Shown here one piece after another: positions 1-36,567 of a stretch of DNA of 36,567 bases. Each line of letters opens with the position of its first letter. Position 1 is the stretch's first letter. Below the pieces are notes generated by a model. It did not search any database and was not told the DNA's origin. It was given only the letters and a program-made list of their open reading frames with translations. The position numbers were made by a program, and so were the translations under genes. Source of the stretch: an uncultured Bacteroidota bacterium (GTDB taxonomy: Bacteria; Bacteroidota; Bacteroidia; Bacteroidales; VadinHA17); contig CAIMVD010000362.1 in NCBI GenBank assembly GCA_903844815.1, positions 1 to 36,567 on the forward strand. Reading direction: 5' to 3'.

Positions 1-373
1 CTCCGTCTCTTAGTCTCCCCATCACCCCCAACCCCACCATCATTCCGATGACATTAGATATCATATCATTCACATTAAACGCCCTGTAAGTAAGAAAATA
101 CTGCACCCCCTCGGCAGCCAGAGCCAGTCCTATCCCAGCCACTACCGCCACCCATACCGGCAGCCCGTAAATGCGTATGCTTATAAAAAACCAGGGGAGG
201 AACAAGATACCATGAAGAAGGTGGTCGAGACGGATCTCCACAATGTAAACATTATTCAGGGCATGACTTCTGAATCCGGTCAGAGGAAAGACAACCATCA
301 GGAAGATGAAGGTAATATAGCCCCAGAAGATTTTTGAGTGATTGGAGTGGAGGAATTTGGTGAAGGGGTTCAT
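1..373 (-). CDS. VanZ-like membrane protein (3' end cut by window edge)
   Basis: Reading the minus strand from an ATG at 373 gives 124 open codons that run off the window edge, so the C-terminus is missing. The visible protein has about four hydrophobic segments. It carries the VanZ-like signature: a charged RLDHLLHG motif near residue 49 at the start of a membrane helix, then an AEGVQYF motif near residue 86 and a FNVNDMISNVIG stretch near residue 99. VanZ-like proteins are small inner-membrane proteins, and one family member lowers teicoplanin susceptibility; most have no known biochemical role. It lies 138 bp downstream of the deacetylase-like gene. Its base composition is GC-rich like the export genes at the other end and unlike the AT-rich core, so it is probably outside the glycan-specific part. 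Family assignment is good; function is not established. Confidence 0.8.
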   Translation of the reverse strand, partial: MNPFTKFLHSNHSKIFWGYITFIFLMVVFPLTGFRSHALNNVYIVEIRLDHLLHGILFLPWFFISIRIYGLPVWVAVVAGIGLALAAEGVQYFLTYRAFNVNDMISNVIGMMVGLGVMGRLRDG

Positions 374-511
374 ACTTATTAAGTATCTGTTCCAGGTTGT
401 GAGAATGACTCAGAGACTTTGGGACCTTTTGGGACGGAAATTGTACAGGTTCTTAGATAATTTGCTTTTATAGACGTCTCTTTGTCCCTTTTTCATTAAG
501 TCTCAGTCCTC
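374..511. other. Intergenic region with an imperfect inverted repeat
   Basis: This 138-bp gap separates the deacetylase-like gene from the VanZ-like gene. It contains GGGAC and GAGACTTT words in one orientation at about 408-436 and their approximate complements at about 472-510. An imperfect hairpin is therefore possible and could act as a transcription terminator or be a decayed repeat. No gene is seen. Confidence 0.3.
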
Positions 512-1267
512 TTATTCCTTCCTGATTTTCACAATAAAATATTTCGCCGCATTCTTTGCATTTTGCATTGCTAGTTCCTTCACCCACAATATTGGGTTAT
601 CGGTCCATCTTTGGGGATGGAATGTAAACATAACCTGATCGGGCAGAAGACTTATATTATTTATGATATCAAAAGTGGATTTGAAATTGAAGGTAAAATT
701 ACTTTGAACTTTATCCCTGACACTCACTGATGCGCCGTTCCAACGCCTACCGGTATCGGAAAGGTAAGCAACTTTGTTGAAATCAATATCAAAATAGGGT
801 TCGCCGATAATGCCAACAGAGTGGTAATCAAAGCTTTTCCAAAGGTCTTTGTTGTCGTATTTTGAGCGGGGACTGCCATGCATACAGATAGTTGAAACAG
901 GGACAATCCGGCGGAAAGTATCAAGATTATGTCGAAACTCATCCCATGCCTTTATTGGATCGCCCTGGCTAGTATCCATCGTTTCATAATGATACCCGAT
1001 TTCATGCCCAAGATTAGCGATTTGACTTATTATTTTTTCATCAAAAATACCTGGCAATACTCTGAAGTAATAAGAACCTACTACTCTACAATAATTTTCA
1101 ATTTTAGCCATTTTAAGAGCATTCTCAGGTAGTCTATCCACGTCATGTCTTAATACAATACCTTTCTCTGCTGGATTCTTAATATACTCTTTAAATGACA
1201 TAAAAAAATAACCATTTTCTAAAAGTGTACGAATTATACTGATATAACTATTTAAAGTAAAATCCAT
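512..1267 (-). CDS. Polysaccharide deacetylase-like protein (CE4-type fold)
   Basis: This 251-residue protein looks like the NodB/CE4-type polysaccharide deacetylases, which remove acetyl groups from N-acetylated sugars using a metal ion. An RHDVD motif at residues 40-44 matches the metal-binding Asp motif. GHEIGYHYET at 87-96 supplies the usual His-rich second motif (H88, H93). There is no signal peptide, so it is likely cytoplasmic and may act on a nucleotide- or lipid-linked sugar, as related proteins in capsule loci are thought to do. It is the last gene of the AT-rich cluster, 39 bp after the DUF354 gene. FemAB-like, DUF354 and deacetylase-like genes in a row look like one module. The substrate is unknown, and a catalytically altered member is possible. 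Confidence 0.75.
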   Translation of the reverse strand: MDFTLNSYISIIRTLLENGYFFMSFKEYIKNPAEKGIVLRHDVDRLPENALKMAKIENYCRVVGSYYFRVLPGIFDEKIISQIANLGHEIGYHYETMDTSQGDPIKAWDEFRHNLDTFRRIVPVSTICMHGSPRSKYDNKDLWKSFDYHSVGIIGEPYFDIDFNKVAYLSDTGRRWNGASVSVRDKVQSNFTFNFKSTFDIINNISLLPDQVMFTFHPQRWTDNPILWVKELAMQNAKNAAKYFIVKIRKE

Positions 1268-1306
1268 CTTAATCCGGAATCCAAATACACGTAATTATTA
1301 TAAACC

Positions 1307-2398
1307 CTATTTGAAATTCATCCAAAATTCTAGTGTATCAGTTACTTTATGATAACTCGATGGATAGTTTTCAATAAACCAACTCCAAAACAATGTTACA
1401 TCAATCTTATCACTTAATAAGACCTGTCGTCGATTTTGCCATTCATCACGTAAATTAGGAAAATCTAAAAGTGACTTAAGTTTTACAATCATGCTATCAA
1501 AATTTTCGGGCTTAAATGCAAATGTAAGTCCATACCTATGTTCTTCCTCCTCTAAATATGATATTCTACCAGCAAATGAGTTGCAACGAAGGGAAGGAAC
1601 TCCAAGTACAGCTGCCTCAGACGACATTGTCTGACTATCTCCTAAAAACATAGTTGAAAAAAACAAGAATGAATGCATCTTCTCTGGGCCAATCTTCATC
1701 TGATATCTCTCTAGTTCGGGTTCAATTTTTCTTTCTGTAGTTATAAATATTTTGCCATAAGGTCTCAGAATGTTGATCAGAATCAACTTTTGTTCCAGAG
1801 AAAGACCGGCAATACCAACATCATGATGAGCTTTGAACACATTGAAACGCATTATGAAATAAGTTTCACCAACGTTTATTCCGACATCTTCTAGCACTTG
1901 AGGATCGGGTTTAAAGTTTTTTGTATGAAGATACGCCAACTCATGAAATCCTGGATAAAATATCGTATCATTTCTAATTCTCTTCCCTTTAAGTGAATCT
2001 GGGGATAATAGTACTGTTGCATACGGTGTTACATGGTTTGTTATAAGAGGTTGAACTTCATCATCATCGTCATCAAAAACAATAGATTTAATGTTTGATA
2101 TTTTCGAAATGTGTGCTATGGAAACTGACGTACCTATCGCAATATCTACCTTTTTCCAAATACATATACCTAAAATGATAAAGTCATATATTATTTGCTT
2201 CAAAATTTTTCCAATCAAAGTATCTGCCTTTTTTGGTAGAACATAGTACTTGTACCCATAAATATTAAGTAACTGTTTAGCTATCTCTAAATTTTTAACT
2301 GTCCATATTATACAATGGCCTTGTGATTCAAGTTTTCTTGCCATATTCCTATAATAATGAACATGTGCTGGATGTCCGATATCAATTAATATTCTCAT
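1307..2398 (-). CDS. DUF354 family protein, GT-B-like
   Basis: The 363-residue protein starts with IDIGHPAHVHYYRN (residues 5-18), the hallmark of the DUF354 family. These proteins resemble the GT-B fold of UDP-GlcNAc 2-epimerases and MurG-like glycosyltransferases and occur in archaeal and bacterial surface-glycan loci. Later conserved pieces are a run of five aspartates near residue 109 and a GDSQTMSSEAAVLGVPS segment near residue 253, which resembles the nucleotide-sugar binding half of GT-B enzymes. Its ATG overlaps the stop of the upstream FemAB-like gene by 4 bp (ATGA type), implying translational coupling. The exact reaction is unknown; a glycosyltransferase or epimerase role is an inference from the fold. 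Confidence 0.75.
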   Translation of the reverse strand: MRILIDIGHPAHVHYYRNMARKLESQGHCIIWTVKNLEIAKQLLNIYGYKYYVLPKKADTLIGKILKQIIYDFIILGICIWKKVDIAIGTSVSIAHISKISNIKSIVFDDDDDEVQPLITNHVTPYATVLLSPDSLKGKRIRNDTIFYPGFHELAYLHTKNFKPDPQVLEDVGINVGETYFIMRFNVFKAHHDVGIAGLSLEQKLILINILRPYGKIFITTERKIEPELERYQMKIGPEKMHSFLFFSTMFLGDSQTMSSEAAVLGVPSLRCNSFAGRISYLEEEEHRYGLTFAFKPENFDSMIVKLKSLLDFPNLRDEWQNRRQVLLSDKIDVTLFWSWFIENYPSSYHKVTDTLEFWMNFK

Positions 2399-3393
2399 CT
2401 ATGTAATTTTGATAAAAACTTCAATCCCCATTTACCTACTTTGTAAAGTAGGGGATTTAATACATTAAGGAACCTCCCCTGATCTACCAAATCCCCACCA
2501 AATTCGAGTTTATATTTTCTAACTCCATAATCAACATTAGGTTGGCCTGCTCCCATAAAATCAACCAATGGTATTTTGTTATCAATTGCAAACTCCAAAG
2601 CAGCAACAACTGCAAGATGGGTTGGGAAAATTCTAGGATTATAATCCCGAATTCCGCAATAATAAAAAGTGAAGAGATTTTTCCCTGGAAATATCATACA
2701 AAAAGAACCCCCTATAGTATAATTGTCATGTTTTACAATAAAAACTTTTAAAATATTTACTTTATATAATTCTCGAAAAAAATCCAAAGAAGGAAGTGGT
2801 AATTTGACTTTTCGAAAATAAAGTTCTTTTAGAATTTGATATATTTTGAAAAAGTCTTCCTCCTTTGAACATAATGAATAAGACGCACCATTTAATATTG
2901 ATTGCTTTATTTCTCTTCTCCTATTATACTTAAATAATTTAAACAAGCTATCTTTTGTAATGCCATCAAGATTAAGCTTTACATTTAAGTATGAATTATA
3001 GACCCATCTTGATTCCTTAAAAGAATCTTCAAACATTGTATAATCAAAAAAATTACGTGTTTCAAGATAAATAGCCTTCCTTTTTAATAATTGTGTTGCT
3101 GTTGAAAGGAAGTAAGTCATCTCCGTTTTAGAAGCTTGACTGATTACTGGACCGCCGAAAATTATACCACGGCGTGTAAATAATCCCATTACTCCAGGTT
3201 CTTTGATTATAGTTACAACCATGAGTATTTTTAGTGTTTCAGAAACAGACAATGCAAAAACTTCTCCCATAAAGCCGGTCACTTTACTTATTATAGCAAA
3301 GTATTCTGGTGTTTGAAAAGGAGAAGTAAATGAACTAGTCTCTAACAATCTAATCCATTTGTCTTTAGGAATATTATTATGCAATAATATCAT
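2395..3393 (-). CDS. FemAB-like / GNAT-superfamily acyltransferase
   Basis: This 332-residue protein matches FemAB-like proteins, which have tandem GNAT folds. Supporting features are the FQTPEYF stretch near residue 27, a basic FKYNRRREIK segment near 154, and the C-terminal VDFMGAGQPNVDYGVRKYKLEFGG region near 277-300, where the family has its characteristic aromatic/Lys-Phe-Gly motif. Classical FemAB enzymes transfer amino acids from aminoacyl-tRNA to peptidoglycan precursors; relatives in polysaccharide loci are thought to N- or O-acylate sugars, but donor and acceptor are rarely known. It overlaps the DUF354 gene by 4 bp. A second, divergent FemAB/GNAT-like protein lies at 19126-20106. 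No signal peptide is seen, so it is cytoplasmic. Confidence 0.7.
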   Translation of the reverse strand: MILLHNNIPKDKWIRLLETSSFTSPFQTPEYFAIISKVTGFMGEVFALSVSETLKILMVVTIIKEPGVMGLFTRRGIIFGGPVISQASKTEMTYFLSTATQLLKRKAIYLETRNFFDYTMFEDSFKESRWVYNSYLNVKLNLDGITKDSLFKLFKYNRRREIKQSILNGASYSLCSKEEDFFKIYQILKELYFRKVKLPLPSLDFFRELYKVNILKVFIVKHDNYTIGGSFCMIFPGKNLFTFYYCGIRDYNPRIFPTHLAVVAALEFAIDNKIPLVDFMGAGQPNVDYGVRKYKLEFGGDLVDQGRFLNVLNPLLYKVGKWGLKFLSKLHR

Positions 3394-3713
3394 GCAAAAT
3401 AATTTAAACTTACTTTATTCAATTAATATTGTTGCTTTGAAAGTTAAAACTCTTCTAGTAACACTTTCTAGATGAAATTTATAGATTTGTTTTGAGACCC
3501 TGAGTCCCCATCCATCTTGAAAGTGAAAGGACAATAGTACTCGTAAGCACAAGTTATGAAACATTAAAAAAACGAATCGATTTTCTTCACGCATAATAGT
3601 GCTTTTCATTAGAATAATAATTTTCGATTTAAAAATAGAAATAGTAAATTAGAATTTTTTCGTTCTATTAAGTTAGAAGTGTTATAACAAACTGAAATAT
3701 ATTCTCGTCATAA
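3394..3713 (-). pseudogene. 320-bp gap with an unrecognised 64-codon ORF (possible gene remnant)
   Basis: This is the longest non-coding gap inside the core. It holds one minus-strand ORF of 64 codons at 3415-3609 ending 21 bp before the FemAB-like gene. Its sequence does not resemble a family I recognise with confidence. The C-terminal part (FQDGWGLRVS, then RRVLTFKATI) vaguely recalls the tails of heparinase II/III-like lyases, which often neighbour CapK-like and GT4 genes in such loci, so a decayed lyase remnant is conceivable. It may equally be a chance ORF or a small unknown gene. The rest of the gap is AT-rich with no visible repeat. Confidence 0.2.
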
Positions 3714-4652
3714 TTAAGATATTTTTTCATAAATTTGCACTATTCTCCTTGCTACACTGCCACTATCAAGTCCTAATTCAATGATACGCTGTCTACCATT
3801 TGTTCTACCTATTTTTTGTGAAAAGACTAAAGCTTCATCTAATTTTAGTTTAACATCCATTGGATCAAAACCACAAATAAAACAACCTTTTGTATTTGCA
3901 ATTACCCAACTTACATCACCAACATTTGTTGTTACAATTGGGATGTTACAAGCCATCGCTTCCTTTATAACATTTGGGCTACCTTCCCAAAAACTTGTGA
4001 GAAGAATTACATCTGATCCATTCATCCATATTGGAACATCAATTTGAGGAATTTGATCCAAAAAATGGACTTCAATATTCTCTGATTTCATAAGTTTCAA
4101 AGCGTCGGATGCCATTCGAAAATTCTTTTCAACTCGCTTTGGATTTGAAGGAAACAAAATATGTTTTTTTGCTTTATCCCAATTAAGAAACTCTTGGCAT
4201 TTGATCTTGTCATTAGGAGTGTAAATATCAATATTCACACCATTAGGAATTATACTAATTTTAGCAAAATTGAAATTTTTTTTCATATCCGCTGATTTCA
4301 GGATAATAAACCTCCAGTTGAAAAAATAAGAGAATAAATAGATAACATATTTCATAAATGAATTTGACTTTACATCACTGCCCATTAATGAAACGATTAA
4401 GGGTTGGGCTTTAGCCAGCGATGTAGCAAATGCAGAAAGAGAATAGTGAGAATGAATTATATCATACTTGTTTTTTTTTAAGTGGTTCCTTAGTGGATAT
4501 ATGTTTTTTACATATCCCCAAAAACCTTTCCCTTTAAATAAAAAATAATCTATTTTAATTTTAGAATCAAATTCAAGAATCGAATTTGCTTGATTCAAAA
4601 TAATTGGTGAAAGAGATTGTTTATTCCCACTAGCAGTAAATAGTACCCTCAT
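3714..4652 (-). CDS. Family 4 glycosyltransferase
   Basis: A 312-residue GT-B protein with typical GT4 features: an N-terminal Rossmann half with a YDIIHSHYSLSA stretch (63-74), an IIPNGVN motif (134-140) at the domain junction, and the nucleotide-sugar binding EX7E motif formed by E223 and E231 in a WEGSPNVIKEAMA segment. It is expected to add one sugar to the lipid-linked repeat unit on the cytoplasmic membrane face. At 312 residues it is shorter than most GT4 enzymes (about 360), mainly in the N-terminal half, but both halves are present. Upstream lies a 201-bp inserted element; without that element the start would sit 14 bp after the methyltransferase stop. Confidence 0.85.
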   Translation of the reverse strand: MRVLFTASGNKQSLSPIILNQANSILEFDSKIKIDYFLFKGKGFWGYVKNIYPLRNHLKKNKYDIIHSHYSLSAFATSLAKAQPLIVSLMGSDVKSNSFMKYVIYLFSYFFNWRFIILKSADMKKNFNFAKISIIPNGVNIDIYTPNDKIKCQEFLNWDKAKKHILFPSNPKRVEKNFRMASDALKLMKSENIEVHFLDQIPQIDVPIWMNGSDVILLTSFWEGSPNVIKEAMACNIPIVTTNVGDVSWVIANTKGCFICGFDPMDVKLKLDEALVFSQKIGRTNGRQRIIELGLDSGSVARRIVQIYEKIS

Positions 4653-4672
4653 CTTTCAATACAACATTATTT

Positions 4673-4681
4673 ACATTTTAT
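4673..4681. repeat. Left target-site duplication (9 bp)
   Basis: ACATTTTAT here is repeated exactly at 4883-4891, directly abutting the two ends of the inserted element at 4682-4882. Confidence 0.75.
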
Positions 4682-4882
4682 CACAAGTGTCCACTAAAAA
4701 TTAAAAATTGATTTTCATAGTCAGAATATCGAGACATAATAACTGATTATTAATCATTTACATTTATATTGTTAGTTTTGGCAAGCATAAGTATTTTCAA
4801 ATCGTGGACATAATATTTATTTGTAACTCGCACATAAATATATGGTTATGTCATTGTTTTAAAATTTAAGTGGACACTACTG
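4682..4882. mobile_element. MITE-like 201-bp non-autonomous element with terminal inverted repeats
   Basis: The two ends are inverted repeats. The left arm 4682-4707 and the reverse complement of the right arm 4857-4882 match at 21 of 26 positions, including an unbroken AGTGTCCACT core at 4686-4695 and 4869-4878. Both ends begin with CA. The element is flanked by a perfect 9-bp direct duplication (ACATTTTAT at 4673-4681 and 4883-4891). It has no transposase ORF, so it would need to be mobilised in trans by an IS with matching ends. A 9-bp duplication occurs in IS4-type and several other families, so the parent cannot be named from this alone. The right end lies inside the coding end of the methyltransferase gene and supplies its last Gln codon and TAG stop. 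Removing the element and one duplication copy restores a tight junction to the GT4 gene. Confidence 0.75.
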
Positions 4883-5584
4883 ACATTTTATGCAAAGTAC
4901 AATTTCTGAACCTAAATATGAATATTTCTCCTGTTTTTTATAAAACAAGAAAAGCAATTTAAGTCTTGTTTTATAACCAAATATTGAAAATAGTGGTGAA
5001 ATAGGAAGATAAACGATCTTGTAAGAGATTACTAAACCAACCTGAACTAATATTTTATTAATTTGACTTGTACTCGTTTGATTTATATTGTAATTATACT
5101 TGTTTCTTCCAAAATATTTATACCTCCAATAATTTATTTTAGAAATAAAATTATCACTGTCTGAATATTGTAAAATAATAAGTCCATTTTCTTTAACTAT
5201 ATCCTTTAGCTTTAATATTAGACTTTCAACATTTTCTACATGAGCCAACACGCCGAAGCAAACAACTATATCGTATTTGATATTTGGCGCGTAATTCATT
5301 ATATCTGCTTGGATAAATTTTGCATTGTCCCAATAATATGTCGGAATTTTCTTCTTGGAAAGTGCCAACATATTCTCTGATAAATCAAGAAAAGTAACGG
5401 TATTTTGCTCAATAAGATCCAGGGTTAATTCGCCATCTCCACAGCCAACATCAATAATGTTAAGACCACCGTAACCGGAGAGAATATCCTTAATAATAAA
5501 TTTTCTTAGTTTAACAACTGGATTATTTTTTAAATAAATATCCGTCGCATCAAAGAAGGTTTTTACTTGAATAGCCTTTTGCAT
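4877..5584 (-). CDS. SAM-dependent class I methyltransferase, C-terminus altered by insertion
   Basis: The 235-residue protein has the class I methyltransferase fold. Motif I is IIDVGCGDGELT (43-54), an acidic FLDLSENMLALS segment (about 70-81) is motif II-like, and YDIVVCFGVLAHV (105-117) is the post-II segment. It probably methylates a sugar hydroxyl or a sugar-linked group of the repeat unit. The last two codons (CAG TAG) belong to the 201-bp inserted element. In the reconstructed uninterrupted sequence the frame would read on from the duplicated ATAAAATGT (Ile-Lys-Cys) into AAA TAA, so the ancestral protein would end in Lys instead of Gln and be the same length. The insertion is therefore probably harmless to the enzyme, though it separates the gene from the downstream GT4. 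The substrate is unknown. Confidence 0.8.
   Translation of the reverse strand: MQKAIQVKTFFDATDIYLKNNPVVKLRKFIIKDILSGYGGLNIIDVGCGDGELTLDLIEQNTVTFLDLSENMLALSKKKIPTYYWDNAKFIQADIMNYAPNIKYDIVVCFGVLAHVENVESLILKLKDIVKENGLIILQYSDSDNFISKINYWRYKYFGRNKYNYNINQTSTSQINKILVQVGLVISYKIVYLPISPLFSIFGYKTRLKLLFLFYKKQEKYSYLGSEIVLCIKCQ
4883..4891. repeat. Right target-site duplication (9 bp)
   Basis: An exact copy of the 9-bp sequence at 4673-4681. On the coding strand it encodes Ile-Lys-Cys, the last residues of the methyltransferase before the element-derived Gln and stop. Confidence 0.75.
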
Positions 5585-5774
5585 TAATTCAGAGATATAA
5601 TATTACTGAGCATGAAACGAAATCTATTGATGCAAAAAAATATGACCTGAATATATATCATAAACTACAACGATTAGAAATTTAAAAAGTCCATTTTAAT
5701 AGCATTATGCACACGATACTAATGTTAATTTTTCCCTTATATTGTTTATACCCCCTCAATTACTATTTTATAAA

Positions 5775-7193
5775 TTATTTATGCTCATGATTAATGTATT
5801 TATACTTTCCATTTTCCTCATTTGGAATATGATCAACAAGTATAACTCTAACTTTATCAATAAATTTTCCAAGTTCGGTTGATAGTCTTTGTAATATGTT
5901 TTCTGAAATAATGCTTTGTGATTCAATTTTAAAATCAATTGACTCATCATCGTATTGAGTAACCTGAAACCTACTTATTAAATCCGTTGTTATCCCAACT
6001 TCATATAATATATCAGTAAAAAAAACACCATGTACTAGGGAACCATCTCTTATTTTAATTGTATCAATCGATCTCCCAATAATAGAACCCATTAATTGGC
6101 TATTAACTCCACAATTACATTTACCAGTATATAATGTTGCAATATCACCAATTTCATATCGTATAAAAGGCATAATATAATTGTCTAACGAGGTCACAAC
6201 AAGCCGGCCAGGTTTGTTGAATTGCTGTTTATCATTTTCATCTATGACTTCCACATAAACATGTTCCTCATTTATATGTAATCCATGGTGCTCTTTACAT
6301 TCATAAGATATTGCAGAAACTTCTCCACAACCATACTGATCGAAAACGGGTACGCCAAATACTTCCTCCAATAATTTACGATAATTAGGCATAAGTGTTT
6401 CTGAAGTAGTTGAGATTGCTTTTAAACTTTTATTAACATGCAAATTTTCTTTTTGCATATATTTAGCAAGAAGAATTATTGCCGATAAGTAACCTTTAAT
6501 TAAAACAGGATCATATTTAATTATTTTTGAATATATCGCAGGTAATTTTTTTGTGCTTATCTGGAAAGCATTTATTGTTTCCTTGTTTAAAACAAAATCG
6601 ATTACTTTTCCTATGATTCTATTTTGTAATGAAGTATTAAGGACAGTTCTTGAACCCCAAAATGTTAAAACACGATCTTCTTTGCTGATTCCAATCCAGT
6701 TATACCATCTATAGTAGGATGCCCATGTAAAGGACCTATTTTTTCTATCAGATAAAACAATTAAAGGAACTCCTGTGGTTCCTCCAGTTTTCCCCTTTTT
6801 AATTTTTTTAAGGTTATCGACTTCGGCTATTAATTTTTTTTGATTATTTCTTGCCAACTCCTTAGTAAGAATTGGTATTTTTTGAATGTCTTCCAGAGAT
6901 TGTATATCCTCGGGTACAATACCATTCAAATTAAATAATTCTGAATAATAAGGTACATGTTGATAACTATATTGGACTAACTCTTGCAGTTTTCTCAATC
7001 TATAGGCTTTCATTTTCTCATCATTCCAGAATTGACTTCCATGAAGTACCCTCATTGTACGCAGAATACCTGTCCCTTTCCAAAAGTCTTGAAAGGGAAA
7101 TCCGAAGTACTTTGCGATTCTTGCACGGATTTCATGTACCATATTAGAAATAAATGTAACCTTATTATATTTTACGTTATCGCCAAAAACCAC
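5775..7193 (-). CDS. CapK / phenylacetate-CoA ligase-like adenylate-forming protein
   Basis: The 472-residue protein belongs to the adenylate-forming superfamily in its CapK (phenylacetate-CoA ligase-like) branch, common in capsule loci. Landmarks are the phosphate-binding GKTGGTTGVP loop (134-143), YGCGE (287-291) for adenine binding, RYEIGD (345-350) and GRSID (373-377). A CNCG pair (C359, C361) follows, as in many PaaK relatives. The C-terminal lysine region reads ENGKYKYI instead of the more usual GKxR pattern. Family members are assumed to activate an acyl group or modify sugars, but no reaction is firmly established for CapK. An alternative start at 7142 (Met18) would remove a weakly conserved leader. 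Gaps of 117 and 190 bp flank it, larger than elsewhere in the cluster. Confidence 0.8.
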   Translation of the reverse strand: MVFGDNVKYNKVTFISNMVHEIRARIAKYFGFPFQDFWKGTGILRTMRVLHGSQFWNDEKMKAYRLRKLQELVQYSYQHVPYYSELFNLNGIVPEDIQSLEDIQKIPILTKELARNNQKKLIAEVDNLKKIKKGKTGGTTGVPLIVLSDRKNRSFTWASYYRWYNWIGISKEDRVLTFWGSRTVLNTSLQNRIIGKVIDFVLNKETINAFQISTKKLPAIYSKIIKYDPVLIKGYLSAIILLAKYMQKENLHVNKSLKAISTTSETLMPNYRKLLEEVFGVPVFDQYGCGEVSAISYECKEHHGLHINEEHVYVEVIDENDKQQFNKPGRLVVTSLDNYIMPFIRYEIGDIATLYTGKCNCGVNSQLMGSIIGRSIDTIKIRDGSLVHGVFFTDILYEVGITTDLISRFQVTQYDDESIDFKIESQSIISENILQRLSTELGKFIDKVRVILVDHIPNEENGKYKYINHEHK

Positions 7194-7310
7194 GGTATAG
7201 TTTGAATATTTATATTTTTCTCAAATCAAGCTATAGAATTTAACGTTGGAGGGATTAATCTCTTTTTTTGAGGGTTGCGTGCTCCCAAGTTGTTAAATAT
7301 CAAACTTCAT

Positions 7311-8744
7311 TCAAATAATTCCTCTTCCTGCTAATTTGATAAAATTCCATCCCAAAAAACATATAACAATAAGAAATAGAAATGGATTAAACCATTTCTT
7401 TTGAAAAGATGTAACATTACACATCCCAACCGCTGAAAAAATAATTAGTAATGGAATCATTGGCAGATGATATCTGGTATTACTCGCATAGCCAGAATAT
7501 GCCAGAACAAAAAGATAGCTAACCAGAATCATCAGTAAAAACAAATTGTGCCTAATATCCAATTTGATGATTCTATAAATACCAATTGCATAAAAAAATA
7601 CCAGGAAATTTCTAACGAAACTTCCTCCCGCACTCAATAAAATACTTTCCTGCCCAGATATATTTACAAAAGACGGGAATGGACCTATAATAACAAATAA
7701 TAAATATGATGGAATTGATGCTAATTGTGTTCCAATAGAATTAATAGAATATCTTGCTATATTCTTATCAAAAAAACCTTCTGAGGATTTAATAGAATTT
7801 GAAAATTCAGAACCTACATTAGTAATTGATGCAATTACATACAATGAGATAAACGCAACAAAAATGTACAAAATTCTTTCATTCGAGATTTTTCTGAATC
7901 TTATAATCAATGCTATTAAAAAAGAGACACCAATAATTCCCGATAAGAAAGTTCTAAATGCTGCAATTCCAGATAGACAAATCAATCCAAATATCAAGTT
8001 TTTAAGCCAACTTGCCTTAGCTGCAATAAACATTTGTAAATAATAAATGCAAAGTAAGAATAGGCATATTAATACCATCTCTTTTAAAGCTTCTGCAGAA
8101 TAATAATAAAAGAAAGGCATGAGCATCATCATTACAGATGATATAATTCCAATTTGATGATTATATTGATTTTTAGCAATTTTGTAAACTAATACAACAG
8201 ACCAGCTCCCAACCAATAAATTAGACAGACCATGTAACCACAGATTTGGACCAAATATAGCATACCAGATGAATATATAAAACATATAACCAAAATCAGC
8301 GATGCCTCCACATAATTTAATATAATCCGATACATTCAATTTGCCTAATAAGTAGTCTTGAGCCATCAGCATAGGTATGTAATGATAGCCTGTTGAATCG
8401 CCAGCATTTGGTGAAAATAACATCGAATTGTAGGGATATGAAATTACTTCTGAATTATAATTATAGAAGTAATAATATAAAGGAACTAGAAAAAAGAGCC
8501 TCAAAATAAAAGTAAGAAGAAAAATCGTCTTTATATAACTCTTGGAACTTTTATTGAAAAAATAATTTGGTAGTCTCTTCGTGCCATAAAAGAACAAAAC
8601 TACTGTTATAATCATATAAAAAATAAATCCGGCATTCACAAAATTATTTGTGAATAGGACGAAACCAAAAATGAGAGTTGCAAAAAAGGCAATTACAAAT
8701 TTTTGGGAATGAAAATAATTCCAAGAATAAGTTGCTTTATTCAT
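7311..8744 (-). CDS. Polytopic membrane protein, GT-C glycosyltransferase-like
   Basis: A 477-residue protein with about ten to twelve hydrophobic helices. After the third helix a loop contains NAGDSTGYHYIPM (about residues 113-125), with an acidic residue where GT-C enzymes carry their catalytic Asp. Near the C-terminus NTRYHLPMIPLLIIFSAVG resembles the R-Y-x-x-P-x-x-P segment of GT39/GT83-type proteins. GT-C enzymes transfer sugars from polyprenyl-phosphate donors on the periplasmic side. A Wzy-type polymerase is an alternative, since none is otherwise evident in the window, but the long periplasmic loop typical of Wzy is not obvious. It sits between the GT4 at 8895-10013 and the CapK-like gene. 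Confidence 0.6.
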   Translation of the reverse strand: MNKATYSWNYFHSQKFVIAFFATLIFGFVLFTNNFVNAGFIFYMIITVVLFFYGTKRLPNYFFNKSSKSYIKTIFLLTFILRLFFLVPLYYYFYNYNSEVISYPYNSMLFSPNAGDSTGYHYIPMLMAQDYLLGKLNVSDYIKLCGGIADFGYMFYIFIWYAIFGPNLWLHGLSNLLVGSWSVVLVYKIAKNQYNHQIGIISSVMMMLMPFFYYYSAEALKEMVLICLFLLCIYYLQMFIAAKASWLKNLIFGLICLSGIAAFRTFLSGIIGVSFLIALIIRFRKISNERILYIFVAFISLYVIASITNVGSEFSNSIKSSEGFFDKNIARYSINSIGTQLASIPSYLLFVIIGPFPSFVNISGQESILLSAGGSFVRNFLVFFYAIGIYRIIKLDIRHNLFLLMILVSYLFVLAYSGYASNTRYHLPMIPLLIIFSAVGMCNVTSFQKKWFNPFLFLIVICFLGWNFIKLAGRGII

Positions 8745-8894
8745 TTAAAACTTATTACCTATCTATTCTCCTCTCAAGAACCATTGATTGTCAAAATTTA
8801 CCTGATGCCATCTCATCCTTCATTAACTAAAATATAAGACATAGCATTTAGCAAGGATAACAAATTCATTTGTATTGTTCTGTCATATAATAAA

Positions 8895-10013
8895 TCATAT
8901 ATCTAAAATTTCTAAATACAAGTTTTTAAGGCTCTCATTAAACTTCATTATGGAATACTTTTTCTTTGCTTCATTTAAATACTTTTGATTTTGCATCTTA
9001 CTAGACGAAATATTTTGTATAAAATATTTAACCTTTTCAAATAAATCCACTTCATCTTTAGATTTGTAAAGAGTTGCATACCTCCCATTTTCAGATATTT
9101 CAGTCATAACTTCTGTATCATTAATAAAAGTAGTAGTCCCTGAAATTATTGATTCTACAACAGCAATTCCAAAAGTATCATCCAACGATGAGTAGATGAA
9201 TGCGTCAAGTTGATCCAATATTTGCGGAACATCAAATCGAGAACCACAAAAATGAACTTTACTTTCAAGTTCATTTTCTTTACAGAATCTAATGCAGTCA
9301 TCCATTAATTCAGGATTTTTTTCACTCTTTGATCCTATAAAAACAAAAACAAAAACAAATCCTTCTTTGCTTAACAAATCCAAAAATTTACAAATGATTT
9401 TTTGATCTCGACCGGTATTAAAATTGCCAACACTTCCAAATAACAGAACATTATTAGGGATACTATACTCTCTACGAAAAGAATAGTCCGTTGAAATATT
9501 GAACTTATCAAGGTTTATTCCATTATAAACGATTTCGGCTTTAAGTTTACTTTTATTTGGGAAGTAAGATATGGCCTCTTTGTACTGCGCCTCAGAAACA
9601 AAAATATTTAATGAGATTCGATTTAATATTAATTTAAGCAAATACAAATTAATCTTATTTCTTTTAGAAAGAAAACCATGATGCGTTAATATTACCTTAA
9701 TGTTTGTCCCAATACTAGCAATACAAGCATAAAATGCATCTATTATCTGTTGTGTATGAATAATATCAATTTTTTTCGACTTTAATAAATATCTGAGTTT
9801 TAGAAAATAATGAATATCTAATGCAAATACAGGAGCTAATTGATTTAAAGGGACATTAGTATTTATAAAATTTTCTAGTAAATCGCCTCCTTTTCTATAA
9901 ATCCCTATTCTATCTAGCGTAGGATTATTACAATTGAAATAGTCAAGCATCAGGGTTTCTGATCCTCCTCTGTTTAATGAGCCAAACATATAGGCAATTT
10001 TTATATTTGTCAT
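8895..10013 (-). CDS. Family 4 glycosyltransferase
   Basis: The 372-residue protein is a full-length GT4. It has an N-terminal GSLNRGGSETLML donor/acceptor loop (11-23), IDIIHTQQ (82-89), the VYNGINLDKF linker (162-171) and the SVGNFNTGRD start of the nucleotide-sugar domain (194-203). The EX7E motif is conservatively altered: D279 replaces the first Glu and E287 is kept (DDTFGIAVVES). Asp in the first position occurs in some family members, so activity is plausible. It should add a sugar to the lipid-linked unit at the cytoplasmic face. Gaps of 129 bp upstream and 150 bp downstream contain no recognised signals. Confidence 0.85.
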   Translation of the reverse strand: MTNIKIAYMFGSLNRGGSETLMLDYFNCNNPTLDRIGIYRKGGDLLENFINTNVPLNQLAPVFALDIHYFLKLRYLLKSKKIDIIHTQQIIDAFYACIASIGTNIKVILTHHGFLSKRNKINLYLLKLILNRISLNIFVSEAQYKEAISYFPNKSKLKAEIVYNGINLDKFNISTDYSFRREYSIPNNVLLFGSVGNFNTGRDQKIICKFLDLLSKEGFVFVFVFIGSKSEKNPELMDDCIRFCKENELESKVHFCGSRFDVPQILDQLDAFIYSSLDDTFGIAVVESIISGTTTFINDTEVMTEISENGRYATLYKSKDEVDLFEKVKYFIQNISSSKMQNQKYLNEAKKKYSIMKFNESLKNLYLEILDI

Positions 10014-10142
10014 AAAATAACTGTTACACGATTAATAATTTAGATTCATAATTAATTTTTCTGCGTATCTATACATTGGTCGTTTTGTTTAACATATTGC
10101 CTATATGTAATTCTTCTAAATTTGAAGGGAATGCAAATGTTT

Positions 10143-11441
10143 TTATTTTATTAAAAATCTAGTATTTCTTAATAATGCCGGAATAAAAATTACAGCCAAT
10201 CCAAAAATTGGGTACATATACCTAACCATTGAAACAACCAAAATAGTCATTGCCCAAAAATAAAACACTATTACCAAACAAGATATTCCAATTATAAATA
10301 TGACTCTCTGATTAAATTTTAAACTTATTAAAGCAAAGAAAGTAAGGGTAGCGTATACTCCCAGAATAAATATCTTAATTTTTTCCTTTCTTGATTCTTG
10401 ACCGAAAGCACCATACCAACTCCTTGTTGCTTTAATTAAGATTAATTTACACATAGTTATTGGTTGCTTAGTGAATTCTCGATGAGCTATTTTAAAAAAA
10501 TCAGAGCGTGTAGTTACTCCACTAGTTGATAAGTATCTTGCTAAAGAATCAACATCAGATGGCAAGTCTAATTGCATTTTTGATGGATGATTATTAAAGG
10601 AAACTCCGTCCAGAATACTAGCAACTTCATCAGAGGATAGTAGGATTCTTTGATTATGGTTATAATTATATATTTGCCATGGAAGAATTGTAATAACAGA
10701 GGATATTAATATTATGGCAGAAATGGCAAATCTTTTAATAACAACAACCTTTTTAAGCAAAAACAAGGCTAAAATTGATAAAATAATTGGAAGAAATAAC
10801 CCGATTGGACGCACAAGCATTGCTATACCAAGCAAAAACCCAATAAAAACAGGATAAATTAGTTTATTAGGATTATTAATGATAAAAACAAAAAAAACAA
10901 GCAAACTTAAATATAAAAATGTCATGAATGGAGTTTCAGGCATTATCTTAGATAAGCCTTGTAAAACATAAGGATGAGATGCATACAATAGACCAGCACT
11001 TATTGCAAGTAAATTTGAATTATAGATTAAATATGCTATTTCACCTATTATAACTGAAGAAAATGCAATAAAAAGTGCAGCAAGGATAAATAATAAGTAG
11101 TAAAGATTAATATTAAAATATTTTGAAACAATGAAGGATGAATACAACAATAAAGGATAACCTGGAGGATATCTGTTTAAGATTTTGTCATTATCCTCCA
11201 GTTTTCCTGATTTAATTAAATGATTTACTTGGACAGTATAGTCCCCAAAATCATAAATACCCTGCTTATTTAATTCTCCATATATATTTGAATAGTCAAC
11301 ACCTGTTGATTTTAATAAGGAATCCTTTATGATAAAAAATAAAACCGAAATTACCACCGAAGCCAAAAATAAAACTAATTTCCGACTAATTTTGTTTAGC
11401 CTATATACGCTTGTTATGAATTGAAAATTCATTTTCTTCAT
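10143..11441 (-). CDS. Polytopic membrane glycosyltransferase, GT-C type (ArnT/PMT-like)
   Basis: A 432-residue protein with about ten membrane helices. After the first helix the loop contains YGELNKQGIYDFGDYTVQ followed by NRYPPGYPLLLYSS (about residues 85-98). An acidic first loop followed by a Pro-rich helix start of this kind is typical of GT-C enzymes of the ArnT/GT39/GT83 type. A PETPFM motif near residue 159 is also characteristic. Such proteins use a polyprenyl-phosphate sugar and act on the outer face of the inner membrane. The polyprenyl donor could be made by the DPM1-like GT2 immediately upstream (11486-12202), 44 bp away. Acceptor and sugar are unknown. Confidence 0.7.
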   Translation of the reverse strand: MKKMNFQFITSVYRLNKISRKLVLFLASVVISVLFFIIKDSLLKSTGVDYSNIYGELNKQGIYDFGDYTVQVNHLIKSGKLEDNDKILNRYPPGYPLLLYSSFIVSKYFNINLYYLLFILAALFIAFSSVIIGEIAYLIYNSNLLAISAGLLYASHPYVLQGLSKIMPETPFMTFLYLSLLVFFVFIINNPNKLIYPVFIGFLLGIAMLVRPIGLFLPIILSILALFLLKKVVVIKRFAISAIILISSVITILPWQIYNYNHNQRILLSSDEVASILDGVSFNNHPSKMQLDLPSDVDSLARYLSTSGVTTRSDFFKIAHREFTKQPITMCKLILIKATRSWYGAFGQESRKEKIKIFILGVYATLTFFALISLKFNQRVIFIIGISCLVIVFYFWAMTILVVSMVRYMYPIFGLAVIFIPALLRNTRFLIK

Positions 11442-11485
11442 ATCGATTGAAACTTTTTCGCTTCAATAATTTGGTTGTCAAAGTG

Positions 11486-12202
11486 TTATCTTAATAAGCT
11501 ATACTTAGCTATTACATATAATGCACGAAAACCGTCTTTCCATCCAATTTTTTTACCTTCTTTGTAGGTTCTTCCATAATAAGAAATTCCTATCTCATAA
11601 ATTCTAATATCGGGCATTCGTGATATTTTTGCTGTTATTTCCGGCTCAAAACCAAATCGTTTTTCTTTTAATTCAATTGATTGAATTAGTTTAGTATCAA
11701 ATAATTTATAGCAAGTTTCCATATCCGTCAAGTTCATGTTGGTAAGCATGTTTGACAAGCCCGTTAGAAATTTATTACCTGTGGTATGCCAGTAAAAGAG
11801 AATCCGATGAGGATTGCCTCCCATAAAACGCGAACCATAAACTACATCTGCAAAACCATTCACAACTGGTTTTAATAAGTCGTTGTATTCTTGAGGATCA
11901 TACTCCAGGTCAGCATCTTGAATAATCAGATATTGTCCGGTAGCTTTACCAATACCAGTATGTAATGCAGCGCCTTTACCTTTATTAGTTTCATGTTTTA
12001 AATACTGAATATTTAAGGCTGGATTATTAATAATGTAATTCTCTATTTTAAATTCTGTATCATCTGATGAGCAGTCGTTTATAATAATTATTTCTTTCTC
12101 TATATTATTAATTAAAGACACAGCTTTAACTTTGTCCAATATCATATGAATAGTCCTGCCTTCATTATATGCTGGAATTATAATTGACAATTTGTCTATC
12201 AT
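11486..12202 (-). CDS. Family 2 glycosyltransferase, DPM1-like polyprenyl-phosphate sugar synthase
   Basis: This 238-residue GT2 has a GT-A fold with IIIPAYNEGRTI (7-18), an IIINDCSSDDT nucleotide-binding segment (39-49), KGKGAALHTGI (75-85) and the metal-binding DAD (96-98) in IIQDADLEYDP. DVVYGSRFMGG near residue 119 is the conserved second-half motif. There are no membrane helices, as in soluble DPM1 and many bacterial homologues. Such enzymes make polyprenyl-phosphate-linked sugars, which serve as donors for GT-C enzymes; here a GT-C gene follows 44 bp downstream. Direct transfer to a lipid-linked oligosaccharide is the alternative. Confidence 0.85.
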   Translation of the reverse strand: MIDKLSIIIPAYNEGRTIHMILDKVKAVSLINNIEKEIIIINDCSSDDTEFKIENYIINNPALNIQYLKHETNKGKGAALHTGIGKATGQYLIIQDADLEYDPQEYNDLLKPVVNGFADVVYGSRFMGGNPHRILFYWHTTGNKFLTGLSNMLTNMNLTDMETCYKLFDTKLIQSIELKEKRFGFEPEITAKISRMPDIRIYEIGISYYGRTYKEGKKIGWKDGFRALYVIAKYSLLR

Positions 12203-12296
12203 TGTTAAATAAATAATATGTTTGAAATCAGTATCGCTTTGAAAAAAAATATGGAGTTTTAGTATGCCCTTATTTATACGGAAGGGAATATCAAAA

Positions 12297-13805
12297 TTAT
12301 TTGCTATTTTTTGTTGTATAATATTTTCTAGTCCTTACGAAAATATCATTCACTTTATTTATTAAAGGAGACAAGTCAATATAACACATTCTATGAAAAA
12401 CAAATAATAAACATGGGAAATAAAGCAAGGCCGATAATATAACTTTAAAAAAGTTAGGTGTATTCAAATTATTAATAAAAAAAAAGGGGATGGCATATAT
12501 AAGAGAGATTCCAATAATATTAAAAAGCTGCTTAAATGGCAAGCTCTGCTTAAAATTGAGTTTCAATATTCGGGCAGCCACAAGTATCTCAAGAAAAACT
12601 GTTGCATAAAAAGTTGATACTCCACAGATTGCTGCTCCTGTTAAAGCATAGTGTTTTATCAAAAAATAACTTGTTATAACTGAGTAAACAAAAATGAAAG
12701 TATTAATTCTGAATATATAAATAGTACGATTATAAGCTCTTAAAATAATCCCTGCTGAAAATACCTGAGCAAGAGGGGCAAGTAAAATAATCCTGAAATA
12801 TGGCACACTTTCTATATATTTTGAGGTAAAAAGTAAAACAATAAAACTTGGAGCCAATGCCATGAAAAAGAAAACTGCTGGGAATGAAATTGCCGCCTGA
12901 TTTATTATTGCCTTTTGCCAGAGTAAACGTGTTTCCGTATTCTGATTATTCTTAGCGTATTCGGATATTCGAAGCATTGCGACGTTAGCAACTGCTCCGT
13001 AAACCAGATTAACAAAAGGAAGACGAAAATTAGCAATAGAATATATTGCAAATTGAACCGGTGATAAAAACAGCATCATCATGTACATCTCCATTTTGTT
13101 GGCAAAACTGCTGATACTAACTCCTGCCCCTAATGGAAGTGAATATCTGAATTGGGTTTTAACAGCATCCCATTGAAGACTCAGAACACTTATTGCGTAT
13201 TGCTTTTTAAGATAAATAAATAGAATAATCGTTCTTACAAATTCAAAAATAAATAAAATCCAAATTTGAACAATAAGTTGTGTAAACAATAAGGCAACAC
13301 CAGCAATTAATATTAGTCTCAGCATGCCGTTACCAATATTATAAATCAACACTGATCGGGGTTTCTGCTCTACAATAAAAATATTTTCAAGAAGCAAAGC
13401 TGGTATTGTGAATGCTATGTACAAACCCAAAGGAAGAGCATAAATAGACAGAGTTTGTCCATTTTCCCAGTATGAGAATAACAGTGTATGGAAAAGAGCA
13501 TATAAAATTATAAAGATCAGGCCAATCAATAAAAGCAAATAGAATGTCTGTGCAACTATTTTTGTTTTGATTTCATTATCTTTGGCTATAGGATAAAAGT
13601 AATATATACTACTGTCAATACCCATTGAAAGTATCAGAGGAAATACTAAAGCAAAAAGGATTATTTGCCTATAGATACCATAATTGTGGACAGAAAAAAC
13701 TCTGGATAATATTATTGGTATTAAAAACTGGAAAGCAAAGGCAAATAGTTTTGCTACAAACAAATGTCTTGCCTGTGATGACAATGTGGCTTTTGGCTCT
13801 CCCAT
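12297..13805 (-). CDS. Wzx-type oligosaccharide flippase (MOP/PST family)
   Basis: The 502-residue hydrophobic protein has about 12-14 predicted membrane helices and the N-terminal pattern of polysaccharide flippases (LFVAKLFAFAFQFLIPIILSR near residues 16-36, then YGIYRQ). It is expected to flip the undecaprenyl-diphosphate-linked repeat unit to the periplasm in a Wzx/Wzy/Wza system. It follows the membrane protein at 13808-15421 with a 2-bp gap, so the two are probably co-translated. The C-terminal tail after the last helix is cytoplasmic and basic. The family is clear; the substrate is not. This is the only Wzx-like gene in the window. Confidence 0.9.
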   Translation of the reverse strand: MGEPKATLSSQARHLFVAKLFAFAFQFLIPIILSRVFSVHNYGIYRQIILFALVFPLILSMGIDSSIYYFYPIAKDNEIKTKIVAQTFYLLLLIGLIFIILYALFHTLLFSYWENGQTLSIYALPLGLYIAFTIPALLLENIFIVEQKPRSVLIYNIGNGMLRLILIAGVALLFTQLIVQIWILFIFEFVRTIILFIYLKKQYAISVLSLQWDAVKTQFRYSLPLGAGVSISSFANKMEMYMMMLFLSPVQFAIYSIANFRLPFVNLVYGAVANVAMLRISEYAKNNQNTETRLLWQKAIINQAAISFPAVFFFMALAPSFIVLLFTSKYIESVPYFRIILLAPLAQVFSAGIILRAYNRTIYIFRINTFIFVYSVITSYFLIKHYALTGAAICGVSTFYATVFLEILVAARILKLNFKQSLPFKQLFNIIGISLIYAIPFFFINNLNTPNFFKVILSALLYFPCLLFVFHRMCYIDLSPLINKVNDIFVRTRKYYTTKNSK

Positions 13806-13807
13806 CT

Positions 13808-15421
13808 TTACTTTTTGTTCTCAGAGTTAAGGTTTATTAAATTAACAGGTTTCCCATAATGCCCCCCATAAATAATAAAAGTGCTTTTTTTACTATCAAC
13901 TTTAATAAATTTTATTAGCAAAGAGTCCTTAATATAAATCTGCTTTACAATATTATACAAATCTATTGTATCATTCAAATTATGAAATGACCGTTTACAT
14001 AATCCAGGGTAAATTTCATTTTTATATGAACCAGAAGAAGTAAAACCTCTCCCTAGTAATAAATTCTCAATATAATAGGTATATTCAACTTTGATTAAGG
14101 GATACTCATTTTTTAAGGAGGAATCAATCATTACATTATATTCCCTTTTGTCTTCCCTTATAAATTCACGCCATTTACCTCCCAACAAAATTCCTGCATA
14201 TCCTCCAATTGGTCTTGGGCCTTCCGGCGAAGGATAACCACACCCATCCAAAAAGGCTAAACTGAAATTGTATTTTTCTTTAAGGACTGGTACACTTTTG
14301 GCACGATATAAGTAATACTTCTCTTTTAACTCAAATCCGGGCCCCCATATTTTTGAGTTATTAATATCTAAGCCAATTATCCAAATACTTATACAGCAAA
14401 ATATTAATAATACTCTTGAAAGCTTAACTGATTTAATTAATCTCTCAATGGCCCCTATGCCAGCAATTATCATCATAAAAAACACTGGAAAAATAGTGAC
14501 CATCATTTTATAGAAAAATCCATGAAATAAAAGCCACATTAAAACAATTGACAATAATGAAAGCATAAATAGTTTCTTTTCAATAATAAGAAAGTATATC
14601 AGACCTGTAATTGATAAGAAAAGCATTGCAGGAGTGTAAAAAGTACTAGTCTGTATATAACCTAATACCGGACTAATTTTACTGTTAACATCAATTACTT
14701 GGTTTTTAAAATTATAAACATCGACTATTGATGCTGGTGTATAACCCTGAATAAAGAGAAAACCAAAAAAACAAAAAAGAGATGCAATTCCCCATAATAA
14801 CACAGTTCTAACCCTTTTAAAATCAAATGCTCCACTAATTAGCAGGATATCCATAACAATTATAAAGCCATACAATACAGTATTCCACCTGATTGTGGCG
14901 CCAAAACCAAAAAGAACAGCTGCCATTGACAATATCCACCAATTCCTCTTACCATTAAAGTACTTGCGCACTAAAAAATGCGATAGCATAATTAATGACA
15001 TAGCAATTGCTGTCGGGTTGATATACAATCCGGCAAAAAAGAGTTCCGGTATTGCAGCCAGAATTATTATTGCTGAAAAGACTGCCAAATTACTTCGTGA
15101 ATCAATCTTAAGCCACTGTTGAGCCAAGGTTATCATTAATATAACCATTACCAGTTCAGCCAAAGCAGAAAGCGATGTCCCGGTGATTCGCAATATAGGT
15201 TCATTCGCTGGCAGGGCAGAAAGAATATAATCCAATCCGCTATGGTAAGCTTCATACGGTTTTTGTAATTCTGCATTTCTGCCAAGAGCGTGGTAGATTA
15301 TGGTGGCTGCATCGTCGCCTTCTACATAGTGAAAAGTTAAACTACAGGTATATATAATTGAAAAAAGCCCAATTATCACCAGCGTTGAATATGATAACTT
15401 ACTAATTAACCTTAAATTCAT
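13808..15421 (-). CDS. Polytopic membrane protein, GT-C-like
   Basis: A 537-residue protein with about ten helices in its first 360 residues and a soluble C-terminal domain of about 170 residues. The first loop has EGDD (34-37) in a VEGDDAATIIYHALGRN segment, matching the position and acidity of the GT-C catalytic loop, and FGATIRWNTVLYG near residue 174 recalls GT-C helix boundaries. It starts inside the end of the preceding membrane-protein gene (20-bp overlap), which has a comparable ESNDD loop, so the pair looks functionally linked. It may be a periplasmic glycosyltransferase using a polyprenyl-phosphate sugar. I do not recognise a more specific family. Confidence 0.55.
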   Translation of the reverse strand: MNLRLISKLSYSTLVIIGLFSIIYTCSLTFHYVEGDDAATIIYHALGRNAELQKPYEAYHSGLDYILSALPANEPILRITGTSLSALAELVMVILMITLAQQWLKIDSRSNLAVFSAIIILAAIPELFFAGLYINPTAIAMSLIMLSHFLVRKYFNGKRNWWILSMAAVLFGFGATIRWNTVLYGFIIVMDILLISGAFDFKRVRTVLLWGIASLFCFFGFLFIQGYTPASIVDVYNFKNQVIDVNSKISPVLGYIQTSTFYTPAMLFLSITGLIYFLIIEKKLFMLSLLSIVLMWLLFHGFFYKMMVTIFPVFFMMIIAGIGAIERLIKSVKLSRVLLIFCCISIWIIGLDINNSKIWGPGFELKEKYYLYRAKSVPVLKEKYNFSLAFLDGCGYPSPEGPRPIGGYAGILLGGKWREFIREDKREYNVMIDSSLKNEYPLIKVEYTYYIENLLLGRGFTSSGSYKNEIYPGLCKRSFHNLNDTIDLYNIVKQIYIKDSLLIKFIKVDSKKSTFIIYGGHYGKPVNLINLNSENKK

Positions 15422-17063
15422 ATAGCTGTAAATCAGAATTTTTTAATACTAAATCAACCTGTTTTAAATATCCTTTAATTTGGTTCATTTTAAGTATTCT
15501 TAGAAGACTCCTATTTGAAGAACTATCAGATACTATTAGATAATCAGATCGATTGCTTATTTGGTTAAAAATATCAGCAAGATTATTGTTTCCAAAGTTT
15601 TCCAACTGATAGTCATAACCTGCTTTATTATATGCTACCCATCCTTTTGCCGGTATTAAGACCAAATCATGATTTAATTCGGTAAATTTTAGTGGTCGAA
15701 AATTAAATTTAGGATCTTTAAGTAATAACAGGTTTTTACCATAAAGAGAATCTGGTAAACTCAAATTTTGGGACATTAATATTTTGTTAAATTCTACTCT
15801 TTTAGAATAATACAAATTCATCTGGAAAATAAATGTAAAAATAAGTAACGACAAAAGTACAACTGACAATTTCCTTTTCTCGTTTACTATATCCAGAAAA
15901 TGTTTTGAAAAGCTCAGAATAAAAAATAATATTATAATTGACAATAATGGAAATATAACACGATATTCTATTTTAGTGAAAATACTAATAGCCGCTATTA
16001 GCCCAAGGTAATATAAAATTAAAACTATATTCACCAAGGAATACAGTTTTTTGTATAATAAAAGACTTAAAAATAGTGCCAAATAAAACAGGACAATTGG
16101 TTTATGAATAATTAGATTAATCAGTTCCAAAGAGCGATTAATTATTTTCTGAATGGTTGGGAAAGTTGACTTTCTCAGGTCAATTAAATGCTCTAAATTC
16201 TTTACTGTAATGGCTTCTTTGTCATAAAAGAACCAATTTTGAAGTTCAAATACAATCAATTTATCTTTTACAGTCTGAGAATTTAAATCGTAGTGATAAT
16301 CAATAATCGGGAAAGTATATTTTGATACCTCTTTTATACTTATAGTATAATCCTTATCCTGTATATTACTTATCAAAATATTGCTGAAAATTCCTGCTAA
16401 TAAAGGAATTAAGAGTAAAGAGGACTTAAGAATCATTTTTTTTGTTAACCCTTGTTCGTAAATTAGAAATGGGATAATTAAAATAAAACCTAAAACACCC
16501 GCATTGGGTCGCATTAAGAAAGCCCATAGGAATAATAAAACTGACATTATTCTAAACCTTTTTTGTCTTTTAAATAAATCCGCATTAGTATATAAAAGCA
16601 GTGAAGCAAAGGATAAAATAATTGATACCCTTGTAAATGAAACCAAAAAAACATTCTGAATAAAGACCATTAAAAAGAGAACACAAAAAAATATATTATT
16701 TGTTTTCCTGTAAATTAAATAGACCAAAATCAGGCAAGAAATAGCATTTGCAACGATCAGGCTATAGCCATACCAGTTAATCCCGATATCAATATACCTG
16801 TATAGCCACACAAACAACAAGGCAATTCCTCTGTAATAAAAATAAAAATTACTAATCGGAGTATTCCAATATGCTCCCCTGAGGCAATTTTCAAATGCCG
16901 GATCATCGTTGGATTCGTAAGTGAAACCAAAAAGAAATCCAGAAAAAATATAGAATGCAATTACAATAAGCAAGGAATAATAAAAATATTTACGCCCACT
17001 AACCAAAATAGTCCAGGTTTGCTTAAATAAATCAAAATTTCTTTTTAGAAATTTAATTTTCAT
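15402..17063 (-). CDS. Polytopic membrane protein, GT-C-like
   Basis: A 553-residue protein with roughly ten to twelve hydrophobic helices and a soluble tail of about 130 residues after residue 420. The loop after the first helix reads FTYESNDDPAFENCLRG (about 48-64). Its acidic pair D53-D54 sits where GT-C enzymes hold their catalytic aspartate. It overlaps the upstream GtrB-like GT2 by 11 bp and the downstream membrane protein by 20 bp, so the three are probably translationally coupled. A GtrB-like donor synthase followed by two GT-C-like membrane proteins suggests sugar transfer in the periplasm. A polymerase or other acceptor-modifying role cannot be excluded. Confidence 0.55.
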   Translation of the reverse strand: MKIKFLKRNFDLFKQTWTILVSGRKYFYYSLLIVIAFYIFSGFLFGFTYESNDDPAFENCLRGAYWNTPISNFYFYYRGIALLFVWLYRYIDIGINWYGYSLIVANAISCLILVYLIYRKTNNIFFCVLFLMVFIQNVFLVSFTRVSIILSFASLLLYTNADLFKRQKRFRIMSVLLFLWAFLMRPNAGVLGFILIIPFLIYEQGLTKKMILKSSLLLIPLLAGIFSNILISNIQDKDYTISIKEVSKYTFPIIDYHYDLNSQTVKDKLIVFELQNWFFYDKEAITVKNLEHLIDLRKSTFPTIQKIINRSLELINLIIHKPIVLFYLALFLSLLLYKKLYSLVNIVLILYYLGLIAAISIFTKIEYRVIFPLLSIIILFFILSFSKHFLDIVNEKRKLSVVLLSLLIFTFIFQMNLYYSKRVEFNKILMSQNLSLPDSLYGKNLLLLKDPKFNFRPLKFTELNHDLVLIPAKGWVAYNKAGYDYQLENFGNNNLADIFNQISNRSDYLIVSDSSSNRSLLRILKMNQIKGYLKQVDLVLKNSDLQLYEFKVN

Positions 17064-18021
17064 TTTTAGTATTGATAACCTTATTTTTAATTAGATAGCC
17101 TGGTCTGTTCTTAACCTCTTCATATATGCGCCATATATACTCTGCAATAATTCCAAGCGATAGAAGTATCACCCCACTAAAGAAGGAGATAATGAGAATT
17201 ATTGATGTCCAACCCTGAGGCTTATATCCCCAAAAAGATTCATTCCCGAAAATCTTTATATATGCATATAACAAAATTAATATAAATGAAATTATCGAGA
17301 AAAACAAGCCAAGATAAGAAATGAATTTTATTGGAAATGAGGAACTTGAAAAAAATGTATCCAAAGCTAATTTAAGCTTTTTTTTAAATTTCCATCTTGA
17401 TTTCCTGTTAATGCTCTTTGGTCTGGAATAAGGTAAATATAGCGGATTAAATCCGAGCCTTAGAATTTCCGGAACTATGGCTGTATTTATTGGTTTTATT
17501 CTTCCATTTATTATATCAATTATCTCCCTGTCTATTAGAAAAGAGTCTGCGCCTCCAACAGGGTAAGCTATTTCACTTAGTTTATTTATAATCGAATAAA
17601 ATCTTTGTGAAAACCAGACACTTATGAAGTCATCATCCCGCGACATCCTGTGCGGGATTATTACATTGTTGCCTTCGTTCCATTTCATATACATCTCTGT
17701 CACAATCTCATAAGGTAATTGTTCATCATCGGGAATGGCAACGGCACAACTTCCTGTACATTTGCTTAATCCTGCAAAGATTGAATAATCACTTGTATAA
17801 TTACGACTTAACTGATATGCAAAAACATTTGGATACCTGGATTCTATCTTCTGGGCAATATCAAACGAATTATCTCCTGAACCATCATCCATAATTATCA
17901 ATTCAAAAGGAATATGCTCCTTGTCGAATAACTCTTTTAATCGATCATGCACTGTATTAAGCCTTTCCCCACTAAAATAAGACAGGAGGATTATGGATAG
18001 CTTTCCATTTTTATTTTTCAT
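17053..18021 (-). CDS. Family 2 glycosyltransferase, GtrB-like with two C-terminal membrane helices
   Basis: The 322-residue protein has an N-terminal GT-A domain and two C-terminal membrane helices at about 232-256 and 270-296, the layout of GtrB/polyprenyl-phosphate sugar synthases. MDDGSGDNS (44-52) and [15 protein letters not shown] (71-85) are family motifs. The metal-binding site is unusual: where GtrB proteins have DADLQDPP, this one has PDDEQLPY (97-104), so the first Asp is Pro97 and a later Asp is Leu102, while D99 is retained. It overlaps the FdtB-like transaminase by 4 bp (ATGA). It could attach the locus-specific 3-amino sugar to polyprenyl phosphate, but that is inference. Confidence 0.8.
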
Positions 18022-19133
18022 TTTTGATATGAATTAATGGCTTCTACTACTTGTTCAATTTCTGATTGTTCTAATACAGGACTGATTGGCAGACTTAACA
18101 CTTCATCGTGTATCAGTTCAGTAATGGGAAGTCTATAGCCATTCATTTCCCGATATGCTTGCTGTTTGTGTGGAGGAACGGGGTAATGAATCAGAGTTTG
18201 AATACCAATAATTTCAAGATAGTTTTTCAACTTATCTCTGTTTTTTGATCGAATAACAAACAAATGCCAGACATGATCCAGGCGACATTCAACAAATGTC
18301 ATACTGGTTGGCAAAATAATTTCAGGATGTTTTATATTATCCAGATAGAATTGCGCAATTTCCCGACGACGCTGGTTGTCAGAATCAAGTCTTTTTAGCT
18401 TAACACGCAGAACTGCAGCTTGAATTTCATCAAGACGTGAATTCAGCCCTTTAAAATCATTGATATATTTCCTCGTTGATCCATAATTTGCCAAACCCCT
18501 GATTACTTCTGCCAATTCATTATTATCAGTAGTAACGGCACCAGCATCTCCCATCGCTCCGAGATTTTTTCCCGGATAAAAGCTGTTACCTGAACCATCG
18601 CCTATTGATCCAGTTGGCCTTTCATTATATCTACAGCCCTGCGCTTGTGCATTGTCTTCAATCAGTATAAGGTTATACTTTTCAGTTATCCTTTTAATTT
18701 CAGGGTGCATGGCATTTTGTCCATATAAATGTACAATCATTATTCCTTTAGTACGATGACTTATCTTTTCCTCAATCCTAAAAGGGTCAATATTGTAAGT
18801 CATTAGATCCGGCTCAACAAGTACAGGGACCAACCGGTTATCTGAAATTGAAAGAATTGAAGCAATATATGTATTCGCCGGAGCAATTATTTCATCTCCC
18901 TCCTTTAATCGTCCTAATTCAATATAAGCCTTTAAAACCAATCTTAATGCATCTAGCCCATTTGCGACTCCTATACAATGTTCAACATTTATATATTCGG
19001 CATATTCTTTCTCAAAAGAAGAAACTTCTTTCCCTAATAGATACCAGCCACTCCTAATTGTCCGATTAATTACTTCATTAATTTCATCCTCAAACCTTTT
19101 ATTTATCTTATATAAATCAAGAAATTTAATCAT
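18018..19133 (-). CDS. fdtB: DegT/DnrJ/EryC1 PLP aminotransferase, FdtB-type dTDP-3-aminosugar transaminase
   Basis: The start is set at 19133 ([15 protein letters not shown]), 371 residues, because family members begin just there; a longer frame to 19232 would add 33 unrelated residues inside the upstream gene. The start overlaps the preceding stop by 8 bp. This is a fold-type I PLP enzyme: D160 in IEDNAQAQG binds the PLP nitrogen and K189 in [17 protein letters not shown] is the Schiff-base lysine. The [10 protein letters not shown] version is typical of FdtB/QdtB/DesV-type enzymes that aminate C3 of dTDP-3-keto-6-deoxyhexoses. Adjacent WxcM/FdtA-type ketoisomerases supply that 3-keto substrate, supporting the call. 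The product would be dTDP-Fuc3N or dTDP-Qui3N; which one cannot be decided. Confidence 0.8.
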
Positions 19134-20106
19134 TTTCCAAGGTATAGTTTTCCAATATTTTATACTTTGCTGTTTCGATTTCGTAAAAATCATTACATAT
19201 AGTCCTGGCACCAAATCCTTCCTTCCATTCAATTAAGCCAAAATTAATTTCTCCCGGTTCAATTCCATTTGAAGAACCAAAACTGAAATATTTCTTTCCG
19301 CTGTACACGTCATTTATAAGTTTAGAAAAAAGATAGTCTATTGCACCCGAGGACTTACCAAACTCGGATGCTGAAATATATTGTGTGTGTGCAACAATCT
19401 CTGTTTCAAATATTGTGCACCCTGCTACAATTTCATCATCAACATAGGCAGAAAACTGTTTAATGTTCTCAGGTAATATATAAGCAAGTTGTTCAATTTC
19501 TGCAAGACTATGAACGGGTTTAACTTTATATGTATTTTGAAGATTAGGGATTAATATGTTGTTCCAGAATGTAGCATAACCCGTATCTTGTCTGATATTA
19601 ATGTTTAATTTCGCTGCCTTTTTTATTCCTCTTCTTCTTCGTTCCTGAAAAGGAAGCTTTAATGATAAGTCCAATATTGCAGAGGTATCCCTGCGAATTA
19701 ATCTTGCATCAGTTAGAAAAAGAACAAAATCTAATTCTCCTGAAGGAACTTTATGGTAAAAATCAGGAGAGGGTTTATAGATTAGTTTTGCAATTTTATT
19801 AGAAAAAAGAAATTTTAGGATTTTAGAGAAATAAAGAATAGATTTTCTCAAGGTCACGTTCCCTGGAAAAAGTAAACCTCCATAGGTTAGTCCCCCATGA
19901 GATATTACTGTACCATCAGTAATATTAGCAGGAAAAATTGCAACTAATATACTATTTTCAAGTACGATAAGAGAAAAATCTGAGAAACGATCAGAATGGT
20001 ACTCCATAAAATTACGATTATGAAGAAATGTACCATTTCTGGAATTATTTACCATTAAATTCCAGCCTTCATGATCAGTATTGCTATATTTTTCAACCTT
20101 AATCAT
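19126..20106 (-). CDS. FemAB/GNAT-like protein of the aminosugar module
   Basis: This 326-residue protein resembles GNAT/FemAB-like proteins often found beside FdtA and FdtB genes. Features are a [14 protein letters not shown]-like segment near residue 27 (here [15 protein letters not shown]), a central basic [11 protein letters not shown] stretch (about 154-164) and a C-terminal [25 protein letters not shown] region (about 278-302), analogous to the motif that ends FemAB domains. There is no signal peptide. Its ATG overlaps the stop of the ketoisomerase-GNAT fusion by 1 bp and its own end overlaps the transaminase start by 8 bp, so it belongs to the same translational unit. It might acylate an amino sugar or its lipid-linked form; donor and acceptor are unknown. 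Confidence 0.6.
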
Positions 20107-20966
20107 TACAAAACTAACGTCATAAAAAATACATTTTCCTTTTTGTCCTTGAATTTGAATCCATGTGAAATATATAGATTTATAGCTCTAATATTTGAAT
20201 CCGATACTTTAAGGTACAGCGATTTTAGTTTTATAACTTTGGCATATTTGATTGCTTCAGTTAGAATTATACTTCCAAAACCTTGACCCCAATATTTTCT
20301 TTCTCCAATATATCCCCAGAATTCTGCTGTCTCTTCAGTAATATGTTTTAATCCAAACGCACCAGCAGCTTCTTCATTTATTAAAATCCCTTTTATATAA
20401 TAATCTTTCAAAGACGACAGGGATTTAAACCACTGCTTTTGTGTATCTTCCGAAAACGAAGGTGTTAAAGTGAGCTCTTTTATTTCAGGATCCCTTAACC
20501 AAAACCAGGATTTCCTTAAAAATTCATCAGAATAGTTAATTATTTCGATTGAAACTTTTCTGGGATTTAGTTTTTTATAGGTGCTGTAATCCCTAATGTA
20601 GTCATTGCCATCATATAAATCAGAAGTTAGAACCAAAGCAATAGCTCCGGATGAGAAATTTAACTCATAAGCCCAAACCAAAGGAGGAATGTGCAATCCA
20701 TAAAATGGTCGATTAAGTGTAACTTTTTTTTCATTTGTGCCATCATCTAAGATAATTTCAAAACTTCCACTTGCCGCTATCAAAAATTGATGACATTCTT
20801 TATGAGCATGTGCCCCCCGAGATTCACCAGCAGGAATATCGTAGAGGTAAAAAACCCTTTTTACTCTAAATGGGAAGTTTTTTACCCCTTCCACTAATGA
20901 AATATTGCCAGTCCTGTATTCAATTTTAGGTAATTGAATTATTGAACAATCGGAGACTGATGACAT
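20106..20966 (-). CDS. WxcM/FdtA-like 3,4-ketoisomerase fused to a C-terminal GNAT N-acetyltransferase
   Basis: A 286-residue two-domain protein. Residues 10-133 form a cupin of the WxcM/FdtA family; the two active-site histidines of FdtA are kept as H53 and H55 in RGAHAHKE. Residues 138-286 form a GNAT domain of the RimJ/RimL type with the acetyl-CoA pyrophosphate loop RKYWGQGFGS (223-232) and SDSNIRAINLYISHGF (255-270). The first domain should convert dTDP-4-keto-6-deoxyglucose into the 3-keto sugar, and the second would N-acetylate the amine made by FdtB. The known bifunctional WxcM and FdtD pair a ketoisomerase with a left-handed beta-helix acetyltransferase, so a GNAT partner at the C-terminus is a different arrangement. 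The preceding FdtA-like gene ends 4 bp upstream. Confidence 0.8.
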   Translation of the reverse strand: MSSVSDCSIIQLPKIEYRTGNISLVEGVKNFPFRVKRVFYLYDIPAGESRGAHAHKECHQFLIAASGSFEIILDDGTNEKKVTLNRPFYGLHIPPLVWAYELNFSSGAIALVLTSDLYDGNDYIRDYSTYKKLNPRKVSIEIINYSDEFLRKSWFWLRDPEIKELTLTPSFSEDTQKQWFKSLSSLKDYYIKGILINEEAAGAFGLKHITEETAEFWGYIGERKYWGQGFGSIILTEAIKYAKVIKLKSLYLKVSDSNIRAINLYISHGFKFKDKKENVFFMTLVL

Positions 20967-20970
20967 ACTA

Positions 20971-21384
20971 CTAATGTGTTATTTTAGAAAATTCTTCGAA
21001 ATTCCTGATATAATCATCTTCATCATAAACTGTTGATGCTAGTATTAAAGCCAGAGAATTCGTTGAGAAATTTTCAAGCCTACGCCACAATAATTTTGGA
21101 ACATACAATCCTTTATATGATCTGTTAAGATGAAATAGTTGTTCTTTTTGCCCATCATTTAATACTATATCAAAACTACCTGAAAGTGCAACAATCAGTT
21201 CACAAGTTTCTTTAAATGCATGGCTTCCCCTGAATTCACCACCGGGTACATCATAAATCCAATATATACGTTCAATTTTAAATGGCACATGCTGAAATTC
21301 CTCTATTACAGAAAGGTTGCCACGGGGATCTCCAACCCTTGGTAAATCAATGATTTGGATTTTATCCGGATCAATTTTAATCAT
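20971..21384 (-). CDS. Standalone WxcM/FdtA-like cupin, one active-site His replaced
   Basis: The 137-residue single-domain cupin is collinear with FdtA along its whole length: GDPRGNLSVIEE (18-29), IERIYWIYDVPGGEFRGSHA (38-56), GSFDIVLNDG (69-78) and the YDEDDYIRNFEEF tail (120-132). FdtA has a His-x-His pair (H49 and H51). Here the first is kept as H55, but the second is Phe57 (SHAF instead of HAH). The neighbouring fusion keeps both. It may therefore make a different product, act with the fusion, or be inactive. Its start overlaps the DltD-like gene by 8 bp. The family call is firm; the reaction is uncertain. Confidence 0.8.
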   Translation of the reverse strand: MIKIDPDKIQIIDLPRVGDPRGNLSVIEEFQHVPFKIERIYWIYDVPGGEFRGSHAFKETCELIVALSGSFDIVLNDGQKEQLFHLNRSYKGLYVPKLLWRRLENFSTNSLALILASTVYDEDDYIRNFEEFSKITH

Positions 21385-22447
21385 TACTAAATTCTCCTGA
21401 TTTTTTAAATACTTTCATTAACCCATCTTTGTTCAAGTGGCTATAATCGTTAAAATCAATATTTGACACATCGCAATTTTCCGGATTATTCTGACCTACA
21501 ACTCTTATGTGTCTTTCTGCAGCATACCTAAACAAGTAATCTTCGTTTTTTTTCAGAATATTATATTGTTTGGACACATACTGGAAATAAACAGGATGAT
21601 AAACCAATAAATAAAAAACTACTTCAACACCATTACTTTGCAAATAAGTAACAAAGTGTTCGAGAGTTTGGATTTGAACTGTACTTATCTCAGAAAAATT
21701 TCTTAGCTCAGGTGCCGGTTTGTTTATTAACCGCTTCACCGAGCTTTCAATGCTTTCCCCTGTTTTTCTGGTATAATAATTCCCGTCATTATACGAGCCA
21801 TCTATTACCCTGGTTGCTCCGGTATTGAATTTTTCCTTTGTTGGATGCATCCCCTCATTGTTGAATGCCCTTACAACCGACTGCTGAAAATAACTGAGTG
21901 AGACTATTTCAAACAATTTATTACTTTTCTGACTAAAACTCAAATTATTACTTGTATTGAAATTTAAACCAATCTTCTTCATCATGTCATAATACTGGTC
22001 CTTCAAGGAAAACCAAAACTGATTATCCGGGCTATTTAGCATTTCAGGACAAATTCCCAGTATTACTTTTTTAGGAGTATACCCTTTATCCTGGTAAAGG
22101 TCATAAATTGACAAAAAATCATTAAAAGTGGCTGCTGAAACTGAATTGTTTATTAACTTTTGTCCAGGGAAAAAATCGGAATCAATGTACATTGAATTAC
22201 TTGTACCCAAAACAATAACATCAGGAGATTGGACCATCCCCTCAATAAAAAACTGTTGCAATTTCCGCTCATCCATGTTGGTGATATCAGTTACATTAAA
22301 CCCCGACAGAAGAAAATCGGCAATTCTATGTTCGTAATCATTCTTTGAGTCAAACAAATTGGCAGGATCGTATTTATAGTTAATTCCAATTACTAGTAGA
22401 AGAGGAAACATTGAAAAAATGAAGATCTTGAATAATAGTTTCTTCAT
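21377..22447 (-). CDS. Membrane-anchored SGNH/DltD-like protein, partner of the MBOAT
   Basis: A 356-residue protein with one N-terminal signal anchor (about residues 5-23), so the body is periplasmic. It has the SGNH-hydrolase hallmarks: VIVLGTSNSMYI (78-88), where S83 would be the nucleophile, and a C-terminal DYSHLN (D334, H337) matching the DxxH catalytic pair. MBOAT proteins of the DltB/AlgI/PatA type usually work with such a membrane-anchored SGNH partner (DltD, AlgJ/AlgX, PatB) that finishes acyl transfer or hydrolyses acyl groups. It starts 3 bp after the MBOAT gene, which strongly supports a functional pair. The substrate is inferred to be the locus polysaccharide. Confidence 0.75.
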   Translation of the reverse strand: MKKLLFKIFIFSMFPLLLVIGINYKYDPANLFDSKNDYEHRIADFLLSGFNVTDITNMDERKLQQFFIEGMVQSPDVIVLGTSNSMYIDSDFFPGQKLINNSVSAATFNDFLSIYDLYQDKGYTPKKVILGICPEMLNSPDNQFWFSLKDQYYDMMKKIGLNFNTSNNLSFSQKSNKLFEIVSLSYFQQSVVRAFNNEGMHPTKEKFNTGATRVIDGSYNDGNYYTRKTGESIESSVKRLINKPAPELRNFSEISTVQIQTLEHFVTYLQSNGVEVVFYLLVYHPVYFQYVSKQYNILKKNEDYLFRYAAERHIRVVGQNNPENCDVSNIDFNDYSHLNKDGLMKVFKKSGEFSND

Positions 22448-22450
22448 ATA

Positions 22451-23893
22451 TCAAAACTGAAAATAAATGAATTCGGATACCCCAAAAGAACCAAAAAACA
22501 TAATGCTAAAAATAAAAAAGTAATATACCAGCCATCTGAACCATCCAGGTTTATTATGCAATATCGAGCCGATATCTTCATGCTTGCTTTTCTGGTGCTC
22601 AATAATTTCAATTATCAAAATACCGATTAATATTACAAATACATCCTCAAATGTTATACCTAATCGTAAGCCCTGAGTAGTAAAACTAATATTTGTAACC
22701 AGATTTTTCAATGCTGCTATTGATTCTCCAATATTGTGGAACCTGAAAAATATCATTGTAAACCCCAGGAAACCAATTGTCAATATTCTGCTTACCGGAA
22801 AATAGACTGCTGATGGAATTTTATTTGACAATTTAACTCTTATCTTTTTTGTAAGAAATTCATATGAAACAGCCAGGGCATGAAGGAAACCATAAATCAC
22901 GAAATTCCAGGATGCTCCATGCCAGAAGCCAAGAATTGTAAACGTAATAATCAAAGCATAAATAGTTCCATATTTACCCCATCCTCTTTTACTAGCTGCA
23001 ACTGGTGTATATATATAATCCAGAACCCAGGATGATAAAGTTATATGCCATCTGCGCCAAAAATCAGAAATTGAAGTAGCCTGAAAGGGTCGGTTAAAAT
23101 TATCGGTAAGCTTATAACCCAGCGTCCTGGCCAAACCGAGTGCAATATCAGTATATCCGGAAAAATCAGCGTAAAGTTGAACAATATATAATCCAATTCC
23201 GATAATAAGACTCAAACCATGATAATCATCTACATTGTTGAATATAAGATTTGTAACAGGGTCTATCCTGTCGGCAATTACGAGCTTTTTAAAAAGTCCC
23301 CATAAAATTAGCTGTAATCCTGACTTAATATAATCATAATTAAAGCGCTTTTCTGATTTAATCTGAGGCAAAAAAAGATGTGCTCTTTCTATAGGACCTG
23401 AAATAAGTTTTGGGAAGAACATCACATAAGCTGCAAAATGACCTAGGTGTTGTTCGGGTTTTGCATTCTCCCAGTATATCTCAAGATTGTAACCGATAAC
23501 CTGAAAAACATAAAATGAAATACCTAAAGGAAGCAAAATGGATAACGGAGATAATTCAGTTTCGAGATTCAGGTTCCTGGCCACAAAAGCGATATTCTCA
23601 ATAATAAAATTAATGTATTTGAAGAAAACAAGAATTATAATATTGATTACTGTACTGAAAATAAAGATTCTCTTTTTACTTTTTTCTCTTACAGCATTTT
23701 GAATGCTTATACCGGTAAAAAAATTAAACAGTATTATGGGTAGAATCACCAATAAAAAAGCCGGAACATGATACATTATAAAAGCAGAACTCGCCAGGAT
23801 TAAGAATCCCCATTGCCATGTTGGCTTTATCGCGTAATATAGCAAAAAAGTTATCGCAAAAAATATTAAAAATTCTGTTGAATTAAAAACCAT
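22451..23893 (-). CDS. MBOAT-family O-acyltransferase (AlgI/DltB/PatA-like)
   Basis: The 480-residue integral membrane protein has about eleven helices and the MBOAT signature. LGFWHGASWNFVIYG at 321-335 contains the near-invariant catalytic H325, and a second conserved motif, DFWRRWHITLSSW (277-289), contains H283. FFPKLISGPIER (159-170) is also typical. MBOAT proteins of this group move an acyl group across the inner membrane onto an extracytoplasmic polysaccharide. Here the upstream genes encode an adenylating ligase and an acyl carrier protein, so the donor is probably acyl-ACP (the DltB arrangement) rather than acetyl-CoA (the AlgI arrangement). The SGNH-like partner follows 3 bp later. 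A 97-bp gap upstream separates it from the ACP. Confidence 0.9.
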   Translation of the reverse strand: MVFNSTEFLIFFAITFLLYYAIKPTWQWGFLILASSAFIMYHVPAFLLVILPIILFNFFTGISIQNAVREKSKKRIFIFSTVINIIILVFFKYINFIIENIAFVARNLNLETELSPLSILLPLGISFYVFQVIGYNLEIYWENAKPEQHLGHFAAYVMFFPKLISGPIERAHLFLPQIKSEKRFNYDYIKSGLQLILWGLFKKLVIADRIDPVTNLIFNNVDDYHGLSLIIGIGLYIVQLYADFSGYTDIALGLARTLGYKLTDNFNRPFQATSISDFWRRWHITLSSWVLDYIYTPVAASKRGWGKYGTIYALIITFTILGFWHGASWNFVIYGFLHALAVSYEFLTKKIRVKLSNKIPSAVYFPVSRILTIGFLGFTMIFFRFHNIGESIAALKNLVTNISFTTQGLRLGITFEDVFVILIGILIIEIIEHQKSKHEDIGSILHNKPGWFRWLVYYFFIFSIMFFGSFGVSEFIYFQF

Positions 23894-23990
23894 ATTTTCT
23901 AATCAGTTCAAAATATTAAATATTAGTTCTGCCATTTCGAAATTATACTAAATCATTCTACTTTAAAGCACCAAGGTAAAAAATACTTTA

Positions 23991-24230
23991 TTACATTTTC
24001 GATTGCACACTTTTACACATATCCTCTACATTTTTTAGCTTCATGATCTCCTTTAGTGTAAACCTGATTTTGTAATGCTTTTCTATCTCCGTAATTAAAG
24101 CCATATGGTTCAAGGAGTCCCAGCCGTCAACATCTTTTGCGGTTGTGTCCATTTTTAATTCCAATGACTCATTTGACAATAGCTTTTGGAAAAGGAGATT
24201 CAATTCTGATAAAATTTCACTAAGTTCCAT
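23991..24230 (-). CDS. Acyl carrier protein
   Basis: The start is placed at 24230 (MELSEILSEL, 79 residues), 4 bp after the thioesterase stop; an in-frame ATG at 24257 would add nine basic residues inside that gene. The protein is a small acidic four-helix carrier with the phosphopantetheine attachment motif GWDSLNH, in which S39 is modified. LKEIMKLKNVEDM at about 59-71 is the usual helix IV region. The carrier would hold the acyl or aminoacyl group loaded by the ligase at 24667-26169 and present it to the MBOAT. Its position in a ligase-ACP-MBOAT-DltD order argues against a role in general fatty acid synthesis. Confidence 0.9.
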   Translation of the reverse strand: MELSEILSELNLLFQKLLSNESLELKMDTTAKDVDGWDSLNHMALITEIEKHYKIRFTLKEIMKLKNVEDMCKSVQSKM

Positions 24231-24234
24231 ATTA

Positions 24235-24657
24235 TTAGTTTTTTTCGATTTTTTCAATTGCTTTTATTATAATATCGGGCAACAATGTCGGTTTTCCTGT
24301 TGATGCAGAAACAGTTGTGTGTTCTATCTCTGAAAAAGCAATCAGAGTTTTCATTTTTGACAAAATATAATGCTCCATAATGAATCCTTCTGGCAATATT
24401 TGTGATATTCGGGCACCAACTTCAATCTCATCAGGAAATGTAAGTGGCAAAAGAAACTGACAGCTAATAGATTTGATAACTGCATTAATACCTGTAGACT
24501 CAAAAAGACCAAAACAACCGCTTAGCTTATAATATTCAGAACGGGCTTGTTCAAAATAACGAAAATAATTAACATTATTTACATGCTTCAATGCGTCCAT
24601 ATCTCCCCAGGGAATTGGTAATAATACTTTTATACTAAAGAGTTTTAATGCTTCCAT
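24235..24657 (-). CDS. Hotdog-fold acyl-CoA/acyl-ACP thioesterase (4-hydroxybenzoyl-CoA type)
   Basis: The 140-residue protein is a single hotdog domain. WGDMDALKHVNNVNYFRYFEQAR (17-39) is the signature of the 4-hydroxybenzoyl-CoA thioesterase/YbgC/FatA-type family, with catalytic Asp candidates D19 and D21 and conserved H25, N27 and N28. It would hydrolyse or proofread thioesters on the neighbouring carrier protein, or release the acyl product. The classical dlt operon has no thioesterase, so its placement between ligase and ACP is unusual. It lies 9 bp after the ligase and 4 bp before the ACP, so co-translation is likely. The acyl specificity cannot be read from the sequence. Confidence 0.8.
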   Translation of the reverse strand: MEALKLFSIKVLLPIPWGDMDALKHVNNVNYFRYFEQARSEYYKLSGCFGLFESTGINAVIKSISCQFLLPLTFPDEIEVGARISQILPEGFIMEHYILSKMKTLIAFSEIEHTTVSASTGKPTLLPDIIIKAIEKIEKN

Positions 24658-24666
24658 AGTGCAATG

Positions 24667-26169
24667 TTATTTTCGAACCAAATCTTTCAAAACATTCCTG
24701 TCAATTTTCCCGTTTGCATTCAATGGCAACTTGGGCAGGTTTATAATCCCGGAAGGAAGCATATAGGCAGGTATAGTTTCCTTTAAAAGTGACATAATAT
24801 CCTTCGTATCTCCTCCAAAATTTTCTACAAAAAGGTAAATTTCAGAATTGAAATTCTCATCTTTTTTCTCGATAGCCACGAGAGAATCAATTTTAAAATT
24901 TTCTCTTACTGGAAATTCAATTTCGTTTAATTCCACCCTAAAGCCTTGAATCTGAATTTGATTATCAATTCTTCCACAATAGAAGAAATCTCCTTCGGTA
25001 TCGAAAAACCCTTCATCCCCAGTTTTATAATAAACAATTTCCTTGGGCTCATTATATGAGTTAAAAAATACCTCTTTATTTTTTGCAGAATTATTAATAT
25101 ACCCTTTTGTTAGCTGTTTTCCGCTAATTGCAATTTCACCCTTTAAACCTGGGGCAAGAAATTCACTAGTATCAGGATCACAAATAAATACCTTCATATT
25201 TTTTACATGATGACCAAGACACATAATGCCATTATAAGATTTTTGGCTGTCACATGCCGGATCGAAGTGATAATACAGACAAAACACCGTTGATTCGGTT
25301 GGACCGTAAAAGTTGTAAACTTCCGCATTTGGAATACAATTCATCCATTTCGTCAAAGTTGAATTATAAGATGCTTCAGCTCCAACAATGCAATATCTGA
25401 ATTTTTCCAAATAAATTTCATCAAAATAGGGGCTAAGAAAAGTCAAAACTGAAGGTACTATTAAGCCAATTGTTATCTCTTTTTCCTCCAAAACCTGAAT
25501 CACCTCCATATATTTAATATTATCAGATGATATAGTAAAGGAGCAAGCGCCTACACATATTGCGGGAAGATAGGACATTATAGACCCGTCAAAAGAAAAA
25601 TCAAACATTTGAAGAAAACGGTCATTCTCATCGAGTTTAAAGCCTACATCAAAATAAGATTCCACAAATGCATCAAGGTTTTCCCAACTGATTTGGACAC
25701 CTTTAGGTTTTCCTGTACTTCCTGATGTGAACAAAATATACGCGTTTCCCGATTTACTGATCCAGTTCCAGTCGATACCATTTTCCGAATTTATGCCAGC
25801 CGTACATATTACTGTCCTTTCTTCTGAGAGGTCATTTGCGAAAACACTATCTCTCGTAAGAAGAATATTAATACCTGTTTCATCAAGTATTTCCAAATTT
25901 CTTTTTTTCGGGTTTTTTGGATTAAGCGGAACGAATGCTCTTCCAGACGCCCATATCCCGAGTATTGAAGCATAGGTTTCTATTGAATTATCTGTAAGAA
26001 CCCCAATAATTGTCTCTTCGGTTGCATAAGTATATAATGCATTTTGAACTCCGGCAACACACCCGTCCAGGTAACTATAAGTATAATAAGTTTCATTTAT
26101 ACAAAAAGCATCTTTAAACTGAAATGTTTCAAAAGACTTCTTAATTAAAGTAATCGTTAGCGGCATCAT
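24667..26169 (-). CDS. Adenylate-forming ligase, DltA/NRPS A-domain-like, loading the ACP
   Basis: This is a stand-alone adenylation enzyme of about 500 residues. Numbered from a TTG two codons upstream of the chosen ATG, the core motifs are ILFTSGSTGKPKG (147-159, A3), NFYGPTEST (288-296, A5), YKTGD (383-387, A7), the GRIDNQIQIQGFRVELNEIE hinge (401-420, A8) and the catalytic K490 in NANGKID (486-492, A10). It should activate a carboxylic acid, perhaps an amino acid, as an adenylate and load it onto the ACP at 23991-24230. The ATG at 26169 overlaps the RffA stop as ATGA; a second ATG at 26166 is equally usable. The substrate is unknown because the specificity pocket cannot be decoded by eye. 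Confidence 0.85.
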   Translation of the reverse strand: MMPLTITLIKKSFETFQFKDAFCINETYYTYSYLDGCVAGVQNALYTYATEETIIGVLTDNSIETYASILGIWASGRAFVPLNPKNPKKRNLEILDETGINILLTRDSVFANDLSEERTVICTAGINSENGIDWNWISKSGNAYILFTSGSTGKPKGVQISWENLDAFVESYFDVGFKLDENDRFLQMFDFSFDGSIMSYLPAICVGACSFTISSDNIKYMEVIQVLEEKEITIGLIVPSVLTFLSPYFDEIYLEKFRYCIVGAEASYNSTLTKWMNCIPNAEVYNFYGPTESTVFCLYYHFDPACDSQKSYNGIMCLGHHVKNMKVFICDPDTSEFLAPGLKGEIAISGKQLTKGYINNSAKNKEVFFNSYNEPKEIVYYKTGDEGFFDTEGDFFYCGRIDNQIQIQGFRVELNEIEFPVRENFKIDSLVAIEKKDENFNSEIYLFVENFGGDTKDIMSLLKETIPAYMLPSGIINLPKLPLNANGKIDRNVLKDLVRK

Positions 26170-27314
26170 AAACAATAATGTTTCAATTCCTTAATAAAAG
26201 ATTTGATCTCTTTAGTTAAATATGAAATATTTTCCTGTGTTAATTCATAGAAAAAAGGTAATCTAATTAAACAATCAGAGTATCGATCAGTATTCTGCAA
26301 TTCTCTCCCAGCATTTTTATTTCTATAGAATTCTGATTTATGCAAAGAAAGATAATGAAAAACAGCACCTATTCCTTTTTCTTTTAACCTAATTAACAAT
26401 TTATTACGGAACTCTCCATCCTGACATACAAGATAGAACATGTGAGCATTATTAGTTGCATAATCAGGGATTGCTGGTAATTTGAAAAAAAAATCAGATT
26501 CATGTAGATTAAGGTTTTCCAGATATGTGTTCCATATCTCTTTTCGTCTGTTTTGAATAATATCAAGATTTTCCAATTGCGCGTATTGATAAGCTGCAAT
26601 AATATCAGAGGGTAAAAAAGAAGAGCCTATATCAACCCACCCGTATTTATTCACCTCCCCTCTGAAAAACTCAGCCCGGTTGGTTCCTTTTTCCCATATT
26701 ATTTCAGAACGTCGCAAAAAGCGTTCATCATTAATTACCAGCATCCCACCTTCACCGCATTGTATATTCTTTGTTTCATGAAATGAGAAACATCCGAAAT
26801 GACCAATCCCTCCCAGTGGACGACCTTTGTAAAAGCTGTCCATTGCCTGAGCGGCATCCTCAACCACAAAAAGGTTATACTTTGACGCCAATGCCATTAT
26901 CTTATCCATGTCGCAGGCAACCCCGGCATAATGAACCGGAACAATTGCTTTTGTACGGTTAGTGATCAGCTCTTCAATTTTATCCTCATCAATACCGGGA
27001 TGATCGGCACGACTGTCTGCAAAAACAATTCTTGCTCCTCTTAACACAAACGCATTTGCTGTAGATACAAAGGTGTATGATGGCATTATGACCTCATCGC
27101 CCAGCTGAATATCACATAGAATTGCAGCCATCTCAAGTGCATCAGTGCAACTGGTTGTAAGCAGGCACTTTTTAAAGCCATATCGTTGCTGAAAGAAATC
27201 ATGGCATAGTTGTGTATAGTATCCATTACCAGATATTTTACCCCTGGTTACTACATCTTTTATATATTCAAGCTCTTTACCAGCAATGTATGGTTTATTG
27301 AAGGGAATTTGCAT
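26166..27314 (-). CDS. rffA: RffA/WecE-type dTDP-4-amino-4,6-dideoxygalactose transaminase
   Basis: The 382-residue PLP enzyme is strikingly similar to E. coli WecE/RffA: IPFNKPYIAGKELEYI (3-18), GDEVIMPSYTFVSTANAFV (72-90), KAIVPVHYAGVACDMD (122-137), VVEDAAQAMDS with D153, SFHETKN with Schiff-base K182, and YGWVDIGSSFLPSD. WecE aminates C4 of dTDP-4-keto-6-deoxyglucose to give dTDP-Fuc4N. No rmlA or rmlB is in the window, so the substrate must come from elsewhere. It overlaps the DltA-like ligase by 4 bp, linking aminosugar synthesis with acyl activation. No WecD-type N-acetyltransferase is evident next to it, so the fate of the 4-amino group is open. Confidence 0.88.
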   Translation of the reverse strand: MQIPFNKPYIAGKELEYIKDVVTRGKISGNGYYTQLCHDFFQQRYGFKKCLLTTSCTDALEMAAILCDIQLGDEVIMPSYTFVSTANAFVLRGARIVFADSRADHPGIDEDKIEELITNRTKAIVPVHYAGVACDMDKIMALASKYNLFVVEDAAQAMDSFYKGRPLGGIGHFGCFSFHETKNIQCGEGGMLVINDERFLRRSEIIWEKGTNRAEFFRGEVNKYGWVDIGSSFLPSDIIAAYQYAQLENLDIIQNRRKEIWNTYLENLNLHESDFFFKLPAIPDYATNNAHMFYLVCQDGEFRNKLLIRLKEKGIGAVFHYLSLHKSEFYRNKNAGRELQNTDRYSDCLIRLPFFYELTQENISYLTKEIKSFIKELKHYCL

Positions 27315-27316
27315 GT

Positions 27317-27676
27317 CTATTTACTTGAAATGATTATGCCAAGAATTATTAGAACCAACCCAATCACTTTAAATATAGAAATTGTTTCATTCATAAAAAT
27401 GATTGAAAAAATAAAAACCAGAACATAAGCTAAACTCATAAATGGATAAGCGTAGCTTAATTCAAATTTTGTTAATGCTGCCATCCAACAAATTGAAGCC
27501 ATAAAAGCCGATACAAATCCTGATAATACATATGGATCCAATAAAAGCTGAAGTATGAACATCAGTTTTGGAATAAAATTTTCAGGTAAATTGCCATGTA
27601 AAACAATTCTCTGCTTAAGGATCAATTGTCCATAAACTGTAAAGATAATTGTGAGGAAAATATACAAATAACCCAT
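27317..27676 (-). CDS. Small EamA/SMR-like four-helix transporter (ArnE-like)
   Basis: A 119-residue protein with four predicted membrane helices and the pattern of half-size EamA/small multidrug resistance-type proteins. FTVYGQLILKQR near residue 12 and WMAALTKFELSYAYPFMSLAYV (about 64-85) match ArnE/ArnF and related flippases. ArnE/ArnF move undecaprenyl-phosphate-aminoarabinose across the inner membrane. With GtrB-like synthases and several GT-C-like proteins in the same locus, a role in flipping a polyprenyl-phosphate sugar is reasonable. ArnE/F act as a pair, whereas only one such gene is seen here, so it may be a homodimer. It ends 2 bp before the RffA start. Drug export is a less likely alternative. 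Confidence 0.75.
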   Translation of the reverse strand: MGYLYIFLTIIFTVYGQLILKQRIVLHGNLPENFIPKLMFILQLLLDPYVLSGFVSAFMASICWMAALTKFELSYAYPFMSLAYVLVFIFSIIFMNETISIFKVIGLVLIILGIIISSK

Positions 27677-27687
27677 TTTAGAAGAAT

Positions 27688-28440
27688 TTATACCCGAACA
27701 ATTGCTTCAATATAAATAGCATTACTATATTCAGGTATACTCTCTCCAACAATAATCATTGCATTGGTAACTTCACTCGATAGTTTTAATGCTTTTATTT
27801 GATCTGTAGTAAATGGTTTAAGATAAATTCCTTTCTCGGTTTTAACCTCCAAATCAGCTTTTCTTAATAAATCTGTAATACTTTGGAGATCATAATATCT
27901 TTTGTGCCCAAATTCAATATCGCCTTTTCCTAATTGATAAATATCTCCCAAAAGATCTGAATAAAAACCTAATAGCCTATGGAATGATTTTGCGTTAGGC
28001 ACTGCAATAAACATTATGCCATCCTTTTTTAAGAATGATTTATATTTTCTTACAATAAATTCTGGATTATCTACATGTTCCAAAATAAATCCCATTTCAA
28101 TAAAATCGTATAATTCATCAGTAACAAAGTTTTCAAAATAATCATTAATTACCAAGACGTTTTCTATATTAAGGTTTTGATTTTTAAACTTTTCTATAAT
28201 TTCAGGTGACCCTTCAATAATAGTATAATTTATCAAATTAACTCCTATGTGTTTTATAATGCTTGATGAAACAATTTTATGCCCAATACCTAAACTAAGT
28301 ATTGAGGCATTTTTTTTTCTTTTTAAATTATCACCGATCTGTTTGCCGTACCAGGTAAGTTGAAGATAATTTTCGTCATAAAAATTATTTTGTGGATTAT
28401 AGGCTTCTGAATAGAGGTTTAGATTTTCTTTAATATTCAT
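27688..28440 (-). CDS. SAM-dependent methyltransferase-like protein
   Basis: The start is placed at 28440 (MNIKENLNLYSEAYNP, 250 residues), giving an 11-bp overlap with the metallophosphoesterase; the longer frame to 28509 would add 23 residues inside that gene. It has a class I methyltransferase architecture: a motif I-like ILSLGIGH segment with an altered glycine pattern, an acidic YTIIEGSPEII strand, FIEMGFILEHVDNPE (post-II) and FLKKDGIMFIAVPNAKSFHR. The last part is typical of Methyltransf_11/23-type enzymes that end strand 5 with an Asn/Pro-rich turn. It could methylate a sugar or a sugar-linked acid. The degenerate SAM loop leaves room for altered chemistry. Confidence 0.7.
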   Translation of the reverse strand: MNIKENLNLYSEAYNPQNNFYDENYLQLTWYGKQIGDNLKRKKNASILSLGIGHKIVSSSIIKHIGVNLINYTIIEGSPEIIEKFKNQNLNIENVLVINDYFENFVTDELYDFIEMGFILEHVDNPEFIVRKYKSFLKKDGIMFIAVPNAKSFHRLLGFYSDLLGDIYQLGKGDIEFGHKRYYDLQSITDLLRKADLEVKTEKGIYLKPFTTDQIKALKLSSEVTNAMIIVGESIPEYSNAIYIEAIVRV

Positions 28441-29116
28441 AATTATTTGATTTTGAAATTCGTTTCCCTGAATATAAATTTCGATAATAATACTCTTCAA
28501 ATCCCGCATTTTTCATTGCAAGTGCAACTTTATCAATATCATACTTAACTCTTTTTAAACTAATTACACCATCCTTATAGATGCAATAAGCTGCTTGGGG
28601 ATTATTATCCCTTGGCTGACCAACCGAACCCGGATTACAGTAAGTCTTATCAATGAGTTTATTAATGACTTGAATATGAGTATGTCCTGAAAAGAAATAC
28701 TTTTGGCTCTTATCCCTAAAATAATTAGAATCTATTTCATAGATATACTCATCTAATAAGTTATTCCATCCACCATGTACCATTGAAAGTTCTTTATTAT
28801 TAAAATAGGAGATGGATTTGTTAAGCCAATTGATAGAAGCCTCTGTAATTTCTTTTCTTTGAAAATCCAAACATTTATTAGCACTATGTGACCTTGGACA
28901 ACACACGCCATTTAAGATATAGAAATCATGGTTACCCATGATGTTAATAATTCTTCGTTTATCAAGTATTTCGATACACTCATTAATAAAGCAATAATAA
29001 CCAGCTACATCTCCCAACGAAATTATTTGGTCACAATTATTATTTTCAATATCATTAATAACTGCTTCCAATGCTGGTAAGTTGCCATGTATATCAGAAA
29101 TTATCGCTAATTTCAT
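28430..29116 (-). CDS. Calcineurin-like metallophosphoesterase (YfcE/MJ0936-like)
   Basis: The 228-residue protein has all metal-binding motifs of the calcineurin-like phosphoesterases: D8-x-H10 in SDIHGNLPAL, G35-D36, GNHD (61-64), H114 in VHGG, and GHTH (144-147). NPGSVGQPRD (161-170) is the typical late motif of the YfcE/MJ0936 branch, whose members act on phosphodiesters or phosphomonoesters. There is no signal peptide, so it is cytoplasmic. It starts inside the ATP-grasp gene (23-bp overlap) and ends inside the methyltransferase gene (11-bp overlap). This is unusual company for such an enzyme and suggests a substrate produced within the pathway, though a housekeeping role cannot be ruled out. 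Confidence 0.85.
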   Translation of the reverse strand: MKLAIISDIHGNLPALEAVINDIENNNCDQIISLGDVAGYYCFINECIEILDKRRIINIMGNHDFYILNGVCCPRSHSANKCLDFQRKEITEASINWLNKSISYFNNKELSMVHGGWNNLLDEYIYEIDSNYFRDKSQKYFFSGHTHIQVINKLIDKTYCNPGSVGQPRDNNPQAAYCIYKDGVISLKRVKYDIDKVALAMKNAGFEEYYYRNLYSGKRISKSNNYEY

Positions 29117-30062
29117 AAATAATATCTGCTATGTATCGTACTGCCTTTCCTTTTAGAACTTGAGATGGATTCGGTTTTGAGCTATTTAAAAAAAAGTCTA
29201 AACACATTTCCGCTTCATTATATCCAAAAGATGTTCTTATTGAGGTAGATGAAGAAATTCTGGGATTAATTTCCAGTAAAAAATATTCATCTCCATGTTT
29301 CCTAAACTGAAAATTTGTTGGTCCAATTGGCTTAAAAAGTCGAACCAGCCGGTTAATACTCTCATCAATTTTGTCAATTTCTACAACTTCTGCCGATTTT
29401 GTTGCTCCTTCTCCGCTTAGTTTTCTTTTGAAAATTATTGATCTGCTTGAATTGCCATCTCCATATCCAAATATTGCTGCAGTAAACTCTTCCTCATCTG
29501 TTCCAATATATTGCTGAATCATAAAGTCTCCTTTTGTTTTTTCCTTCCAATACTCATAATCAGCAGAATCATATATTTTCACTATCCCTTTACTGGCATA
29601 TGAACATCTTGGTTTTAATAGGAATGGTATTCCAACTAAATCCTTTGAGGTAGTAAAATCCTTTTCTACATATGTTGGTATTGCTGGGAAATTTGATTTT
29701 AAAAGAGTTTGATGCATCAACCATTTATCAAATGATTTAAAGATTAAGTCCTTATTGTTCAAAGCAACTTTAACTTTACTATCTACATTCTGTCCCTTGC
29801 TCGCCCAAAAAATAACATCTTGTTCAATGGCAGGAATAATCAAATCAATTTTATGTTTTATAAGTATTTCTTCTAATTGGTTCACATAGCCTGGGTCTTC
29901 AAGGGGTAAAACTTGTTCGAATGAATCACACCAATTTTGACCAACAGCGTTAGGGAAAATGTCAATCCCAATTATTTTAACATCGTATTTGGATGAGCGG
30001 AGAGAGTTTATTACACCATATCCAATTACTGCACCTACACCAGTTACTAGTATGTTCTTCAT
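29094..30062 (-). CDS. ATP-grasp ligase (CarB-like fold)
   Basis: The 322-residue protein has an N-terminal Rossmann-like half (ILVTGVGAVIGYGV, 4-17), an ATP-grasp lysine in PFLLKPRCSYASKG (146-159, K150) and the metal/ATP-binding end FLLEINPRISSST (261-273, E264, N266, R268). ATP-grasp enzymes join a carboxylate, via an acyl phosphate, to an amine or thiol. Homologues resembling the carbamoyl-phosphate synthase large subunit recur in surface-glycan loci, mostly without a tested function. Joining an amino acid to an amino sugar or uronic acid is a reasonable guess. It is co-translated with the metallophosphoesterase (23-bp overlap). A second, distinct ATP-grasp gene lies at 31060-32175. Confidence 0.8.
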   Translation of the reverse strand: MKNILVTGVGAVIGYGVINSLRSSKYDVKIIGIDIFPNAVGQNWCDSFEQVLPLEDPGYVNQLEEILIKHKIDLIIPAIEQDVIFWASKGQNVDSKVKVALNNKDLIFKSFDKWLMHQTLLKSNFPAIPTYVEKDFTTSKDLVGIPFLLKPRCSYASKGIVKIYDSADYEYWKEKTKGDFMIQQYIGTDEEEFTAAIFGYGDGNSSRSIIFKRKLSGEGATKSAEVVEIDKIDESINRLVRLFKPIGPTNFQFRKHGDEYFLLEINPRISSSTSIRTSFGYNEAEMCLDFFLNSSKPNPSQVLKGKAVRYIADIIYEISDNF

Positions 30063-30120
30063 TTTTATACTAACAAATTTTTAAAAGATTTTGGCAACAG
30101 GATAAGTGCCCGTCAAAATC

Positions 30121-31056
30121 TCAAATTGATTTATAGATATTACGAACTATAAATGTTTGTCTGTTTTTTACCTGGTTAAATAGTTTATCTATGTAAATAC
30201 CTATTAAACCAAGTGAACTAACTATAATTCCAAGCGAAAAAAGCAATACCACAATTACAAAAGTAAATCCTGAAAGAATTTCGTTAGGGTAAAAAAGTTT
30301 CTTCACAATGAAATATCCACCTGTAAGAATACTTAAAGATGCTATAAAAATCCCGGTTTTGAATAAAAGAACCAAAGGGTATGAAGAGAAAGAAGTTATT
30401 GCCTGCAAACTTAAAAGTAATCTTTTTCTAAATGTATAAGTACTTTTGCCCTCCCTTAATCCTTTTTTTATTGTCAAAGGTATTTGTTTAAAGCCTGCCC
30501 ATTGCATCATACCAGCAAGAAATATGTTTTTATCCCCCATTTTTACTACTTCATCCACAAATCTTTTTGTCATCAATCTCTCTGCAAGACTGTTAGAATG
30601 AACTTTGATGTCAGTAAGGCTATTAAATAACTTGTAGAATATGCTACCTAAAATTCTCTCAATAAAAAAACCTTTTCTTTTATCTTGAATTCCAAATACT
30701 ACATCACAATCTATATTTCTTTCCATTGTTTTGTAAAACTTAGACAAGGTCGTTGGTGGTACCTCCATATCACAATCAATTAAGAAAACCAGCTCACCTG
30801 ATGAATATGTTAAGCCAGCCATAATTGCATTATGATGACCAAAATTTCGTGACAAATCTATTACAATGATATTTTTATCCTTTTCTCTAAGTTTTAAAAC
30901 CTCATTTAGGGAATTATCTGGAGATCCATCATTTACAAATATAATTTCATAACTAAGGCATTGTATTTCGGCCAAAGTAATAATGCATTGAGAATAAAAA
31001 TCATGTATAAAATTTTCAGATTTATACATTGTTGTTACTATTGACAAATGAGGCAT
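30121..31056 (-). CDS. Family 2 glycosyltransferase, GtrB-like with two C-terminal membrane helices
   Basis: The 311-residue protein has a GT-A domain with IVTTMYKSENFI (6-17), FVNDGSPDNSL (40-50), LSRNFGHHNAIMAGL (68-82) and an intact metal-binding DCD (94-96). Two C-terminal helices at about 228-250 and 263-290 give the GtrB topology. GtrB-type enzymes attach a sugar to undecaprenyl phosphate for flipping and use by a membrane glycosyltransferase. It lies between the two ATP-grasp genes, 3 bp after the first. Unlike the GtrB-like protein at 17053-18021 its DxD motif is canonical. Confidence 0.85.
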   Translation of the reverse strand: MPHLSIVTTMYKSENFIHDFYSQCIITLAEIQCLSYEIIFVNDGSPDNSLNEVLKLREKDKNIIVIDLSRNFGHHNAIMAGLTYSSGELVFLIDCDMEVPPTTLSKFYKTMERNIDCDVVFGIQDKRKGFFIERILGSIFYKLFNSLTDIKVHSNSLAERLMTKRFVDEVVKMGDKNIFLAGMMQWAGFKQIPLTIKKGLREGKSTYTFRKRLLLSLQAITSFSSYPLVLLFKTGIFIASLSILTGGYFIVKKLFYPNEILSGFTFVIVVLLFSLGIIVSSLGLIGIYIDKLFNQVKNRQTFIVRNIYKSI

Positions 31057-31059
31057 ATT

Positions 31060-32175
31060 TTAAATTTTTATGCGTTTTTCTGCTTGATAAATACAATATC
31101 CAGACCTGTCGGCACTCTGTTTCAAAGGTATTAATTCTTCTGAGGTTATTTCTGATCGTACTATATTATGCTGATCTTCATTATCAATGAATTCTCGAAC
31201 ATGTTTTGATATTTCAGAATAGAAGTAAACCCCGGAAAATTTTTTATGACTCTTCTCAGGGATTTCAAACTTTCCAACGGCAACCTGTAGCACTCCTTTA
31301 AGGAAATCATATCCAGTTGAAAGATATACCAGGTCGGAACCAATAAAATCTCCACCCATTCTTGCGCCGATCTCTGTAACATATATACCTTTTGAAGAGA
31401 TTATAAACTCAGGATGACTTGCGCCGTTTCCAATCTCTAATGCATCAAGTCCTTTTTTTGAAGCTTCAAAAATTTCTTTTTGAATGTCTTGTGGCAATTG
31501 ACTAGGCTGATGATGGGCCAGTTCCACAAAGTGAGGAGCCCCTGAGGTTTCCTTATCGGTTATAGTTAACCCGTAATGAACACCACTATAGCTTATCATT
31601 TCGACACTTACTTCGATCCCTTCAACAAATTCTTCAACAATTGCCTGATTACATAATGAAGATTTCAATGCAATTTTAGTCGCAAACTTAAGTTCATTTT
31701 CATCTAAAACTTTCGTAACCCCCTTGCTGCCAGAACGATCAACCGGCTTAACAATCGCAGGATAACTAATGCTCTTCCCAACAGTTCGTGCATCAGATAT
31801 ATTTTTAATAAGAAAAAAAACAGGGCAGTTCAAACCAACTTCCTTTAACCTTTCCCTCATTAAAAATTTATTAGTTGAATACCTGGCTGAATCAATACTG
31901 TTACCAGTCAGTCCCATTTTTGAAGCAACATAGCTCACTGTTGGTACAGCAACATCTGAGGCGATGGATAGGATTCCATTTATATTTTCTTTCTGACAAA
32001 TTTCGAGTATTAATTCCTTCTCAACAATGGAAATCGGATAAAAAGTATCACAATAATCTTTAGCAACAGCTCCTTCCTCCCAGGCAAATCCAATAGTTTT
32101 AATCCCGATTTCTTTTGCTTTCAGGTAAACAGGTAGTTGAAGGTAACTGGCTCCTATTATGGCTACATTCTTCAC
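31060..32175 (-). CDS. ATP-grasp ligase (carboxylate-amine ligase-like)
   Basis: The 371-residue protein has an N-terminal preATP-grasp Rossmann half (VAIIGASYLQLPVYLKA, 4-20), the NKFLMRERLKEVG segment (102-114), ATP-binding YPAIVKPVDRSGSKGV (138-153, K143), IVEEFVEGIEVSVEM (179-193) and the metal site VTEIGARMGGD (266-276, E268, R272). A HHQPSQLP motif near 221 resembles that of dipeptide/L-amino-acid ligase-type ATP-grasp enzymes. It likely forms an amide or peptide bond during decoration of the glycan or its precursor, but this is inference. It is the first core gene after the Wzc-like kinase, 69 bp downstream, and is followed 3 bp later by a GtrB-like GT2. Confidence 0.8.
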   Translation of the reverse strand: MKNVAIIGASYLQLPVYLKAKEIGIKTIGFAWEEGAVAKDYCDTFYPISIVEKELILEICQKENINGILSIASDVAVPTVSYVASKMGLTGNSIDSARYSTNKFLMRERLKEVGLNCPVFFLIKNISDARTVGKSISYPAIVKPVDRSGSKGVTKVLDENELKFATKIALKSSLCNQAIVEEFVEGIEVSVEMISYSGVHYGLTITDKETSGAPHFVELAHHQPSQLPQDIQKEIFEASKKGLDALEIGNGASHPEFIISSKGIYVTEIGARMGGDFIGSDLVYLSTGYDFLKGVLQVAVGKFEIPEKSHKKFSGVYFYSEISKHVREFIDNEDQHNIVRSEITSEELIPLKQSADRSGYCIYQAEKRIKI

Positions 32176-32244
32176 TTTGAAGTTACTGTATGCGTATGTA
32201 ATTTAAGCATTTTCCCATATGGCGCAAAATTTTTAGCAAAAAGA

Positions 32245-34692
32245 TCAATCTTCCGTGTAATAATCCTTTGAACCTTTTTTTCTTTTCTTCCCTTGCCCAT
32301 AGGAGTAACCGTATCCTCCATAATAATGGTTACCATAGTACGTATGTCCATAATAATAACCATAACCGTGATAGTAGTTATATCGCATGCCATAACCGTA
32401 GTAACCGCTAAGGCTTATGTCGTTCATGACGATTGCCATGTTCTTAAGTTCTCCCTGTTGGCGAAGCTGTTCCATCATTTCAAGTGAATTCCTTGACGTG
32501 TAACGCTGTCGGACTATAAAGATGTTTACATCAACTTCCTTTGAGAGAAGTAAGCCATCGGTTACGAGCCCAACGGGCGGAGTGTCTATCAGGATGAAGT
32601 CATAATCGCGTCTGGCCCTATCGAGAAATTCGTGCATCCTGGGACTGTCGATAAGCTCGGAGGGATTTGGCGGACGGGGACCGGCAGGTACGTAGGAGAG
32701 GTTTTTAATATGGGTCTCCTGTATGATCTGCTCGTAGCTGTTGCTACCGCTTAAGTAGGTGCTCATTCCGAATTCATCCCCAAGATCAAAGACTTTATCC
32801 ATACGAGGTTTTCGGAGGTCAAGACCGATAAGGAGTACACGCTTTCCGAGCATACCTACAATTGCTGCAAGGTTTACAGAGAAAAAGGTCTTTCCCTCAC
32901 CACTAACGGTGGAAGAGACAGCGACAACTGCAGCCTGCTCCTCTTTCACATAATATTTGAGTGAAGTCCTGACTGAACGGAAGGATTCAGCAAGTGATGA
33001 CCCGGGCTTTCTGACAACAGGGATGTCGGAAGCTGATTCGCTGTGACCTATGTAGCCTATCACCGGTATCTTAGTCTTCTTCTCAATGTCTCTTTTATCG
33101 ATTATTTTGTCATCTAAAAGGTTAATAACAAGGATGATTCCTGCCGGCATCAAAAGGCCAAGCATTATAGCCATGATGAGGTTCTTTTTTGCTGTCGGCT
33201 TTATCTGGGCGGAGCTGTAGACCGAAGCACGGTCGATGATCCTGTTATCAGAGGTGTTAGAGGCCTTTGTGATTGCAGATTCCGAATTTTTTTCGAGGAG
33301 GGTTGTATAGATTGCATTGTTAAGATCAAACTTGCGCTGGATGTTAATAAGCTTACGTTCGAGAGAAGGTAGTTTTTCAAGTTCACTCTCAATCATCGTA
33401 ACCTTATTTTCTGTCTTTGCAATAAGGTCCTTCAGGTTATCCATATTGTTCTTTACATTCTCCATCAGGGCTGCACGGGCCTCTTCCATCTGTTTAAGTA
33501 TAAGGGTGGTGGCAGGAGATTCGCCGCTGAAATTCATACCCATCTTGTTAATCTCCTTCTGATAACCAGTAAGCTCATTAATTAATGACATCAGGAGCAC
33601 ATCATTGATGCCAATTACGGAAGGTGAGATTATTGTACCGCTCTGATTTTTTGCTTTAACATATTCTTCAAGGTACCTGAAATACTGAAGCTGCAGCTCA
33701 AAGGCTGTCTTTTCGTTATCGACTGTCTCAATCTTCGACTGGATACGGGATCCCTCTGTTGAAAGGTCAATGAACTTATTATTCTTACGGAAAAACTCGA
33801 GGTTATCTTCAGCTTTTCCAAGAGAGTCGGAGAGGATGACCAACTGCCTCTTAATAAAGTTCATAGCACTATCCGCTGCAAGGTTCTTATTCTCGAGGCC
33901 CTGACGTATATAGACATCCATCAGCTTGTTGAGGTAGTCGATCTCCTGCTGAAGAACAGGTCCTGTTACTGATAGAGTAAGGATGGTCGACTGGTTGTTA
34001 GAAATACCAACATTCAGCTTATTCATGTAATTGCTGGCCAAACCGTTAGGATCTAAAAAATAAAAATAGTAGCTATTATAAGAGGCTACGTCAAGAATTT
34101 GTTTACCAGGCTCGTACGGCAAAATCGAAAAATCAAATCCTGCTTCCTGGAACCTCTCACCGAAACCCAGCTCCTTTTCTATTGAAGGACTACCTTCTAT
34201 CGAAAGACGGTACCTTTCATTTGAAAGAATATCAATATTTACTCTGATCCATTTGGGCTGATTATCTATTGAAGCATACCTAACAACAAAAGGGCTATCA
34301 TTATATAGGTTTGCCTCCGCTACCTTTCTGCGTCCGACACCAATGTAGGCGATATGAAAAGAGGGCATTTCGTTTATTACTTCTTGGTTAATGGTTAATG
34401 ATTTAATGATCGCTATCTCATTATTAACACTCACCTGTGATCGGGCGTTTGTAGCACCAGGCATCATGCTTAGCGCGTTGATTGCAAACCTGTCGTCTTT
34501 AATTAACATTGTTGAAGATACTGTATACATCTTAGTCGAATACCTGTTTACAGCATAAGCCACCGGAACGGCAATAAGCATCGAAAGCACGAACCAGTAC
34601 CAGTTACTCAGGAATAACGAAATCCAGCGCCTTATGTCGAGGGATTCTTCTTCGAGAGAATTAAAATCAGATGTATTTTGTTGTGTATCCAT
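32245..34692 (-). CDS. Wzc-like polysaccharide co-polymerase and BY-type tyrosine kinase
   Basis: The 815-residue inner-membrane protein has the Wzc layout. There is a first helix at about 31-48, a periplasmic Wzz domain with long helical segments (about 265-480, including a GNVR-like LPSLERKLINIQRKFDLNNAIY region at 441-462), and a second helix at about 504-526. A cytoplasmic BY-kinase domain follows, with Walker A SGEGKT (597-602, K601), Walker A' LLIGLDLRKPR (620-630, D625) and Walker B ILIDTPP (700-706, D703). The tail after residue 760 is exceptionally tyrosine-rich: 19 of the last 54 residues are Tyr, followed by a basic KKRKKGSK patch. It controls chain length and export with the Wza-like lipoprotein encoded upstream. 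No matching tyrosine phosphatase is in the window. Confidence 0.93.
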   Translation of the reverse strand: MDTQQNTSDFNSLEEESLDIRRWISLFLSNWYWFVLSMLIAVPVAYAVNRYSTKMYTVSSTMLIKDDRFAINALSMMPGATNARSQVSVNNEIAIIKSLTINQEVINEMPSFHIAYIGVGRRKVAEANLYNDSPFVVRYASIDNQPKWIRVNIDILSNERYRLSIEGSPSIEKELGFGERFQEAGFDFSILPYEPGKQILDVASYNSYYFYFLDPNGLASNYMNKLNVGISNNQSTILTLSVTGPVLQQEIDYLNKLMDVYIRQGLENKNLAADSAMNFIKRQLVILSDSLGKAEDNLEFFRKNNKFIDLSTEGSRIQSKIETVDNEKTAFELQLQYFRYLEEYVKAKNQSGTIISPSVIGINDVLLMSLINELTGYQKEINKMGMNFSGESPATTLILKQMEEARAALMENVKNNMDNLKDLIAKTENKVTMIESELEKLPSLERKLINIQRKFDLNNAIYTTLLEKNSESAITKASNTSDNRIIDRASVYSSAQIKPTAKKNLIMAIMLGLLMPAGIILVINLLDDKIIDKRDIEKKTKIPVIGYIGHSESASDIPVVRKPGSSLAESFRSVRTSLKYYVKEEQAAVVAVSSTVSGEGKTFFSVNLAAIVGMLGKRVLLIGLDLRKPRMDKVFDLGDEFGMSTYLSGSNSYEQIIQETHIKNLSYVPAGPRPPNPSELIDSPRMHEFLDRARRDYDFILIDTPPVGLVTDGLLLSKEVDVNIFIVRQRYTSRNSLEMMEQLRQQGELKNMAIVMNDISLSGYYGYGMRYNYYHGYGYYYGHTYYGNHYYGGYGYSYGQGKKRKKGSKDYYTED

Positions 34693-34730
34693 ATATGTGT
34701 ATTGAACGGATGTTTCTCGTTTATGAATTG

Positions 34731-34792
34731 TTGTTTATCGTTTTTGGTTTATGGTTTATCGTGTCGCTATCCGGTGATTTACGCTAAAGTAC
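34731..34792. repeat. 62-bp direct repeat, copy 1
   Basis: This copy differs from 34796-34857 at only two of 62 positions (34744 and 34767). On the coding strand it begins GTACTTTAGCGTAAATC and ends in heptads ACGATAA and ACCATAA. It lies in the leader between the Wza-like and Wzc-like genes. Confidence 0.9.
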
Positions 34793-34795
34793 TTA

Positions 34796-34857
34796 TTGTT
34801 TATCGTTTATGGTTTATGGTTTATCGTGTCGTTATCCGGTGATTTACGCTAAAGTAC
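34796..34857. repeat. 62-bp direct repeat, copy 2
   Basis: The second copy of the repeat at 34731-34792, offset by 65 bp. Both copies contain the GTGATTTACGCTAAAGTAC block and the heptad block TTTATCGTTTATGG (plus strand). Confidence 0.9.
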
Positions 34858-34896
34858 ATATATATCGTTTTTGGTATCTATGTTCGGTGTATCCAG

Positions 34897-34927
34897 ACGA
34901 TAAACGATGAACGATGAACTATAAACG
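34897..34927. repeat. Heptad tract in opposite orientation
   Basis: On the plus strand this reads as ACGATAA, ACGATGA, ACGATGA, ACTATAA, ACG: four 7-bp units in a row. The two 62-bp repeats carry the same heptad family on the other strand, so the tract and either copy could pair into a long imperfect hairpin in the leader RNA of the Wzc-like gene. Confidence 0.8.
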
Positions 34928-34932
34928 TAGTT

Positions 34933-35703
34933 TTATTTAAAGTAATTGAGCAAAAGAAGTGATGCCGTTACAATTCCGATAAAGGATGTAAATGTTGGCA
35001 GATTTAAAAGCCAGATTTTAGTATTTGTTGCTTCCACAACTATAACATCGTTTGGAAGAAGGGTATAGGCTTCGGAGGTAAAGATTTTATTATCCTGGAG
35101 ATTAAGGCGATAGGTTCGTGTGCCACCTTCGAAGGGCCGTACAACAAGCACCCTGTCGCGGTTACCGCCATCGGTGATTCCTCCTGCCTTGCCGACAGCC
35201 TCGAGAACCGTAAGGTAATTGCTGTAATTAATAAAAGTTCCGGGGGCTTTCACTTCGCCGATAACAGTATATTTAAAACTTAAGAGTTTACATTCAACTG
35301 TTGCGTTCTTAAAAACTTTGTCCACCTGCTCCTGAAAGGCCTTTTTTGCATCAACGAGGGTCATGCCTTCCACTTTAACAGGGCCTACAGCCGGAAGTTT
35401 CACATAACCATCCGCATCAACATCATAACCATATAAGCTTGCCCCCTCACCCTGCATCTGAGTCATCTGTGTTGAAGAACTACTGCCTCCTGATAGAAAA
35501 TCTTCAATTTTGCCTTCTGGTCCCATGGCTTTAACTGTTATGTAGAGCACATCGCGGGGCTTTAGTTTGTAATCGGGGATGTCCATTGTGAAGTTCTCCA
35601 CACCACCGGAAACGGGGGTGTCGCCGAGGTAGCGGAGCTTTTTTTGGGTAACGCAGCCGGAGAGGAGGGCGAGGAGGATTAAGAAAAGTAATTTGGTTCT
35701 CAT
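34933..35703 (-). CDS. Wza-like polysaccharide export lipoprotein
   Basis: The start is set at 35703 because MRTKLLFLILLALLSGC is a typical lipoprotein signal with lipobox LSGC and lipidated C17. A longer open frame reaches 36048 but only by reading through a low-complexity repeat. The 256-residue protein has the Poly_export domain at about 45-140 (DYKLKPRDVLYITV; DADGYVKLPAVGPVKVEGMT) and an SLBB-type domain at about 143-200 (YTVIGEVKAPGTF, AVGKAGGITDGGNRDRVLVVR). A hydrophobic C-terminal helix lies at about 231-253. It is expected to form the outer-membrane export channel for the polysaccharide and to work with the Wzc-like kinase 240 bp downstream. The short single-SLBB form is usual in Bacteroidota. 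Confidence 0.93.
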   Translation of the reverse strand: MRTKLLFLILLALLSGCVTQKKLRYLGDTPVSGGVENFTMDIPDYKLKPRDVLYITVKAMGPEGKIEDFLSGGSSSSTQMTQMQGEGASLYGYDVDADGYVKLPAVGPVKVEGMTLVDAKKAFQEQVDKVFKNATVECKLLSFKYTVIGEVKAPGTFINYSNYLTVLEAVGKAGGITDGGNRDRVLVVRPFEGGTRTYRLNLQDNKIFTSEAYTLLPNDVIVVEATNTKIWLLNLPTFTSFIGIVTASLLLLNYFK

Positions 35704-35716
35704 GTTTGGATATTTA

Positions 35717-36024
35717 AGCGGTGAGCGTAGAGAGGAGCGTTGAGCGTAGAGCGTAGAGCGTAGAGCGTTGAGAGTCAGAAAAAAGCGTTGAGCGTAGAGC
35801 GTAGAGCGTAGAGATTCAAAAAAAAGCGTTGAGCGTTGAGAGTAGAAAAAGCGTTGAGCGTTGAGCGGAGAGCGTTGAGAGTCAGAAAAAAGCGGTGAGC
35901 GGAGAGCGGAGAGATGAGCGTTGAGCGTAGAGCGTAGAGCGTTGAGCGGAGAGCGTTGAGAGATGAGCGTTGAGAGATGAGCGTTGAGCGGAACGCGAAA
36001 CCATAAACGCGAAACTTTGAACTT
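35717..36024. repeat. Degenerate 7-bp tandem repeat array in the Wza leader
   Basis: The roughly 300-bp leader of the Wza-like gene is almost entirely heptads. On the coding strand the main unit is ACGCTCA or ACGCTCT with variants ACTCTCA and CCGCTCA. The array is interrupted four times by a similar block with a poly-T run (35769-35787, 35810-35828, 35837-35853, 35876-35894). The end nearest the toxin gene changes to AACGCGA, AACCATA and AACTTTG units (about 35991-36024), the same family as in the leader of the Wzc-like gene. Because seven is not a multiple of three and the units contain no stop on the coding strand, the array is open in all three coding-strand frames; this explains the false N-terminal extension. 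There are no spacers, so it is not a CRISPR array. Confidence 0.9.
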
Positions 36025-36038
36025 TATTTTTAAATCCC

Positions 36039-36425
36039 TTATCTCCACTGCTGTTTTACCTGGTATTTTTTGAGTTTTTTGTCACGGGTTATAAGTATGA
36101 GATCCTCCGCAATAGCCTGAGATACTATTAATCTGTCAAAAGGATCAGAATGATGAAACGGTAAGGTTGAAAGAACCAAAAGATGTTCATAATTGATAGG
36201 AATAATGTCTATTTGATTCCTGTCGGTGTATTTAAATAACTCTTCAAGAGGAATTTCCAGTGTCAATTTACCTATTTGACTTTTAATAGTAATCTCCCAC
36301 AGACTTGCTGCACTCAAAAAACAGGGCTGATGAATATCCTTTATTTTATCCCTGACAGAAACAGGCAACTGGCTATCACCGGATACAAACCATAAGTAAG
36401 TATGGGTATCAAGAATGAAAGACAT
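36039..36425 (-). CDS. PIN-domain toxin (VapC-like ribonuclease)
   Basis: A 128-residue PIN domain with the expected acidic residues: D6 in ILDTH, E44 in SLWEITIK, D94 and D97 in HHSDPFDRLIVSQA and D115 in ITRDKKL. The HSDPFDRLIVSQA version is typical of COG3744-type PIN toxins. These proteins are Mg-dependent ribonucleases whose activity is blocked by the cognate antitoxin. Its ATG shares one base with the stop of the upstream antitoxin gene (TAATG), the normal antitoxin-toxin coupling. It has no evident connection to polysaccharide synthesis and sits just beyond the heptad repeat array. The specific RNA target is not predictable. Confidence 0.9.
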   Translation of the reverse strand: MSFILDTHTYLWFVSGDSQLPVSVRDKIKDIHQPCFLSAASLWEITIKSQIGKLTLEIPLEELFKYTDRNQIDIIPINYEHLLVLSTLPFHHSDPFDRLIVSQAIAEDLILITRDKKLKKYQVKQQWR

Positions 36426-36567
36426 TACATGTACTCATTAAATTCATCAAGTGGTTCATCAAAATCTGCAGAAAGCTTAATCTTATCTTTGGCAAACCCA
36501 AATTCCCGCGCTTTAAGACCTGATTTTACCTTTGATTTCTTTTTAAGGAATTCGACGAAATCGGCTA
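36425..36567 (-). CDS. DUF2281/VapB-type antitoxin (5' end cut by window edge)
   Basis: Only the last 47 codons are in the window. They read an FVEFLKKKSK segment, then REFGFAKDKIKLSADFDEPL and a DEFNEYM terminus. The GxxKxxIxxSxDFDxPLxxFxEYM pattern is the C-terminal toxin-binding tail of DUF2281-type antitoxins that pair with PIN toxins. The stop TAA at 36425-36427 overlaps the toxin ATG by one base. The N-terminal DNA-binding part lies outside the window. The antitoxin would neutralise the PIN toxin and probably repress the pair's own promoter, which is also outside. Confidence 0.8.
   Translation of the reverse strand, partial: ADFVEFLKKKSKVKSGLKAREFGFAKDKIKLSADFDEPLDEFNEYM

Follow-up and report, generated by a model that had tools for sequence, protein, structure and literature searches.

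A carrier-fed MBOAT/SGNH cassette that probably aminoacylates a periplasmic glycan in an uncultured Bacteroidota bacterium

The stretch of DNA analyzed here (the window, 36,567 nucleotides from an uncultured Bacteroidota bacterium) carries, within a capsule gene cluster, a gene cassette with a core, ligase–carrier–MBOAT–SGNH, that recurs in other loci. We consider it probable that this core serves the carrier-fed aminoacylation of a periplasmic glycan, and that it joins a loading arm of the Dlt/Alm type to a transfer arm of the Pat/Alg type. The gene order, the protein families, the catalytic motifs and the recurrence of the core are read directly from the DNA, and the path of the acyl group that we infer from them would be as follows. 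The ligase would adenylate an α-amino acid and load it onto the phosphopantetheine arm of the carrier protein (ACP) in the cytoplasm; the MBOAT, via His325, would carry the aminoacyl group across the membrane onto its own Tyr477, which lies in a C-terminal FIYFQF tail; and the tail would pass it to Ser83 of the SGNH protein, a membrane-anchored enzyme that would then esterify a sugar hydroxyl on the outer side of the inner membrane. This hydroxyl would most likely be part of the polysaccharide of the Wzx/Wzc/Wza locus; possibly the acceptor is the RffA-derived 4-amino-sugar, and this sugar might be delivered as a polyprenyl-phosphate sugar by an ArnC-like transferase and an ArnF-like flippase.

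Gene content of the cassette

The first-pass annotation had listed six genes, and open reading frames and profile matches bear out all of them, on the minus strand, at the positions and in the order that it gave. They encode an RffA/WecE transaminase (dTDP-4-amino-4,6-dideoxygalactose transaminase, 26166..27314), the putative sugar donor arm; a stand-alone amino-acid adenylation enzyme, which is a DltA/AlmE-like loading ligase (24667..26175, with an ATG at about 26169 as its likely start); a hotdog thioesterase of the YbgC/FadM type (24235..24657; 4HBT_2, 72 bits); the acyl (aminoacyl) carrier protein (23991..24257); the MBOAT acyltransferase (22451..23893; MBOAT, 92 bits); and its partner, a membrane-anchored, periplasmic SGNH-type acyltransferase (21377..22447). 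The RffA and ligase genes overlap, and 9 bp separate the ligase from the hotdog gene, 97 bp the ACP from the MBOAT gene and 3 bp the MBOAT from the SGNH gene. The motifs that had been pointed out (GWDSLNH in the ACP, H325 in the MBOAT, and GTS and DxxH in the SGNH protein) were all found. The run of genes, which the annotation had ended here, continues unbroken with an FdtA-type dTDP-4-oxo-6-deoxyglucose 3,4-ketoisomerase that overlaps the SGNH gene (20971..21384, minus strand; FdtA, 169 bits), a further FdtA, to which a GNAT N-acetyltransferase is fused (20106..20966, minus; FdtA, 167 bits, and Acetyltransf_1, 49 bits), a FemAB/GNAT-like acyltransferase (19126..20106, minus) and an FdtB-like 3-aminosugar transaminase of the DegT family (18018..19232, minus; DegT, 333 bits), for which no NCBIfam model was over its cut-off.

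The MBOAT and SGNH transfer arm

The window MBOAT scored 169 bits with the DltB model and did not reach its cut-off of 375. H325 and Y477 are invariant in six aligned MBOAT sequences, the window's included. The C-terminal FIYFQF corresponds to the acyl-tyrosine shuttle motif, which is thus built into the enzyme, whereas in Dlt the shuttle is carried by a separate protein, DltX; the DltX of E. casseliflavus ends in FIYNEF, and its DltB is without such a tail. A terminal F-x-Y-x-x-F/Y was present in all 24 full MBOATs of the loci that had been chosen by their ligase. As described in the part of a 2025 paper that deals with these enzymes, the tyrosines of PatA and DltX accept the acyl group and hand it over to PatB and DltD, respectively (PMC12148441).

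In the SGNH protein, GTS occupies residues 81-83 and DYSH residues 334-337. The protein has a single hydrophobic helix, at its N-terminus, and matched no Pfam or NCBIfam model. A profile comparison with 20 proteins encoded downstream of other MBOATs, not all of which have both motifs, gave 98%; comparisons with single-sequence profiles were uninformative (DltD, 0.4%; a Parabacteroides partner, 4%; Metabacillus, 23%). The predicted structure (pLDDT 43) was too poor for use, and a sequence search for structures with the SGNH pair returned one weak, unrelated-looking match.

Recurrence of the core and the destination of the carrier

A carrier gene lies downstream of the ligase at 34 of the 44 loci with a ligase homologue, and carrier and MBOAT together at 19, so that the Dlt-like, carrier-dependent relay feeding an MBOAT/SGNH pair, as first proposed, is supported. 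The main count missed the carrier of L097, with which the numbers become 35 and 20. Of the 44 places, L014 contributes two partial copies, L026 and L089 two copies apiece, and L069 one copy at a contig edge; L016 and L017 are near-identical. L096, which gene finding did not recover, is not among them. The MBOAT is more than 4 kb from the ligase in three of the 19 (L071, L081 and L082). In the closest relative, L013, the core is 60–78% identical and the genes follow the window order (RffA-ligase-ACP-MBOAT-SGNH-FdtA-FdtA-FemAB-like, 40-78% identity). Linkage of five genes, from the ligase to the SGNH protein, had been expected in related genomes; it holds for four of them and fails for the thioesterase.

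An alternative that we hold to be rather unlikely gives the ligase and carrier another client, a cytoplasmic N-acyltransferase, which could be the FemAB-like protein or the GNAT domain. This enzyme would attach an amino acid, as an amide, to a 3- or 4-amino sugar that is exported afterwards; the MBOAT and SGNH protein would be unrelated to it and carry out O-acetylation with acetyl-CoA as donor. Since 15 of the 34 ligase-carrier pairs had no MBOAT on the same strand within the range searched, the carrier could serve another acyltransferase; some of these loci have FemAB- or GNAT-type proteins, and the window itself has GNAT and FemAB-like candidates downstream. By its annotation, a Segatella copri locus has the order ligase-ACP-AAC(3)-type transferase-alanine racemase. 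L084, which is closely related to the cassette, encodes a PF13480 protein between ligase and carrier, and the FemAB-like protein of L013 (14128-15072), to which that of the window is 41% identical, matches the same Pfam family. The L013 protein scored 35 bits with Acetyltransf_6 and 57 with TIGR03019 (cut-off 260), and the window protein itself gave no match. Moreover, when loci were chosen by MBOAT similarity, the window included, a carrier was directly upstream in only four of 30; the MBOATs of this type in the other 26 presumably use acetyl-CoA. The same count can also be read in favor of the preferred explanation, in that a carrier next to the gene is not what such MBOATs have by default. 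Amide-linked N-acetylalanyl groups on 3-amino- and 4-amino-6-deoxyglucose are also known from Gram-negative polysaccharides (PMC3210612). Against this alternative, 17 of the 24 full MBOATs have an ACP no more than 500 bases upstream, in loci that were chosen by ligase, and on a Metabacillus plasmid the order ACP-ligase-MBOAT occurs in an 11-kb stretch for which the annotation shows no amino-sugar gene. The FemAB query recognized no such protein beside the other MBOAT-linked ligases, although the same query also missed that of L084.

Amino-sugar genes around the cassette

The RffA/WecE protein scored over the cut-offs of both PRK11706 (574 bits, cut-off 375) and TIGR02379 (517 bits, cut-off 435) of NCBIfam, and it is 70% identical to that of L013. 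The coupling of this transaminase to the cassette, which had been put forward as a feature of the system, does not generalize, because a WecE/RffA transaminase is directly beside the ligase at only two of the 44 loci. Two further products may belong to the same sugar branch, judging from their sequences: an ArnE/ArnF-like small EamA protein (27317..27676, minus; EamA, 34 bits; ArnF model, 50 bits, cut-off 99), which is a candidate for flipping a lipid-linked amino sugar, and an ArnC/PgfS-like polyprenyl-phosphate sugar transferase with C-terminal hydrophobic helices (30121..31056, minus; 190 bits with the PgfS and 111 bits with the ArnC model, neither of which reached its cut-off), a candidate partner of RffA and the EamA protein. 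A gene 53% identical to that of the EamA protein is near RffA in L013, where a copy of the FdtB-like transaminase (57% identity) is also found.

The first-pass annotation had remarked that no dedicated N-acetyltransferase stands beside RffA. There is indeed no WecD-like gene next to RffA in the window and no WecD above cut-off in the genome, so that the amine of the RffA sugar may stay free; nevertheless, the gene run continues into the FdtA-GNAT fusion downstream of the SGNH gene, and an N-acetyltransferase domain is therefore nearby. At E 0.001 the WecD model matched the genome in one place only, the GNAT domain of this fusion (20.7 bits, far below the cut-off of 219). If the amine were free, the MBOAT/SGNH pair might place the amino acid on it, forming an amide outside the cytoplasm, and in both the window and L013 the RffA gene overlaps or adjoins the ligase gene. 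We regard this variant as very unlikely: L013, with the same cassette, has a WecD-type N-acetyltransferase directly before RffA (109 bits, also below 219), acetylation of the amine by the FdtA-GNAT fusion is possible, and the MBOAT/SGNH pairs discussed in the cited part of the 2025 paper yield O-acyl products (PMC12148441).

Comparison with known systems

The preferred reading, carrier-fed esterification by the MBOAT/SGNH pair, places the cassette among several known machines. With Dlt (dltXABCD, D-alanylation of teichoic acids) it shares an amino-acid ligase, a carrier, an MBOAT with a catalytic His, an SGNH partner and an acyl-tyrosine relay motif; it differs in that the shuttle is fused to the MBOAT, the ligase pocket is another one and the MBOAT is far below the DltB cut-off. 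No separate DltX was found within the cassette, the gaps of which (97 and 3 bp, with RffA overlapping the ligase) leave no room for one. A plain Dlt operon was thus ruled out, as the DltA and DltB models are below cut-off and the cassette lacks DltX. AlmEFG, which adds glycine to Vibrio cholerae lipid A, likewise combines a stand-alone amino-acid ligase with a carrier in a Gram-negative; its transferase, AlmG, is to our knowledge of another kind than an MBOAT/SGNH pair. An acyl chain of lipid A serves AlmG as acceptor (PMC12930378). The Bordetella dra locus is similar in its product, since it equips the outer membrane of a Gram-negative with D-alanine (PMC4448142). PatA/PatB (peptidoglycan O-acetylation) and AlgI-type pairs resemble the window in having an MBOAT with a catalytic His and a C-terminal FXYXXF tail, followed directly by a separate SGNH gene; unlike the window, which has a ligase and a carrier upstream of the MBOAT, these systems with a built-in shuttle are described, in the passages concerned, without a carrier protein and with acyl-CoA as donor (PMC12148441).

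The model of envelope acylation outlined in those passages pairs carrier use with a separate DltX, and acyl-CoA use with a fused shuttle (PMC12148441). Since carrier and fused shuttle occur together here, the cassette can separate carrier use from shuttle type, and it raises the question of whether a Pat/Alg-type MBOAT can be loaded by a carrier protein. No existing description of this combination was found among the matches listed in the open-licence literature (titles and beginnings of abstracts). The whole looks like amino-acid charging and export to surface sugars, assembled from parts of one Gram-positive-type and one Gram-negative-type machine. More tentatively, it might belong to a third kind of envelope acylation machine, one that is spread among Bacteroidota and in which an aminoacyl-carrier feeds an MBOAT with its own acyl-tyrosine shuttle and the slot between ligase and carrier is exchangeable (hotdog, GNAT or VOC-type); several amino acids would be expected, as there are several ligase pocket types, and the one attached here, outside the cytoplasm and to a branch made from a lipid-linked 4-amino-sugar, might be hydrophobic. 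If an MBOAT of the Pat/Alg type can indeed be loaded in this way by a carrier, amino-acid esters, altering charge and recognition, would be expected on capsules or exopolysaccharides of Bacteroidota with such cassettes, and the pocket types would offer a prediction of the amino acid attached.

The ligase and its probable cargo

The window ligase matched AMP-binding of Pfam with 175 bits; its best-scoring models were those of amino-acid adenylation (TIGR01733, 294 bits, just under the cut-off of 317) and DltA (260 bits, short of the cut-offs of 476 and 560). The position-235 Asp (D196) and the position-517 Lys (K490), in GrsA numbering, are kept in the window, in L013 and in all 42 full-length homologues. 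The cargo is probably an α-amino acid, given that the ligase retains this Asp and this Lys, the residues typical of enzymes that activate amino acids, and the "acyl or aminoacyl" group first proposed can be narrowed accordingly, an amino acid being likelier than a short acid. That the cargo is instead a short or hydroxy acid is most unlikely in view of this conservation and of the best models, even though the ligase of the similar Metabacillus carrier-MBOAT set is without the position-235 Asp and closest to acyl ligases, and a carrier and MBOAT in L019 adjoin another ligase of that locus, a distant one (about 23% identity).

The pocket code of the window ligase, DGMLIGFVFK, differs from that of E. 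casseliflavus DltA (DLMILCTVAK), with which it shares 4 of 10 positions. It shares 5 of 10 with the bacitracin isoleucine code, DGFFLGVVYK, as given in a published table (PMC2866473). With identities this close, and a pocket reading being a weak predictor, the code weakly suggests a hydrophobic cargo rather than D-alanine. In structure matches of the pocket stretch, DltA structures ranked first for the window ligase and 4oxi far lower; for the ligase of L021, 4oxi, a structure of AlmE, was the best match.

The thioesterase and the carrier

The thioesterase, which had been singled out as a distinctive addition, was found at one of the 44 ligase loci and is lacking in L013; overall, the earlier interpretation thus stands for the Dlt-like relay and falls for the thioesterase and the RffA coupling as general features. 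Among 393 genomes of the order, four others have a homologue (E 1e-12; 27–34% identical), none with a carrier or MBOAT match within 1.5 kb on either side. As a defining part of the cassette the thioesterase was ruled out on both counts. The hotdog protein would most likely be an optional accessory that clears wrong loads from the carrier.

As in Dlt, the carrier gene stands beside that of the ligase, here with the hotdog gene between them. The ACP passed the PP-binding cut-off (25 bits against 21), and its phosphopantetheine serine lies in GWDSLNH. With the listed TTG as start, the gene shares 23 bp with the hotdog gene; translation probably begins at an ATG further inside, which gives a protein of 79 aa, the length of many relatives. 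The ACP of L013 has 81 aa and is 78% identical to that of the window.

Gene content of the cassette and its relatives

The window carries, on the minus strand, a polysaccharide locus of the Wza/Wzc/Wzx type. The first-pass annotation had named six genes in it (21377-27314, minus strand), and gene calls together with Pfam/NCBIfam matches recovered them all as claimed: an RffA/WecE-like transaminase, a stand-alone adenylation enzyme (the ligase), a hotdog thioesterase, an ACP (the carrier), an MBOAT and an SGNH protein. The gene run extends past the SGNH gene, which is overlapped by FdtA (20971-21384), and continues with an FdtA bearing a C-terminally fused GNAT N-acetyltransferase (20106-20966, minus strand), a FemAB-like protein (19126-20106, minus strand; 14128-15072 in L013, the closest relative) and an FdtB-like transaminase. 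FdtA and FdtB look like a dTDP-3-amino-sugar set, so that the cassette is flanked by RffA (dTDP-4-amino sugar) and by this apparent set. RmlB, the dTDP-glucose dehydratase, is encoded elsewhere in the genome (449 bits, above the cut-off). Upstream in the run, near a metallophosphatase and a methyltransferase, lie two ATP-grasp ligases (29094-30062 and 31060-32175), which are carbamoyl-phosphate-synthase-like and PylC/D-Ala-ligase-like, respectively. In addition, a PaaK/FlxY-like adenylate-forming protein of 472 aa (5775-7193) is found amid glycosyltransferases, and similar genes occur near the cassettes of four other loci (L015-L018).

L013, from a Lake Pavin Bacteroidetes MAG, has the order EamA, GT2, WecD-like GNAT, RffA, ligase, ACP, MBOAT, SGNH, FdtA, FdtA, FemAB-like, hexapeptide transferase, FdtB-like, GtrA-like and GT2, with identities to the window of 70% (RffA), 67% (ligase), 78% (ACP), 71% (MBOAT) and 60% (SGNH); a hotdog gene was looked for in this locus and none was found. 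Whereas the window has the FdtA–GNAT fusion, L013 has FdtA, the WecD-like protein (109 bits with the PRK10975 model, under its cut-off) and the hexapeptide transferase as separate genes. In L084, which ranks next nearest by MBOAT and is one of the five closest loci by ligase, a PF13480 acetyltransferase-type protein stands between ligase and ACP; the MBOAT and SGNH genes come next, and after them a GDP-mannose dehydratase and a DegT transaminase. The cassette of L093 has FdtA- and DegT-family genes around it. Several cassettes, therefore, have amino-sugar surroundings; in the stretches covered around L072, L073 and L097, the query set, used in place of a full annotation, recognised no amino-sugar genes.

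Distribution of the ligase and its neighbours

Among 60 relatives, 11 had a ligase match at 1e-30, many inside long NRPS-like frames; at 1e-85 matches were found in 4/392 phylum, 30/393 order and 4/117 family genomes. The samples overlap, and each of these four counts takes in the window's own genome. One further scan of genome contigs gave 5 loci. Very long open frames with adenylation domains (about 1090 to 4094 aa, NRPS-like) are also present on contigs C91, C173 and C372 of the window's genome. Neighbours sharing the ligase's strand, within 6 kb on its downstream side and 3 kb on its upstream side, were counted in six frames at 44 ligase places drawn from the stretches around ligase matches. 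A carrier was found downstream at 34 of them, an MBOAT at 21 and both at 19, the first and last counts omitting the carrier of L097, which the six-frame count missed. The slot after the ligase holds varied accessory genes: VOC-type (L018, L088, L090), a 220-aa GNAT (14/44) or, in the window, the hotdog gene (1/44). A WecE-like transaminase adjoined the ligase only in the window and L013 (2/44); a third DegT transaminase, in L084, lies 5.6 kb downstream.

The ligase pocket

The conserved Asp and Lys of amino-acid adenylation enzymes, whose roles are to bind the amino and carboxyl groups, were kept in 42/42 full-length ligases aligned. The commonest pocket, DLMLLCVIFK (12/42), is similar to that of E. 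casseliflavus DltA (DLMILCTVAK), and in L021, a locus with this pocket, the corresponding stretch had 4oxi (AlmE) as its top structure hit. For the window ligase, DltA structures ranked first with the pocket stretch and 4oxi much lower, and gramicidin-synthase domains were on top when the whole protein was compared. The pocket DGMLIGFVFK is shared by the window and L013 alone and does not have the Cys found at 301 in DltA-like pockets; the window pocket agrees with the bacitracin isoleucine code (PMC2866473) at 5/10 positions and with the E. casseliflavus DltA code at 4/10. This comparison weakly points to a hydrophobic amino acid as the cargo. A separate group of ligases (L069, L074, L075, L085 and L091) has DAHKLGVINK or DAHKLGVVNK as its pocket. 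Within the range searched these ligases have a carrier but no MBOAT, and FemAB-like genes adjoin those of L074, L085 and L091.

The MBOAT tail and the SGNH partner

The window MBOAT ends in SEFIYFQF. PMC12148441 shows PatA acylating the tyrosine of such a tail, the acyl-tyrosine peptide then feeding PatB; it reports that DltX bears this motif as a stand-alone protein, and presents other MBOAT/SGNH pathways as working without a carrier protein. In E. casseliflavus Dlt, DltX ends in FIYNEF and DltB has no tail, whereas in the window the tail is fused to the MBOAT. A terminal F-x-Y-x-x-F/Y was present in 24/24 full MBOATs of the ligase-selected loci, and 17 of these 24 MBOATs had a carrier within 500 bases upstream. 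As a control, 30 loci, one per genome, were taken from 80 MBOAT matches in 60 relatives: the tail was found in 29/30 (the exception has a broken frame) and a carrier in 4/30, window included. A Parabacteroides MBOAT pair with no annotated carrier adjoining also has the tail FIYFQF. In the MBOAT tree the carrier-linked proteins were not one group, five changes being needed; DltB formed a very long outside branch of unsure placement. Of the 80 matches, 26, in genomes of the window's genus, lie in open frames of about 1000 aa (973-1010), apparently fusions; in the six loci that were read (L135-L138, L141, L142) the MBOAT is C-terminal and ends in FIYFRF.

The SGNH protein matched no Pfam or NCBIfam model. 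Its GTS and DYSH motifs fit a catalytic Ser and Asp/His, and a profile of the window and L013 proteins matched a profile of 20 proteins downstream of other MBOATs with 98% probability; comparison with single sequences was uninformative (DltD, 0.4%; Parabacteroides MBOAT partner, 4%).

A proposed route and its main rival

By homology with Dlt and Pat, an amino acid would be activated and loaded on the carrier in the cytoplasm, the acyl group would be carried through the MBOAT to Tyr477 of the tail, and from there it would pass to the SGNH serine, so that an ester is formed outside. The acceptor may be the RffA sugar, as suggested by gene order in two genomes and by nearby ArnC-like and ArnF-like proteins, which would place this sugar on the outer face. 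As the leading alternative, the FemAB-like or GNAT protein would carry out N-aminoacylation in the cytoplasm. This reading has a chemical precedent (PMC3210612) and genomic ones in the PF13480 protein of L084 and in a capsule-type locus of the Segatella copri DSM 18205 plasmid record (L099), annotated ligase-ACP-AAC(3)-family transferase-alanine racemase, which suggests an alanine tag added without an MBOAT. The FemAB-like pair of the window and L013 had a weak match (E 0.06) to a solved aminoacyl-tRNA-dependent peptide synthase. Every part of the cassette is of a known kind, and the combination is a variant that we did not find described: among the titles listed by searches of open-licence papers, none showed an amino-acid ligase, a carrier and a shuttle-bearing MBOAT together.

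A Metabacillus plasmid encodes ACP–ligase–MBOAT (ending in FIYGGF)–hypothetical protein, the latter with a GAS motif and no DxxH, which indicates that the combination of carrier and fused shuttle is wider than Bacteroidota. Its ligase is without the conserved Asp, and thus such sets may serve amino acids and other acids alike.
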